NCBI GenBank assembly: GCA_030041385.1
Contig: JASHNY010000171.1
Span: 60,882-124,881, forward strand
Direction of reading: 5' to 3'
DNA from: Alphaproteobacteria bacterium
GTDB taxonomy: Bacteria; Pseudomonadota; Alphaproteobacteria; ATCC43930; CGMCC-115725
Length of the DNA: 64,000 bases
Below, one piece after another: positions 1 to 64,000 of this stretch. The position numbers and the translations under genes are program-made. Each line of letters opens with the position of its first letter. The first letter of the stretch is position 1. Under the pieces are notes generated by a model. The model ran no database searches, was not told where the DNA came from, and was given only the letters and a program-made list of their open reading frames with translations.

Positions 1-3000
1 CGTCGAGCGTGTTTTCGATCGTAATCACCGGCGTCGACGTGCTCGGGTTTGGAACCGCCGCAAACCCCGCACTGCTGGCGGTGAACCCCGACAGGGGCGA
101 ACCCGCGTTCTGGTTGCGCTGGTTGAGCGCGCCGATGTTTTTCTGGTCCTGGGTGGTGATCTGGCTGTTGGTGGTCCACAAATCGCCGTTGAAATACATC
201 CCGCCATTGTCGGCCGGGATGGTGATGCCATAGATGTTGAGAAAGGCCGGCGTGTTGTTGGTGATCGTGACGCTGGCGTCGCTCGGCGCGATGAACGATC
301 CGCTGCCGGCGAGCTCGCTGCCGACGACCCAGATGCGGCCGGCATCGGCGACTATCGGCGCGACATTGACCGCCATCTGGTAGCCGGTGGTACCCTCGGG
401 CGTGCCGCCCGGCGTCTCCGTCGGCAGATTGTCGGCGGCGATCTCCGCCTCGTCCTGGTTGATCTGGTTCTGGTAGAATTGCTGCAACAGCGGCGTGTTG
501 GCGCCGTATTCGTTGAGCAATTGCTCGTCGCGAGTGATCTCGGCGGCCAGCGTGTTGGCGATCGTCTGATAGGTCGACTGGAAGGTGATCCCCGGGCTCG
601 CCGTGTAGCTGGTGATCTGCCCGGTGGCGTCGTTCCACCCGGTCAGGTCGAGCGACAGGTTGCGGTTGATGCCGGTTTCGACCGTGCCGTCATTGGTGAT
701 GACCGAGTTGGCCAGGTAGAGCGTGTTGGTGTTGGCGTATTGCGCCAGCGCGCCGCCGCCGAGCGCGCTCAGGATCGAGCCCGACAGGTCGCTGACCCAG
801 CTTTCGGCCTTGGCCTGCGTCGTCACCTGGTCGTCGCCGAACAGATCGGTATAGAGGTTCGCCGTTCCGCCGCTTTCGGCCAGTGCCCCCTGGTCGATAT
901 TGATCAGGTCGGTCTGGATCAGATAGCCGGTGGCGTGAATGCTGCTGATCGGGATCGCCGAGCCGGCAAACCCGTCATAGGTCGAGGTCAGTACGTACTG
1001 GTCGGTATCGTAATTGGTGTCGCTCCCGGCCGAGAGGTCGAGATCGCCATTGGCCGTGACCGTGGCATAGGGCCCGATCTCCACCGTGTTGTCGGGCTCA
1101 ATGTCGACCGTGGTCGAGCCGAGCGTCGCCGTGCCGGCACCATAGGTCTCGGTGCTGATTTCCTGGTCGATCGTGCCGCCGCCGCGCGCCGACATGACGA
1201 TCGCGCCGGAGCTGGTGATGCTCGCGCCCTGCCCAACATAGACATCGGCGATGTCGGTGCTGGTCGTGATGGTGCCGGTGACGGCCGCGCCCGATACCGC
1301 CCCGCCAGTCTCGAACGCCATGATGTCATGGACATTGAAGATGTTGAGCGCGGCCAGCGTGATCAGCGGCAGATCGGAGGTGACGCCCGGCACGTCGAGC
1401 GACGCATAATCGCCGATCGTCACCTTGGTCGTGAAGCTGATCGTCGTGGTGTCGGCAGCGCCGGCGGCGCTGGCCAGCCCGCCGGTCGTGCCGAAATCGT
1501 TCTCGGACTCGCTGCCGTCGTTGAGCAGCGGCTTCTCGGCGTCGTCGGTCGCGGTGATCGAGATGTCGTCCGATGTCACGGTCGCGTTGTCGCCGACGGC
1601 GGCGGTGGTGGCGGCGCTGATCTGGTTGTCGATGCCGGCGCCGCTACCGGCGAGCACGCCGCCCGCCAAGGTGGTGATCTGGGCGTTGAAGGTGGCGATA
1701 TGGTCGGCGCCGAGCGTGACCGTCGCGGCATCGACATAGGACCCCGCGCCGATCGTCGCCGTCGTCGTGCTGTCGTTGGTAGTGTCGGCCACCGCGGCGT
1801 CGCCGGCGATCGCCCCGCCCGACCCCGCATTGGTCAGGGCGAAATTGTCGTCGTTGGCCGTCGCCGCGATCGTAACGTCGCCGCTGTCGGTCAGCAGCAC
1901 GTTCGAGCCGAGATAGGCTTCGGTGTCTGTGTCGGAATTGGATTGCGAGGTGGCGATGCCGGCCGCGACCAGGCCGCCCGCATTGCTGTCGGAATCGGCT
2001 TCCTGCTCGTTGGTGCCGACGGCGCTGATGAAGGTCGCGCCGGCGATGGTCAATACTGCGCTGCTGTCGACAAAGCTCTTGATCACGCTGTTGTTGTTGG
2101 TGATCGCATTGGTACTGGTGGCGCCGACCAGCGCACCCACCGAACCCGTAGAGGTCGCCTGCGCCGAATAGCCCGCATTGGTCGTCGGCAATGGCGTGCT
2201 CGCCGACAGGGTGAGCGAGCCCGCGGTGATCTGCGCGTCCGAGCCGACCGAGGCAGTGACGGTCGGCGCGAGAGTCACCTCGCTCAACGACACGCCCACG
2301 GCCAGCCCGCCGGCGCTGACGCCGTTGGTCGTGGCGTCGGCCGCGAAGGTGGCCGATGCATCGACCGACACCGCGCCCGGCGTACTTACCGTCGTGTTAT
2401 TGCCGATGGTCGCCGCGACGGTGGGATTGGCCTCGACGATCGTGAAATTGGCTGAGAAGGCGCCGATGCCGGCGGAAATCGCGTCGGTCGTGGCGTTGAC
2501 GGTTACCGTCGAATCGGCCGAAACCGTCAGCGAGGCGATGTTGGTAAGGCTCGCGGAATCGTCCACCGTCGCGGTGGCGCCGCCGCCGATCGTGATCTCG
2601 ACAAAGGTCGCGCCGGCGCCGACCGCACCGACATCCGCCTGTCCGGTCAATGCGGTGAAGCTGCGGTCCGCACTGGCCTCGACGGTGACGGCCTGAGCCC
2701 CGGTCACGCTGCCGAGCGTCGCCTGGGTCACGCTGTTGTCGGTGATGACGACGACGCCGGCGCCGAGGCCGATATAGCCGGCCTGCAGGCCGAGCGAGGT
2801 CACGTTGACCCCTTCGTTGAACACGGCGGCGACGGCGATATTGCGGCCGGCGTAATTCGTGCCGTCATCGGATGCGGTGACGTTGTCGGCGATCGACAGC
2901 ACATCCACCGCCGCGCCGGCCCCGACCACGCCGCCCGAGACCTGGCCGAGAACCTGGGTGACGCTCGCCGCCTCGTCGGCGGTGACGCCGATGTCGTTGT

Positions 3001-6000
3001 CGGCATGGATGCTGGCGCCGGCCTGTACCGCAGCCGTGGTGCCCGGCGGCAGTGCCGGCACGTTCTCGGCATTCAAGATGCTTGACTGGGTCGGGCCGTC
3101 GTTGTTGACGTCGGCCCCCGCGGTTTGCGAAGCCGACTCGACCCGGTTCTGGCTGCTGTTGCTGTTGCTGCCGCTCGAGGTGAAGGCGCCGAGCCCGCCG
3201 CTGCCGGTGACGAGCGAGGTGCCGCTTTGCGACTGGTCGGCCGCGTTGCCATCCGCGGCGCCGCCGCTATTGCCGGTCAGGGCGTTCGAGGAATCGCCGC
3301 TGTTGTCCTGGTAGCTCGTCTGGATCGGCGTGCCGAGCGACCACACGCTGACCGAAGCGCCGAGCCCGACAATGCCGCCGGCGCCGCTGATCGTGTAGCC
3401 GGTCAGGTTCTTGATGCCGACCGCATTGACCTCGACATCGTTGCGCGCGGCGACGCTGGCGCCGGTGTCGATTTCGGCGTCGATGTTGTTGTTGAGCGTG
3501 CCGACATCGACCGCGCCGGTCAGGCCGACGAGGCCGCCGACGCCGACGCCGATCACATAGCTCTGGATCGTCACGTCGTTGCCGGCATTGACGTAAACGC
3601 TCTGTCGCGGGTTCGCGTGCTGCTCGTAGGTCTGGTTCCCGTCGATCACCGCGCCGGTGGCGATCTTGGCGTCGGTCGTCGAGGTGATCAGCGACACGCC
3701 GACCGCGCCGGCCACGCCGGCGTCGCCGCCGACCGCGCCGGCCACGACGATGTGCAGGATGTTTTCGCTCGATTCGGCCTGCACGATCACGCCGTTCGCA
3801 CCGGTCGTGTCGAACTGCGTGCCGTTGTCGTCGATAACGCCGTCGAGGATGCCGCTCGCCGCGCTGGTGTTGCCGAGCGCATCGACATGGGCATCCTGCC
3901 CGATCGTCGCGGTGGTGTCCTTGTCGAGCACGATAACGCCGACCGAGCCGCCGATGCCGGCGACCCCGCCGACCGATACCGACCCGGCGAGTTCCAGAAC
4001 GGCGGTGTTGTCGGTGGCGTAGACCGCGACATTGCCGCCGGCCTCGACGATCGCGCTGCCGTCGATGCTGGCGGTTGTCGAGTTGTTGACGGTCAGCACA
4101 TCGACCACCGCGCCGACGCCGGTGGCGCCGCCGACCGACGCGCCGGCCCCGATCATCGCGATGTTCTCGTTCGAGGCCGCCTGGACGACCACATCCGCCG
4201 TCGCGGTGACGCTCGCGGCGCCGATTTCGGCATTGGTCGTGTAGTCGATGACGTTGACGCCGACCGCCGGGGCGACGCCGACGCCGCCGGCCGCAACGCC
4301 GACATCGATGGTCAGGTGATAGAAATAATTGCTGGCGCCGACGAGGACCGAGCCGCCCGAGGTGACGGTCGCGCCATCGCCGATCGTGGCCTCGGTCTTG
4401 GCGGTGACGACATCGACCCCGGCCGAAATCCCGACCCCGGCGGCGCCGGCGCCGAAGGTCACGACAAAGCTGCGGATGTTGTCTTCGTTGGTCGCCGCGA
4501 CCGCGATGCCGGTAAATCCGTTTTCGGTATCGGGCGAGGTCGTCACAATCCCCTGGAGGGCCGGGTTGGACACCTGGCTGCTGCTGCCGTTGCCGGTAAG
4601 GTCGAGGCCGCCGAGTTGCGGAATGCCGACCTGCCCGGCGCTCTCGAACGATGACCGGTCGCCGCTTTCGGCCGCGGACCCGCTGGTCGAGGAATCGATG
4701 CCGACCCCGCCCGGCGAGTTGGGGTTGAAGGTCGATGCCGAGGTGTCGAGCCCGGTGTCGATGAGCCCGGTATCGACGGTGAGGCCGGCCCCGGCCCCGC
4801 CGGCCGAAACGGTGGCGCCGGTGCCGATAAAGGCCTCGGTGTCCTTCGACATCACGTTGACGCCGGCCCCGGCCGCAAAGCCGGCCGCGCCGGCCCCGAG
4901 GACGCCGACGATCTCGTTGATGTCAGTGGTGTCGTTGGCCTCGACGGCGATGCTGCCGCCGGCGCTGATATTCGCGGCCACGGTCGCCGTGCCGTCCGGA
5001 TCCTCGCCGATGAAGGCGCGCGTCTGCAACGTGAAGACGTGCACCCCGGCATCGACGCCGACCCCGGCATAGCCGCCGATGGCAAGCCCGGCGGCGATTG
5101 AGATAATGTCTTCGCTCGAATTCGCGGCGACGATGATGCTGCCGCCGACCGTGGCGTTCACCCCCGAGCCGATATAGGCGGTCGTGGTCTTCTGATAGGT
5201 CCCGACATCGACGCCGGCACCGACGCCCGCGTCCCCGCCCGCCGCCAGATTGCCGGACACCGAGATGACCGAGCTGTCATCCGCGGCGGAGACAACCAGA
5301 TTGCCGCCGTTGTTGACGGTGACCTTGGCGCCGTCGCCGATATCGGCCGTCGTCACCTCGGTCAGCACGTTCACCACCGCCGAACCGGCGACGCCGGCAC
5401 TGCCGCTGACGCCGGCATCGGCGGCAATGGTCAGGATGTTTTCGCTCTCGTCCGCGCCGATCGACAGGCCGGTGCCGCCCGCGATGACGGTGGCGCTGGT
5501 ACCGACATAAGCCAGCACGGTGTCGCTGTGAACGAGCGTCGTATCGGCCACCCCGACCCCGGCCTCGCCCCCGAGGCCCACCGCCCCGGCCAGCATCGTG
5601 GTCGTGAACTGGTCGGTGGCCGAAATCAACACCGTGCCGCCGGCGTCGAGCGAGCCGTTATTGTCGAGATAGGCCGAGGTATCGCTGGTGACGACCGCGA
5701 CCGAGATCGAGCCGGCAACGCCGGCCGTACCCGCGCCGCCGGCGGTGACGACGATCGACAACATCGTCTCGGTCGCGTTGGCTTGGAGCGACACCGCGCC
5801 GCCGGCGCTTACCGTCGCATCGCCGATATAGGCGTAGGTCTGTTTGTTGAGGATCTCGACATCGAGACTGCCGCCGATCCCGGCCGAGCCGGTGGTCAGG
5901 CCGAGCGCACCGCCGATGCTGGTGATCGTGGTGTCGTTCTCGGCGTCGATCGAGATCGTCTGCGCGCTCGACGGGGTGTAGAGGCCGCCCTGGTTGATCT

Positions 6001-9000
6001 GGGCGCCGGCGCCGATATAGGCGCTCGCATTCGCGGTGAAGACATCGACGATAAAGGCGCCGCCGATCGCCGCATCGCCCGCGCTCGCCCCGCCCGCCAC
6101 CGCGACGCTCGTCGCCGACGGGTCGTCGCTCGTGGGCAAAAGCGGGATCGGGATCGCCGAGGTGTCGAAATTGATCGTCGCGTCGATCGACAGCGCGCCG
6201 GCGACATCGGCATTGCCGTCGATATAGGAATTGGCCGTGACGTTGACGACGGCGACCGAGATCGCTGCGCCGACCGCGGTGCCTTCAGAAAACCCGGCCC
6301 CCGCCGCCAGGGTCTGCGGCGCCAATGTCTCCGCCGCTGCAACCGTAAGACCTCCGCCGGAGTGGACGCTCGACCCGGCTCCGACATAGGCCTCGACGGT
6401 CAGCGTGACGACGTTGACGGCGACCGATCCGGCAACCCCGACATCGCCGGTGCCGCCGCCGGCGGCGGCGCCCCAGGCGACGAAATTGTCGGTGGCGCCC
6501 ACCGGGTTGACCGCCTCGACCGTAACGCCCTGGCCGGTGACCGACGAATTGCCGTCGACATAGGCCTCGTTTTTTCCGGTGACGACGTTGACCCCGACCC
6601 CGGCGCCGATATTGTTGCTTTCGCTCTGCAACTGGACCGAGGTGCCGACCCCTTCGGCGGTTCCGGCCAGTTGCGACTGCCCTTCGACCGTCACCGCGCC
6701 GGCGGCGCTGACCGTGCTGCCGCCGGTGATGCTCGCAATGTTGGTGGTGGTGACGAAATTGACCGCGACCGCAGCGGCGACGCCGACCCCGTCGCTGCCG
6801 CCGCCGGAGCTGGCGCCGGATTGCGAGGAGCCTTCGCTGTTGGCGCTGCTGACATTGCCCGAGGCGGAGGGCAGGCTGGTATCGGCGCTCCCGTCCGCCT
6901 GGGTGACATCGGGGTTGTCGTTGAGCTGATGGTCGGCCTGGCCATCGGCGCCGGTCGAGCCGTTCTTGCCGTCCTGTTGCGAATCGCTGCTGCTGACGCC
7001 CTGCACGCTGGCGGTCGCGTCCGCCATGCTCGCCATCGTCGTCAGCGACGCCACGGTCAGCGTGCCGCCCGTCGTCGTCAGGCCGCGAGCCAGCCCGGCG
7101 CTGGCATTCTCGATGATCACGGCGACCGACACCGAGGCGCCGACGCCGACATTGCCGCCGGCCGCGGTGGCGTCCGTCAATGTTTCGAAGGCGCCGGTAT
7201 AGGTGGTGGTGATCGACACGTCACCGGTCGCCGAGATCGCGTCCCCGGTGCCCACATCGGCGGTCGCCGTGTCCTGGACGACCGCGACCGCGGCGCCGAT
7301 CCCGACCCCGGCGCCGCTGTTCGCCGAGGCGCCGTTCTCGCCATGGGTGATCGCCGAATCGGCAAAGGCCGCGCCGACCGAGAACGTGCCCGCGGTGCCG
7401 GACCACGCGGTGCCGTCGGCGATCTCGGCCGTGATCGTGTTGGTGACGACATTGACCGCCACCGAGGCGCCGACCCCGACGCTGCTGCCGGAGCCGCCGC
7501 CCGCCGACGGCGCCGCCTGCGACAAATTCGACTCGTCGCCCGCCGCCGCCACCGCCACGTCGCCGCCGCCCGTGATCGTGATCGACGCCGTGCTCGGCGC
7601 CGTGTCGCTCGGGCTGAGCCCGACCAGGGCTTCGGTATTGTTGGTGACGATATTGACCGTGACCGATCCGGCCACGCCGATCTTGCCGCCGCCAGCGCCG
7701 GACGTGGCCTCGGTGATGAACGAATCGCTCTGGTCGATCAGAATCTGGTTGGCGTTGCCGGCGCTGGTCAGCGCGATCGCGTTGCCGGCCTCGGCGTCGT
7801 CGCGGGTGGCGGCGAGCTGGAACAATCCGCCGCCCAACTCGATGACGTAATAGGTGTCGCCGCTGGTGAGGCCGCCGACCGCACTGCCGCCTTCGGCATC
7901 ATAGGTGACCGCATCGCCGGTGCGCAGCCCGCTGTCATTGCCGAGGTTGAGCACGTTCACCGTGCCGGCCGGCTGAAAGTTGATCGTGCTCGCCAGCAGC
8001 CCCGTGCCTTCGACACCGCTTGTCGTGAAATTCTGGTCGCCCGAACCGGTCGAGGTCAGCGCGATGGCGTTGGTGTCGTTCTGGGCATCGCTCGCGCTGT
8101 TGAACAGCGAGAACTTGCCGCCGCCCATATCGGCCACGTAATACTGCGTGCCGTCGCTCAATCCGCCGATCGCGGTGCCGCCATTGGCGTGATAGGTCAC
8201 TTCCTCGCCGGTGGTGAGGCCGCTGTCGAGGCCGAGGAAGATCGTGTTCGCAGTGGTGTCGACGACCGGCAATGTCGTCATCGGCATGGCGACGTTGCGC
8301 GCCGCCTCCGTCGCTTCGACGGTCAGGCCGCCGGCATTGATCGTGGTGGCATTGCCGATATACGCCTGGTTGGTCGCATCGGCGTAGTTGACCGCAACCG
8401 CCGCCCCCACCCCGGTGCCGCTGCTCGACCCGGTCACCGCCGAGCCGTCGGCGATCGCGTGTCCGTCGATATTGGCCGCGGACGAGACCTGCAAAACCCC
8501 GCCCGAGGTGATGGTCAGCCCATCCGGGATATAGGCCTTGGCGCTGCCGAGCTCGATGTTGGCCGCGACCGCGCCGGCGACGCTCACCGAACCGCTCGAA
8601 GTCGAGGCCGATGGCGCCGTCGCTCCCTCGGTGCCCTTCGCCTTGGACCCGGTGTTGTCGGCCCCGCTTTCGCTGTTAACGTAATTTTCCTGGCCGCTGG
8701 TCTGCTGGTCGACCTGCTGGTCGCCCGAACCGTCGTCCTGCGGGCCGCCGGCGACGCTCGCCGTCGCCAGGCTCTCGCTGCCGGAGATCGTGCTCGCCGA
8801 GAACGTTGCCGCCCCCGCCGCCGACAGGTCGCGCGCGGTCGTCGCCACCGAGCCGTCGTTGACCACGCTTACCGCAATCGAGATCCCGATCCCGGTATTG
8901 CCGGCGGTGTTGCCGGTGGCGCTGGTCTCGACCGCGTCGCTCAGCGACGCTTGGGCGCTGAACGCGCCCGACAGCGTGATCTGGGCGCCGCTGCCGAGCG

Positions 9001-12000
9001 TCGCTTCAACATCGTCGTCCGCCACCGACACCGCGATCACCGGCGTCACCTCGGTCCCGCCGCCCGAGGCCCCGTTCGTCGCATCGGTCGTCATTGTCTG
9101 CGCCAGGCTCGCGCCCAGCGTCAGGTTGCCGGCGCCGCCGATCGTGGCGCTGTTGTCGACCTGCGCCAGCACCGTGTTCTGGCCGTAATTCACCGAGACC
9201 GACGCGCCGACCCCGACGCTGCTGCCGCCGGTGGTACTGCCGCTCGCCGGCTCGGCGCTGACCGTGTTGGCGACCGTCGCCGCGGCCTGCAAGCCGACCG
9301 CGCCGCCCCCGGTCACCGTGATGCCGGGCACGCCGCTCGAATCGCCGAGATCGGCTTCGGTGTCAGTAAAGGCCAGGTTGATCGCCACCGAGCCGGCGAC
9401 CCCGATCTTGCCGCCGCCCGCGCCCGAGGTCGCCGACGCCCCGAACGCATCCGTGCCCCCGCCCGTCGCCGACAGCGACAGCCCGCCGACCGTCAGGGTC
9501 GCCACCCCGATATAGGCGAGGTTCGTCGCGTCGGCGTAGTTCACCGCCACCGCCGCGCCGACACCCGTGCCGCCGCTCGACGCCGTCACCGCCGAGCCGT
9601 CCGCCGTCGCCGTCCCCCCGACCGTCGCCGTCGATGTGACCGACAGCGTCCCCGTCGTCGTCACCGTGCTGCCGTCGCCGACATAAGCTTCTGAACTCGC
9701 CATCTCGACGTTGGCTGCGACCGCTCCCGCCACGCTGACCGATCCGCTCGAGGTCGAGGCCGATGGCGCGCTCGCCCCCTCCGTCCCCTTCGCTTTGGTG
9801 CCGCCGCTGGTATCGGAGCCGGCCTCGCTGCCGACAAAACCCTCCTGCCCGCTGGTCTGGCTATCGACCGACTGGGTGCCGGAGCCGTCATCGGCCGGCC
9901 CGCCGGCCACGCTCGCCGTTGCCGAACTCGCACTCGTCGAGTTGACGCTCGACGCGAACGTCGCGCTGGCCGCGGTCAGCGAGCGGCCCGATATCGACGC
10001 CGTCGCCCCGTCGTTGACCACCGTCACCGCGATCGAGATTCCCACCCCGGTCTTGCCCGTGGTGGTGTTCCCCGTCGCGCTCGTGGTTACCTGGTCGCTC
10101 AGCGACGCCTGCGCGCCAAACGCGCCCGACAAGGTGATCTGCGACCCGCTCCCGAGCGTCGCCGCGACATCGTCGTCCGCCACCGACACCGCAATCACCG
10201 GCGTCACCTCGGTGCCGCCGCCCGAGACCCCGTTCATCGCCGCCGTCGTCATCGTCTGCGACAGGCTCGCGCCCAGCGTCAGGCTGCCCGGATCGACCCC
10301 GGCCGAGCCGCCGATCGACGCCCCGTTCTCGACCTGCGCCAGAACCGTGTTCTGCCCGTAATCGACCGCGACCGAGGCGCCGACCCCGACGCTGCTGCCG
10401 CCGCTGGTGCTCGCCGCCGGTTCCGCCGACGCCATGTTGGCCACGGCCGCGCCGGCGGTCAGCGACACCGCGCCGCCGCCCGTCACCGTCACCCCCGGCA
10501 CCCCGCCGGCATCCCCCAGGTTCGCTTCCGTATCGGTGAAGGCCAGATTGATCGCCACCGAGCCGGCGACGCCGATCTTGCCGCCCCCCGCCCCCGAGGT
10601 GGCCGAGGCTCCGAAGCTGTCGGTCTCGTCGACCAGCGACTGGGTTCCGCTGCCCCCCGCGCCGAGCGCGATCTGCCCGGTCGTGCCGCCGGCCACGGCA
10701 TCCGCCTGGCTGTCGTAAAGCGCCAGCGTCCCGTCGCTCTGCACATTGACATAATAGGTCTGCCCGTCGGTCAGACCGCCGATCGCCGTTCCCCCTTCGG
10801 CGTCGTAGACCACGGCATCCCCGGTCACCAATCCCGACTGCCCGACCGCAATCGTGTTGTTCGACACCGCGCTCGCCGCATCGAAGCTCAGCGGCCGGTT
10901 CGCCTGCGTCGCCGAGATGTCGAGCCCGCCGACGGTCAGTGTCGATGCGCCGACATAGGCGAGGTTGGTCGCGTCGGCGTAATTGACCGCAACCCCGGCC
11001 CCGACCCCGGTGCCGCTGCCGCTGCTGACCGCCGCGCCGCTGGCGCTGGCGTGCCCGTCGATGTTCGCTGAGGAGGTGAGGCTCAGGGTCCCGCCCGAGG
11101 TGACCGTCAACCCATCGCCGATATAGGCTTGCGAGCTGCCCAGCTCGATATTCGCCGCGATCGCGCCGGCGACGCTGACCGACCCGTCCGAGGTCGAGGC
11201 CGAGGGCGCCGTGTCGCCCTCCGTCCCCTTGGTTCCGGAGCCGCCATCGGCCGCGACGAGGGAGTTGGCAAACCCCTCCTGGCCCGACGTCTGACTGTCG
11301 ACGTCGCTGTTGTTGTCGTTATCCTCGTCCTGCCCGCCGGCAACGCTGGCTTTCGCCGCCGACTGGCTACCGGAGACCGCGCTCGACAGGAAGGCCGCAG
11401 TGCCCGACGCCGCGGCCAGGTTCTGGTAGGTGGTGGAAAGCGAACTGTCGTTGACGACGCTGAGCGCCAGCGAGATGCCGATCCCGGTTTTCGACGCGTT
11501 GGTATCGCCGCTCGACGTAGTCTCTACGTTATCGGCGAGCGCCGAATTCGCCGTGAAGTTTCCGCCGATGGATAGCGGGGTATTGGTCGTGGTACCGAGG
11601 GTGGTATAGGCGTTGTCGTCGGAGATCGAGATCGCCACCACCGGTGTCACCGCGGTGCCGCCCGCGCCGCCGCCGGTGGCATCGGTCGTCATCAAATGCG
11701 TCGACTGCGCCGTCAGGGTCAGGTCGCCCGCCCCGGTCACTACCGCGTTGTTGCCGAGATAGGCGGCCGTCGTATCCTGGTTGTAGTTCAGCGCGATCGA
11801 CGCGCCGATCCCGACATTGGCAGAACTGCCGCCGCCACCGCTCTGCGCCGGCTCCGCACTCGCGCTGTTGGTGACGTTGGACTCGGCTTCGACCGTGACG
11901 TTCGGGCTTCCGGTCAAGGTGACGGTCGCACCCTGATCGATATAGGCCTCGTTTGTCGTTTGCGTGATGTTGAGCGCCAGCGAGCCGGCAAAACCGACGC

Positions 12001-13735
12001 TCGACGGGTCGCCCGCGCCCGAGGTCGCGCTGACTGTGAAGCTGCTCGGCGTCCCCGGGTCGAGCGGCAATACCTCGACCGCGAGGCTGCCCGCCGTGAT
12101 GTCGCTGGCGCCGGTGATGTAGGCGGAATCGTTGCGGTTGGCGACATCGATCGCCACGGCGACGCCGATGCCGGTCGAACTGCTGCCGGTGTTGGACCCG
12201 TTCGCGATCACCCCGACGACATCCGCCGATTGCGCCTCGACCGTCGCCGCCCCGGTGCCGGCATCGATCGTTCCGGAACTGACATAGGCCGAGGTGTTGC
12301 CGGTGTCGGTGCCGACCGCGACCGCACCTGCAACCCCGACATTGTCGCCGCCCGAGCCGGTGGCGGGGTCGTACTGCGAGAGGTAGTTTTCGCTGGTGTT
12401 GCCGCTGCTGTTCGCAGCCGCTCCGCCGGGCGAGGATTCGGCCGTCGTCGTGATCGTGCGGTTTGTGGTCGCCGTCAATGACACCGAGCTGCCGTCGACG
12501 GTGGCGCCGGCGATTGACGCGGTCGTATCGCCGCTGATGATCGAGGCGGCCACCGCCGCCCCCGCCGTGGCGCCGCTGGCGTCGGCGGTCGTGGTATCGA
12601 CCAGCGTGCTGCCGGCGCTCAGCGATGCCGCGCCGGCAGCGTCGAGCGTCGCCCCGTCGCCGATGTTGAGCGCCGCGCCGCTGGTGAACGTGGTAACCGC
12701 AACGGCGGCGTCCACCGTACCGTCGGTCAGCGACGCATCCGGCGTATCCGTGGTGGTGATGCCGACGTTGGATGTCGCCGCGACGGTCAGCGACCCGGCC
12801 GCACCCGGCCCGGTGGCATCCAAGGTCGCTTCGCCGATCGTGACGGTGGGGTCGGCCGAGCCGCTCAGGATCGCCGGCAATAACGTGTTGGCCGTGGTCA
12901 GCGTGCCGGTCACCTGCGCCGCGATGTCGATGGCGCTCGCCGACAATGTCGAGGTGTTGCCGGCCGTGTCACCGATGGTGACACTCGCGCCGCCGGTTGC
13001 GGTGTTGGGACCGCCCGGCAAGGCGGCGGTGGCGGTTTCGGTCGCCATCGCCTGCAACGACAGGGTTCCGGTGGCGGTGAGGTTGGCATCGGTGAGGTTG
13101 ACCTGGGAGTCGCCGCCGGTAGTCTGCGACGTGAGTGTCAGATCGCCGGTGACGCTGGCGGTGGCGCTAGAGGCGATCTGCGAGTCGCTCTGCACCGAAA
13201 GCCCGTAGCTGAGCGTGGCGCCGGTGGCGTCGAGGTTGACGAGGTCGTTGGCGGCGCTTTGGCTATTGTGCGCGAACTGCAGGGTCAGCGTCTGATTGTT
13301 CGCTCCCTGGGCGGCAAAGAACGAGTCGAGCGCGTTGAAACTGTCGAGATCGACATCGATCGTATCGCCCTGCGACGACGAATCGGTGCGGTTGATGGTT
13401 ACCGTGGTGTCGGTGGCGGCGGACAGGTTTGCGGAGTAGACGGGGTTGGTATTGCCGGTTTCGTAGAGGCCGATTGTGTAGGTCGAGCCGCTGTGCGTGG
13501 CCTGCAGGGTGAGGGGCTGGGCCGCGCCGAGCGCATAGGCGATGTCCGCCGACATCAAGAGGCGCGGCTCGACTGCTTCGAGCGTGAAGCGGCGGTGCCG
13601 GCGGGTTACCGGCGGCCGCGGCAGCGGGCCGCGGCGCGAATCCTTCCTCCTCTTGCCGCGCAGCACGTCGTGCAGCAATTTGGCCCAGGGAACGGATGCA
13701 GCTTCCTGAGGCGGGAAGCTCCGAGCCAGCTTCAT
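1..13735 (-). CDS. Giant repetitive adhesin-like surface/secreted protein with LEPR-XLL-type N-terminus (C-terminal end outside window)
   Basis: ATG at 13735 (complement) reads MKLARSFPPQEAASVPWAKLLHDVLRGKRRKDSRRG...RRFTLEAVEPRLLMSADIAYALG. The codon phase at 13735 matches the phase at the left edge (...GFTASSAGFAAVPNPSTSTPVITIENTLD). The sequence between is Gly/Ala/Ser/Thr/Val-rich and repetitive, e.g. GVGASVAVNYGQNTVLAQV and SVSVAGAVAANIELGSAKAYI. It is missing from the ORF track, presumably because no stop lies in the window. Confidence 0.9.
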   Translation of the reverse strand, partial: MKLARSFPPQEAASVPWAKLLHDVLRGKRRKDSRRGPLPRPPVTRRHRRFTLEAVEPRLLMSADIAYALGAAQPLTLQATHSGSTYTIGLYETGNTNPVYSANLSAATDTTVTINRTDSSSQGDTIDVDLDSFNALDSFFAAQGANNQTLTLQFAHNSQSAANDLVNLDATGATLSYGLSVQSDSQIASSATASVTGDLTLTSQTTGGDSQVNLTDANLTATGTLSLQAMATETATAALPGGPNTATGGASVTIGDTAGNTSTLSASAIDIAAQVTGTLTTANTLLPAILSGSADPTVTIGEATLDATGPGAAGSLTVAATSNVGITTTDTPDASLTDGTVDAAVAVTTFTSGAALNIGDGATLDAAGAASLSAGSTLVDTTTADASGATAGAAVAASIISGDTTASIAGATVDGSSVSLTATTNRTITTTAESSPGGAAANSSGNTSENYLSQYDPATGSGGDNVGVAGAVAVGTDTGNTSAYVSSGTIDAGTGAATVEAQSADVVGVIANGSNTGSSSTGIGVAVAIDVANRNDSAYITGASDITAGSLAVEVLPLDPGTPSSFTVSATSGAGDPSSVGFAGSLALNITQTTNEAYIDQGATVTLTGSPNVTVEAESNVTNSASAEPAQSGGGGSSANVGIGASIALNYNQDTTAAYLGNNAVVTGAGDLTLTAQSTHLMTTDATGGGAGGTAVTPVVAISISDDNAYTTLGTTTNTPLSIGGNFTANSALADNVETTSSGDTNASKTGIGISLALSVVNDSSLSTTYQNLAAASGTAAFLSSAVSGSQSAAKASVAGGQDEDNDNNSDVDSQTSGQEGFANSLVAADGGSGTKGTEGDTAPSASTSDGSVSVAGAIAANIELGSSQAYIGDGLTVTSGGTLSLTSSANIDGHASASGAAVSSGSGTGVGAGVAVNYADATNLAYVGASTLTVGGLDISATQANRPLSFDAASAVSNNTIAVGQSGLVTGDAVVYDAEGGTAIGGLTDGQTYYVNVQSDGTLALYDSQADAVAGGTTGQIALGAGGSGTQSLVDETDSFGASATSGAGGGKIGVAGSVAINLAFTDTEANLGDAGGVPGVTVTGGGAVSLTAGAAVANMASAEPAASTSGGSSVGVGASVAVDYGQNTVLAQVENGASIGGSAGVDPGSLTLGASLSQTMTTAAMNGVSGGGTEVTPVIAVSVADDDVAATLGSGSQITLSGAFGAQASLSDQVTTSATGNTTTGKTGVGISIAVTVVNDGATASISGRSLTAASATFASSVNSTSASSATASVAGGPADDGSGTQSVDSQTSGQEGFVGSEAGSDTSGGTKAKGTEGASAPSASTSSGSVSVAGAVAANVEMASSEAYVGDGSTVTTTGTLSVTSTATVGGTATADGSAVTASSGGTGVGAAVAVNYADATNLAYIGVATLTVGGLSLSATGGGTDAFGASATSGAGGGKIGVAGSVAINLAFTDTEADLGDSSGVPGITVTGGGAVGLQAAATVANTVSAEPASGSTTGGSSVGVGASVSVNYGQNTVLAQVDNSATIGGAGNLTLGASLAQTMTTDATNGASGGGTEVTPVIAVSVADDDVEATLGSGAQITLSGAFSAQASLSDAVETSATGNTAGNTGIGISIAVSVVNDGSVATTARDLSAAGAATFSASTISGSESLATASVAGGPQDDGSGDQQVDQQTSGQENYVNSESGADNTGSKAKGTEGATAPSASTSSGSVSVAGAVAANIELGSAKAYIPDGLTITSGGVLQVSSAANIDGHAIADGSAVTGSSSGTGVGAAVAVNYADATNQAYIGNATTINAGGLTVEATEAARNVAMPMTTLPVVDTTANTIFLGLDSGLTTGEEVTYHANGGTAIGGLSDGTQYYVADMGGGKFSLFNSASDAQNDTNAIALTSTGSGDQNFTTSGVEGTGLLASTINFQPAGTVNVLNLGNDSGLRTGDAVTYDAEGGSAVGGLTSGDTYYVIELGGGLFQLAATRDDAEAGNAIALTSAGNANQILIDQSDSFITEATSGAGGGKIGVAGSVTVNIVTNNTEALVGLSPSDTAPSTASITITGGGDVAVAAAGDESNLSQAAPSAGGGSGSSVGVGASVAVNVVTNTITAEIADGTAWSGTAGTFSVGAAFADSAITHGENGASANSGAGVGIGAAVAVVQDTATADVGTGDAISATGDVSITTTYTGAFETLTDATAAGGNVGVGASVSVAVIIENASAGLARGLTTTGGTLTVASLTTMASMADATASVQGVSSSDSQQDGKNGSTGADGQADHQLNDNPDVTQADGSADTSLPSASGNVSSANSEGSSQSGASSGGGSDGVGVAAAVAVNFVTTTNIASITGGSTVSAAGAVTVEGQSQLAGTAEGVGTSVQLQSESNNIGAGVGVNVVTGKNEAYVDGNSSVTGQGVTVEAVNPVGATDNFVAWGAAAGGGTGDVGVAGSVAVNVVTLTVEAYVGAGSSVHSGGGLTVAAAETLAPQTLAAGAGFSEGTAVGAAISVAVVNVTANSYIDGNADVAGALSIDATINFDTSAIPIPLLPTSDDPSATSVAVAGGASAGDAAIGGAFIVDVFTANASAYIGAGAQINQGGLYTPSSAQTISIDAENDTTITSIGGALGLTTGSAGIGGSLDVEILNKQTYAYIGDATVSAGGAVSLQANATETMLSIVVTAGGAGTAGVAGSISVAVVTSDTSAYLDNNGSLDAGGTVLISATDQFTTTMLAGAVGLGGEAGVGVADTTLVHSDTVLAYVGTSATVIAGGTGLSIGADESENILTIAADAGVSGSAGVAGSAVVNVLTEVTTADIGDGAKVTVNNGGNLVVSAADDSSVISVSGNLAAGGDAGVGAGVDVGTYQKTTTAYIGSGVNATVGGSIIVAANSSEDIISIAAGLAIGGYAGVGVDAGVHVFTLQTRAFIGEDPDGTATVAANISAGGSIAVEANDTTDINEIVGVLGAGAAGFAAGAGVNVMSKDTEAFIGTGATVSAGGAGAGLTVDTGLIDTGLDTSASTFNPNSPGGVGIDSSTSGSAAESGDRSSFESAGQVGIPQLGGLDLTGNGSSSQVSNPALQGIVTTSPDTENGFTGIAVAATNEDNIRSFVVTFGAGAAGVGISAGVDVVTAKTEATIGDGATVTSGGSVLVGASNYFYHLTIDVGVAAGGVGVAPAVGVNVIDYTTNAEIGAASVTATADVVVQAASNENIAMIGAGASVGGATGVGAVVDVLTVNNSTTASIDGSAIVEAGGNVAVYATDNTAVLELAGSVSVGGVAGIGGSVGVIVLDKDTTATIGQDAHVDALGNTSAASGILDGVIDDNGTQFDTTGANGVIVQAESSENILHIVVAGAVGGDAGVAGAVGVSLITSTTDAKIATGAVIDGNQTYEQHANPRQSVYVNAGNDVTIQSYVIGVGVGGLVGLTGAVDVGTLNNNIDAEIDTGASVAARNDVEVNAVGIKNLTGYTISGAGGIVGLGASVSVWSLGTPIQTSYQDNSGDSSNALTGNSGGAADGNAADQSQSGTSLVTGSGGLGAFTSSGSNSNSSQNRVESASQTAGADVNNDGPTQSSILNAENVPALPPGTTAAVQAGASIHADNDIGVTADEAASVTQVLGQVSGGVVGAGAAVDVLSIADNVTASDDGTNYAGRNIAVAAVFNEGVNVTSLGLQAGYIGLGAGVVVITDNSVTQATLGSVTGAQAVTVEASADRSFTALTGQADVGAVGAGATFVEITIGGGATATVDDSASLTNIASLTVSADSTVTVNATTDAISAGIGAFSANFTIVEANPTVAATIGNNTTVSTPGAVSVDASATFAADATTNGVSAGGLAVGVSLSEVTLAPTVTASVGSDAQITAGSLTLSASTPLPTTNAGYSAQATSTGSVGALVGATSTNAITNNNSVIKSFVDSSAVLTIAGATFISAVGTNEQEADSDSNAGGLVAAGIATSQSNSDTDTEAYLGSNVLLTDSGDVTIAATANDDNFALTNAGSGGAIAGDAAVADTTNDSTTTATIGAGSYVDAATVTLGADHIATFNAQITTLAGGVLAGSGAGIDNQISAATTAAVGDNATVTSDDISITATDDAEKPLLNDGSESENDFGTTGGLASAAGAADTTTISFTTKVTIGDYASLDVPGVTSDLPLITLAALNIFNVHDIMAFETGGAVSGAAVTGTITTSTDIADVYVGQGASITSSGAIVMSARGGGTIDQEISTETYGAGTATLGSTTVDIEPDNTVEIGPYATVTANGDLDLSAGSDTNYDTDQYVLTSTYDGFAGSAIPISSIHATGYLIQTDLINIDQGALAESGGTANLYTDLFGDDQVTTQAKAESWVSDLSGSILSALGGGALAQYANTNTLYLANSVITNDGTVETGINRNLSLDLTGWNDATGQITSYTASPGITFQSTYQTIANTLAAEITRDEQLLNEYGANTPLLQQFYQNQINQDEAEIAADNLPTETPGGTPEGTTGYQMAVNVAPIVADAGRIWVVGSELAGSGSFIAPSDASVTITNNTPAFLNIYGITIPADNGGMYFNGDLWTTNSQITTQDQKNIGALNQRNQNAGSPLSGFTASSAGFAAVPNPSTSTPVITIENTLD
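7690..11660 (-). repeat. Three long imperfect intragenic repeats in the giant adhesin gene
   Basis: The block ...GISIAVSVVNDG...SGQE...SASTSSGSVSVAGAVAANIELG.AYIGDG...GTGVGAAVAVNYADATN.AYIG...ATSGAGGGKIGVAGSVAINL... recurs from about 11660, 10210 and 9060 downward, with high DNA similarity. Confidence 0.85.
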
Positions 13736-14109
13736 GCGACTCCCCTGTCAAAACGGCCGTCCGCCCCGGCCGGCGCGCGCGGCGCGATCGGCGGTGGCGG
13801 CAGCCTTCGGCTTGTCTTCAAACGGATTTGGCTCATTTTGCACCGGCAGGTCGCGGACGGGCCGCCGCGATGCGAGCAGCCCATTTCCAGGTTGACCGAC
13901 CAGCCCGTCATCGGCGGACCCCCTGCGCACCGGCAACCTACCGGGGATACAACTTATAGGGAGGCGGCCGCACACGCGCCAGTTCAAACATCCGCCAAAA
14001 GTAGCACCGGATGCGTTAGTATGTCGCAAGTGATGGACCGTTGACCGTCAGTTGCCGTCTGCCGCCGATAATGCTGCGATCGGCAAATAAAAAAAATCAA
14101 TACCTTGCG

Positions 14110-14194
14110 ATGGTTAGTAACATTAATCGGCGGGTAACGTTCACAATGGTTAACAGTGCGAAAAGATGGTTAACGCGGCCGGATTCTAACCATC
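14110..14194. promoter_or_regulatory. Cluster of CtrA-like half-sites (TTAACCAT)
   Basis: ATGGTTAG 14110-14117, ATGGTTAAC 14146-14154, ATGGTTAAC 14166-14174 (20 bp apart), CTAACCATC 14186-14194; also TTAA-N7-GTAA at 14123-14137. Confidence 0.45.
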
Positions 14195-14294
14195 GGATTA
14201 ATGATTCCGGCCTTGCGCGGCCGACAGGGCGCCCGCCATTTGCCGATACGGAAATTCGCGCGTTCCGCGAACCCGGCCGGTGCGCCTCTGGTCC

Positions 14295-15659
14295 TTAGGC
14301 CGGCAGCGTCGGGGCCGTCGCCGGGCGGCCCGGCGGAAACGACCACCAGAAAGTCCCGGCCGAGCCGCCGGCCGCCAAGGCGCGCTGGCGCAATTCCTCC
14401 CGCATGGCCTGGAGCTCCCGCGCGCTCCAGCCAAGGCACGAGGTCATCGCCAGGGTGCGCGGGTCGAACACCATGTTCCATTCCGGCCGGCCGCGGGTCA
14501 TCAACGCATCCGGCAATACCAGGCAGTGATAGGCGCGCACCCCGCCCGGAAGCGACAGCGCGTAGTCGAGCGTGCGCCGGAACCCCTCGGGGGTATCGCC
14601 CGGCAGGCCGAAGATCACCTGCATCTCGATATTGGTGATCGCGGCGAGGCGGCGGATCTCCTGCTCGAACCGCGGCGGATCGGCCTTGCGCTGATGCAGG
14701 CGAAGCACCTCCGGGTCGGTCGATTGCAGTCCCACGCCAAGATAGGCGGGGCCTGCCTCCTTCAGAAATTCGATATGTTCGTCGCGGATCGCCGCGGGAT
14801 AGATCTCGGCCCAGAACAGCACGTTGCGCAACGCCCCGGTCTCGGCGGCGGCCTGCCGCAGGTTGCGGAAGGCGCGCAGGCTGAGGTTGAGGCCGGCGTC
14901 GAGCAGCAGCACCGCCGGCGCCTCGAGCCGGGCGAAGGCGCGCATTTCGCGCGCGATGTACTCGCTTGAGAAAATCCCCCGGCTGCGGTCGTGCGTGCCC
15001 CATTCGCAAAACAGGCACGACAGCGGGCAGCCGCGAAAGGTTTCGAGATAGGCGACCGCGCCGCGCGGCATCAAGCCGAGCTGGAACGGCGAGGCCAGTT
15101 CGTCGAGTTCGGCCGGGGCGGGCGCCGGACCGGTGCGGTGCCAGCCGCGCCCGACCGGCAGGGTCAGCCCGGGGATGGTTTCGAGCGCGGCCCGGGTCAG
15201 CACTGGCAGCCGCGCGATGTCGCGGAAGATGATCTCGCCGTCGCCTTCGACCAGAGCGTCGAGATAGGTGTTGGGGTCGCGGTAGAAATCGAGGTCGAAC
15301 AGCGCCGTCCGCGCCGACGGGCCGCCGAACACGATCACGCAGGACGGGCGCCGCCGCTTGATCTCGCGCGCCACCGCCACCATGCATTCGGCCGACCACA
15401 CATAGACCGAGAAACCGACGAGATCCGGCTCCAGGGCGAGGATCTGGTTGACGTAGAGGGCGACGTCGGCACGCCCGAAATCGAGCAACCGCACGCGATG
15501 CCCCGGGCGCTCCGGATCTCCGACGACGGCGGCCTGGACGCGGCGGATGCCGAAGCTCGGCAGGTGCAATGTCCTCAGTTCGCCGCCGTCCGGAAGCGGG
15601 GTCAGGCAGACCAGGGCGATGCGGCGTGACGGCACGGCGTTCTTGCAGACCGGTGGCAC
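14295..15659 (-). CDS. B12-binding domain-containing radical SAM protein
   Basis: N-terminal cobalamin-binding-like half (LEPDLVGFSVYVWSAECMVAVAREIKRRRPSCVIVFGGPSA), then RGCPLSCLFCEW (Cx3Cx2C), VGLQSTDPEVL and VIFGLPGDTPEGF. Confidence 0.88.
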   Translation of the reverse strand: MPPVCKNAVPSRRIALVCLTPLPDGGELRTLHLPSFGIRRVQAAVVGDPERPGHRVRLLDFGRADVALYVNQILALEPDLVGFSVYVWSAECMVAVAREIKRRRPSCVIVFGGPSARTALFDLDFYRDPNTYLDALVEGDGEIIFRDIARLPVLTRAALETIPGLTLPVGRGWHRTGPAPAPAELDELASPFQLGLMPRGAVAYLETFRGCPLSCLFCEWGTHDRSRGIFSSEYIAREMRAFARLEAPAVLLLDAGLNLSLRAFRNLRQAAAETGALRNVLFWAEIYPAAIRDEHIEFLKEAGPAYLGVGLQSTDPEVLRLHQRKADPPRFEQEIRRLAAITNIEMQVIFGLPGDTPEGFRRTLDYALSLPGGVRAYHCLVLPDALMTRGRPEWNMVFDPRTLAMTSCLGWSARELQAMREELRQRALAAGGSAGTFWWSFPPGRPATAPTLPA

Positions 15660-15709
15660 CCAAGGGGCCGATCGTAGACGGTTGAGGCCGCCGGCGCTAC
15701 AGTCGCGTA

Positions 15710-16528
15710 ATGGTAGGATTTTTCCGCCACCTCGACATCCGGGCCGTCGAGGCCGGGCGCTATCCCGACGCGATTCGGCGGATGCGGCGGGAGGAGATCG
15801 AAGGCATCGTCGTGCGCGAGGTCTACGATCCCGCCGAATGCGCCCGCATCTGCGAGCGGCTGGAGGCGGGACGGCACGGGCTGTTGCGCACCGATTTTCC
15901 GCCGCTGATGCGCGCCTTTTTTCTCGGCATGAACCTCAACCTCACCGTGGATCTCGCCGCCTATTTCCGCGCGGCGCCCGGTTTTCGCGACGCGCTTGCC
16001 CGGCTGTTTTCGGGCAATCTCGACCTGGAGGCGCGGATGGCGAGCGTGCTGTCGGCGCTCGACGGCGGCCGCCGCTACCGCGCGGCACCGGGGCCGAGAC
16101 CGACGATCGACCATATGTTCACCACCCTGCGGGCGCACCTGCCGGGCGGCTTCATCCCGCCGCATTTCGACAACGAACAGGGGTTTCGCGCCAGCTATCA
16201 ACTGCTGCTGCCGCAGATCGGCGCCGACCTCTATTCGTTCGTGCTCGGTCTCCGCCCGGCCGAGGCGGGCGGGGCGCTGGAAATCTTCAACCTGCGCCAC
16301 GGCGGCCGGCCGTATCGCATGGCCGACGGCGCCGACGATGCCTCGCACATCGACCTCGACGGCGTCGAGAGCGTCAGCTTCCGGCTCGATCCCGGCGCGA
16401 TGATCGTCTTCAATTCGGGCCGCTACCTGCACCGCGTCACCCCGGTCTGCGGCGATGCCATCCGCTGGACGGCCTGCAGCTTCATGGCGGAGAGCCGGGC
16501 CGGCGATGAGACATTCTGCTGGGGCTGA
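15710..16528 (+). CDS. 2OG-Fe(II) oxygenase-like protein
   Basis: IPPHFDNEQGFRASYQLLLPQ (HxD), FNSGRYLHRVTPV (distal His), RWTACSFMAE. Confidence 0.72.
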   Translation: MVGFFRHLDIRAVEAGRYPDAIRRMRREEIEGIVVREVYDPAECARICERLEAGRHGLLRTDFPPLMRAFFLGMNLNLTVDLAAYFRAAPGFRDALARLFSGNLDLEARMASVLSALDGGRRYRAAPGPRPTIDHMFTTLRAHLPGGFIPPHFDNEQGFRASYQLLLPQIGADLYSFVLGLRPAEAGGALEIFNLRHGGRPYRMADGADDASHIDLDGVESVSFRLDPGAMIVFNSGRYLHRVTPVCGDAIRWTACSFMAESRAGDETFCWG

Positions 16529-17347
16529 ATGACCGGCCGTGCAATCCCGGCCTATCTCGACGGCCTGATCGCCGCCTACCGCGCCGGCCAGGCCGGGCGT
16601 GACATCCACCTCGGCTACTGGGACCGCCCGCCGGACATGCGCGCGCCGGCCTTGCCCGGCGAATTTACGGCGGCGCAGGCACGCTTTACCGCGCAGGTCA
16701 TCGAGCGGGCGGAATTCCGCGCCGGGCAGCGCGTGCTCGATATCGGCTGCGGGCTCGGCGGAACACTCGCCGCGATCGCCGCGCGCTACGACCCCATGGC
16801 CTTGTGCGGCCTCAATATCGACCGGCGCCAGCTGGCGCTGTGCCGCAGCCTCGCCCGCGGCCCCGGCACCACGCTGGCCCTGGTCGAGGCCGACGCCTGC
16901 GCCCTGCCCTTTGCCGAGGCCAGTTTCGATCGGCTGCTGGCGATCGAGGCGATGTTCCACTTCCGCTCGCGCCGGCGCTTTCTCGGCGAGGCGGCGCGGT
17001 TGTTGAAGCCCGGCGGCCGCCTCATGGTGACGGATATCCTTCTGCAGGACCCGGAGGACGCGACGCCATGGCCGGCCGCCGCGATGACCGCGGCGGTTCG
17101 GCGCGAGTACGGGCCGTGGCCTGAGCCATGGCTCGCCCCGGAAATGCTGGAACGTTGGGCGGCGGAACTGGGCCTTGGCGTTCTTGCGGCCGAGGACTGG
17201 ACCGCCGCGACCCTGCCGAGCTATCGCACGATCGCGCCGCACGGCGCCGCGGCGGGCACCCGCCCGCCCGATGCCGGCAGCGTGCTCGCCTGGCTGCACG
17301 GCCACGGCCGGCTCGCCTACCGGATGCTGATCTTCGCCCGCCGCTGA
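16529..17347 (+). CDS. Class I SAM-dependent methyltransferase
   Basis: RVLDIGCGLGGTLAAIAARYDPMALCGLNID motif I, FDRLLAIEAMFHF, LLKPGGRLMVTDI; starts directly after the upstream stop. Confidence 0.9.
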   Translation: MTGRAIPAYLDGLIAAYRAGQAGRDIHLGYWDRPPDMRAPALPGEFTAAQARFTAQVIERAEFRAGQRVLDIGCGLGGTLAAIAARYDPMALCGLNIDRRQLALCRSLARGPGTTLALVEADACALPFAEASFDRLLAIEAMFHFRSRRRFLGEAARLLKPGGRLMVTDILLQDPEDATPWPAAAMTAAVRREYGPWPEPWLAPEMLERWAAELGLGVLAAEDWTAATLPSYRTIAPHGAAAGTRPPDAGSVLAWLHGHGRLAYRMLIFARR

Positions 17348-17398
17348 TCTTCGCCCGCACCCGCCGCCCGCGGAGTTTCGGGCCGCGCTCGCGGATGG

Positions 17399-18271
17399 TC
17401 AGAACACGCCGTAATAGCCGCTTTTGACGATCGCCAGCCTTCCCTCCTCCATGCGGTAGTCGATGCCGACGTCGAACAACAGGTGGTCGAGATTGCCGCG
17501 GTTCTCGTGAATGAAGCGGATTGTCGGCGCCGGATAGTCGAGATGCCGGAGGAACCACAACAGCTGGTATACATTCACGCCCGAGAAATAGATGCAGTCG
17601 TGGGTCTGCTTGTTGGCGATGCAAATCGTCCGGCAGTCGCGCAACTCCGGCATTAGCACGGTCTCGACCGGCAATGCCGAATCGTCGAAATAGGCCGAAT
17701 TGCAGATTTTCTTCGCCGCATCGGCCAGCTGGCTCTGCCCGTCAAAGAAGAAATAGAAGTTTTCGAGCGTGGCCGTGCCGTCGTCGCGCACCGCGTAGGC
17801 GATGCCCGACGACACCGTGCTGCCGGCGTTGCCGACATACATGTGGACGACGTCGAGCACGCGCTCGCCGGCGGCAAGCGCCGCATCGAGATCGAGCGAA
17901 AACATGAAATAGGGCAGGCTCTCAATGACGCGGATGCCGCATTGCACCAGCGGGCGGATCGCCTCCAGGACCCTGGTGATCGACACCAGGCGCTCGCGCC
18001 GCCGGTAGTCGTAGAAATAGAATTCCCACGCCACCTGTCCGGGCAGCGACTTGATGCCGAAGACGGTGCGGAACGGCCCGATCCCGTCGCGGATGGCCTC
18101 GACGATATCGAAGGCGCGGGCGCCGACGCCCGCTTCCGCAAACGAGTGAAACAACAGGTTGATCGACCGGAACTTGTTCTCCGCGTCGGCCGGTGCGCCG
18201 TATTCCCACAGGCAATAGTTCAGCGACGGATCTTGCGCGGTGGCGAATTCGAAGCGGTCGGCAACGGTCAC
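17399..18271 (-). CDS. Hypothetical protein, family not recognised (290 aa), radical SAM operon
   Basis: Open frame with natural composition, packed in an operon; ends ...EEGRLAIVKSGYYGVF. Confidence 0.7.
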   Translation of the reverse strand: MTVADRFEFATAQDPSLNYCLWEYGAPADAENKFRSINLLFHSFAEAGVGARAFDIVEAIRDGIGPFRTVFGIKSLPGQVAWEFYFYDYRRRERLVSITRVLEAIRPLVQCGIRVIESLPYFMFSLDLDAALAAGERVLDVVHMYVGNAGSTVSSGIAYAVRDDGTATLENFYFFFDGQSQLADAAKKICNSAYFDDSALPVETVLMPELRDCRTICIANKQTHDCIYFSGVNVYQLLWFLRHLDYPAPTIRFIHENRGNLDHLLFDVGIDYRMEEGRLAIVKSGYYGVF

Positions 18272-18283
18272 CGGTGCCTCCTG

Positions 18284-19408
18284 CTAGCGGAACGCTTCGT
18301 GAAACTGCGGCAGGCCCATTACGCCGTAATAGATGTTGAAGAAATCCTGCTCGTTGCGGTGCAGCCCGCCGGCGATGTGTCCCAGCGCCTTGGTCTTGAT
18401 CTGGTCGTAAAGCGCCTGGAACTGGCCCGGGCGCACGCCGAAATGGTCGCGCATCCGGTAGAGCAGGTGCTGGATGTCCTTGACTTGCAATTTGGCATTG
18501 TAAAGGTTCAGGTCGAACGATCTACGGGCATTCTCGTCCTCCAGAACCTCGAGATACTGCAGTGCCTCGGGCGGCGCCCGCTCCGCCGCCAGGCCCAGCG
18601 CCTCCGTCGCGATCGCCAGAGAGGCCGATGCGCGGTCGCGGTAGACCTGGGCCAGCCGCTCTTGCAGCTGCGCGACCGCGCCGGCCTGGCGCCACAAGTA
18701 TCGGGTGGTCACGACCGTGTCGGTGCCGAGCTCCCACTTGAACGCGAGGTGAAGGAGAACCGGCTCGTCGCGTTCGCGCGCGCGCCGGGCTTCCCCTTCC
18801 GGCACTGCGCGCTCGAGATAGAACTTGCAGATCACCGCATCGCCATCGCCCTCGAAGCCGAAATGGAAGCAGCGCGCCGCCGCCAGGTTCGCCTCCGCCG
18901 CCGCGCGGAACCCCTCGGGCATGCCGAGCTCGGCGCAGATGTCCAGCGGCCGCCGGTGCAAATCGCCGCGCAAATCCTTGGCCTCGACCGTCAACAGGAA
19001 ACGGTTCGCGGCCAGCCTGCCCTTGGCGAGGCGGAACGAGCGTTCGTAGGCGTAGGGTACCCCGATATTCCCGACGAGCCGGAGCAGCAGCGCGGCGGCG
19101 TCTCCCGCTACTTCCGGGCGCTGCTGCGCGGATGGGTCGCCTGCGCCGAACGCCGCCGCCGCGTCGCCCGGCGACAGGGCCTGCGCCTCCGCTGCCCGCA
19201 GCCGCGCCGCATGCGGCCGCAGCGCATCCTCCAGCGAGCGGACCAGCCGGCGCCCGACCTCCACCGGCACGACGACGCGGTCGGTCGCCGCCACTGCCGC
19301 GTCGCTGCCTGCCAACGGGTCGACGACCCGGCCGAACTCGATCACCACATTGCCGCCGTCGAGCCACAGCCTGAAGGCGTCGGCAGCGCTCGGCTTCACC
19401 GTGTCCAT
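18284..19408 (-). CDS. Hypothetical protein, family not recognised (374 aa), radical SAM operon
   Basis: Starts 1 nt after the stop of the radical SAM gene; C-terminus ...KTKALGHIAGGLHRNEQDFFNIYYGVMGLPQFHEAFR. Confidence 0.7.
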   Translation of the reverse strand: MDTVKPSAADAFRLWLDGGNVVIEFGRVVDPLAGSDAAVAATDRVVVPVEVGRRLVRSLEDALRPHAARLRAAEAQALSPGDAAAAFGAGDPSAQQRPEVAGDAAALLLRLVGNIGVPYAYERSFRLAKGRLAANRFLLTVEAKDLRGDLHRRPLDICAELGMPEGFRAAAEANLAAARCFHFGFEGDGDAVICKFYLERAVPEGEARRARERDEPVLLHLAFKWELGTDTVVTTRYLWRQAGAVAQLQERLAQVYRDRASASLAIATEALGLAAERAPPEALQYLEVLEDENARRSFDLNLYNAKLQVKDIQHLLYRMRDHFGVRPGQFQALYDQIKTKALGHIAGGLHRNEQDFFNIYYGVMGLPQFHEAFR

Positions 19409-20362
19409 TCAGCTCCCCGTCGCAAACGGCACCAGAACATCGGCATGCCAGCCGTATTTGTTGACGTAGGCGGTGTTCAACCCGAGACAGCGGCGCGACG
19501 CGCAATAGCTGCGATGGACGCATTGGTGAAAGCCGTTGCGCATGAATTGCGGCCAGAATTCGGGATCGATGACGAGCTTGGGCTGGGAATTGTCGAGCGC
19601 GTCGCGGTCATCGCCCAACAGGCACTCGGGAAAATTCTTCACCTCGACCGAGCGGCCGTAGGCCCGGGCCCGGGCGATTGCGTCGCGCAGAAACGGCAAC
19701 ACGTCGAGATGCGACGGGATGAGGCCCTTGTCGTCGGTCTCGCGCATCGGCCAGTAGGTCCAGAATTCCATCTGCGCGAGCCGGCGCAGGTGCCCGAGCC
19801 GCTCCACCACGGCGGGAAGCTGCCGATAGCTGCGCTCGGTGATGACCGTGTTGGTCAGCGTTGCCACGGTGGCGAAGGCATCGAGGTTGTGAAGCCCGCG
19901 CAATGTGCGCTCGAACGAGCCGGGCACGCCGGTGATCGCGTCGTGGCTGGCCGCATCGGCCGCGGTGACGCTGACGAAGAACTCGTCGATGCCGGCCTCG
20001 ACGAGCTCGCGGCAATAGTCTTCGTCGGCAAGACGGCCGCCATGGGTCTGGATGCGAACGTGCTCGAAGCCGCTCGCCCGCGCCGCCCGCGCCAGCTCCG
20101 CCAGGTCGGACCGCAGCGTCACCTCCGCGCCGGTCAGCGTCAGCCCCTTCCACAAATGTTGCCGGGCGTTCTGGCGAAGGATGCGGTCGAACTGGCCGGC
20201 GCCCTCCGGCCTCAGCCAGTCCATCGTCCCTTCGATCATGCAGTGTTCGCAATGCAAGTTGCAGCGGAAGTGGATTGTCACCTCGACGTAATCCTGCGCC
20301 GGAAACCGTCCCCCTTGGGGCGGCGCGGTCGCGACGGGGGCGCTGTCGGTCGGGTTGGACAT
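19409..20362 (-). CDS. Radical SAM protein with C-terminal Cys cluster
   Basis: EVTIHFRCNLHCEHCMIEGTMDW (CxxxCxxC), TLTGAEVTLR, IQTHGGRL, C-terminal CVHRSYCASRRCLGLN. Confidence 0.9.
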   Translation of the reverse strand: MSNPTDSAPVATAPPQGGRFPAQDYVEVTIHFRCNLHCEHCMIEGTMDWLRPEGAGQFDRILRQNARQHLWKGLTLTGAEVTLRSDLAELARAARASGFEHVRIQTHGGRLADEDYCRELVEAGIDEFFVSVTAADAASHDAITGVPGSFERTLRGLHNLDAFATVATLTNTVITERSYRQLPAVVERLGHLRRLAQMEFWTYWPMRETDDKGLIPSHLDVLPFLRDAIARARAYGRSVEVKNFPECLLGDDRDALDNSQPKLVIDPEFWPQFMRNGFHQCVHRSYCASRRCLGLNTAYVNKYGWHADVLVPFATGS

Positions 20363-20388
20363 GTCGCGCGCTTCCGCCTCCCGCCCTG

Positions 20389-21465
20389 TCAGTATCCCCG
20401 GCGCCCCGGCTTTCGGCCGGTCACGATGAAGAACGGCATGTCGAGGTCGATTTGCTGGTGGCTGATGTCGGCCAGTTCCTGGCCCTGCAATTCCGCCACG
20501 TAATCCGTAAACGGCCGGTACGACCGGAAGAACAGCACGTGCGGCAGCAGCGACAAGGGCGGCGTCGCCTCACGCACCTTCAGCGGGGCACGCTCGAAGA
20601 TCAGCAGCGTGCCGCCGGGTTCGAGGGCCCGCACCGCCTTGTCGATAAACTGGCGCGCCTCCTGGGCCGGCCAGTCGTGCAGCATCGACTTGAACGCGAT
20701 CAAATCGTAGCCGGCGGGCAGCGGATCATTGCGGATATCGCCCTTGAAAAACGCGATCCGCGCGTGCTCGGGCTCGGCCAAAACATGCTCCATGCCGATC
20801 TCGCAGACCAGCGGCAGGTCGAACACCGTCGCGTGGAGCGCCGGGTTTCGCCGGCACAATTGCAGGGCGAATTCGCCGCTGTTGCCGCCGACATCCAGCA
20901 TTCGCCGGTAGGGCGAAAAATCGTGCGCCCGGGCGCAGGCCTGCCCCTCGTAGCGCGTCAGCGTCGAGGTGATGCGCATCCAATGGCGCGCGCGGACGTA
21001 ATTGTCGAAGCTCGGCTCGAAACAGCGGCGGTAGTCGAACAGCTGGAACAGCCGGGCCTCGCCCATAAAGCTTCCGGCGTTCTGGATCAGCGCGGTGAAA
21101 CGGTCGGCGAAATCGCCAATGCTGAAGCCGGCGAAGTCCAGCTTAAGTTCGAGCAGATCGCGATAGCGCAGCGCCTGCAGGAAGCGCCGGCTGAGGCGCA
21201 CATCCCCGCCATGCTCCTCGACGACGCGGTTGGCGGCAAGCAGATCGAGCAGAAACCGCAGCCCCTTGCCGTCGAGCTTCAAGGCGCGGCCGAGCGCCTC
21301 GACCGACCCCGAACGCTGCTCGGCCAGCCGGTCGATGAGGCCCAGCTCGAATGCCGTCTTCAGCGCGCGAGCGGCCACGAGCGTCTGCAGGAATTCGTCG
21401 ACGATCAGGAACTCGTTGGCCTGCGCGGCCTCGTCGAGCGACCGTATCGCGCCGGGCTCGGGCAT
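20389..21465 (-). CDS. SAM-dependent O-methyltransferase (acetylserotonin/COMT-like)
   Basis: ARALKTAFELGLIDRLAE dimerisation-like N-terminus; MLDVGGNSGEFALQLCRRNPALHATVFDLPLVCE; ALEPGGTLLIFERAPL. Confidence 0.9.
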   Translation of the reverse strand: MPEPGAIRSLDEAAQANEFLIVDEFLQTLVAARALKTAFELGLIDRLAEQRSGSVEALGRALKLDGKGLRFLLDLLAANRVVEEHGGDVRLSRRFLQALRYRDLLELKLDFAGFSIGDFADRFTALIQNAGSFMGEARLFQLFDYRRCFEPSFDNYVRARHWMRITSTLTRYEGQACARAHDFSPYRRMLDVGGNSGEFALQLCRRNPALHATVFDLPLVCEIGMEHVLAEPEHARIAFFKGDIRNDPLPAGYDLIAFKSMLHDWPAQEARQFIDKAVRALEPGGTLLIFERAPLKVREATPPLSLLPHVLFFRSYRPFTDYVAELQGQELADISHQQIDLDMPFFIVTGRKPGRRGY

Positions 21466-21468
21466 CGC

Positions 21469-21771
21469 TCATCCGTTCCCGGTCGCACGCGGCCCGCCCG
21501 CCTCCTGCGGCGGGATCAATCGGCCCAGCATGTCGTGCAGGCGCTTCGCCGTCAGCGGCGTCATCGCGATGCGGGCGAGCAGCCGGACGGAGATCGCGCT
21601 CGCCGGGCTGTCGCTGTGCGTCGTGCCGACATTGACGACGATTTCGGTCGATGTCGATGTCGCGGTCGCCAGCCGGCCGTGGTGAGTCTGCAGCGCTGAA
21701 TCGTCCCAGCGTGGACCGCGTCCCGCCGGTGCGGCCGATTGCTTTTCCGGTTGCGGGCCGGTCGCGCTCAT
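21469..21771 (-). CDS. Small DUF3467-like protein (100 aa)
   Basis: TEIVVNVGTTHSDSPASAISVRLLARIAMTPLTAKRLHDMLGRLI resembles the DUF3467 core; ATGA overlap with the upstream HlyD gene. Confidence 0.55.
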   Translation of the reverse strand: MSATGPQPEKQSAAPAGRGPRWDDSALQTHHGRLATATSTSTEIVVNVGTTHSDSPASAISVRLLARIAMTPLTAKRLHDMLGRLIPPQEAGGPRATGNG

Positions 21772-22607
21772 CCGCTCCCCGCGGTGATCGTCGGCAACGA
21801 GGCAGAGCAGCGGATGCCGGCGGGAATGCGGTTGCCGGGGTTGTGCATGACCAGGCGCACCCGGAAGGTGTCGCTGGCCGGGTCGACGACGGCATCGACG
21901 GCATCGACCGTGGCCGGCACGACCGAACCGATCGGCGCGGCGAGGTGCACCTCAGCGACCTGGCCCATTTTGACCGAGCCGTAACGCTGCGCCGGCAGAA
22001 CCAGATCGATATACAGCGGATCGAGCTGGTCGATCGTCATGATCGGCGTGTTTTCATAGATGTAGTCGCCGGGCGACAATTTGACGTCGGTCACGATGCC
22101 GTTGATCGGGCTCTTGATCAGCTTGAGCTGAAGCTGCCGCTCCGAACGCTCCGCTTCCAGGGCGGCCGTCTTCTGGTCTGCCGTCGCCTTGCGGATCGCG
22201 ATCAGATCCTGCGCCACTTTTGCTTCATACTGGTCGACCTCGCTGGCCTTCGCCAGCCGATCGGCCGCAAGGTTGCGCAAGCGGCGCAATTCCCGCTGGT
22301 TCCACGACAGGTCGGTCTGGGCCATCTCGATTTCGGTCTTGTTGGCGGCGCGGAACCGGTCGAGCGCGACCTGCGCCTCTTCGACGCTGGTATCGAGCTT
22401 GGCAACGATTTCGCCCGCTTTGACCGGCGCGCTGCGATCGACAAAGACCTGGGCGAGAACGCCGAAAACCGGGCTGCCGAGCTGGATCGTCTGTTTCGGC
22501 TTGAGCAGGCAGGCGGCGAGGCCCCCGTCATCGGCCCATGCCGCGGATATGGCCGAACTGCCCAACCAAGCAAGCACGCACAGCGCGATTTTATGTGTGA
22601 GCGGCAA
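21768..22607 (-). CDS. HlyD/RND-type periplasmic adaptor (membrane fusion) protein
   Basis: Signal peptide; LGSPVFGVLAQVFVDRSAPVKAGEIVAKLDTSVEEAQVAL; LIKSPINGIVTDVKLSPGDYI; LDPLYIDLVLPAQRYGSVKMGQVAEV. Confidence 0.88.
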   Translation of the reverse strand: MPLTHKIALCVLAWLGSSAISAAWADDGGLAACLLKPKQTIQLGSPVFGVLAQVFVDRSAPVKAGEIVAKLDTSVEEAQVALDRFRAANKTEIEMAQTDLSWNQRELRRLRNLAADRLAKASEVDQYEAKVAQDLIAIRKATADQKTAALEAERSERQLQLKLIKSPINGIVTDVKLSPGDYIYENTPIMTIDQLDPLYIDLVLPAQRYGSVKMGQVAEVHLAAPIGSVVPATVDAVDAVVDPASDTFRVRLVMHNPGNRIPAGIRCSASLPTITAGSG

Positions 22608-22745
22608 AATTTAAGCCTGCGGTTTAACAGCGCTCGGGCAGCCATCGCCAGGGTACGCCAGTCGCCCTTCGCCGCGCAAGCACGGGCCGAAACGGCTATT
22701 GTCTTTATTTGATATGGAATTGGCCGGTCATGCGGACCAACCGGT

Positions 22746-24272
22746 TCAGTTTGCCGCAGTTGTTTTTTTGCGCGCATCGGCCGGGCCGGCGAGGTCCTTT
22801 CGCTCCCACCAGCCGCCGCCCATCGCGGTCAGGAAATGCACGGTGTCGATATAGCGCTGCGCCTCGGCACGGATCTCGCCGAGCCGCGCCCGCTCGACCA
22901 GACGCTGGGCGTCGATCACCTGCAACACGACGACGCCGCCGTAACGGTAGTCGGTGCGCGTCAATTGCAATGAGGCCTCCGCCGATTTCAGCGCCCGCCG
23001 CTGTGCTTCCAGCAGTTGTGCATCGTGCGCCAGCGCCTGCATGACATCGGCGACCTGGCCGAACCCGGTCAGAACCGCCTGTTTATAGTTGGCGAGGGCG
23101 GCGTCGAAGGCATCGACCGCGGCGCGCTTCTGCGCCCGCAGCGCGCCGCCGTGAAACACCGGCGCCAGCAATTGCGCGCCGACATTCCAGATGCTGCTCG
23201 CCGGATTGAACAGCGTCGAGGTCGACACCGCCTGCTGGGTGAACGAAGCGGTCAGGTTGATGTTGGGATAAAGCTGCGCCGTGGCGACCCCGATCGCGGC
23301 GCTGGCGGCATGCAATTGCGCTTCCGACGCCAGGATGTCCGGGCGCTGCCGCACCAGCTGCGCGGGCAGCGTCTCCGGCAGCTCGACCGGCAAGGTGAAG
23401 TCGGCGAGGTCGAACGCCGGCGGCGACCATTGCGCCGGAAGCCGGCCAAGCAGGATGGTCAGGGCATGGCGGGCGACGCTGCGCTGCTGGCGGATCGGCG
23501 GCAATAGCGTGCGGTCGGCTTCGAGCTGGCTTGTCGCGGTCTGCAGGTCAAGCTCGGTTGCCTCGCCGAGATCGAGCTCGCTGCGGATCAGCCGCAAATT
23601 TTCCTCGTCGCCCTTGATGATGCTGTCCACCGCCTTCAGCTCGTCGCGCGCCAACGCGATCGTCAACGCCTCGGACACGACATCCCCGGTCAGGGTGAGA
23701 TAGGCGGCGTCGAGCTGGCAGGCGCGATAGGCCGCCACCGCGCCCTGCTGCTCGATGCGGCGCCGGTCGATGCCGAACGGATCGAGCGCATAGCTCACCG
23801 TGGGGCCGATGCTGAACAGGTTGAACGGCGGCGTCTTGATCGGGAAACCCAGCGTCACCTCGCTGCTTTGCTCGCGGCTGATCCCCGCGTTCACGTCAAA
23901 TTGCGGGAACAGCGCGCCCCGCGCCTGGGCGACCGCTTCGTCCGCGGCGGCCAGGGTGGCGCGGGCCGAGGCGAGGTCCTGGTTGCCGGCGATCGCCTGG
24001 GTCACCACGGCATCGAGGCGCCGGTCGCGAAACAGGTGCCACCAATCGGCCGAAATCCTGCGCCCGAGCACGAAGCGCTGCTGCGCCGCCGTGGCGTTTG
24101 CCACCGCGGTCGCCGGCGGCGTGCGCGTATAGGCCTTCACCGCCGGCGCCGGCGGCGGCTTGAAATCCGGCCCGACAGTGCAGCCCGCTGCCAGCGCGGC
24201 CAGCGCGAGGGCCGCAGCGAGGCGGCCGGCGAGCCGCAATCCGGCAGGCAGCTCAGCACAGCGGCGAATCAT
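22746..24272 (-). CDS. Efflux transporter outer membrane lipoprotein, NodT/TolC family
   Basis: Lipobox LAALAAGCTVGPDFKPPPAP; two OEP-like halves; RQRPDILASEAQLHAASAAIGVATAQLYPNINLTASF. Confidence 0.95.
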   Translation of the reverse strand: MIRRCAELPAGLRLAGRLAAALALAALAAGCTVGPDFKPPPAPAVKAYTRTPPATAVANATAAQQRFVLGRRISADWWHLFRDRRLDAVVTQAIAGNQDLASARATLAAADEAVAQARGALFPQFDVNAGISREQSSEVTLGFPIKTPPFNLFSIGPTVSYALDPFGIDRRRIEQQGAVAAYRACQLDAAYLTLTGDVVSEALTIALARDELKAVDSIIKGDEENLRLIRSELDLGEATELDLQTATSQLEADRTLLPPIRQQRSVARHALTILLGRLPAQWSPPAFDLADFTLPVELPETLPAQLVRQRPDILASEAQLHAASAAIGVATAQLYPNINLTASFTQQAVSTSTLFNPASSIWNVGAQLLAPVFHGGALRAQKRAAVDAFDAALANYKQAVLTGFGQVADVMQALAHDAQLLEAQRRALKSAEASLQLTRTDYRYGGVVVLQVIDAQRLVERARLGEIRAEAQRYIDTVHFLTAMGGGWWERKDLAGPADARKKTTAAN

Positions 24273-24603
24273 CGAACGCCTCGGTCAACCGGCCATCAGG
24301 GCGCGAATCATCGCCGGACAAACCCGGCCCGATGCACGGGCGGCGGGCGCCGCCGGCACGCAGCGCTGAGGCCGAGGCGAGGCGCCTCGCCGCAGATCGA
24401 CCGGTTGATCCATGATTCCCCCCAACCTCTCATAGCATAAGCACAGCCATGAAGGTATCGAGAGGTTCGCTAGGGTCTCAGCAATGTTCGGTTATGCCGG
24501 GATGCCCAAGGCAACAGCCGGGGGCAGGCCCGGAAGCCATGGACACCGGGCCTGCGGCGTCGCCGCGCCCCGGAATGACACCCCATCAGCGGTCTGCGCC
24601 CGA

Positions 24604-24639
24604 ATCTTCAAAACGATCTTCAAAACCATCTTCAAAACG
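24604..24639. repeat. Short tandem repeat, 3 x 12 bp (ATCTTCAAAACG)
   Basis: atcttcaaaacg atcttcaaaacc atcttcaaaacg. Confidence 0.9.
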
Positions 24640-24710
24640 GGAGACTGCTGGTTCTCCGCGCCGCCCGCAGCCCCTGGCGCGCCGCGGCGGAGCCGGGGCG
24701 AAGCCGGAAC

Positions 24711-25715
24711 CTAGTTCGGCACCGGCGCGGCGGGGTGCAGCAATCCCGCCTGGCGCAGATCCGCCCACAGCGCCGCCGGAATCGGGTGCCGCAGGAGGTC
24801 GAGATTCTGGGCGAACTCGGCGGCGTTGCGGGGGCCGGGGATGATCGCGGCGACCGCAGGATGCGCCAGCGGGAATTGCAATGCCGCCGCCGGCAGCGGC
24901 ACCCGGTGACTGTCGCAGATCGCAGCAATCGCCTTGACCCGTGCCACCACCTCGGGCGGCGCCGGGGCGTAGTTCCAGCTGTCGCGCCCGGCGAGGATGC
25001 CGGAGTTGAGCGGCCCGCCGGCGACGATCGACGTGCCTGCGGCGACGCAGCGCGGCAGCAAATCGTCGAGCGGCGCCTGCTCCAGCAGCGTATAGCGCCC
25101 GGCCAGCAGGAACGCGTCCCACCGGCCCCATTCCATTGCCTCCAGCAAGACTTCGCGCTCGTTGACGCCGATCCCGATCGCGGCGACGGCACCGCCGCTG
25201 CGCAGGGCTTCGAGCGCGCGATAGCCGCTCTCGCGCAATGTCTTCATCAGCGCTGGATGGGCCTCGGCGCCGTGCTGGTAGGCGCCGATATCGTGCACGT
25301 AGAGGATGTCGATGCGCGCCAGGCCGAGCCGCTGCAGGCTGTCCTCGAACGAACGCATGATGCCGTCATAGGAATAGTCGTAGACCGGGTCGAACGGCAG
25401 CGGGTGATGGCGCCCGTCGGCGTGGCGGCCGCTCGGGTTCGCCCGCAACAGCCGGCCGACCTTGGTCGAAAGCACCCACTCGTCGCGCGGCCGGTCGCGC
25501 AGCGCGTCGCCGACCGCGCGCTCGGCCTGGCCGACGCCATAGAACGGCGCGGTGTCGACATAGCGCACGCCGGCGGCCCAGGCGGCGCCGACGATGTCTT
25601 CTGCAACCTGGCGGGCGACCCCGATTCGGCTGCCGCCGAGCGTCGCGCAGCCGAGGCCCACCTCGGTGACCCGCAACCCGGTGCGGCCGATCTGCCGCCG
25701 CGAAAACTCCGCCAT
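24711..25715 (-). CDS. Aldo/keto reductase
   Basis: IGRTGLRVTEVGLGCATLGG, YVDTAPFYGVGQAERAVGDAL, WVLSTKVGRLL, DILYVHDIG. Confidence 0.93.
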   Translation of the reverse strand: MAEFSRRQIGRTGLRVTEVGLGCATLGGSRIGVARQVAEDIVGAAWAAGVRYVDTAPFYGVGQAERAVGDALRDRPRDEWVLSTKVGRLLRANPSGRHADGRHHPLPFDPVYDYSYDGIMRSFEDSLQRLGLARIDILYVHDIGAYQHGAEAHPALMKTLRESGYRALEALRSGGAVAAIGIGVNEREVLLEAMEWGRWDAFLLAGRYTLLEQAPLDDLLPRCVAAGTSIVAGGPLNSGILAGRDSWNYAPAPPEVVARVKAIAAICDSHRVPLPAAALQFPLAHPAVAAIIPGPRNAAEFAQNLDLLRHPIPAALWADLRQAGLLHPAAPVPN

Positions 25716-25921
25716 CGCGTCCTCCCTCGCCTCCTCCGCTTTCGCGCGGGATCATACAGCTTTGCCGCGCCGAGGCGATGGCGGCATCGGCCGCCGGGCA
25801 CTGCCGGGTTCCGGCTCCTGCGGCAACCATCGCCTTGTGCAACCGGCATAGTGATGTGATATAAACAAATGGGAGCGCGCCGGGGCCGACCTCGGCGCGC
25901 TCGACAGTTGAAAGCCGCTCC

Positions 25922-27745
25922 GTGACCGATATTCCAGCCGAAAAAGAAAATTCGTTGCTTTCTTCGACATCAACCAAACACAGCAGCCACGACCGTCTTG
26001 GCGACTTCACCACCGACCGGCGTGTGTTGGTGATCTGCGCGATCTCCGTTGTGGTCGCGACCGCCGGCGTGGTCAGCGGCATCATTTTGTTGTATTTGAT
26101 TCGCCTCTTTACCAACCTCTTCTATTTCGGCCGGTTCAGCCTCGCAATCCCCGATCTGGCAAATGCGCACCTGGCGTTGTGGACGATCCTTGTGCCGGTC
26201 GGCGGCTCGCTCGTCATCGGGTTGATGGCGCGTTACGGCAGCGAGCGGATTCGCGGTCACGGCATCCCCGAAGCGATCGAGGCCATCCTGTTGGGGCGCT
26301 CCCGCCTCGACGTGAAGGTCGCGATCCTGAAGCCGCTGTCGTCGGCCATCTCGATCGGAACCGGCGGCCCGTTCGGCGCCGAAGGCCCGATCATCATGAC
26401 CGGTGGGGCGATCGGCTCGCTGATCGCGCAACTGCTGCCGGTCAGCGACAACGAGCGCAAGACGCTGCTGGTGGCGGGCGCTGCGGCGGGCATGACCACG
26501 GTGTTCGGCACGCCCATCGCCTCGGTCATGTTGGCGGTTGAATTGCTGCTGTTCGAATGGACCCCGCGCAGCTTCCTCCCGGTTGCCGTCGCCGCGATCG
26601 TCGCGGCGGTCGAACGCAACTTTACCGGCCTGGCGAACCCGCTGTTCCCGTGCCCGGGCAGCATGGAGGTGACCGTCTTAGCGCTCGGCTGCTGGGTCTT
26701 GGTCGGGCTGCTCGGCGGTCTTCTGTCGAGCTTGCTGACCCAACTCGTCTATGCCTGCGAGGACGGTTTCCTCAAACTGCCGATCCATTGGATGTGGTGG
26801 CCGATCCTCGGCGGCGTCGTGGTCGGCGTCGGCGGCTATATCGAGCCGCAGGCCTTGAGCGTCGGCTACACCAACATCGCCGAGATGCTGCACGGCCAAG
26901 TGTTGCCAGTGGCAGCGGTGCTGCTGCTCGTGGTCAAGGCGATCATCTGGGCGGTCGCGCTTGGCTCCGGCACGTCGGGCGGGGTGCTGGCGCCGCTGTT
27001 GATCATGGGCGGTGCGATGGGCACCGTCTTGGCCGGACTGCTGCATATTCCCCATATCGAGCTATGGGCGATGCTCGGCATGGCGGCGACGATGGGCGGC
27101 ACGATGCGCTCGCCGTTGACCGCGACTTTCTTTGCCGTCGAGCTGACCGGCAACACGCATATGCTGCTGCCGCTGATCGCCGCGTGCGGGACGGCGCATG
27201 CCGTGACTGTGCTGTTGATGAAGCGCTCGATCCTGACTGAAAAGGTGGCGCGCCGCGGCCATCACCTGGTACGCGAATACCGCGTCGATCCGTTCGTCTT
27301 GACCTCGGTCAGCGAGGTCATGACGACGCCGGTCGAAACCGTGCCCGACACGATGACCCTGCACGGCGCGGTGGCGTTCCTGACCTCGCCGACGACGCTC
27401 CATCCGAGCTTTCCGGTGGTCGACAGTGCAGGAAGCGTGCTCGGCATCGTCGATCCGCCCGCGGTGTTGCGCTGGCGCCGCGAGGGCAGGCATCGCACCG
27501 CGACGCTTGGCGAATTGCTCGCTGGAACCAAGGTCGCAGTGGCCCACCCCGACGAATACCTTAACGCTATCGCCGAACGCATGAATACGAGCAATGTCGC
27601 CCACATGCCGGTGGTTTCAGCGGACAGCGGCAAGCTTCTCGGCTATATCGGGTGGAAGGACCTGATGCGGGTCAGGACCAAGCTGGAGGCCGAGGAGCGC
27701 GAGCGCAGGGCGTATTTCCGCTTTCGCTCCGCCGCCGTCGACTGA
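25922..27745 (+). CDS. ClC family chloride channel/transporter with C-terminal CBS domains (GTG start)
   Basis: GHGIPEAIEAILL, GTGGPFGAEGPIIMTGGAIGS, GSGTSGGVLAPLLIMGGAMG, then two CBS-like segments. Confidence 0.94.
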   Translation: MTDIPAEKENSLLSSTSTKHSSHDRLGDFTTDRRVLVICAISVVVATAGVVSGIILLYLIRLFTNLFYFGRFSLAIPDLANAHLALWTILVPVGGSLVIGLMARYGSERIRGHGIPEAIEAILLGRSRLDVKVAILKPLSSAISIGTGGPFGAEGPIIMTGGAIGSLIAQLLPVSDNERKTLLVAGAAAGMTTVFGTPIASVMLAVELLLFEWTPRSFLPVAVAAIVAAVERNFTGLANPLFPCPGSMEVTVLALGCWVLVGLLGGLLSSLLTQLVYACEDGFLKLPIHWMWWPILGGVVVGVGGYIEPQALSVGYTNIAEMLHGQVLPVAAVLLLVVKAIIWAVALGSGTSGGVLAPLLIMGGAMGTVLAGLLHIPHIELWAMLGMAATMGGTMRSPLTATFFAVELTGNTHMLLPLIAACGTAHAVTVLLMKRSILTEKVARRGHHLVREYRVDPFVLTSVSEVMTTPVETVPDTMTLHGAVAFLTSPTTLHPSFPVVDSAGSVLGIVDPPAVLRWRREGRHRTATLGELLAGTKVAVAHPDEYLNAIAERMNTSNVAHMPVVSADSGKLLGYIGWKDLMRVRTKLEAEERERRAYFRFRSAAVD

Positions 27746-27795
27746 CCCGCGCCGCGAGTGCTATACCCGGCACTTGGTTACATAAGGGCGCACCG

Positions 27796-28659
27796 ATGCA
27801 GACGCAGACCGGCCTCATCCTCGACGAGACAATTGCGGCGATCGGCGCCGTGCTCGGGCCCGAGGTCGACGGCATCACGGTCGAGCGGGCGGTGGTCGGG
27901 CTGTTTTTCACCGGCGTCAAGCTCGCCAACGGCTATGCCGGCAGCTGCGCGACGCCGATCAAGACGATCCCCGAGGCGGTGTGCTGCCCCAGCTCGGCGA
28001 TGGCGATGCCGTTCCCCGGCAAGCTCGCCGGGCGCCGGGCGATCGATGTTGCGCGGGAGGCGCTGTCCGGCCACGGCATTCGCCGCGCCGTCGGCATCGC
28101 CGCGGTCAATGCCCTGGCGGAATGCTGCTGGCAGCGCCGGCCGCATCCCGGCGTGCTGCTGCGCCCGGGGGTGGACGCGTTCGACGCGACCGATATCCGC
28201 CCCGGCCAGCGGGTCGTCGTCATCGGCGCGTTCGTCCCGTTCCTGAAGGAATTGAAGCGGCGCGGCCAGGATTTCCTGGTACTGGAGCAGGACCCCGCGA
28301 CGCTGAAGCCCGACGAGTTGCCGTTCTTCCGTCCGGCCGATGCGGCGCCTGACGTGCTGCCGACGGCCGATGTGGTGCTGGCGACGGGGGCGACCCTCGT
28401 CAACAACACGCTCGAAGACCTGCTGGCGCTGATGCGCCCCGATGCCCGCGTCACGCTCGTCGGGCCGACCGTCGGGATGCTGCCGGATGCGTTCCTGGCA
28501 CGCGGCGCGGATGTGCTCGGCTGTGTCAGGATCACCGACCCTGACGCCTTTCTCGACCTCCTCGCCGAAGGCGGCTCCGGCTACCATTTCTTCGGCCGCT
28601 CGGCGCAGAAGCTGGTGCTCGTGCGTCGCCCCGCCGGGCTTGAGGCCCGGGTCGCTTAG
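27796..28659 (+). CDS. DUF364-type (Rossmann-like) protein, possibly metal/chelate associated
   Basis: VVGLFFTGVKLANGYAGSCATPIK, IRPGQRVVVIGAFVPFLKELKRRGQDFLVLE, ADVVLATGATLVNNTLEDLL, VTLVGPTVGMLPDAFLARGADVLGC. Likely ATG at 27796. Confidence 0.75.
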   Translation: MQTQTGLILDETIAAIGAVLGPEVDGITVERAVVGLFFTGVKLANGYAGSCATPIKTIPEAVCCPSSAMAMPFPGKLAGRRAIDVAREALSGHGIRRAVGIAAVNALAECCWQRRPHPGVLLRPGVDAFDATDIRPGQRVVVIGAFVPFLKELKRRGQDFLVLEQDPATLKPDELPFFRPADAAPDVLPTADVVLATGATLVNNTLEDLLALMRPDARVTLVGPTVGMLPDAFLARGADVLGCVRITDPDAFLDLLAEGGSGYHFFGRSAQKLVLVRRPAGLEARVA

Positions 28660-28772
28660 ACCGCCGACGCAACCTCCGCTAATTCCGGTTGACCGGCCCG
28701 CGGAGTGTCCGCGCGGCGGCCGCCTCGACGCGTTTTCGTGGCGGTCGTTGCCGCGCGTTCGCGCCAACGACA

Positions 28773-28808
28773 ATTACGCAAGCAATTTGCGCAAATCATT
28801 TGTGTAAT
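28773..28808. promoter_or_regulatory. 36-bp imperfect palindrome upstream of TonB receptor gene (candidate operator)
   Basis: ATTACGCAAGCAATTTGCGCAAATCATTTGTGTAAT; 14 of 18 positions pair around centre 28790.5, with perfect core ATTTGCGCAAAT. Confidence 0.5.
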
Positions 28809-28953
28809 CCTGTAGCGGCGGCTATTCTCACGGCTTCGTCCCCCGAGCCGGTGCTCATCGCCGTGATCCGCGCTCCCCCAGCCGTCTGACCCCCGGATCG
28901 ACTTTTCGACCCGAGCCGCGGCGCTGCCTCGGGATGTTCCGAATACGGAGAAC

Positions 28954-31221
28954 ATGATGCCCAGCCCTTTTCGCACGGGCCGGCGCGCAGTGATCGCGCT
29001 CGCCCGCAGCGCCGGCGCATGCTTGCCGTTGGCAATCGCACAACCAGCCCTTGCCGCCGATCCCGGCTCGCCGGCGCCGGCCCCGGAATCGTCACAGACT
29101 CAAGCCACGGAGCCGTCCCAGACTCAGCCCACCGGATCGTCGCAGACCCAGACGCAGTCGCTCTCCCTGCCGGAGATCGACGTGATCGCGCAGGCGCTCA
29201 ACAAGGCGCGCAACAACATCGAGCCGCAAATCGGCGCCTCGACCTACGAGATGACGAACAGCGCGATCCAGGACCTGCCGCAAGGGTCGAACACGCCGAT
29301 CGACGATGCCATCCTGCAGATGCCCGGCGTCGACCAGGACAACGCCGCCAATGGCGGGCTGCACGTCCGCAATGAGCACCTAAACGTTCAATACCGCATC
29401 GACGGAGTAATCATTCCAGACGGAGTCAGCTTTTTTGGGCAGGATTTGAGCACCCGTTTCGTCGATTCGATGAAATTGATCACCGGCGCCCTGCCCGCCG
29501 AGTACGGGCTGCGCACCGCCGGCATCATCGATATTCAGAGCAAGAGCGGCCTGTTCTCGCCGGGTGGCGCACTAACCCTATCGGGCGGCAGCTACGGCAC
29601 ACTCAACCCGAGCCTCGAATACGGCGGCTCGGTTAACGGATACAATTACTACTTCTCAGGCGACTATCTTAATACCGACGAAGGCGTCAACAACGTCACG
29701 GCAAAATATAACCCGATCCACGACCACAGCGAACAAACCCATGATTTCGCCTATCTCGAAAAGATTCTCGACCCCACTGACAAAGTCGCGTTCATGGCCG
29801 GCGAGTTCAATTCGCAGTTCCAGATCCCGAACAACCCCGGCCAACCGACCCTGCCCGGCATCACCGCGATCAACGGCACGCCGGTCTCGGCGTTCACCTC
29901 GGCCAATCTGAACGAGCACCAGACCGAAGGAGCGCAGTTCGGCGCGATTTCGTTTTTGCACTCGGAAGGGCCGCTCGACTTCCAGGTGTCGCTGATCTCG
30001 AAATACAGCTTCCTGCACTACCACCCGGATTTGCTCGGCGACCTCGCCTTCAACGGCATCGGCGAAGACGCGCTGCGCACGAGCTGGGCCAACAACCTTC
30101 AGGCCGAATTCACCTACCGACTCAACCCGGCGCACACGCTGCGCGGCGGCATCCTCGTGACCGAAGAGCATGTGACCAGCGACACCAACTCGGTCGTGCT
30201 CGATCAAACCGGCACCGACGCCGCCGGCAACCCGATCTACGCGACCTCAACAACCGATATCGCGGCGAGCAGCGCCAAAACCAGCTTCACCTATAGCGCC
30301 TATGTGCAAGACGAGTGGAGGATCCTGAACAACGTCACGGCCAACTACGGCGCCCGGTTCGATGTCGTCAACGGCTATACCACGGGCAGCCAGATCAGCC
30401 CGCGGCTCAACCTGGTATGGGCCGCGACGCCGTCGACGACGGTCCACGCCGGCTACGCCAGCTATTTCACCCCGCCGCCGCAGGAACTGGTCTCGACCGA
30501 GAACCTGGCGCTTTATTCGGGCACCAGCGCCGAGCCGGCCGTCATGACGAACGGCGAGATGAAGAACGAGCGAGCGCAATATCTCGATGCCGGCGTGACG
30601 CAAGGCGTGCTGCCGGGCCTCGAGGCGGGGATCGATATCTACTACAAATACGCGCGCAATCTGATCGACGAGGGGCAGTTCGGGGCGCCCGTCGTGCTGA
30701 CCCCGTTCAATTACGATTTGGGCATCAACCAGGGCGTCGAGCTGACGACCAGCTATACGCGCGGCGCCTTCGACTTCTACGGCAATCTGGCGGTCGCCAA
30801 GCAGAAGGCCAAGGGCATCAACTCGGCGCAGTTCAATTTTACCCCGGCGGAACTCGCCTCGGCCGACAGCGAGCTCGTTAACACCGACCACAGCCAGCTC
30901 TACACCGCCTCGGGCGGTGTCGCATACACGTGGCGCGGCACGCGGTTCGCGGTCGACATGCTCGCTGGCTCGGGCCTCCGCAGCCAGCCGGCCAAGGACC
31001 TTGAGTACAACGGCGAAACCGTGCCCTCTTACGAACAGGTCAATTTCAGCGTCACACACCGCTTTCGCAACGCCCTCGGCGGCCCGATAACGGTGCGGCT
31101 CACCGTCGTCAACATGTTCGACGAGGTCTACCTGCTGCGCAGCCAGACCGGGGTCGGCGTCTTTGCCAACCAGTACGGGCCGCGGCTGTCCGCGTTCCTG
31201 ACCCTCGCCAAGGAATTTTGA
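28954..31221 (+). CDS. TonB-dependent outer membrane receptor
   Basis: Signal peptide; plug region ([41 protein letters not shown]); [33 protein letters not shown]-terminal barrel ending in ...LTLAKEF. Confidence 0.93.
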
Positions 31222-31276
31222 CCGCGGCGCCATCGCTACTGGCGCCGCGCGCGGTTGCCCGTATTATCCGCGCACG

Positions 31277-32266
31277 ATGACGGCCATACCCGTGCCTGCC
31301 GAAGCAGCCGCGACCGCGCCCCGTTTCTGGTCGCGGGACGAGGTGGCGGCGCTGTTCGCCCTTCCCTTCCCCGACCTGATCTTTCGGGCACAGACGGTCC
31401 ACCGCCGCCATTTCGATCCGTGCGCGGTGCAGGTATCGACCTTGCTGTCGATCAAGACCGGCGGTTGCCCGGAAGATTGCGCCTATTGCCCGCAAAGCCT
31501 GCATTACGAAACCGGAATCGCTGCCGGCAAGCTGATGGCGCTCGACGAGGTGTTGAGCGCGGCGCGGGCGGCGAAGGCGAACGGCGCCAGCCGCTTCTGC
31601 ATGGGCGCGGCGTGGCGGGCGCCGAACGATCGCGACCTCGACCGCGTCTGCGCGATGGTCGCCGGGGTCAAGGCGCTCGGCCTTGAAAGCTGTGCCACGC
31701 TCGGCATGCTGTCGGCGGTGCAGGCGGCGCGGCTCAAGGAAGCGGGCCTCGACTACTACAACCACAACCTCGACACCTCGCCCGAGTTCTACGGGGAGAT
31801 CATTACCACCCGCGATTACCGGGACCGGCTCGACACGCTTGGCCATGTGCGCGACGCCGGCATCCATGTCTGCTGCGGCGGGATCATCGGCATGGGCGAA
31901 AGCCGCGAGGACCGAATCGGGTTGATCGCCGCGCTCGCCAGCCTGCCGGAGCCGCCGGAGAGCGTGCCGATCAATTTCCTGGTGCAGGTGGAGGGAACGC
32001 CGCTCGCCGGCACAGGGCGGCTCGACCCGTTCGAGTTCGTGCGCACGGTCGCCGCCGCGCGCATCGCCATGCCGCGCTCGGTGGTGCGGCTTTCCGCCGG
32101 GCGCGAGGAGATGAGCGACGAGTTGCAGGCCTTGTGCTTTCTCGCCGGGGCCAACTCGATCTTTGCCGGCGACCGGCTGTTGACCACGGCGAACCCCGCC
32201 GTCGAGCATGACCGCGCCCTGTTCCGCCGGCTTGGCCTCGTCGCGATGGAGGCGGATCGGGAATGA
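31277..32266 (+). CDS. bioB: Biotin synthase
   Basis: [85 protein letters not shown]. Confidence 0.96.
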
Positions 32267-34626
32267 ACGATCCAGGGAAAGCGCGCGTCCCGAACGGCAT
32301 CGGCGCGCCGGTTCGCCGCAAGGAGGATTTGCGGCTGACCACGGGCCGCGGCCGCTACGTCGATGATCTCGCTCTGCCCGGCATGGTCCATGCCGTGTTC
32401 GTGCGCTCGCCGCACCCGCATGCGCGCCTCGCCGCGATCGACGCGGCGGCGGCGCTGGCGGCGCCCGGCGTTCTCGCGGTATTGACCGGGGCCGATTACC
32501 GCGCCGACGGACTCGGGCCGATCCCGCACAATGCCGGGCTGATGCGCGCGCCCGATGTTGCCGTGCGATTGAACGCCCCGCCGATCGCCACGACGCACTA
32601 CCCGCTGCCCACAGACAAAGTGCGCTATGCCGGCGAGCCGGTGGCGATCGTCGTCGCCGAAACGATCGCCGCTGCCAAGGATGCGGCCGAGCTCCTCGAC
32701 GTTTCCTACGAGCCGCTGCCGGCGGTGACCCATGTCGCCGACGCGGTGAGGCCGGGCGCGCCGCGGCTGTGGCACGAGGCGCCCGACAATCTGTGCATCG
32801 ATCTCGAAGTCGGCGACGCGGCCGCGACCGCCGCGGCTTTCGCTCGCTCCGCCCACGTCGCCCGCCTCGACACGTGGGTCCAGCGCGTCACCGGCGTGCC
32901 GATGGAACCGCGCACCAACATCGCCGAATACGACGCGGCGACCGGGCGCTACACCCTCCATACCGGCAGCGGCCGCGGCGTCGCCAAGGTGCGGCTCGAC
33001 CTCGCCCAGGTGCTTGGAGTGCCGGCGGAACAGGTGCGCTGCGTGTGCCAGGACATGGGCGGCAATTTCGGCACCCGCAATTTCTTCTATCCCGAATATG
33101 CCGTGCTCGCCTGGGCCGCGCGCCGCACCGGCCGTCCGGTCAAGTGGACCTGCGAGCGCAGCGAATCGTTTCTCAGCGACTACCAGGGCCGCGACCTCAA
33201 GGTCGAAGCCGAGTTGGCGCTCGATTCGGAGGGCCGGTTTCTCGCGGTTCGCGGCAACAACCTCAGCAATCTCGGCGGGCATGCCGCCTCGTTCGTGTCG
33301 TTGCAGAAGGGGATCGGCCTCGTCTCCAGCGTCTATGACATCCCGGCCGGGTATTTCCGTGGCCGCGGCGCCGTCACCAATACGGTCTCGACGACACCCT
33401 ACCGCAGCGCCGGCCGGCCCGAGGTGATCTTTGTCATCGAGCGCCTGATCGACATCGCCGCTGACGAGATGGGGTTCGACCCGGTCGAATTGCGCCGCCG
33501 GAACCTGATCGCGCCCGGCGCGCAGCCCTACGCCAACCCGCTCGGCATCACCTATGACAGCGGCCATTATGCCGAGGCGATGAACATGGCGCTGAAGCTG
33601 GCCGATTGGGCCGGTTTCCCGACCCGGCGCGAAGCGGCGCGGCGGCGAAGCAAATACCGCGGCATCGGCATCGCCAATTATGTCGAGATCACCAGCGGCG
33701 CGCCGCGCGAGCGCACCGAGATCACGGTGCGGCCCGACGGCCGGGTCGAACTGGTGATGGGCACGATGTCGTCGGGCCAGGGCCACGAAACCAGCTTTGC
33801 CCAGCTCGTCACCGAATGGCTCGGCGTGCCGTTCGAGTGCATCGACTACGTCGCCCACGACACCGCGCGGGTCGCGGCCGGCGGCGGCTCGCATTCCGGC
33901 CGCTCGATGAAACTGGCGACGACGATCATCGGCCAGGCGACGGACGATATCATCGCCAAGGGCCGGCGCATCGCCGGCCTGTTGTTCGAGACGAGCGAGG
34001 CCGATATCGAGTTCGCCGACGGCCGCTACCGGGTCTCCGGCACCGACCGCCAGGTCGGCATTTTCGATATCGCCCGGGCCGCAGCGACGCGGCAGGACCT
34101 GCCCGCAGAATTGCGCGGCAAGCTCGCCGCGATCTCGGACCAGATTCTGCCCGTCGCCAGCTTCCCCTATGGCGCCCAGGTCTGCGAGGTCGAGGTCGAT
34201 GCCGAGACCGGGCGGGTCGAGATCGTCGGCTACGCCGCGGTCGATGATGTCGGCCGCGCGATCAACCCGATGATATTGCATGGCCAGACCCACGGCGGCA
34301 TCGCCCAGGGGGTCGGCCAGGCCCTGCTCGAACACAGCCATTACGACGCCGAGACGGGCCAATTGCTGGCCGCCAGCTTCATGGATTACGCGATGCCGCG
34401 CGCCGACACGCTGCCGGCGCTGGCGACCGAACTCAGCGAGGTGCCGTCGCCGACCAACCGGCTCGGCGTGCGCTCCGGCGGCGAGGGCGGCACCACGCCG
34501 GCGCTCGCCGTGGTGGTCAACGCCATCGTCGATGCACTTGCCGAATTCGGCGTGCGCCATATCGAGATGCCGGCGACGCCCGAGCGGGTCTGGCGGGCGA
34601 TCCGGACGGCCGCAACACCGCGATAG
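32263..34626 (+). CDS. Xanthine dehydrogenase/CO dehydrogenase-family molybdopterin-binding large subunit
   Basis: [119 protein letters not shown] overlap with bioB. Confidence 0.93.
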
Positions 34627-34734
34627 TGGACGCAGGCGGGAATATCTCGGCAGTGGACTCGCCCCGGCCAGTCACGCGATAAGAGGGGTCGCAACGGCGC
34701 CGCGGCGCGCCCGAGCGATTGCACCGCGATAGGC

Positions 34735-34808
34735 GGGCCCGTAGTTCAGCTGGTCAGAACGCGCCGCTCATAACGGCGTTGTCGCAGGTTCGAATCCTGC
34801 CGGGCCCA
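34735..34808 (+). tRNA. tRNA-Ile (CAT anticodon, lysidine-type); could formally be tRNA-Met
   Basis: Full cloverleaf: GGGCCCG/CGGGCCC acceptor, GTTC/GAAC D stem, CGCCG-CTCATAA-CGGCG anticodon arm, GCAGGTTCGAATCCTGC T arm. CCA is not encoded (ACCG follows). Confidence 0.92.
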
Positions 34809-34878
34809 CCGTCGCTGGAATGTACATCGCAAATTCGGGTGGCCTTTGAAGGGTTCCATGAGGCCGAACTTAATCGGT

Positions 34879-35673
34879 TCAATTAACGCCGTTTGCCGCG
34901 AAAGCGCCTTTAGCCTTTGGTGACACCAAGAACTTGATGAAGCCTTCGGCGGTATCGCGTTGCGAGGTCTTTGCCATGAGCACGGCGGTGTAGGTGAGAT
35001 AGCTTTGGAAATCGCCCGGCAGAGGACCCAGAAGCTTTATGCCGGGCGTCGTCGCAATGAGCGGTATCGTACCCGCCACCATATCGTTGTCGTGGCCCTT
35101 CAACACGGGTTCAAAAATACCAAGCGCCGAGGTGCGCACGATCTTGGGCTTGAGCGTTGCGGCGATCCCCAGTCGCTCAAGGACTTTCTCGAAGGCATTT
35201 CCCGATGCGACGTTGTTGAAGACAAGCATGTCGGCGCCGAGCAGGGTATTCTTGAACTTTTCGGGCGTCGAAATGTCGTGTGCCGGACTGTCCTTGCGGT
35301 TCCCGAGCCCGACGCCGACATGGCCGATGATCGGTCTATCGCCGGCGCTCACTCGGCCCGATTTCGTAAGTTCGCCGGCGAAGTCAGGCTGAACAATCAC
35401 GACGTCTGCCAACTCCCCGTCTTCGATCCTTTTCTTTACGACGGGCGACGGGTCGAACACCAAACTGACTTTGTTATGCGTCTGCTGGCGATAAAGATCG
35501 ACAACCTTCACCAATGCAGGCTTGAGCGGACTGTCGCTCATGACCTTGATCTCGGCCCCACGAGCGGTCGCGGTCATTGCGCAAAGCGAGCAAGCAAGAA
35601 GAACACCGAGGATGGCTCGACTTGATTGCCGTGCCGACTGACGCGACGCCGCGGCAACGTAACGAAATTTCAT
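34879..35673 (-). CDS. ModA-like extracellular solute-binding protein
   Basis: Signal peptide from MKF at 35673; AEIKVMSDSPLKPALVKVVDLYRQQTHNKVSLVFDPSPVVKKRIEDGELADVVIVQPDF; ends SPKAKGAFAANGVN. Confidence 0.78.
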   Translation of the reverse strand: MKFRYVAAASRQSARQSSRAILGVLLACSLCAMTATARGAEIKVMSDSPLKPALVKVVDLYRQQTHNKVSLVFDPSPVVKKRIEDGELADVVIVQPDFAGELTKSGRVSAGDRPIIGHVGVGLGNRKDSPAHDISTPEKFKNTLLGADMLVFNNVASGNAFEKVLERLGIAATLKPKIVRTSALGIFEPVLKGHDNDMVAGTIPLIATTPGIKLLGPLPGDFQSYLTYTAVLMAKTSQRDTAEGFIKFLVSPKAKGAFAANGVN

Positions 35674-35777
35674 GGATGTCTCCCTTCGCTCAGTCGGAAC
35701 ACATGCCATTTCCGGCGAAACTTACGAGCCATTTCCCGCCGATAGCGTTCGATGCGTCCAATATAAAATTACGCTGG

Positions 35778-35800
35778 TTATGCATGCCGATCCGGCATAA
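35778..35800. promoter_or_regulatory. Candidate LysR operator between lysR and modA-like genes
   Basis: TTATGC-N11-GCATAA (35778-35800) overlapping perfect palindrome ATGCCGATCCGGCAT (35784-35798), 10 bp before the lysR ATG. Confidence 0.5.
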
Positions 35801-35809
35801 GAAAACTGC

Positions 35810-36745
35810 ATGGACCTGCGGCGAGTGCGGACATTTGTCACCGTGGCTCAGCTGGGAACCGTCTCAAAGGCGGCGCAGCAGTTGCACATTGCGCAGCCGG
35901 CATTATCCCGCCAAATCAGCGACCTCGAACGCGAACTCGGCTTAAGACTCTTTGATCGGGTGGGGCGCCGCCTCTTGTTGACGAGCGAAGGAGAACAGTT
36001 TCTGGGGGATTGTCGCGGTCTTTTGAACTACGCGACCGCAATCAGCGAGCGCGCGCAGCTTCTCCGGACAGGTGACACAGGCACACTGATCGTAGCCGCC
36101 TCGCCGCAGCATATCGAAAGCGTGCTGTCGCAATTTCTGCACCGTTACGCGCAACGTTTTCCCAATGTCGAGGTGAAGGTCATTGAAGCCGCCGGGCACG
36201 AGAGCTTGGCGATGCTCGAACGCGGCGAGATTCACCTTGCGCAGAACTTGCTCCATGCCATCGAGCCGGACGACCCGCGTTTCGCGAGTCTGCCGTTTGG
36301 ATCGGTCGAATTGCTCGCGGCCAGCCAGCCATCGCTGGTCCTCGCCAGGGGCACAGCAATCGAGATCAGCCAGCTCACGGCGCTGCCGCTGTTGCTGCTA
36401 AATTCCGACTACATGGTCCGCCGTGCCTTCGATGCCGCCTGCAGACTCGCGGGGATCACGCCGAACATCCGACTGGCAAGCCGCGCGCCACACACCGTCT
36501 TGGCATTGGCGGAAGCCGGCCACGGGGTGGCAATCATTCCCTCGCAGCTGCAAGCCGATCGTTATCATTTGAGAATTCTCCGCATAGTTTACCGTGGCAA
36601 ACCGTTGCGCGAGCCGCTCGCCATGTTGAGCGACCGGCGCCGTCCGCTGCCGCGCTATGCTGTCGCCTACTGCGAGATGCTCCGCGAGTATGCCCGCGAG
36701 ATCTTTCCCATCACCCGTCCGTCCCGGTATCAGGCAAAGCGATGA
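35810..36745 (+). CDS. LysR family transcriptional regulator
   Basis: MDLRRVRTFVTVAQLGTVSKAAQQLHIAQPALSRQISDLERELGLRLFDRVGRRLLLTSEGE. Confidence 0.96.
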   Translation: MDLRRVRTFVTVAQLGTVSKAAQQLHIAQPALSRQISDLERELGLRLFDRVGRRLLLTSEGEQFLGDCRGLLNYATAISERAQLLRTGDTGTLIVAASPQHIESVLSQFLHRYAQRFPNVEVKVIEAAGHESLAMLERGEIHLAQNLLHAIEPDDPRFASLPFGSVELLAASQPSLVLARGTAIEISQLTALPLLLLNSDYMVRRAFDAACRLAGITPNIRLASRAPHTVLALAEAGHGVAIIPSQLQADRYHLRILRIVYRGKPLREPLAMLSDRRRPLPRYAVAYCEMLREYAREIFPITRPSRYQAKR

Positions 36746-36936
36746 GAGTTCTCATGAAGAATCTTGGTCGAGCGTGATCGTGTGTCAGCGGGATCATCGA
36801 GACGGCCATTCGGCGATCGTCCTATTCCCCGATCCGCGAGAACGGTAACACAATCATCGATCCCGCCTTTGCCCACCTACCCGACCCCACGGGCACCTTC
36901 CAAAAACGGGCGGTTGCCGCGCCGTCTGAAGGCCGG

Positions 36937-37656
36937 TCAGGAAATGAACGGATAATACCGCTCGACGGCGGCGCGCACGTTCGCGATGGTCGCCCGGCGA
37001 AGGTCCTCGGCCGCTTCGGCATCGCCGCGCCGCAATGCCGCGAGGACGGCGCGGTGGTCGTGCAGTGCGTGCTGGGTGCGGTCAGAAACCAATAGAACGC
37101 GGCGGCCATAAACGATCGTCAGGTCGTTCAGCCGCTGTAACAACTCGGTGAGGGCCGGAGAATCTGCCGTGTCCATCAGGCGGTGACGAAACTGCTCGTA
37201 GTAGTGGGAAAAGGCGTGAAGGTCCTTGCGCTCGACGATGTCCTGCATCGGCGCGCCGAACAGCTCGATCAGGGGGTCCCAGCTTTCGGGGGAAGCATTG
37301 CGCGCCGCGCGCCGGGCACACAACCCTTCGTTGACCTCGCGCATCTCGAACAGCTGCAGAATCTCCGGAAGCTCCCGTCGGCAGACAATGATGCCGCGGT
37401 TTCGCTGGCGCTCCACAAATCCAAGATGCGTCAACGCGTCGAGCGCCTCCCGCGCCGACAGTCGCGGCACTGCGAAATCGGCGGCGACGTCCCATTCGCG
37501 CAAACGCGTTCCCGGCGGGATGGCATGGCTGGCGATGCGCTCGCGCAGCCGTTGGGCGATTTCCTTGACGCCGACCCTGACGCGGGCCGGCGCAGAAAAC
37601 CGATCCCGCGTCTCGGCAGCCTCTGGGGTGCCGTCGTCGAAGGGACGGGCGGGCAT
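36937..37656 (-). CDS. GntR family (FadR/FCD) transcriptional regulator
   Basis: VKEIAQRLRERIASHAIPPGTRLREWDVAADFAVPRLSAREALDALTHLGFVERQRNRGIIV plus helical FCD-like C-terminus. Confidence 0.93.
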   Translation of the reverse strand: MPARPFDDGTPEAAETRDRFSAPARVRVGVKEIAQRLRERIASHAIPPGTRLREWDVAADFAVPRLSAREALDALTHLGFVERQRNRGIIVCRRELPEILQLFEMREVNEGLCARRAARNASPESWDPLIELFGAPMQDIVERKDLHAFSHYYEQFRHRLMDTADSPALTELLQRLNDLTIVYGRRVLLVSDRTQHALHDHRAVLAALRRGDAEAAEDLRRATIANVRAAVERYYPFIS

Positions 37657-37671
37657 AGGCCTGTTTCCCGT

Positions 37672-37700
37672 ATTATTGGCGCCAATATTGGCACCATAAT
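37672..37700. promoter_or_regulatory. Candidate GntR operator in gntR-tauD divergent region
   Basis: ATTATTGGCGCCAATATTGGCACCATAAT: perfect palindrome TTGGCGCCAA (37676-37685), near-direct repeat ATTGGC(G/A)CCA, complementary ends ATTAT/ATAAT. Confidence 0.5.
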
Positions 37701-37778
37701 CTCAGAAGATTCCGTTGACAAGCGTCAATGCCGCCGTTTAGCGTGCCGCGCCGAGATCCCAGGCTCGGGAGGAAGCTC

Positions 37779-38615
37779 ATGGCTTATCAGTCGATAGAGG
37801 TGCGTTCCCTGACCCCGACGATCGGAGCGGAAATCTTCGGCGTTGATCTCGGGGGCGCAATCAGCAATCGGCAGATCGATGAGATCCACGAAGCCCTGCT
37901 TCAACACCTGGTCATCTTTTTCCGAGACCAGAAGATGACGCCCGAGCAGCATAAGGACTTCGGTCGCCACTTTGGCAAGCTGCACATTCACCCGGCCGCA
38001 CCGAGCCTCGAAAACCATCCGGAGATCCTGGTCATCAAGGCCGACGAAAATTCGAAACGGGTAGCCGGCGAAGTGTGGCATTCCGATGTTTCATGCGATG
38101 CCGAGCCGCCCCTGGGCTCGATTCTCTATATGCATCAGCCGCCGAGCAATGGCGGCGGCGATACGATGTTCGCCAATATGTATCTGGCCTATGAGACGTT
38201 ATCGGAGCCCATGAAGCGCTTTCTCGAAGGGTTGACCGCCGTGCACGATGGCGAGCACGTCTTTCGCGGACGCTACAACTATGCCGCCAACGACCCCGGC
38301 AAGGTGTTCCCACGCTCGGAGCATCCGGTCGTCCGCACCCATCCGGAGACGGGGCGCAAGGCGCTCTACGTCAATCGCGGTTTCACCACACATATCAAGG
38401 AGCTGAACCGCAGCGAAAGCGACCCGCTGCTGGCGATGCTGAACGATCACGCGGAGACGCCGGAATTCCAGTGCCGTTTCAAATGGCAGGCGGGATCGGT
38501 GGCGTTCTGGGACAATCGTGCCGCGATCCATCATGCGGTGTGGGACTATTACCCGCTCACCCGGTTTGCCCATCGCGTGACGATTTGCGGCGACCGGCCC
38601 TTCTACAAGGCCTGA
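37779..38615 (+). CDS. TauD/TfdA family 2-oxoglutarate dioxygenase
   Basis: IEVRSLTPTIGAEIFGVDL; VIFFRDQKMTPEQHKDFGRHFG; EVWHSDVSCDAEPPLGSILY (HxD); FWDNRAAIHHAVWDYYPLTRFAHRVTI. Confidence 0.92.
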   Translation: MAYQSIEVRSLTPTIGAEIFGVDLGGAISNRQIDEIHEALLQHLVIFFRDQKMTPEQHKDFGRHFGKLHIHPAAPSLENHPEILVIKADENSKRVAGEVWHSDVSCDAEPPLGSILYMHQPPSNGGGDTMFANMYLAYETLSEPMKRFLEGLTAVHDGEHVFRGRYNYAANDPGKVFPRSEHPVVRTHPETGRKALYVNRGFTTHIKELNRSESDPLLAMLNDHAETPEFQCRFKWQAGSVAFWDNRAAIHHAVWDYYPLTRFAHRVTICGDRPFYKA

Positions 38616-38874
38616 CACGGGACGCCCTCGACATGAGCGGTATCCGATCGGATCGCCTCAATCGTCATGGCCGCCCCCGGAACGCCCGCAGGGCGGCCGT
38701 GCGGGGGTGACCCGGCCAATCTGGGACACCAGTCATGCGGGCCAACACGTTTCGCAGATGCCCGGATCAAGTCCGGGCGTGACGAAGGGTAAAGGTGTTT
38801 CAACAAAACGGGCCACGCTCTAATCGAACACAACGATCGCCGACCCTTTGAAGGGCCGGTCAGGGGGGAAAGCC

Positions 38875-39921
38875 ATGAAGGCTCGTTGCGGTACGCTCGT
38901 CGTGGCATTCCGGCTCACGGCCATCCTTTGTCTGGTGGCTCTCTGCCGGAGCGCCGGCGCTGCCACACCAGACCAGCGGCCGTTTACCATCGCCGTGTTC
39001 CAAAGCGAGGCGTATCTCGCGGATTACGTCGCCAAGGATGAAGGTTTTGGCGCCAAGCATGGCCTCGATATCAAGTTTGTGACCCCGTCAAACGGCGCCG
39101 CTGCCGCGCAGTTGATGCTCGCCGGAACTGTCGACGGCTGGGCGACCGATCCGCTGATCATCCTGGGCGCCGCGGCTCAAGGCTATGGCATCAGGATGGC
39201 GGGCGTACTCGCCCCTGCGCTCAGCTACTGGGTCCTTGTCTCTAAGCGCGATCAATGGCCGAACGCCAATGCGCCGCTCGGCGAGAAGATCGCGGCGCTC
39301 AAGGGCAAAAGGATCGGCGTTTCGGGTATCGGCGCCGGAACCGATCATGCGCTTCTGCTATTGCTCAAGACCGGGCACCTCGCGGCCTCAGACGTAACGC
39401 GCATCGGCATCGGCCAACAGGAAGCGGCGATCGGACAGCTCGATGCCGGGCGCATCGACGCCTTTGTCTCATTCGCGTTGGCCGGAAACGCCATAATCGA
39501 GCGGCAGACGGGCGCGCGCCTCTATCTCACGACGCAAGACCCCGGGCTGCCGGCCTCGGTGCGGGGAATCCCGTTCATTGCCTTTGCGGTCTCCGCGTCG
39601 CTCGCGGCGAAGGATCCGGGGGTTGTTGCGCGGTGGCTGGCGGCGGAGCAGGATGCGCTGGCATGGATTCATGCGCACCCGGACCAGGCAGCCACACTTC
39701 TGAACAAGCATGTCTTCAATGGCCAGCATCCGACGCTGGCCAAATCGATCGTGCCGCAGATGTGGCACACGTATTTTCAAAGCACACCCGCGGGCTTCAA
39801 GGTGGCGCCGGCGAGCTACAAGGCCTTGCTCGATGCGGGCACCGAACTCGGCATCGTCCCCGCGCCGCAAAAAGTCACCTACGATCGCGTTGTGATACCG
39901 GCGGCGCGTGCAGGCAACTAG
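38875..39921 (+). CDS. ABC transporter substrate-binding protein (NMT1/SsuA-like)
   Basis: Signal peptide; FTIAVFQSEAYLADYVAKDEGFGAKHGLDIKFVTPSNGAAAAQLMLAGTVDGWATDPL; KGKRIGVSGIGAGTDHALLLLL. Confidence 0.88.
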   Translation: MKARCGTLVVAFRLTAILCLVALCRSAGAATPDQRPFTIAVFQSEAYLADYVAKDEGFGAKHGLDIKFVTPSNGAAAAQLMLAGTVDGWATDPLIILGAAAQGYGIRMAGVLAPALSYWVLVSKRDQWPNANAPLGEKIAALKGKRIGVSGIGAGTDHALLLLLKTGHLAASDVTRIGIGQQEAAIGQLDAGRIDAFVSFALAGNAIIERQTGARLYLTTQDPGLPASVRGIPFIAFAVSASLAAKDPGVVARWLAAEQDALAWIHAHPDQAATLLNKHVFNGQHPTLAKSIVPQMWHTYFQSTPAGFKVAPASYKALLDAGTELGIVPAPQKVTYDRVVIPAARAGN

Positions 39922-40813
39922 CATTGCGTCGTGCCGCGTTTTCCGTGAGGTAGCGTCCGTGACCTACGCCGTTGGAGCCGTCGATGGTCCGGTCGTCAAC
40001 ACAACAGCGCTGCCGGCCGCACCGCCGCGCGGTGTGCACGTGTCGTTATCCGGGATCCGGCACGGCTTTATGCATGGCGAACGCGTCGTTCACGCGATCT
40101 GGGATGTCGATCTCGAGGTAAACCCGGGGGAATTTGTGTGCCTGGTCGGCCCGTCCGGCTGCGGGAAGACGACGTTGCTCGGCATGGTGGCCGGGCTGGT
40201 GCACCCCTGCGAAGGCCGCGTCACGCTGGGCGGCAGGCCGGTGCGATCGACCTCCTCCGAGACCGCTTACATGCTCGCTCGCGACGCCCTGCTGCCGTGG
40301 CTGACAGCACGCGAGAATGTCGAACTCGGCCTCGCGGTGCGCGGCATGGCGCGACCGGAGCGCCGCGAAATCGCCACCGAATGGCTGCGCCGGGTCGGAC
40401 TGGCAGGGTTTGAAGGATCGAGCATCCGCCGTCTGTCGCAAGGCATGCGGCAAAGAGTGGCGATCGCGCGCACATTGGCGTTAAAGCCGACCTGCATCCT
40501 GATGGACGAGCCGTTCGCGGCGCTCGACGCCCAGACGCGGGTTCTTGTGCAGAAGGAATTCGTCTCGCTGTGGGAGACCGACCGGCCGACCGTCATTTTC
40601 GTGACTCACGATCTCTCCGAGGCGATCCTCCTGGGTGACCGCATCGTCCTCATGAGCAGGCGGCCCGGGCGGATCGTTGCCGACGTCTGCATCGAGACGC
40701 CCCGACCGCGGGATCTCGACGCCCCGTTCTCCAATGATGGCTTCGAGGCCTATTACGGGGGGCTGGTGAGCCGTCTGCGGCACGAGGTGCACGGCATGGA
40801 AAGCGACACATAA
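39908..40813 (+). CDS. ABC transporter ATP-binding protein (SsuB/TauB/NrtD-like)
   Basis: Walker A VGPSGCGKTTLL; signature RLSQGMRQRVAIARTL; Walker B CILMDEPFAALDAQTR; THDLSEAILLGDRIVLMSRRPGRI. Start codon uncertain. Confidence 0.94.
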   Translation: MQATSIASCRVFREVASVTYAVGAVDGPVVNTTALPAAPPRGVHVSLSGIRHGFMHGERVVHAIWDVDLEVNPGEFVCLVGPSGCGKTTLLGMVAGLVHPCEGRVTLGGRPVRSTSSETAYMLARDALLPWLTARENVELGLAVRGMARPERREIATEWLRRVGLAGFEGSSIRRLSQGMRQRVAIARTLALKPTCILMDEPFAALDAQTRVLVQKEFVSLWETDRPTVIFVTHDLSEAILLGDRIVLMSRRPGRIVADVCIETPRPRDLDAPFSNDGFEAYYGGLVSRLRHEVHGMESDT

Positions 40814-40830
40814 CGGTCCGAGGGGCGCTC

Positions 40831-41685
40831 GTGCAACTGTTCGACACTGGCGTGCATGCGACTGTCATCGACAATTTCGACCGGGTGCTGATCGACGCAA
40901 GACAGCGCAAGAAAAGACGTGATTCAGCGCTGGTCAAACTCATCGGGGCAGGCATTCTGGTAGTCTTCCTCGGCGCGTGGGAGCTCGCGTACCTAACGGG
41001 GCTCGTCAAGCCGATTTTCATCAGCGACCCGCAGGACGTAGCGGCGGCGCTGTGGTCGTTGCTGAACATGCCGGAGACGTGGAGCGGGATGTTGGCAACC
41101 TTTTCCGCCGCGCTGGGTGGGCTCGTCGCCGGGGCGCTTCTCGGCATCGGCTGGGGAATCGTGCTGGCTCATATGCCGGTATTGCGGCGGGCAATGCGCC
41201 CCTACCTGACGATTTTCAACGCGTTCCCGCGCCCGGCCTTCGCGCCGATCTTTATCATGTGGTTCGGTCTGGGGGCCCTGCCGAAGATCACAGTGGCCGT
41301 GACCATCGTTTTCTTCGTGCTTCTCTATAACACGATGGTTGGGATTCTCAGTGTCGACCCCGATATCGAGTTTCTGTCTCGCTCGCTCGGGATGTCGAAA
41401 TGGCAAAGGTTCCGCATGGTGGAACTGCCGCACGCGATGCCGACCATCGTGGCGGGACTGCGGCTGGGTGCGGTTTATTCGGTCTTGGGCGTCGTCGTTT
41501 CGGAGATTGTCGCCGCTCACGAAGGTTTGGGGCAACTTCTGGTGCAATATACCAACCAGTTTGCCATCGCGGCCTCGTTTGCGGTTCTGGCGCTGATGGC
41601 GTTGCTGGCCGTCATCCTTGACTTCGGCGTTTCGCTGATTCAGCGCCGGTTGTCGTGGTCTCGGGAGCCGGGGCTGGAAGCATAG
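40831..41685 (+). CDS. ABC transporter permease (SsuC/TauC-like, GTG start)
   Basis: Hydrophobic; FNAFPRPAFAPIFIMWFGLGALPKITVAVTIVFFVLLYNTMVGI; AMPTIVAGLRLGAVYSVLGVVVSEIVAAHEGLGQLL. Confidence 0.94.
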   Translation: MQLFDTGVHATVIDNFDRVLIDARQRKKRRDSALVKLIGAGILVVFLGAWELAYLTGLVKPIFISDPQDVAAALWSLLNMPETWSGMLATFSAALGGLVAGALLGIGWGIVLAHMPVLRRAMRPYLTIFNAFPRPAFAPIFIMWFGLGALPKITVAVTIVFFVLLYNTMVGILSVDPDIEFLSRSLGMSKWQRFRMVELPHAMPTIVAGLRLGAVYSVLGVVVSEIVAAHEGLGQLLVQYTNQFAIAASFAVLALMALLAVILDFGVSLIQRRLSWSREPGLEA

Positions 41686-41753
41686 CCGCACTGGCGAGAC
41701 CGGCCGACCCCGATGCTCCGTTTCCGTCACCCCGCGGCGCGGCGCAAAACAGA

Positions 41754-42380
41754 TCAGACATCGCTGACTTCAAGATCGGGATGCAATATCGGCCGATAGC
41801 CGGCGCGCATGGCGCGCAAAGTGGACGGCGGGGTCAAGAGGGCGGCGACGCGAGGGATTTGTTGCGCGGCCTCGTATCCCTGCTCGGTCCAGCGGAACGC
41901 GCGGCCGTGCGCCAGGGTGTAGGCCTCACCGGCGGCGGTAATCACCGCGCCGTCCGGCAGCTCGCCGACCGGTACGGGTAGCGGATGGACTCGCTTGCGG
42001 CCGCGGTCCAGCCGCTCTGCGTGCAATACCGCATCGATTTCGCGCGCCGACGGCACCCTCCCCTGCCTCGCGTCGGCCCAGGCGGCGCGAAATGCTTCGG
42101 CATCCCGGCGGCGACAGAAAAAGCACGGGCGGTGACCGGCGGCGAGCGCGACCGCCTCATCCAGAAAGAACAGCTCAGTCCAGCTTCTGCCGCCCATGAC
42201 GCTGCGGCGCCGGCCTTTGTAATCGAGAACGCAAATCAGCCACGCCTTGGTCGTCCAGCGCCTCCGGAGCAACGCTTTGGTGGCCGGGTCGTGGATAATC
42301 CCGCGGTTGCCGGTAAAGCGGCCCCGCTGCGCTATCGCGAGGATATCGCCAAAGGGGGTTACCCGGTTCTGCAACGGCAT
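41754..42380 (-). CDS. Conserved hypothetical protein
   Basis: 208-aa frame with natural composition; AGHRPCFFCRRRDAEAFRAAW (CxxC) motif. Confidence 0.65.
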   Translation of the reverse strand: MPLQNRVTPFGDILAIAQRGRFTGNRGIIHDPATKALLRRRWTTKAWLICVLDYKGRRRSVMGGRSWTELFFLDEAVALAAGHRPCFFCRRRDAEAFRAAWADARQGRVPSAREIDAVLHAERLDRGRKRVHPLPVPVGELPDGAVITAAGEAYTLAHGRAFRWTEQGYEAAQQIPRVAALLTPPSTLRAMRAGYRPILHPDLEVSDV

Positions 42381-42663
42381 CGGCCGAATCCCTGCGCGCG
42401 CATGGCGACCCCGCGGTCAGCTTCAGCTTGCGGGGATCGGATGCTCAAGGCCTGAAAATACCCCATAACCGACCTTCGCGGCCCTCGCCCTCGGCGTGCG
42501 CGGAATTCCCGCCTTGTTCTGTAGAAGCGCGGCGGCTTTTTTGGACCTCAATACCGTGGCGGCGGATGCGGCCGGACTTGACGATTAACAGTATCGAAAG
42601 CCAATATCGATTATCGAAATGATTGCAGGCGCGGCCAGTGTCCCAAGGAGCACGGAGGGGTCG

Positions 42664-43887
42664 ATGACTGCGGTCGGCGAAGCGGCCGAGACGGCCGGCA
42701 AGCCCGGTTCGCCGTTCGAGGTCTTACGGATTTTCACCAGGCTCGGGCTGACGTGCTTTGGCGGGCCGATAGCCCATCTCGGTTTCTTCCGTACCGAATT
42801 CGTCGAAAAGCGAGGCTGGCTGGGCGAAACGCACTATGCCGATGTCGTGGCCCTGAGCCAGTTTCTTCCGGGGCCGGCGAGCAGCAAGGTCGGCATCACC
42901 ATCGGGGTGTTGCGCGCGGGCATTCCGGGCGCGCTCGCCGCGTGGATCGGCTTTACCTTGCCGTCGGCATTGGCGCTGATCCTGTTTGGATATGGGGTGA
43001 GCGCATTCGGCCATCTTGGCGGCGCCGCATGGCTGCACGGGCTGAAGATCGTCGCCGTCGCCGTCGTCGCGCAGGCGGTCTGGGGGATGGCACGAAACCT
43101 CTGCCCCGACCGCGAGCGGGCAACAATCGCGGTGGCGGCGGCGGCGCTCGCGCTCGCGGTGCCGTCAACGATCGGCCAGGTCGGCGCAATCGTGGTCGGC
43201 GGTCTGATCGGATGGCGCCTCTTGCCGGGCGAAATTGTGCCGCTGATCCCGCTGCCGGTCCGGATCAGCCGTTGGTGGTCCACGCTCTCGATTGTTCTGT
43301 TCTTCGGGTTTCTGATCGGACTGCCGGTCGCAGTTGCCGCCACCAACAATCATGTCCTGGATATTTTTAACGGCTTCTATCGATCCGGTTCGCTGGTTTT
43401 CGGCGGCGGCCATGTTGTGCTGCCCTTGCTGCAGGCTACCGTCGTTCCGCGCGGCTGGGTCAGCAACGACACGTTCCTGGCTGGCTACGGAGCGGCGCAG
43501 GCAGTGCCGGGGCCGCTGTTCACTTTCTCGGCGTACCTGGGCACGGTCATGCGGCCGGCACCGAACGGCTGGCTTGGCGGGGCAATCTGCCTGATCGGCA
43601 TCTTTCTGCCGTCGTTCTTCCTCGCCATCGGGCCGCTCCACCTGTGGAACTGGTTCCGCCAGCACCCGGCGATGCGATCGGTGCTGAAGGGCGTAAACGC
43701 CGCCGTGGTCGGGCTTTTGCTGGCGGCACTCTACAACCCCGTCTGGACCAGCGCGATCCACTCCCCGGCTGATTTTGCCGTGGCGGTTGTGGCGTTCCTG
43801 CTGTTGACGATGTGGGCCGTGCCGCCGTGGCTGGTCGTGATCCTCGGCGCCCTCGGCACCTCGGGGCTTGCGTCGATCACATCATAA
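42664..43887 (+). CDS. chrA: Chromate efflux transporter
   Basis: FTRLGLTCFGGPIAHLGFFRTEFVEKRGWL; VVALSQFLPGPASSKVGITIGVLRAGIPGALAAWIGFTLPSAL; duplicated second half FGGGHVVLPLLQ...YGAAQAVPGPLFTFSAYLG. Confidence 0.93.
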   Translation: MTAVGEAAETAGKPGSPFEVLRIFTRLGLTCFGGPIAHLGFFRTEFVEKRGWLGETHYADVVALSQFLPGPASSKVGITIGVLRAGIPGALAAWIGFTLPSALALILFGYGVSAFGHLGGAAWLHGLKIVAVAVVAQAVWGMARNLCPDRERATIAVAAAALALAVPSTIGQVGAIVVGGLIGWRLLPGEIVPLIPLPVRISRWWSTLSIVLFFGFLIGLPVAVAATNNHVLDIFNGFYRSGSLVFGGGHVVLPLLQATVVPRGWVSNDTFLAGYGAAQAVPGPLFTFSAYLGTVMRPAPNGWLGGAICLIGIFLPSFFLAIGPLHLWNWFRQHPAMRSVLKGVNAAVVGLLLAALYNPVWTSAIHSPADFAVAVVAFLLLTMWAVPPWLVVILGALGTSGLASITS

Positions 43888-43926
43888 AGCGGCCAAGGCT
43901 GGCGGAGTGGTGGGCAAGGCGCCGGG

Positions 43927-44775
43927 CTATTGCGAGTGTTCGAAAGGATAAATGATTTGTCGCCAAAACGTGGCTGGCGCCGCTTCCCGCAGGCCATAAC
44001 GCACGGGCATCGACCGATCGGCCGGCAGGAAGAACGTTCCAAATAAAAGGTCGAAAATCACCAGATGGGGTGCAAAATTTTTGTTGTAGGTTTCGCTATC
44101 ATTGCAGTGATGCCAATGATGAAATGCCGGGCTCGCAACCACCCAGCGCAGTGGACCGAAGCTGATCTTGACGTTTGCGTGATTCAAGAACCCTTGGAAC
44201 CCCAGGACAATCGTGTATGCGACAAGCGGTGCGGCAGAGAAGCCGAGGAAGAAGATCGGCACAAATTGAGCGCAATCGCCGGCTATCTTGTCGAGCGGAT
44301 GGAGCCGGACATTCGCCAGCCAATCCAGCCGCGGCGAGCAGTGATGAACTTTATGGAACCGCCACAGCCATGAAAACCTGTGGATCAAGCGGTGATACCA
44401 ATAGGCGATAAAGTCGCTTACCAGCAAAACTTCAATGAATTGAAGCCAGGCCGGTTGCGCCGCCACAGCAGCCCCTGTATCGACCCCGGTGATCTGGCGC
44501 ATGAGCAGCATCGCCGACAGGCTGAGGCCATCCGAAAATTTGCCGACGAAACAGCCGGCAATGTAGTAGGTGACATCGGTGAGCCATCCGGGACGAAACA
44601 CGGGCTGCCGGAGATAGAGTGCAAACCACCGCTCCAGCGGCACGAAAACAAGCGCAAACATTGCGAACCCAACGACGATCTCAAAGGCCACGGGGGCGGA
44701 CACGGGGATTTCCTCCGAAGCTTCTTCGTGGTCGGCTTTGGGCTCTGGCTCAATCCAAGCTGCGGATCCCGGCAA
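43927..44775 (-). CDS. Sterol desaturase/fatty acid hydroxylase family protein
   Basis: His-box pattern YWYHRLIHRFSWLWRFHKVHHCSPRLDW ... SPAFHHWHH. Confidence 0.9.
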   Translation of the reverse strand: MPGSAAWIEPEPKADHEEASEEIPVSAPVAFEIVVGFAMFALVFVPLERWFALYLRQPVFRPGWLTDVTYYIAGCFVGKFSDGLSLSAMLLMRQITGVDTGAAVAAQPAWLQFIEVLLVSDFIAYWYHRLIHRFSWLWRFHKVHHCSPRLDWLANVRLHPLDKIAGDCAQFVPIFFLGFSAAPLVAYTIVLGFQGFLNHANVKISFGPLRWVVASPAFHHWHHCNDSETYNKNFAPHLVIFDLLFGTFFLPADRSMPVRYGLREAAPATFWRQIIYPFEHSQ

Positions 44776-44803
44776 CAGCCCTGCTAGCGGTCCAATTCAG
44801 ACG

Positions 44804-44890
44804 AATGAATCCCGACCGTCATTCCGGGGCGGCCCACAGGGCCGAGCTGCGCGGCGCTCCGGAATGACGCAAGTGACGGGTTTCAAATGT
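44804..44890. repeat. Dispersed intergenic palindromic repeat, copy 1 (inverted relative to copy at 51667)
   Basis: AATGAATCCCGACCGTCATTCCGGGGCGGCC (44804-44834) is the exact reverse complement of 51773-51803; CTGCGCGGCGCTCCGGAATGAC (44847-44868) is the reverse complement of 51689-51710. Confidence 0.85.
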
Positions 44891-44904
44891 CAGATTCCCA
44901 ACCA

Positions 44905-45822
44905 CTAGGGTTGTGGAAAGCTGGCCGCGACATCCGACATCGGCTTAATGTCGATCGTGATATAGCCGCTGCTCGGCCGGTTGAGGTCCTGTATCAGAAG
45001 AAAGATTACCGATACGGCAGCTGCCATTATATAGATCGGCAGACGTGTCCTCAGATTCTGCACACCTCTATTGTACCCCGAAAGAAATATTGCGGAGATT
45101 GCCATCGCATACAGCACCGCGAGAACGATGATTGGTAGGTGGCTTTGTGCTGCAATTAAATTATTTTCCTGATTGTCAATCATTTCATTCAAAGTCGTGA
45201 TGAAAACTCCGACCGGAACCATATTCTGGTTTTCGGCGGCAATGGCCTTGACCTCTTGCCATAGCGATTTCTGAATTGCATCGGAGCGTGCAACAGCGGC
45301 GGACAGGCGATCAGGCGTTGTAGTTCGGGGTGCCAGATCAAGACGCACCTGCAGGTAGTCGCGCAATAGTCCGAGGACACGCTTGTCATGCGGCGCCGGC
45401 AAAAGAACGGCACGAAGCGCTGTTGTTCCGATGGAATTCGCCTCGTTCAATACGGCGTCGCGCCGCGCCTCGTAGCGCGCCAGCGCAATTGAAAACGTAA
45501 ATCCGATCATCAGTGCGAGCAGCCCCAGCATCGCCGCTTCCAACGTAGACGAGGGGTCGGCGCCGCGGCGGCTCGCGCGGGCACCCAAATGTCGGCCGAG
45601 CTCGGCGCTGCCGAACAGCGCGACCAGGCTCGCCACCAGGGCCAGAACAAGCGGCAATTGAGTGAGCTGTGGGGCCACTATACGGGTATTCCCTGAGTGA
45701 CGGCGAAGCCTGAGTTGCGCAATAACACCACCTTGAGCGTCGCTTGGATGTAAAAATCGGCGGCGCCCCTTGCAGCAGCTAATCAAAGGCCGTTGCGCGC
45801 AAACGGCCTTGACCTGGATCAA
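44905..45822 (-). CDS. DUF4239-like membrane protein
   Basis: Two N-terminal TM helices, GLLALMIGFTFSIALARYEARRDAVLNEANSIGTTALRAVLLP, two C-terminal TM helices. Start codon uncertain. Confidence 0.78.
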   Translation of the reverse strand: MIQVKAVCAQRPLISCCKGRRRFLHPSDAQGGVIAQLRLRRHSGNTRIVAPQLTQLPLVLALVASLVALFGSAELGRHLGARASRRGADPSSTLEAAMLGLLALMIGFTFSIALARYEARRDAVLNEANSIGTTALRAVLLPAPHDKRVLGLLRDYLQVRLDLAPRTTTPDRLSAAVARSDAIQKSLWQEVKAIAAENQNMVPVGVFITTLNEMIDNQENNLIAAQSHLPIIVLAVLYAMAISAIFLSGYNRGVQNLRTRLPIYIMAAAVSVIFLLIQDLNRPSSGYITIDIKPMSDVAASFPQP

Positions 45823-45834
45823 AAGACCGATCGG

Positions 45835-46554
45835 TCAGAGCCGGCGCCGCGTGAGCTCGAGCGTGACGAGGCGAGCCAGCAACGTGGCCGGGAAAAGCTG
45901 GCCGATTATAGCCTCCAGATTGGCCAGGGAGCGAACGATAGGATGGATCGGAACAACGTCGCCGTAGCCGACCGATGTCAGCGTGACAAAGCTGAAATAA
46001 AGGATCGTCCCGGCCGCCTGCCATGATGGCGTGCCGACTGGAATACCGCCCAGCGCCGTCGGCAGCAGGTTCCAGGCCAGTCTGTACGCGCCACTGAAAG
46101 TCACCCCGAGATCCAAATACAGCACGATGGCGCCGAGCACCCGGTGGGGGGTCACTTCTCCCGGCGCGAATACGGCCGAACCGATCAGATATGCAGCAAT
46201 AATTGACCCGGTCAGCATGCCGATTTGCGCCGACAAGAAAAGCGATGGCGACGGGAGGAAGAAGTTGCAGAGCGAGCCGGCCAGTGCCACCAGCATCGCG
46301 CCCGCGGCGATACCGGCGATCAGCCGGGTGCGGGAAATCAGGACGACCAGAACACTTAACGCAAGGAGCATCACCTCGAGCGCCACCCGCGCCTCGGTGC
46401 TGCCCGTTGCGACCAGTGGAGCGGCCAGAAAGACGATCAGGCACAACAACCCGAGCATGGTGGTGAGCGCCCGATCCCGAAGCGTGTCCCACCATGACCC
46501 GCCGCCCTCTCCATCCGGCAAGGCGTCGGCGTCAGTTTGCGTCCTGAGCCGCAC
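45835..46554 (-). CDS. Two-TM-pore potassium/ion channel family protein
   Basis: Selectivity-filter-like ILYFSFVTLTSVGYGDVVPIHPIVRSLANLEAIIGQLFPATLLARLV. Confidence 0.88.
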   Translation of the reverse strand: MRLRTQTDADALPDGEGGGSWWDTLRDRALTTMLGLLCLIVFLAAPLVATGSTEARVALEVMLLALSVLVVLISRTRLIAGIAAGAMLVALAGSLCNFFLPSPSLFLSAQIGMLTGSIIAAYLIGSAVFAPGEVTPHRVLGAIVLYLDLGVTFSGAYRLAWNLLPTALGGIPVGTPSWQAAGTILYFSFVTLTSVGYGDVVPIHPIVRSLANLEAIIGQLFPATLLARLVTLELTRRRL

Positions 46555-49108
46555 GGTAGGCCTCCCTCAGCTTTTGCTCGTCTTCCGACGTCAGTTTCGG
46601 CGGCTCGACCGAGACCGTCAGCTTGGTGATCTTGCCGGTGAAGGCGAACGGCACCTGGTAGTCGTGGTCGTCTATCGAGGTGCCGGTGTCCGAGCCGATG
46701 TCGAACGTCTCGTCGATCGGAAGTGTAAGCGGTACGGTGCGCTCCAGGGTCTGCGTCGACACCGCCTTGCCGTCGATCTTGAACGTTCCGGTACCGGGCC
46801 GCCCGATGCCGCTCAAGTTGTTGAATGCCAGCGTGGCAAAGCCCAACCCATCATATTTGAAGTCGTATTCGAGCGTGTGCTTGCCCGGGGCCAACGCTTC
46901 GGTACCTTCCCATCGCACACGTTTAAGCCCGAGGAGGTTCCACAGGAAGATCGGCTTGCCTTTCAGCAGGTAGAGGCCGTAGCCGCCGAACCGCCCGCCA
47001 TCGGTGACGATCATCCCCTCGGCGCCGCCCTGCGGCACCTCGATCGCGGCGGTGATCGTGTACGACGTGTTCAGCAAAGTCGGGGCCGTACCGTGCGGAA
47101 TGCCGGTTACCGGCTCGCCGGAATAGGTGAACAGCCGGCGTCCGGCCGACATCGATGGCCGCGGCGTCACCACGCGCGTCGCCACCGACGTGTCGAGCGG
47201 CAGCACCTGGTACTTGGCGAACTCGGCGAACATCAGATCGGTCAGTTCACGCATTTTGTCAGGATGGACGTCCGCCACGTCGCTGAACTGCGTCCAGTCG
47301 TTGCGCAGATCGTAGAGTTCGAATTTGAACGCGGTGGCGGGGTTTTCGATCGCCTTGCCGAGAATCTGCCAAGGCGGCCGCCTCGGCACCGCGCTCAGCA
47401 TCCAGCCGTCATGATAAAGGCCCTGCACGCCGAACATCTCGAAGTACTGGGTGAGATGGGTCGACGGCTTGCCGGCGTCGGCCTTGTCGAAACTGTAGGT
47501 CATGCTGACGCCTTCGACCGGCTTCTGCGCGACGCCATCGACCATGTTTGGCGCCGCAATGCCGGCCGCTTCCAGGATCGTCGGCATGATGTCGACGACA
47601 TGGTGAAACTGCCAGCGGATGCCGCCCTTGTCAGTGATCCGTGCCGGCCACGAGATCGCCATGCCCTGCCGCGTGCCGCCAAAGAACGACGGGATCTGCT
47701 TTGTCCATTTGTAGGGCGAGTCGAACGCCCAGGCCCACGGCACCGCGAAGTGGTTGTAGGTTTCGCTGCTGCCCCAAACGTCGTAGTAATATTTCAACTG
47801 ATCGGCCACAGAGACTTCGACGCCGTTGAACGCCAAGACCTCGCTCGGCGTGCCGTTGAGGCCACCCTCGGCCGAGGCGCCGTTGTCGCCGCTGATGTAG
47901 ATGATCAGCGTGTTGTCGAGCTTGCCGAGGTCCGCGACCGCCTGGATGACCCGGCCGATCTCGTAGTCGGTATAGGCGAGGAATGCGCCATAGACGTCCG
48001 CCTGACGGATGAACAGTTTCTTTTCGTCGGCGGTCAGCGTGTCCCACCGCTTCAGCAGATCATCCGGCCAAGGTGTCAGCTTGGCATCCTGCGGGATCAC
48101 GCCGAGCTTTTTCTGGTTCTCGTAGATCTGATCGCGGACCGCATTCCACCCCTTGTCGAAGAGATGCAGGTCGCTGATCTTCTTGATCCACTCGGGTGTC
48201 GCATGATGCGGCGCATGGGTCGCGCCGGGGACGTAGTAGCAGAAGAACGGCAGGTCGGGGTTGAGGTCGTTGAGCTGGTTGAGCCAGTGGATCGCGTCAT
48301 CCGCCATCGCCGTCACAAGGTTCCACTGCGGCTTGCCGACATAGGGATAGATGGCCGTGGTGTTGCGGAACAGGTTGGGTTCCCACTGGCTCGTATCGCC
48401 GCCGACAAAGCCGTAGAAATATTCGAACCCCATGCCGATCGGCCACTGGTCGAACGGTCCCGCCTGGCTTGCCTGGAAGGCTGGCGTGTTGTGGTTCTTG
48501 CCGAACCAGGAGGTGCGATAGCCGTGCTCGCGCAGGATGCGCCCGATCGTCGTGCAGTTTTTATCGATGATGCTGTTGTAGCCGGGATAGCCGGTCGCCT
48601 GCTCGGAGACGACGCCGAACCCCGCCGAATGGTGGTTGCGCCCGGTGATCAGCGCCGCGCGGGTCGGCGAGCACAGCGCGCAGGAATGGAAATTGGTGTA
48701 GCGCAGCCCGTTCGCCGCGATGCGGTCGAGCGCCGGCGTCGGAATGACCCCGCCGAAGGTGCTCGGTGCACCAAAGCCGACATCGTCGGTCATGATCAAG
48801 AGGATGTTGGGCGCGCCCTTTGGGGGCACGATTCGTGGCTGCCACCACGGCATCGATTGTGCGGCGTTGAGGTCGATCGTGCCTCCCCACGGCAGGTCGG
48901 CCGGCGGCAGCACGTCGCCCGGGATCGTTCGGGTCCCGGCCGGCGATCCGATGGCCGTGCCTTGGGCCGCTGCTGGAGCAGGGCCGGGAGCGGCGGCACG
49001 GCCCGCAGTTGCCGCCTGCGCATTGGCCCCCTTGGGCAGCAAGGCGCTGCCGAATGCCGTCGCGAGAGCCGCCTTCGCGGTGGAGAGGAACAAGTCCCGC
49101 CGGTTCAT
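46532..49108 (-). CDS. Arylsulfatase (type I Cys sulfatase) with Tat-like signal
   Basis: MNRRDLFLSTAKAALATAFG; APNILLIMTDDVGFGAPSTFGGVIPTPALDRIAANGLRYTNFHSCALCSPTRAALITGRNHHSAGFG (CSPTR). Confidence 0.95.
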   Translation of the reverse strand: MNRRDLFLSTAKAALATAFGSALLPKGANAQAATAGRAAAPGPAPAAAQGTAIGSPAGTRTIPGDVLPPADLPWGGTIDLNAAQSMPWWQPRIVPPKGAPNILLIMTDDVGFGAPSTFGGVIPTPALDRIAANGLRYTNFHSCALCSPTRAALITGRNHHSAGFGVVSEQATGYPGYNSIIDKNCTTIGRILREHGYRTSWFGKNHNTPAFQASQAGPFDQWPIGMGFEYFYGFVGGDTSQWEPNLFRNTTAIYPYVGKPQWNLVTAMADDAIHWLNQLNDLNPDLPFFCYYVPGATHAPHHATPEWIKKISDLHLFDKGWNAVRDQIYENQKKLGVIPQDAKLTPWPDDLLKRWDTLTADEKKLFIRQADVYGAFLAYTDYEIGRVIQAVADLGKLDNTLIIYISGDNGASAEGGLNGTPSEVLAFNGVEVSVADQLKYYYDVWGSSETYNHFAVPWAWAFDSPYKWTKQIPSFFGGTRQGMAISWPARITDKGGIRWQFHHVVDIMPTILEAAGIAAPNMVDGVAQKPVEGVSMTYSFDKADAGKPSTHLTQYFEMFGVQGLYHDGWMLSAVPRRPPWQILGKAIENPATAFKFELYDLRNDWTQFSDVADVHPDKMRELTDLMFAEFAKYQVLPLDTSVATRVVTPRPSMSAGRRLFTYSGEPVTGIPHGTAPTLLNTSYTITAAIEVPQGGAEGMIVTDGGRFGGYGLYLLKGKPIFLWNLLGLKRVRWEGTEALAPGKHTLEYDFKYDGLGFATLAFNNLSGIGRPGTGTFKIDGKAVSTQTLERTVPLTLPIDETFDIGSDTGTSIDDHDYQVPFAFTGKITKLTVSVEPPKLTSEDEQKLREAYRAAQDAN

Positions 49109-50115
49109 GAGGGTTCTCCTGTGTCGTCGGATTTGGGAGGAGGGTTGGCTCGAACGACGCAGCGAAAGCCGATGTGACAGGTGCCGGTGTCGATCGCCTG
49201 CGGCAGCCGAGCTGCCGGGCGGTAGCGCTGGCAATAGTTCGGCGCGCAGAGATACGAGCCGCCCTTGATCACCTTGCGCGGAATGTGAAGATCCGGCCCA
49301 AATGGAGCATAGCTGTGCTCTTGCGATGCGCCGCGCGGATCACGCGGTACGCAACAGGCAGACCGGGCCGCTGCCGGGTGACGGTCCGAATACCAATCGC
49401 CCGTCCATTCCCAGACATTGCCGGCCATGTCGTAGAGGCCGTAGCCGTTGGGCGGAAACGAGCCGACTGGCGCGCGCCCGACAAAGCCGTCGAGCCCCTG
49501 GTCGATAAAGGGAAAGATGCCCTGCCAAGTGTTGGCCATGTAGCGGTCGTCGGGGGTGAACTCGTCGCCCCAGCAGAACGGAGCGCCATCGAGGCCGCCG
49601 CGCGCCGCGAACTCCCATTCCGCCTCTGTCGGCAAGGCCTTGCCCACCCATGCGGCATAGGCCTCCGCATCTTCGAAGGCGACATGGACGACAGGGTGAT
49701 CCTCGCGGCCCGCGACAGTGCTTTCGGGCCCTTCGGGATGCCGCCAGTTTGCTCCCGGCACATAGGCCCAGCGGCTGCCGACATCCCGCATGTCGACCCG
49801 ACCGGTTGGCGTGAAGAACACCGCGCTGCCCGGGACGAGCGATGCCGGGTCGGCGCCAAAATAGGCGGCCGGATCGAGCGGTCGCTCGGCGATGGTCTGG
49901 TAGCCTGTCGCCTCGACAAAAACGGCAAAGTCTGCGTTTGTGACAGCGCACGCATCGATCCAGAAGCCGCTGACCGACACCGGGTGGGCCGGCGCTTCTT
50001 CCGGATAGGCGTGATCGTCGCCCATCCGGAACGTGCCTCCGGCAATCCACCGCATGCCGGAGCGTCTCGCCACCTCCGGTGCAAGTGCAGACTCTCTCGG
50101 CGCATCATCAGCCAT
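49105..50115 (-). CDS. Formylglycine-generating enzyme (FGE/SUMF1 family)
   Basis: MRWIAGGTFRMGDDHAYPEEAPAHPVSVSGFWIDACAVTNADFAVFVEATGY; YGLYDMAGNVWEWTGDWY; VIKGGSYLCAPNYCQRYRPAARLPQ; GFRCVV. ATGA overlap with sulfatase gene. Confidence 0.95.
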   Translation of the reverse strand: MADDAPRESALAPEVARRSGMRWIAGGTFRMGDDHAYPEEAPAHPVSVSGFWIDACAVTNADFAVFVEATGYQTIAERPLDPAAYFGADPASLVPGSAVFFTPTGRVDMRDVGSRWAYVPGANWRHPEGPESTVAGREDHPVVHVAFEDAEAYAAWVGKALPTEAEWEFAARGGLDGAPFCWGDEFTPDDRYMANTWQGIFPFIDQGLDGFVGRAPVGSFPPNGYGLYDMAGNVWEWTGDWYSDRHPAAARSACCVPRDPRGASQEHSYAPFGPDLHIPRKVIKGGSYLCAPNYCQRYRPAARLPQAIDTGTCHIGFRCVVRANPPPKSDDTGEPS

Positions 50116-50132
50116 CGGCCCAGCCCCGAGAG

Positions 50133-51569
50133 TCACTGTGCAGATCGTTGGGTCGCAGCCTCGACTTTGGTAACGGGCGGCGGGTTCCACTTGCCGGTCA
50201 GAACCTCGGACTTCGGCGAATAAATCCGCATCAGCAGGTTGAACGGCCCCTTGGGCGTCGGCAGCCAATTGGCCTCCTTGTCCGAACCCGGGCTTTCGTT
50301 CTGGAAGTAGAGATCGAGCGAGCCGTCGGCGTTGTATTTGAACGGCATCCAGCTGCTGACGGCGTTCCGGTTGAGCGCGTTTGCCACCGGGAACCCTTCG
50401 GCGTCATACAGCGTCACCGACCAGAAGGCGTTCGCGGGAGGCGTGTTATTCTTGTCGAAATGAATCGTGTATCGGTTGGCGCCGTCGAGCGGCTTGCCGG
50501 TGTTGTCGGCAAGGTTGGACGGATAAATCGCGTCTTCGGGCAGATTGGCGCCCAACCCGAATTCCGCGACAAGCGCCCGCTTCAGATAGTAATTGCCATA
50601 GACGCCCATCGTGTCGGTATTGATCGACCAGCCGTTCACGACGCGGGCTAGCGTCGGCATCTTCCACGCCATCAGCTGCCGCGCTTCCTCGGGCGCACTG
50701 GCGAGCGCCGATTGGACGGCGGGATCGAGCTTCGAGAGGTCGAAGCTTTTTCCCGGCTCAAGGCCGATGCGCTTCATCTGCGCGATGATCGGCTCGTCGG
50801 TGATGTGCGGGGGCTGCCGCTTCAGCAGTTCCGCGGCATAGGCAAAAAACTTTGCTGCCGGCATGGTCTCCGCCTGCACCTTTGGCGGCGTCTTCATGTC
50901 TACGGACGGGTCGATCGTCACCGGCGGCGGCGAATACGCCTTGCCCCACTGCGACAGCGGCGTGACCTTGTATCCCGCCTGGATCTTATGGACGGCATCG
51001 TAGTCGGCCGGGCCGTCGGTCTTGGTGCGGCCGATCACCCACACATAGGGCGTCGGCGCGTTGATGCGCTCGACGCCTTCGGGCAGCGTGCCCCGCCACT
51101 CAGGAGGCGCGACGGCAAAATTGCCGGCCTCTGTTCCGGTCGTACGCGATCCCGGCGAGGCGAACACGTCGGTCCACATGTCGAGCATCGGCAGCATGTA
51201 GTAACGGCCGCCGGTGTCCGGAGCCGACACGATCACCGGTTCCTTGCTGAGGTCGAGCCACGCGACGGAATAAAGCGTGTCGAAATTCGGCCGCACCACG
51301 GTACGGAAGGTCGCGGGCGGGTATTCGGGCACATTGGCGAACATGTTCATCGGCCCTTTGCCGATCTCCTTGCCGGGCTCGATGTTGGTCGATTGCTTGC
51401 GGGTGATATCCATCGTTACGAGCGGGTAGAGGTAGAGGTAAGCATCGACGCCGATGGCATGCGCCTCCGCCGCGCCGATCTTGCTCTGTGCGTCGGCTTC
51501 CGGCGCGGCGAGCGCCACGAGAATCGAGAGGCACGCGCCGGCCGCGCCGTTCGAAAGTCCCCGATTCAT
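50133..51569 (-). CDS. DUF1254/DUF1214 domain-containing secreted protein
   Basis: Signal peptide; DAYLYLYPLVTMDITRKQSTN; FRTVVRPNFDTLYSVAWLDLSKEPVIVSAPDTGGRYYMLPMLDMWTDVFASPGSRTTG; C-terminal FWSVTLYDAEGFPVANALNR. Confidence 0.93.
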   Translation of the reverse strand: MNRGLSNGAAGACLSILVALAAPEADAQSKIGAAEAHAIGVDAYLYLYPLVTMDITRKQSTNIEPGKEIGKGPMNMFANVPEYPPATFRTVVRPNFDTLYSVAWLDLSKEPVIVSAPDTGGRYYMLPMLDMWTDVFASPGSRTTGTEAGNFAVAPPEWRGTLPEGVERINAPTPYVWVIGRTKTDGPADYDAVHKIQAGYKVTPLSQWGKAYSPPPVTIDPSVDMKTPPKVQAETMPAAKFFAYAAELLKRQPPHITDEPIIAQMKRIGLEPGKSFDLSKLDPAVQSALASAPEEARQLMAWKMPTLARVVNGWSINTDTMGVYGNYYLKRALVAEFGLGANLPEDAIYPSNLADNTGKPLDGANRYTIHFDKNNTPPANAFWSVTLYDAEGFPVANALNRNAVSSWMPFKYNADGSLDLYFQNESPGSDKEANWLPTPKGPFNLLMRIYSPKSEVLTGKWNPPPVTKVEAATQRSAQ

Positions 51570-51666
51570 GTTGTGGGTCTCCTTAAGGAGGGCCCGTCAC
51601 AATTGAAGCCCGCCGACAGGCCTGGCATTGATGCAAATCAACCGGCGTCGTTTCAACTTTTGGTTG

Positions 51667-51803
51667 ATGTTTGAACCCTATCACTCGAGTCATTCCGGAG
51701 CGCCGCGCAGCGGCGAGTCCGGAACCCATGAACACCGGCCTCTGGAACATGGGTTCCGGGCTCGGCCGCTCGGGCCGCCCCGGAATGACGGTCGGGATTC
51801 ATT
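51667..51803. repeat. Dispersed intergenic palindromic repeat, copy 2
   Basis: Inverted match to 44804-44890 (31-bp and 22-bp exact blocks), with an extra internal segment ggaacccatgaacaccggcc...catgggttccgg. Confidence 0.85.
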
Positions 51804-52062
51804 TAGAAGTCGAACGGAGCGACCAGGATCCGCCCCATCAAGCACGGTCGCGTAGATGAAGGCGGACTTGGGATGGTAATGACAAGGCGAGTAGCCGCCC
51901 GGGCCGTATTCGACGAGCGCCCTTGATGCTCTTACCGGGAACGTTCGGCAGCTCGTGCTGATAGACGAGGGTCACCTTGGCGTTCTTCGATGTCGGCGCA
52001 GCCGCAAGCACGCTGCCGAACGGCAGGGCGGCGACAAGCAGCGAGCAGAGGATGCGTTTCAT
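51800..52062 (-). pseudogene. Frameshifted and 3'-truncated secreted cupin-like gene
   Basis: Frame 1 MKRILCSLLVAALPFGSVLAAAPTSKNAKVTLVYQHELPNVPGKSIKGA shifts to the cupin-like LVEYGPGGYSPCHYHPKSAFIYATVLDGA in another frame, then runs into the dispersed repeat at 51803. Confidence 0.75.
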
Positions 52063-52093
52063 GGAGCCATCCCCCGGTTTGACGAATGCGCGA

Positions 52094-52846
52094 TCAGACC
52101 CTTGCCTGTGAACGGCGGAGCCATTCGTCGAACCCGATGCGGCCGAGGCGGGCTTCGCCCAACGGCACGAGCGAACGCTCCTCGACGCGGCCGCCCCAGT
52201 ATCGGGCCTCGGGGTCGCGCACGACCTGGCGCGGGTCGCCGATCGCCTTCAGATAGCGGGCGACGATTTCGTTGAATGGCGCGCGTTCCGGGCCGGCGAT
52301 CTCGACGATCCCGTTTTCCGGCGCGGCGACCGCCACGTCAGCGACGATCGGCGCAATATCGTCCGCCGCGATCGGCTGGAACAGGACGGGCGGAAGCCTG
52401 ACCGTGTTTCCGTCCGCAGCCGAAGCGGCGATGCCGCCGAGAAATTCCAAAAACTGGGTCGCGCGGATGATGGTGTAGGGGATGCCGGAGGCTTTGATCA
52501 GTTTCTCTTGGGCGACCTTGGCCCGGAAATAGCCATTGTCGGTCTGGTCGATTCCGACGATGGATAGCGCGACGTGATGCCGGACGCCCGCCGCGGCCTC
52601 CGCCGGGAAAAGGTTGCGCCCGGAAGCTTCGAAAAATTCCAGCACCGCCCGGTCTTCAAATGACGGCGAATTGGTCAGGTCGATCACCACCTGCGCCCCG
52701 GCCATGGCCTCTTTGAGCCCCTCGCCGGTGATGCTGTTGACCCCGTTCTTGGGCGAGGCGGCGACGACCTCATGACCGCCCTGGCGCAGAATGGCGACGG
52801 TCTTCGAGCCGATCAGGCCGGTGCCGCCGATGACGACGATCTTCAT
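52094..52846 (-). CDS. NAD(P)-binding SDR/NmrA-like oxidoreductase
   Basis: MKIVVIGGTGLIGSKTVAILRQGGHEVVAASP; GYFRAKVAQEKLIKASGIPYTIIRATQFLEFL. Confidence 0.92.
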   Translation of the reverse strand: MKIVVIGGTGLIGSKTVAILRQGGHEVVAASPKNGVNSITGEGLKEAMAGAQVVIDLTNSPSFEDRAVLEFFEASGRNLFPAEAAAGVRHHVALSIVGIDQTDNGYFRAKVAQEKLIKASGIPYTIIRATQFLEFLGGIAASAADGNTVRLPPVLFQPIAADDIAPIVADVAVAAPENGIVEIAGPERAPFNEIVARYLKAIGDPRQVVRDPEARYWGGRVEERSLVPLGEARLGRIGFDEWLRRSQARV

Positions 52847-53458
52847 AGGCTATCCTCCTTGTCGATGATTGGCGACCTCAAGCGAGGAAGATGCTGGCTC
52901 GTCTCTTTCCTAGATCGCTGGACGCGGGTCTTCGTTCCGCCGCGCCACACGACAAGGCGCACGGGTCGCCTGGCCAACACCAATTGCCGCTGGCGCCAAT
53001 TCCGTCATCGCCGGAGGCCGGCCGCCGTTCCGGCAGCTTCAAGGCCTTAAAAAAACAGCCCCGAGAACCTGCGTCTTTTGCCGAAATTGCATAGCGAGAT
53101 CACGTCACAAATTTGTTTGATGGAGAGGATCGATCGGCCGCGGCGCCACTCGGCCGATGCCGAGGTCCCCGGCCTTTTAACAAAGAGAATGGCGATGAAT
53201 TTGATCGATACGGGAGGCGATCCAGCGGGGATATGACGTCATCACCATCGGCAACCAGCGGTTCGATTCCGCCATCGACGCTCGTGCCGGTGCACGGCGC
53301 TTGCTGACCCCGAGGGTAATGCGTTTGGCGGTTGGCCACCGCACCCCGCCCGCCTTTCCGCCGCCCGAGCCAGATCGATCGAAGTAAGAGGTTGCCGGAG
53401 CAACAAAACAAGTTGTTGCAGCGGCGATCCGAACAAAAGGCTGCAAACGGAGGCAGGC

Positions 53459-54562
53459 ATGCACTTCACTGACGACTCCATGTTCCCAGAGAATATGCAC
53501 CCGCTTATCGTCACTGCGGCGCCGTTCGGGCCGCAATGGCTGCCCGGCGATGCCGATATCCCGGTCACCTGGGACGAGCAGGTCCAGACCGCGGTAGATT
53601 GCTGGAATGCCGGCGCCCAGGTGCTGCACGTTCATGTGCGCGATCCTGCAACCGGACACGGTTCAGCCGACTTTGACCAGTACAACCATTTCATCGGACT
53701 GCTGCGCCAGGCCGTGCCTAAAATGATCCTGCAGGTCGGCGGCTCAATTTCGTTCGCGCCGAAAGGCGAATCCCAGAAGGCGAAGTGGCTCGACAATGAC
53801 ACGCGCCATATGCTTGCCGAACTCGATCCAAAGCCGGACAGCGTCACGGTCGCGATCGGCACCACGCTCTGGGATGTCGTTCAGATGTGGAGCAAGGACG
53901 ATATCAGCGGAACACACCTTGAGGACCCGCAGGTCCTGCAGGCCTGGGCGGGCATGGTGGCCGAGGCGGGCCCGGCCTTTTACCTGGAGCATCTCAAACG
54001 CCTGCGCCAGCACCGCATTCAGCCTTACTTCGTCCCCGCTCATGTCCATCAGCTGGAGATCATCGAGCGGCTGATCCGCGCCGGTGCCTATATGGGGCCC
54101 ATGAACGTCGCGTTCTCCGGCTACGGTGGCGGCACGCTCGGGCACAATCCATTCGACTGGATGGAGATGGTGCGGCGCGTTCCGCAGGGTGCGGTCGTGA
54201 CCTTCTGGACCGGCATGCGGTTCAACATCCCGGTCTCGGCGCTCGCTCTGATTCTGGGCCTGCACATCCGCGTCGGCAACGAAGACAACCTGTGGAATGT
54301 AAAGCGGGAGCGGATTTCCTCAGTGAAGCAGGTCGAGGCCGCCGTCCGGCTGTGCGAGCAATATGGGCGCAAGCTCGCCACGCCGGAGGAGGCCCATAAG
54401 ATCATGAAGGTCGGGGTCTGGTACGACACCGTGGAAGAGACGCTACAGCATCTCGGCATGCCGCCGAACCGGAAGGCGGGCGAAACCGGCTTCCTGGTGT
54501 TTGAAACGACGGGAAGAAAGTCTCTTCCGGCGCAGGCTGGCGACTCGCATCCAATCGCCTAA
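53459..54562 (+). CDS. Beta-keto acid cleavage enzyme (BKACE / DUF849)
   Basis: PLIVTAAPFGPQWLP; AVDCWNAGAQVLHVHVRDPATGHGSADFDQYNHFIGLLRQAVPKMILQVGGS; C-terminal LGLHIRVGNEDNLW. Confidence 0.92.
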   Translation: MHFTDDSMFPENMHPLIVTAAPFGPQWLPGDADIPVTWDEQVQTAVDCWNAGAQVLHVHVRDPATGHGSADFDQYNHFIGLLRQAVPKMILQVGGSISFAPKGESQKAKWLDNDTRHMLAELDPKPDSVTVAIGTTLWDVVQMWSKDDISGTHLEDPQVLQAWAGMVAEAGPAFYLEHLKRLRQHRIQPYFVPAHVHQLEIIERLIRAGAYMGPMNVAFSGYGGGTLGHNPFDWMEMVRRVPQGAVVTFWTGMRFNIPVSALALILGLHIRVGNEDNLWNVKRERISSVKQVEAAVRLCEQYGRKLATPEEAHKIMKVGVWYDTVEETLQHLGMPPNRKAGETGFLVFETTGRKSLPAQAGDSHPIA

Positions 54563-54769
54563 TGCATGGTGCCTCCGGCACAAGCGGTCGATAGGCAACG
54601 GTGCGTGGCCCGGCCATGTCTCCGGCCGGTCCGACCAGGTCGCGTGGAAGCAGTCGTGGCTTCCGGGCCTGCCCCGGCTGTTGCCGTGAGCCCGGAATGA
54701 GCGGACATGTCAAGCCGAGACACTGCCGCATCGAGCAACCGCTTGAGTGCGCGAGCGCGACCTGCTAGG

Positions 54770-54890
54770 CATTGCGCGTCATTGGGGAGTAGCCGCCCGC
54801 CTTGGCGGGGCTTGCGTCAACACACTTGGCCTGACGGCTGTGGCGCAGGCAGACCTGATCGGTTTGGCGAGACCTTTGGCATCAGCTGCC
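54770..54890 (+). ncRNA. yybP-ykoY (Mn2+) riboswitch
   Basis: TTGGGGAGTAGC (54782-54793), later TTGGCGAGACCTTTGG (54864-54879), GC-rich pairing segments between; directly upstream of a UPF0016 gene. Confidence 0.85.
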
Positions 54891-54959
54891 TCAACCGGGT
54901 CGGGCGGAGGCGGCGGTGCCTGGGTTGTCTCGCACCCGACCCCGAATGGCGGCGCTGCC

Positions 54960-55523
54960 GTGGAAGCCTTCCTCGTCTCGACGATGGTCGTCGGTCTCGC
55001 CGAGATCGGCGACAAGACGCAAATCCTCTCGATGATCCTTGCGGCCCGGTTTCACCGGCCGCTGCCGATCATTTTCGGCATCCTGTTCGCGACAATCGCC
55101 AACCATTCCGCCGCCGGCCTCGCCGGAACACTGTTCGGAAGCTTTCTCGCGGGACCGTGGATGCGCTGGGTACTCGGGATTTCGTTCCTGAGCGTCGCGG
55201 TCTGGGCGCTTTTCCCTGACAAATACGAGGGTGACGCGCGGGCGATCAGCCGGGCGGGCGCCTTCATGTCCACCCTGGTCGCATTTTTCCTCGCCGAGAT
55301 CGGCGACAAGACCCAGATCGCGACCGTGGGTCTCGCGGCCCGGTTTGAGCAGTTCGATCCCGTAGTGGCGGGAACGACGCTCGGGATGATGCTCGCGAAT
55401 GTCCCTGTCGTGGTCATCGGCGACCGGCTCGCGGGCAAGCTGCCGGTCAAGGCAATACGGATCACCGCCGCTATCGTGTTCGCCGGTCTTGGGGTGCTGA
55501 CGCTCGCCCGTGTCCGCGCGTAG
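54960..55523 (+). CDS. TMEM165/GDT1 (UPF0016) family manganese exporter (GTG start)
   Basis: Two EIGDKTQ motifs: VGLAEIGDKTQILSMILAARF and FLAEIGDKTQIATVGLAARF; six hydrophobic segments. ORF-track start 54747 lies inside the riboswitch. Confidence 0.93.
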   Translation: MEAFLVSTMVVGLAEIGDKTQILSMILAARFHRPLPIIFGILFATIANHSAAGLAGTLFGSFLAGPWMRWVLGISFLSVAVWALFPDKYEGDARAISRAGAFMSTLVAFFLAEIGDKTQIATVGLAARFEQFDPVVAGTTLGMMLANVPVVVIGDRLAGKLPVKAIRITAAIVFAGLGVLTLARVRA

Positions 55524-55643
55524 CTCCGCGGCCATCACCTCCCCAGCTTCGGAAGGTTGCCGCACCGGGTTTCCCGATCGGTCATCAGGACGCGCGGCAT
55601 CGCTTTGTGGTAGAGAGCCCAACTGTGCTGGTAGGAGATAATA

Positions 55644-56957
55644 ATGGCTCTCGCCGAACCCGGTGGCACATCGTTTCTCGATGCCCTGCGCGACAGGACC
55701 GACCACATCCTTGACGCCTGTACCCGCTGCGGCAAATGCGTGGCGGCGTGCCCGATGGTCGAACCGGCCGGGCTCGATCCGGCGGACGCGACCGAGATCG
55801 TCACCGGGGTGCTCGACCTGCTGGCTGGCGGCGCCGGCACCAAGGACGCGGAGCGCTGGGCGCAGGTGTGCACGAACAGCGGAAAGTGCATTCCGGCCTG
55901 CGATTACGGCATCAACCCGCGCTTCATGGTCAACATGGCGCGGATCGCGGCGAAGGCAAAACTCGGCGCCGACAAGGTGCGTCGCGCGGCCAACGAATAT
56001 TTCAACGCGATGGGGCGCAGCACCCGCACGATCGCGCGGCTGCAGCTGCCGCCCGAGGTGCTGGCGCGCATCAGCCCGCCGCTGCGGGCCGCCGAGGAAT
56101 ACGAGAGGGTGCCGGAAATCGTCTTCTATACCGGCTGCAACGTCATCAAGACACCGCATATCGCGTTGCTGGTATTGGAGGTGCTGGACGCGCTGGGAGT
56201 GAGCTATGAGGTGATGGGCGGCACCGCGGCCTGCTGCGGCATCCAGCAGTTCAAGCGCGGCGACGCCAAAACCGCAGGGCGCGTCTCGTACAACACGATC
56301 GACCGGTTGAGCCGGCCCGGCGCTTCGCGGGTCGTCGCATGGTGCCCCAGCTGCCAGATCCAGATCGCCGAGGTGGCGCTTCCTGCCTATCGCGAGACAT
56401 TCGGCACCGTGCCCTTCGACATGAACCCGATCGCCGAGTTCTTTGCCGAGCGGCTTGACGACCTCGGCCGCCTGTTCGTGCATCCGGTCAACAAGCGCGT
56501 GGCGCTGCAGGAGCGCTCGGCGCTGCCGAATGTCATGGCGGCGATCAAGCGGGTGCTGCGGGCGATCCCCGGCCTCGAGGTCGTCGAGCTCGATGTGCCG
56601 ATCCTCAGCACGCAGGCCAGTCACCTCTCGGTCGTGCCGGAGTTCAAGGCCGAACTGCGCGAGCGCGAGTTCCGCGCCGCCGCCGAGGCCGGCGTGACCA
56701 CCTTCGCGTCGATCTTCCACGCCTGTCACCGCGAGCTGATCGCCTATCAGCCGCAGGTGTCGTTTGAGCTGATCAACTTCATGGAGCTGATCGGCGAGAG
56801 CATGGGCATCCACGTGCCCGACCTCTATAAGCGGCTGCGCCTGATCGGCGACATCGACACGATCATCGCCGACAGCGCCGATCTGATCGCCGCCCATAGC
56901 CTCGATCTCGACACGGTCCGCGACGTGCTGGCGCGGGATATGGCGGGCGCCGGCTGA
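55644..56957 (+). CDS. (Fe-S)-binding oxidoreductase with CCG domains (heterodisulfide reductase / glycolate oxidase Fe-S subunit-like)
   Basis: CTRCGKCVAACPM; CTNSGKCIPACDYG; FYTGCNVIKT; GGTAACCGIQQF; AWCPSCQIQ. Confidence 0.85.
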   Translation: MALAEPGGTSFLDALRDRTDHILDACTRCGKCVAACPMVEPAGLDPADATEIVTGVLDLLAGGAGTKDAERWAQVCTNSGKCIPACDYGINPRFMVNMARIAAKAKLGADKVRRAANEYFNAMGRSTRTIARLQLPPEVLARISPPLRAAEEYERVPEIVFYTGCNVIKTPHIALLVLEVLDALGVSYEVMGGTAACCGIQQFKRGDAKTAGRVSYNTIDRLSRPGASRVVAWCPSCQIQIAEVALPAYRETFGTVPFDMNPIAEFFAERLDDLGRLFVHPVNKRVALQERSALPNVMAAIKRVLRAIPGLEVVELDVPILSTQASHLSVVPEFKAELREREFRAAAEAGVTTFASIFHACHRELIAYQPQVSFELINFMELIGESMGIHVPDLYKRLRLIGDIDTIIADSADLIAAHSLDLDTVRDVLARDMAGAG

Positions 56958-56971
56958 GCCGGGTCGCGGGT

Positions 56972-58261
56972 TCAGCCGCGCTGCTCTTGTCCGATCGGCT
57001 CCGCAACCGCGAGGGCGAGCGCGTCGTCGCCCGGAATGCGCCAGCGCGCGGTCAGCAGGTCGAAGGCGACGAGGCATAGGGCCGACAGAACGAATGTCGA
57101 CGGGATGCCGACAAGGCTGGCGACAAGGCCCCACACCGCGCTGCCGAGCGCCATCATGCCGTTGAACACGATCATGAAGATCGACAGGCCGCGGGCCCGC
57201 ACCCAGGCCGGCAAGGCCGTCTGGGCGGCGACGTTGACCGTGGCGACGACCGCGACCCAGGCGATACCGGAGGCGAGCAACACGGGAACCGCGCTCCACA
57301 GCGTATGGCACGCCGCGAGGGCCGCGAGCAGGCAGGCGGAAGCGACGCTGCCCGCCCGCGCGATCCGGTTCGGGGTGAAGCGGGCCCGCCAGCGCGGCAG
57401 CAAGACCACCGAGACGATGCCGCCGATGCCGAGACAGCCCAGCAGCAGCCCATAGGTTCCGGCGCCGCCGCCGACCTGATTGCGCGCGATCAGCGGCAGC
57501 AGCGAGAAGTACAGGCTGGCGCAGAAGGCGTAGCCGCCGGAACGGATCAATGTGGCGCGCGTTTCCGGCGCACCCAGCGTGTGGCGCAGGCCGCTGACGG
57601 CGGCGCCAACGATCCATTCGCCGCGCGCCGCCTGCGGCAGCGGCGACAGCCAGCGCAGCAGCAATACGACCACCGCAATGTAAAAGAGGCCGTTGAGGAA
57701 AAATGGCGCCGCGGTGCCGCAATACAGGATCAACGCGCCGCCGAGCGCCGGCCCGATCACCCGCGCCACATTGATCCCGATGCTGTTGAGCGACACCGCC
57801 GGGGCGAGCTCATGGCGCGGCACGAGGTCGGGCACGATGGCCTGGAATACCGGCATGGCGAACGCAAGCAACGTGCCGAACAGAAAGGAGGCGACGAGGA
57901 TGACGGCAGCGGTGGTCAGGCCGAGCGCGGTCGAGAATGCGAGCAGCAACGTCGCCGCCACCAAACCGACATGAAGCATGACGAGAAGCCGCCGCCGGTC
58001 GACGATATCGCCGACCACGCCGGCCGGCAGCGCGAACAGGAATACCGGGAGGCTCGCCGCCGTCTGCACCAGGGTCACCATGACCGGCGTCGGCCGCAGG
58101 TCGGTCATCAGCCACGCGGTCCCCACATTGCCGAGCCAGATGCCGACATTGGACGCAACGCTCGCCAGCCAGACGGCGCGGAAAATCGGGATCGCCAGCG
58201 GCGTCAACGACGACGGCGTGCTTGGCCGCAGCGGAGACGGCCTCGTATCGGTCATCGGCAA
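56972..58261 (-). CDS. MFS transporter (MFS_3/EntS-like)
   Basis: FRAVWLASVASNVGIWLGNVGTAWLMTDL; LFALPAGVVGDIVDRRRLLVM; about 12 hydrophobic segments. Confidence 0.92.
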   Translation of the reverse strand: MPMTDTRPSPLRPSTPSSLTPLAIPIFRAVWLASVASNVGIWLGNVGTAWLMTDLRPTPVMVTLVQTAASLPVFLFALPAGVVGDIVDRRRLLVMLHVGLVAATLLLAFSTALGLTTAAVILVASFLFGTLLAFAMPVFQAIVPDLVPRHELAPAVSLNSIGINVARVIGPALGGALILYCGTAAPFFLNGLFYIAVVVLLLRWLSPLPQAARGEWIVGAAVSGLRHTLGAPETRATLIRSGGYAFCASLYFSLLPLIARNQVGGGAGTYGLLLGCLGIGGIVSVVLLPRWRARFTPNRIARAGSVASACLLAALAACHTLWSAVPVLLASGIAWVAVVATVNVAAQTALPAWVRARGLSIFMIVFNGMMALGSAVWGLVASLVGIPSTFVLSALCLVAFDLLTARWRIPGDDALALAVAEPIGQEQRG

Positions 58262-58384
58262 CCTCGCGCGTTTCTTCTTGCGTTCGACCGGCCACAGCCG
58301 GCTCCGTCACAGGGGCCACGCATCGAATAGCGGGAGGCGAGGCGCGCGACAATGCCCCGTCGGGCGATGGCAGTGCCATGACTG

Positions 58385-59620
58385 TTGCCGCACGACGTTC
58401 ATCTTGCGGTCACCGAGCGGCAACACGACCGGCCTATATGGTGTCCGCCCATCAATTTCGCGCTATGGGTGGAGATGGCTTCAGCAATCTGGGCGGCCGG
58501 GGTCTGCGTCACGGCCACCCTGTTTCACCTCGCCAGCATCGCCATTGCCGCAACGAGGTGTACAGGCCGGCCGGGCCGGGCACCTTGGGCGGCCGATGCG
58601 CCGCCGGTCACGATCGTGCGCCCGCTCTGCGGCATCGACAATTTCGCCGAGGAGACGCTGGCTTCGACGTTCCGGCTCGATTATCCGGATTACGAGGTCA
58701 TCTTCTGCCTGGCCCGCGCCGACGACCCGGTGGCGCCGCTGGCGCGCCGGCTGATCGCCGCGCATCCACGGGTTCCGGCGCGGCTGTTGATCGGCGCCGA
58801 CGCGAGCAGCGCCAACCCCAAGCTCAACAACGTCGTCAAGGGCTGGGACGCCGCGCGCCATGCTTGGATCATCCTCGCCGACAGCAACGTGCTGCTGCCG
58901 CCCGACTACATCCAGCGCATGCGGGCGGCCTGGCGCAGCGACACCGGCCTTGTCTGCTCGGTGCCGGTCGCCGCGCGCCCGGGAAATTTCTGGGCCGAGC
59001 TCGAATGCGCCTTTCTGAATACGTTCGAGGCGCGCTGGGAATATGCCGCCGATACGCTCGGGCTCGGCTTCGCCCAGGGCAAGAACATGCTGTTCCGGCG
59101 CGACATCGTCGAGCGCGGCGGCGGCATTCGCGTGCTCGGCGCCGAGTTGGCCGAGGACGCCGCGGCGACGAAGCTGGTGCGCCGCGCCGGCCTGCGCGTG
59201 CGCCTCATTGACAACCCGTTTGCGCAGCCGCTCGGGGATCGCGCCGCCGGCGAGGTATGGCGGCGGCAATTGCGCTGGTCGCGGCTGCGGCGGATGACGT
59301 TTCCGCTGTATTTCCTGCCCGAGCTATTGCTGGGAATAGTGCCGCCGCTCGCGGCGGGAAGCTATGCCGCGGCCATGGCGGGGCTCGGCGCGGGCCTGTT
59401 CGCCGCGCTGTTCTGCCCGCTGTGGGTCGGCGCCGAATGGCTGCTGGCGCGGCATGCCGGCTGGCACGCCTCGTGGCGGCTGGCGCTGGCGTTTCTGCTG
59501 CGCGACCTGCTGCTGCCGGCGTTGTGGCTCGGCGCCTGGGCGGACCGCTTCGCCTGGCGCGGCACCGAGATGCAGGGCGGCGTCGCCGCCCGCGCACCGG
59601 CCGATCGGGTCGCGGTGTGA
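58385..59620 (+). CDS. Glycosyltransferase, ceramide glucosyltransferase (GT21)-like
   Basis: VTIVRPLCGIDNFAEETLASTFRLDYPDYEVIFCLARADDP; ILADSNVLLPPDYI; FAQGKNMLFRRDIVERGGG; RQLRWSRLRRMTFP. True start may be 58475. Confidence 0.85.
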   Translation: MPHDVHLAVTERQHDRPIWCPPINFALWVEMASAIWAAGVCVTATLFHLASIAIAATRCTGRPGRAPWAADAPPVTIVRPLCGIDNFAEETLASTFRLDYPDYEVIFCLARADDPVAPLARRLIAAHPRVPARLLIGADASSANPKLNNVVKGWDAARHAWIILADSNVLLPPDYIQRMRAAWRSDTGLVCSVPVAARPGNFWAELECAFLNTFEARWEYAADTLGLGFAQGKNMLFRRDIVERGGGIRVLGAELAEDAAATKLVRRAGLRVRLIDNPFAQPLGDRAAGEVWRRQLRWSRLRRMTFPLYFLPELLLGIVPPLAAGSYAAAMAGLGAGLFAALFCPLWVGAEWLLARHAGWHASWRLALAFLLRDLLLPALWLGAWADRFAWRGTEMQGGVAARAPADRVAV

Positions 59621-60558
59621 TGCGCCTGGCCGGGCGACGCCCCGGCCTTGCGGTGTTCGCGGCGCTGTTAGCCGCCGGCCTGGTCGTCGGCGCCGCGAAC
59701 CAGGGGATGCACGGGCTCAGCTACCGCGCCGTCGTCGCCAGCCTGCAGGCGATGCCCGCCCGGGCGCTCGCCGCCGCGGTTCTGGCCACCGCGATCGGCT
59801 ATGCGGTGCTGGTCGCGAACGATCTGTCGGCGCTGTGCTATGCCCGGGCGGCGCCGCCGCTGGCGACGACCGTCTTCGCCTCGTTCTGCGGATACGCGCT
59901 CGGCAACTTCATCGGCCTGGGCGCGCTGTCGGGAGGCGCGGCGCGCTACCGGATCTATGCGGCGGCCGGCCTCTCCGGACCGACGATCGCCCGGGTCACG
60001 GTTTTCATCGCCGCCGCGTTCGGGATCGGCGCCGCGGAGACGATCGCCCTCGGCCTCGCCTTCCGCGCGCACGCGGTGGCGCAGCTCTGCGCCCTGCCCT
60101 GCGGCCCGCTGCGGGCCGCCGCGGTCGCGGTGCTCGGCCTCACGATCGTCGTGCTGTTCGCCTGCCGGGGCGAGAGGCGCAGCCTCCGGCTGGGGCGGCT
60201 CAACGTCGAATTGCCGGGGTCACGCCTCCTCCTCGCCCAGATCGCGGTCACGACGGCCGACATCGCGGCGGCGGCCTTGGCCTTGTGGGTATTATTGCCG
60301 CCGACGGCAATCGATTTTCCGACCTTCGTCACGATCTACGCCGCGGCCCTGTGGCTCGGCGTCATCAGCCACGCGCCGGGCGGCCTCGGCGTCTTTGACG
60401 CGGCGCTCATTTACACCATCGGCAGCGGGCACTCGTCGAACGCCGTCGCGGCCGCGCTGGTCGCCTATCGCGCGATCTATTTCGTGGTGCCGTTTGCGCT
60501 TGCCGCGGTGCTGCTCACCGGCGCCGAGATCAGGCGCTCGCTGGCGCGATGCCGGTAG
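59620..60558 (+). CDS. UPF0104 / lysylphosphatidylglycerol synthase TM-region-like integral membrane protein
   Basis: Hydrophobic; FCGYALGNFIGLGALSGGAARYRIYAAAGLS; GVISHAPGGLGVFDAALIYTI; TGATG overlap with glycosyltransferase stop. Confidence 0.83.
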   Translation: MRLAGRRPGLAVFAALLAAGLVVGAANQGMHGLSYRAVVASLQAMPARALAAAVLATAIGYAVLVANDLSALCYARAAPPLATTVFASFCGYALGNFIGLGALSGGAARYRIYAAAGLSGPTIARVTVFIAAAFGIGAAETIALGLAFRAHAVAQLCALPCGPLRAAAVAVLGLTIVVLFACRGERRSLRLGRLNVELPGSRLLLAQIAVTTADIAAAALALWVLLPPTAIDFPTFVTIYAAALWLGVISHAPGGLGVFDAALIYTIGSGHSSNAVAAALVAYRAIYFVVPFALAAVLLTGAEIRRSLARCR

Positions 60559-60645
60559 CGCCGACCATTATGAGAATGATCGGCGATAACCTGTTGAAAT
60601 AGGCGCAATCATCGGCGATAGTTGCGAGAAAGGGGGGAGCCTTTC

Positions 60646-60876
60646 ATGCACAAGCTCACGATTGCCGCCGCGGTGGCAGCCACGGTGTTGTTCGCCGGTG
60701 CCTTCTCGCTGAACGCCAATGCCGCAGGCGCGGCCGCTGCGATCCCGTCGGCGGTGCCGCAGATGTCCCAGGCGATCCATCCGGCGGCGTGCCGTCATCC
60801 CGGCCCGCATTGCGGCTGGGGTCACCACCTTCGCTGCAGCCGCTGGCACCACCATTGCTGGTGCGCCCCCTGCTGA
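60646..60876 (+). CDS. Small secreted His/Cys-rich peptide (76 aa)
   Basis: Signal peptide MHKLTIAAAVAATVLFAGAFSLNANA, then ...AACRHPGPHCGWGHHLRCSRWHHHCWCAPC; purine-rich RBS aaggggggag. Confidence 0.7.
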   Translation: MHKLTIAAAVAATVLFAGAFSLNANAAGAAAAIPSAVPQMSQAIHPAACRHPGPHCGWGHHLRCSRWHHHCWCAPC

Positions 60877-60989
60877 GCCGTTCCGGCGGCGCCCCGGCAA
60901 TGATGCAAGGCGCCGCCTTCCTGCCGTAAGCTCTGGCGTTCGGGCCGAGGCTGGTCTAATCCGGTCGGCCGGGAACGGCGGAGTGTGCG

Positions 60990-62795
60990 ATGAGCGGAGC
61001 TGAACAGGGGCCCGGCGCGATCGAACGGCCGGCGCTGGCTAACGAAACCGGCGATTACTGGGGCAGCGACACCGTCGCGCTGATGATGCGCGAGATCGGC
61101 CTGCCCTACGTCGCGCTCAATCCCGGCGCGAGCTATCGCGGCCTGCACGACAGCCTCGTCAATCTGCTCGGCAATACCGCGCCGCAGATGCTGCTGTGCC
61201 TGCACGAGGAGCATGCGGTCGCGATCGCGCACGGCTATGCCAAGGTGGCCGGCAAGCCGATGGGCGCGATCGTGCACAGCAACGTCGGCCTGATGCACGC
61301 GACGATGGCGATCTTCAACGCCTGGTGCGACCGCGTGCCGGTCGTCGTGTTCGGCGCCACCGGGCCGGTCGACGCCGCCCAGCGCCGGCCCTGGATCGAC
61401 TGGATCCACACCGCACAGGACCAGGGCGCGCTGGTTCGCCACTACACCAAATGGGACGACCAGCCCGCCTCGGTCGCCGCTGCGGCAGAGTCGGTGTTGC
61501 GCGCCCACCGCATGGCGGTGACGCCGCCGTGCGGTCCGGTCTATGTCTGCCTCGATGCCGCGTTGCAGGAGAGCCGCATCGGCGCGCTGCCGCCATTGCC
61601 GACAGCCGAACGCTTCCGGCCGCCGCGCGCCGCGGCGCCGAGCGCCGAAGCCGCCGCCGAGGCCGCTGCGATCCTCCAGAATGCCGAGCGGCCGCTGATC
61701 CTCGCCGGCAGGGTCGGGCATGGCGAAGCGGGATGGGCGGCGCGGATCGAACTCGCCGAGGCGCTCGGCGCCATCGTCCTGACCGATCCCAAGACCGGCT
61801 CGACCTTCCCGAGCGGTCACAAACTGCACGGCCCGCCGGCCGGCAACAACCCGAGCGCCGATGCCTGCACGCTGGTGCGCGAGGCCGATGCGATCCTCAG
61901 CCTCGACTGGGTCGATCTCGCCGGCGCGTTCAAGGCCGCGTGCGGCGCCGGGCCGGTGCGCGCCAAGGTGATCCTCGCCTCGCTCGACCATACGGTCCAC
62001 AACGGCTGGAGCATGGACTACCAGGGCCTGCCGCCGACCGATCTGCACCTGCCGGTCATGCCCGACCGCGCCGTGGCGGCGATATTGCCGCTGTTGCGCC
62101 CGCGCGCGCCCGGCTGGCGGGGCTATACCCTCAACAACCCGAAATTGCCGGCGCTCGGCAGCGGCGACACGATCGCGCCTGCCGACGTCGCCGCCGCCTT
62201 GCGCGAGGCGTTGGGATCGCGGCCGACGACATTGATCCGCACCCCGCTGGCCTGGGCCTCCGGGTATTGGGAGGCGGCGCATCCGCTCGACCTCCTCGGC
62301 GGCGACGGCGGCGGCGGCATCGGCGGCGGGCCGGGGATGGCGGTCGGCGCCGCGCTGGCCCTAAAGGAGCTATCGGGCGGCAGCGGCCGATTGCCGGTCG
62401 CGGTGCTCGGCGACGGCGATTGCCTGATGGGGGTGACGGCATTGTGGACCGCGGTGCACTACCGCATCCCGCTGCTGGTCGTCGTCTCCAACAACAATTC
62501 GTTCTTCAACGACGAATTGCACCAGGACCGCATGGCGCGCCAGCGCGGGCGGCCGGTCGGCAATCGCTGGATCGGCCAGCGCATCGCCGACCCCGAGCCC
62601 GACATCGCGACCTTGGCGCGCGGCCAAGGCGCGGCCGGGTTCGGGCCGCTGCGCCGGCCGGAGGAGCTGGTGCGCACCTTGCGCGCGGCGATCGAGCATG
62701 TCGAAGGCGGCGGCGTCGCGCTTGTCGATGTGCGCGTCGAGCCGGGCTACGCGCCCGACACGCCCGCCGCGATCAGCCGCGGCGCGCCGGGCTGA
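60990..62795 (+). CDS. Thiamine pyrophosphate-binding (acetolactate synthase-like) protein
   Basis: LHEEHAVAIAHGYAKVAGKPMGAIVHSNVGLMHATMAIFNAWCDRVPVVVFGATGP; TPP region VAVLGDGDCLMGVTALWTAVHYRIPLLVVVSNNNSFFNDE. Confidence 0.95.
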   Translation: MSGAEQGPGAIERPALANETGDYWGSDTVALMMREIGLPYVALNPGASYRGLHDSLVNLLGNTAPQMLLCLHEEHAVAIAHGYAKVAGKPMGAIVHSNVGLMHATMAIFNAWCDRVPVVVFGATGPVDAAQRRPWIDWIHTAQDQGALVRHYTKWDDQPASVAAAAESVLRAHRMAVTPPCGPVYVCLDAALQESRIGALPPLPTAERFRPPRAAAPSAEAAAEAAAILQNAERPLILAGRVGHGEAGWAARIELAEALGAIVLTDPKTGSTFPSGHKLHGPPAGNNPSADACTLVREADAILSLDWVDLAGAFKAACGAGPVRAKVILASLDHTVHNGWSMDYQGLPPTDLHLPVMPDRAVAAILPLLRPRAPGWRGYTLNNPKLPALGSGDTIAPADVAAALREALGSRPTTLIRTPLAWASGYWEAAHPLDLLGGDGGGGIGGGPGMAVGAALALKELSGGSGRLPVAVLGDGDCLMGVTALWTAVHYRIPLLVVVSNNNSFFNDELHQDRMARQRGRPVGNRWIGQRIADPEPDIATLARGQGAAGFGPLRRPEELVRTLRAAIEHVEGGGVALVDVRVEPGYAPDTPAAISRGAPG

Positions 62796-62798
62796 CCG

Positions 62799-63821
62799 AT
62801 GATCGCGGCCGGCGAACTGGCGCTCGACCGGCTCGAACGCTGGCTCGCCGACCATGTCGACGGGTTCGCCGGGCCGCTGTCCGCCGCGCGTTTCAGCGGC
62901 GGCCAGTCGAACCCGACCTACCGGCTTTCCGCCGCCTCGGGCGATTACGTATTGCGCCGCAAGCCGCCCGGCCCCTTATTGCCGAGCGCGCATGCGGTCG
63001 ATCGCGAGTACCGGGTCATGCGTGCGCTGGCCGCGACCGGCGTGCCGGTGCCGCGCGTCCATGCGCTGTGCGAGGACGATGGGGTCATCGGCAGCGCCTT
63101 TTACGTGATGGAGTTTCTCGACGGCCGCATCTTCTGGGACCAGCGCCTCTTGGGGCAGAGCCGCGACGAGCGCGCGGCGATGTTCGATTCGATGAACGCG
63201 GTGATCGCGGCCCTCCACTCGGTCGATTATGCGGCGCTGGGCCTCGGCGATTTCGGCCGGCCCGGCAATTACCTGGGCCGCCAGATCGCGCGCTGGAGCC
63301 GGCAATACCGCGCCTCCGAAACCGAAAAGCAGCCGGCAATGGACCAGTTGATCGACTGGCTGCCGCGGCACCTGCCGCCCGAAGGCGCGGCGGCGATCGT
63401 CCACGGCGATTACCGCATGGACAATCTAGTCTTTCACAAGACCGAGCCGCGCGTTATCGGCGTGCTCGATTGGGAATTGTCGACGATCGGCGATCCGCTC
63501 GCCGATTTCGCCTATCACGCGCTGACCTGGCGGGTGACGCCGGAATTGTTCCGCGGCCTCGCCGGGGTCGATTTCGCCGCGCTCGGCATTCCGGACGAGG
63601 CTGCCTACGTCGCCGCCTACTGCCGCCGCACCGGCCGCGCCACCGTTGCCGACTGGGAATTTTACATGGCCTACAGCCTGTTCCGGCTGGCGGCGATCCT
63701 GCAGGGCATCGCCAAGCGCGCGATCGACGGCACCGCCGCCAGCGCCGAAGCCGCCGCAACCGGCGCCCTCGCCCGCCCGATCGGCGACATGGCTTGGGAA
63801 TTGGCGCGATCGCTGGGGTGA
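62799..63821 (+). CDS. Phosphotransferase family (APH-like) protein
   Basis: FSGGQSNPTYRLSAASGDYVLRRKPPGPLLPSAHAVDREYRVMRAL; IVHGDYRMDNLVFHKTEPRVIGVLDWELSTIGDPLADFAY. Confidence 0.95.
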   Translation: MIAAGELALDRLERWLADHVDGFAGPLSAARFSGGQSNPTYRLSAASGDYVLRRKPPGPLLPSAHAVDREYRVMRALAATGVPVPRVHALCEDDGVIGSAFYVMEFLDGRIFWDQRLLGQSRDERAAMFDSMNAVIAALHSVDYAALGLGDFGRPGNYLGRQIARWSRQYRASETEKQPAMDQLIDWLPRHLPPEGAAAIVHGDYRMDNLVFHKTEPRVIGVLDWELSTIGDPLADFAYHALTWRVTPELFRGLAGVDFAALGIPDEAAYVAAYCRRTGRATVADWEFYMAYSLFRLAAILQGIAKRAIDGTAASAEAAATGALARPIGDMAWELARSLG

Positions 63822-63831
63822 AATCGACCCG

Positions 63832-63918
63832 GTCATTGCGAGCGGAGCGAAGCAATCCCGTTCCGACTATTTTGTGCCATCGAGATTGCTTCGGCGCCCG
63901 GCCGGCGCCTCGCAATGA
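63832..63918. repeat. Dispersed palindromic intergenic repeat (cattgcgagcggagcgaagcaatc...gattgcttcg...ctcgcaatgac)
   Basis: Inverted termini CATTGCGAG/CTCGCAATG and internal CGAAGCAATC/GATTGCTTCG. Confidence 0.85.
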
Positions 63919-63935
63919 CAAATCGGAGGCGGATG

Positions 63936-64000
63936 ATGAGCGAGAAAATCGGGGTTGTCGGGGCCGGGCTGATGGGGGCGGAGATCGCGCTGGTCTTTGC
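63936..64000 (+). CDS. 3-hydroxyacyl-CoA dehydrogenase N-terminus (truncated by window edge)
   Basis: MSEKIGVVGAGLMGAEIALVF: Rossmann GxGxMG motif. Confidence 0.75.
   Translation, partial: MSEKIGVVGAGLMGAEIALVF

Follow-up and report, generated by a model that had tools for sequence, protein, structure and literature searches.

A trio of B12-binding radical SAM, WelO5-type oxygenase and methyltransferase genes is an accessory tailoring module between a conserved radical SAM cassette and a giant LEPR-XLL gene

LEPR-XLL giants rank among the largest bacterial proteins and are represented by the NCBIfam models NF012209/NF012206, and almost nothing published on them was found. Also close to the locus analysed here are the hapalindole/welwitindolinone-type pathways, in which ABBA-fold prenyltransferases (AmbP1/AmbP3/FamD1) and a WelO5-family enzyme (WelO5) share one neighbourhood, the teleocidin pathway (TleC, TleD), the cyanobactin prenyltransferases (PagF, LimF, PatF, KgpF and OcyF) and the B12-radical SAM methylases of the TokK/KedN5/CysS type.

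The locus lies in an alphaproteobacterial stretch of 64,000 nucleotides, the whole of which was analysed (hereafter the window). Like the hapalindole/welwitindolinone-type pathways, it joins ABBA-fold proteins with a WelO5-family enzyme, but the iron site of the latter is HxD and not HxG, the ABBA-fold proteins fall into two predicted new families at ~10-15% identity, a radical SAM enzyme and a giant-protein exporter are attached, and isonitrile enzymes were not seen. With the teleocidin pathway it shares a predicted ABBA prenyltransferase fold and a TleD-like methyltransferase, whereas the NRPS/P450 partner was not seen and the taxa are different. One of the ABBA-fold proteins, p374, shares the fold of the cyanobactin enzymes, and around the LERS...RFL strands its profile resembles OcyF/PagF below the significance threshold, but it is fused to a DUF3467 domain and partnered by a radical SAM enzyme and a second ABBA-fold protein, and a cyanobactin precursor and proteases were not found. 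The B12-binding radical SAM enzyme has the domain layout and best matches of the TokK/KedN5/CysS type, but it scores far below the cut-off of the KedN5 family model NF033712 (91.5 against 700 bits), is shorter and is usually found in tandem in relatives. Finally, the giant has the motif and repeats of the known LEPR-XLL proteins above the model cut-offs, but the exporter and tailoring cassette attached to it are described in no paper that we found. Searches of the open-access literature (subscription papers not covered) on LEPR-XLL, on the gene combinations and on links between giant proteins and prenyltransferases returned no description of the system. Although each part falls into a known fold family, there is a substantial chance that the system as a whole is of a categorically new kind. 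The genes are as follows.

2..13735 (-): giant repeat protein, N-terminal 4,578 of 7,213 aa; LEPR-XLL motif (VEPRLLMSAD) and 53-aa LktA-type repeats
14295..15659 (-): B12-binding radical SAM gene, GTG start, 454 aa; PF04055 (1.7e-15) and PF02310 (1.6e-10)
15710..16528 (+): 2OG-Fe(II) oxygenase gene, 272 aa; PF22814 WelO5 (3.4e-53) and PF13640 (5.7e-6)
16529..17347 (+): class I SAM methyltransferase gene, 272 aa; PF08241 (2.6e-20)
17399..18271 (-): p290, 290 aa, modelled ABBA fold (prenyltransferase barrel); 76/80 radical SAM loci (lower bound)
18284..19408 (-): p374, 374 aa, DUF3467-like N-terminus (~residues 1-100) and modelled ABBA-fold domain (105-365)
19409..20362 (-): radical SAM enzyme, the cassette anchor, with CxxxCxxC and a C-terminal Cys-rich segment; 52-81% identity, 80 loci
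20389..21465 (-): dimerising O-methyltransferase, Methyltransf_2 type; 50/80 loci (lower bound)
21469..21771 (-): small DUF3467-like protein of an exporter-associated family; alone below the Pfam cut-off
21768..22607 (-): small periplasmic adaptor of the HlyD/RND type; its place next to the cassette is conserved
22746..24272 (-): NodT/TolC-type outer membrane channel; TIGR01845 above cut-off

Upstream of the NodT channel gene lies an ORF resembling aldo-keto reductases (24711-25715, minus strand), which was not seen in the conserved cassette.

The sequence-only reading of this DNA had described the trio as a B12-radical SAM gene diverging across about 50 bp from an oxygenase and methyltransferase pair that converges with an operon ending at 17399, within an island of two radical SAM enzymes, two methyltransferases and one Fe(II) oxygenase. 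This arrangement was borne out in full: open reading frames and Pfam matches place the three genes as listed, the divergent gap measures 50 bp (15660-15709), the convergent gap 51 bp, and the ATG of the methyltransferase directly follows the oxygenase stop codon. That all three are real coding genes is shown by homologues of 33-64% identity in several phyla (planctomycetes, alpha- and gammaproteobacteria, and Methylobacterium), and in nearly all cases the oxygenase and the methyltransferase, with or without the B12-radical SAM gene, are kept together.

The B12-radical SAM protein contains the CxxxCxxC motif (GCPLSCLFCEWG) and, with PF02310 and PF04055 both above their cut-offs, classes as a B12-dependent radical SAM enzyme, predicted to be a radical C-methylase. 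TokK and CysS are the nearest solved structures, and its homologues in other cassette genomes are 54-64% identical and usually followed by a second B12-radical SAM gene. The oxygenase belongs to the WelO5 family (PF22814, 181.4 against a curated cut-off of 27 bits, residues 8-272) and matches WelO5 in the PDB (E 1.5e-23). In enzymes of this kind the iron site reads HxG in halogenases and HxD in hydroxylases (PMC12346261). The window's enzyme has HxD (HFDN), and HxD or HxE (HFDN/HVDN/HCDN/HCEN) occurs in every homologue with a readable site, from which hydroxylation, of the hydroxylase type rather than the halogenase type, would be expected; a WelO5-like halogenase, with Gly instead of Asp or Glu in the iron triad (HxG...H), was rejected on the same residue. 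Another 2OG-Fe(II) oxygenase, of the PF13759 type, precedes the O-methyltransferase in several betaproteobacterial loci (L027, L029, L030, L047, L050 and L052). The top PDB match of the trio methyltransferase is 5gm1 (E 2e-25), followed by MitM; the molecule in 5gm1 is also that of 5GM2, identified as TleD (PMC8159823), the terpene C-methyltransferase-cyclase of teleocidin.

For p290 and p374 no Pfam or NCBIfam model matched, and sequence searches of the PDB with either protein alone gave no significant match. AlphaFold models of the two operon proteins, built from alignments of 50 and 63 homologues, reached a pLDDT of 87.8 for p374 and 96.1 for p290. Foldseek matched the p374 model to LimF, PagF, CdpNPT, TleC and FamD1, its best matches including the peptide prenyltransferases LimF, PagF, KgpF and PatF, and the p290 model to AmbP3, AmbP1, FamD1, CymD and CloQ (probability 1.00 and E 3e-7 in both cases). 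The top PDB matches of both models are all ABBA enzymes, so that a five-repeat alpha-beta-beta-alpha barrel is well supported for both, and they are predicted to be two new ABBA-fold families; since the TM-scores are modest (about 0.4-0.55), prenyl transfer is a putative function, although the family alignments contain invariant Arg/Lys/Tyr/Glu positions. The two were rejected as sequence paralogues, profile similarity between them being absent though both models have the ABBA fold. In Pirellulaceae and Gemmataceae (L015, L016) a single protein combines both, suggesting that they act jointly. The N-terminus of p374 matches DUF3467 (hhalign probability 96, E 3e-9). The small DUF3467 protein was rejected as first choice for a small RiPP precursor, given that it belongs to a conserved exporter-operon family, is present without the cassette and is fused to p374. 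The O-methyltransferase of the operon has DtpM and hydroxyindole O-methyltransferase as its nearest solved relatives.

To the left of the trio, 13.7 kb are occupied by a single giant ORF that runs off the window and extends over contig positions 52975-74616 (end at G000:C170:52975). Both the LEPR-XLL model NF012209 (25.9 against a cut-off of 17 bits, residues 50-72) and the LktA-repeat model score above their cut-offs. Behind it follow genes for SapC, a GAF-HlyD adaptor, a PqqD-M50-HlyD protein, a SecA paralogue (E 8e-100) and a putative TPR-type glycosyltransferase, and the SecA paralogue, PqqD-M50-HlyD, GAF-HlyD, DUF3467 and TolC proteins are the exporter parts at the locus. Homologues of the exporter M50 protein carry a PqqD family annotation; where radical SAM enzymes modify peptides, recognition is classically the task of PqqD. 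The same exporter set occurs without tailoring genes on plasmids of Pseudosulfitobacter, Methylosinus and Mesorhizobium and is therefore self-contained. The TPR-repeat protein behind the SecA paralogue, outside the window (G000:C170:43562-46000), reads as having a glycosyltransferase-like C-terminus, and the giant may thus be glycosylated as well.

No residue motif tracking with the cassette, and no conserved target motif, was found in the giants. A Pro/Gly/Trp-rich tail of GPW repeats (G000:C170 ~53,400-53,530, outside the window), in a giant otherwise poor in Trp, was rejected as a modification site because it occurs in this genome's giant only and is not conserved in others, and Y/W-rich repeat motifs were not decisive, occurring in giants with and without the cassette. 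An HExGH metalloprotease-like motif lies near the C-terminus of giants upstream of the cassette in L011, L013 and L023 and is absent from the window's giant. A shared tail (~W-x2-DF...NPNAGIR(I/V)), possibly an export or sorting signal, is present at the C-terminus of the giants of the window's genome, L010, L011, L013 and a Mesorhizobium ciceri plasmid (L140), with and without the cassette.

The conserved cassette consists of the radical SAM enzyme, the two ABBA-fold proteins and the O-methyltransferase, to which many relatives add a halogenase, a P-loop kinase and SapC. With the radical SAM enzyme as query, a scan of 84,980 species genomes recovered 80 loci from Proteobacteria, Planctomycetes, Cyanobacteria and one Rokubacterium; many are cut by contig ends, and the gene counts are thus lower bounds, with p290 in 76, p374 or a shorter form in ~60, the O-methyltransferase and SapC in 50 each, a Trp-type halogenase in 30 and a P-loop kinase in 22. 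A flavin Trp halogenase (PF04820) was not found in the window's genome, compared with the 30/80 related loci. No p374 was found among 42 genomes of the same order, and a search of viral contigs yielded no relatives. The recurrent P-loop kinase-like protein has ~200-220 aa (L011, L013, L024, L034, L042 and others). In Methylobacterium-type loci (L017, L021, L024, L028, L032, L084 and L089) a Trp-halogenase-like domain stands directly before p374 or is fused to it; its WxWxIP motif and GEATIP segment having been lost, it could be a remnant without catalytic activity.

Of the 57 loci of at least 15 kb, 50 have one or more genes for exporter parts, SapC or DUF3467 within ~10 kb of the cassette, and LEPR giant genes in relatives directly adjoin SapC, p290 or the radical SAM gene. 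The exporter M50 homologue is present in 46 of 50 cassette genomes (43 strong) and in 1 of 384 class controls, yet only one of 13 plasmid exporter records contains the radical SAM gene; the cassette therefore depends on the giant/exporter system and not vice versa. Adjacency to a LEPR giant is not universal, because in Pontibrevibacter (L005, NZ_CP049813 6754-31575) p290 and the radical SAM gene immediately follow the gene for an autotransporter-like repeat protein of 3,926 aa, and the LEPR-XLL locus of the same plasmid is 48 kb away. In the Nostoc and Trichormus genomes (L019, L025) the cassette is present and an M50 exporter of this kind is absent.

Of 50 cassette genomes, 15 yielded the WelO5-type oxygenase, against none of the 384 class controls (Fisher p ~1e-15). 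This compares genomes picked by radical SAM from several phyla with controls from one class, so that more weight falls on an even sample from a single family: among its 199 genomes, six have the radical SAM gene and four the oxygenase, all four among those six (p 2e-7). Wherever the contig permits a check, the methyltransferase follows the oxygenase, often with two tandem B12-radical SAM genes and a halogenase behind it. The trio is missing from about 70% of cassette genomes; it lies near the cassette in Gammaproteobacteria, Planctomycetes and Alphaproteobacteria and, in some Methylobacterium, elsewhere in the genome. One genome (G593) has the order HlyD-DUF3467-OMT-rSAM-p374-p290-giant, that of the window without the trio, and the window's trio is placed exactly at the p290/giant junction, which shows that the trio is an accessory tailoring module between the conserved cassette and the giant gene. 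The earlier proposal of one biosynthetic locus thus held in nested form: every genome in which the oxygenase was found also has the radical SAM gene of the operon, and no case of a trio lacking the operon was seen, but the operon is common without the trio, so that the expected mutual co-occurrence of the two halves held in one direction. The proposed C-/O-methylated or oxidised product fits the enzyme families, but it leaves out prenylation by the two ABBA-fold proteins, the halogenase of many relatives and the link to the giant protein and exporter. Beyond that reading are the two prenyltransferase-fold operon genes, the adjoining giant gene with its own exporter, and the WelO5-family membership with an HxD site.

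No obvious core synthase (NRPS, PKS or terpene cyclase) was seen among the locus genes examined, and for this reason, as judged from gene content, the locus does not appear to be an ordinary small-molecule gene cluster; a plain small-molecule cluster was also demoted owing to the giant-protein/exporter linkage. Our leading, if still tentative, proposal is that a polypeptide, probably the giant protein, is modified on its aromatic side chains before or during export, prenylation being followed by C-methylation and hydroxylation. An aromatic side chain (Trp or Tyr) of the substrate, most likely the giant, would receive a prenyl group that the radical SAM enzyme and the two ABBA-fold proteins install or transfer, while recognition domains of the DUF3467 and PqqD types hold the substrate. 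The prenyl or indole part would then be C-methylated by the TleD-like methyltransferase and the B12-radical SAM enzyme and hydroxylated by the HxD WelO5-type oxygenase, either ahead of export through SecA/PqqD-M50/HlyD/TolC or in the course of it. The linkage to the exporter, the DUF3467 domain that p374 has in common with it, its domain of PqqD type and the likeness of p374 to peptide prenyltransferases make us prefer polypeptide modification to a free indole-terpenoid. The reactions proposed are in keeping with the nearest solved relatives of the enzymes (WelO5, TleD, AmbP1/AmbP3, TokK and hydroxyindole O-methyltransferase).

The most serious competitor, which we regard as possible but somewhat less probable, is a free small molecule as the product of the cassette: an indole-terpenoid or a derivative of an aromatic amino acid, prenylated, methylated and hydroxylated (and halogenated in relatives), which HlyD/NodT would export, with the giant merely co-inherited or co-regulated. 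The nearest solved relatives of almost all the tailoring enzymes act on indole terpenoids or other free metabolites (AmbP1/AmbP3/FamD1/TleC, WelO5, TleD, TokK and hydroxyindole O-methyltransferase). That WelO5, TleD, AmbP1/P3 and TokK have small molecules as substrates counts against a polypeptide, as do the exporter and giant without the cassette (12/13 plasmid records) and the Nostoc and Trichormus cassettes without this M50 exporter. The frequent flavin halogenase of relatives and the HlyD and NodT genes within the operon also favour a metabolite, and the unlinked trio of some Methylobacterium speaks both for it and against a polypeptide. A core scaffold enzyme, however, was not noticed among the annotated genes, close linkage to giant and exporter recurs in several phyla, and the DUF3467 domain is common to p374 and the exporter. 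Because no target motif tracking with the cassette was found in the giants, which also weighs against the polypeptide proposal, the two readings stay close. The same linkage data, with the recurrence of SapC and the P-loop kinase in the cassette, would also fit a lipid-like prenyl anchor or cofactor, made by the ABBA-fold proteins and the radical SAM enzyme and fine-tuned by the trio, that tethers the giant to the outer membrane; this seems unlikely, since no lipid-linkage enzyme was recognised and the Pontibrevibacter giant has its own hydrophobic C-terminus. A trio that landed here by chance would explain its absence from ~70% of cassette genomes and from the same-class sample, and the convergence of the operon half with it, but this is highly improbable given the nested co-occurrence (15/50 against 0/384; 4/4 in the even family sample) and the same trio near the cassette in three major groups.

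Returning to polypeptide modification, we put forward somewhat more guardedly the wider proposal of a RiPP-like system, consisting of the radical SAM enzyme and two ABBA families with an optional halogenase, B12-radical SAM methylases and hydroxylase, that may modify secreted giants of 7,000-14,000 residues during SecA/PqqD-M50/HlyD export in Proteobacteria, Planctomycetes and Rokubacteria; in Cyanobacteria another exporter would take that part. The gene set is widespread and undescribed, it defines an HxD branch of the WelO5 family and two predicted new ABBA-fold families, and through it a subset of LEPR-XLL giants travels with natural-product chemistry. The enzymes may decorate the giant or supply it with a companion molecule. 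If the enzymes do not act on the giant, a new family of prenylated-indole metabolites is indicated; if they do, giant surface proteins would be subject to prenylation, radical methylation and halogenation.
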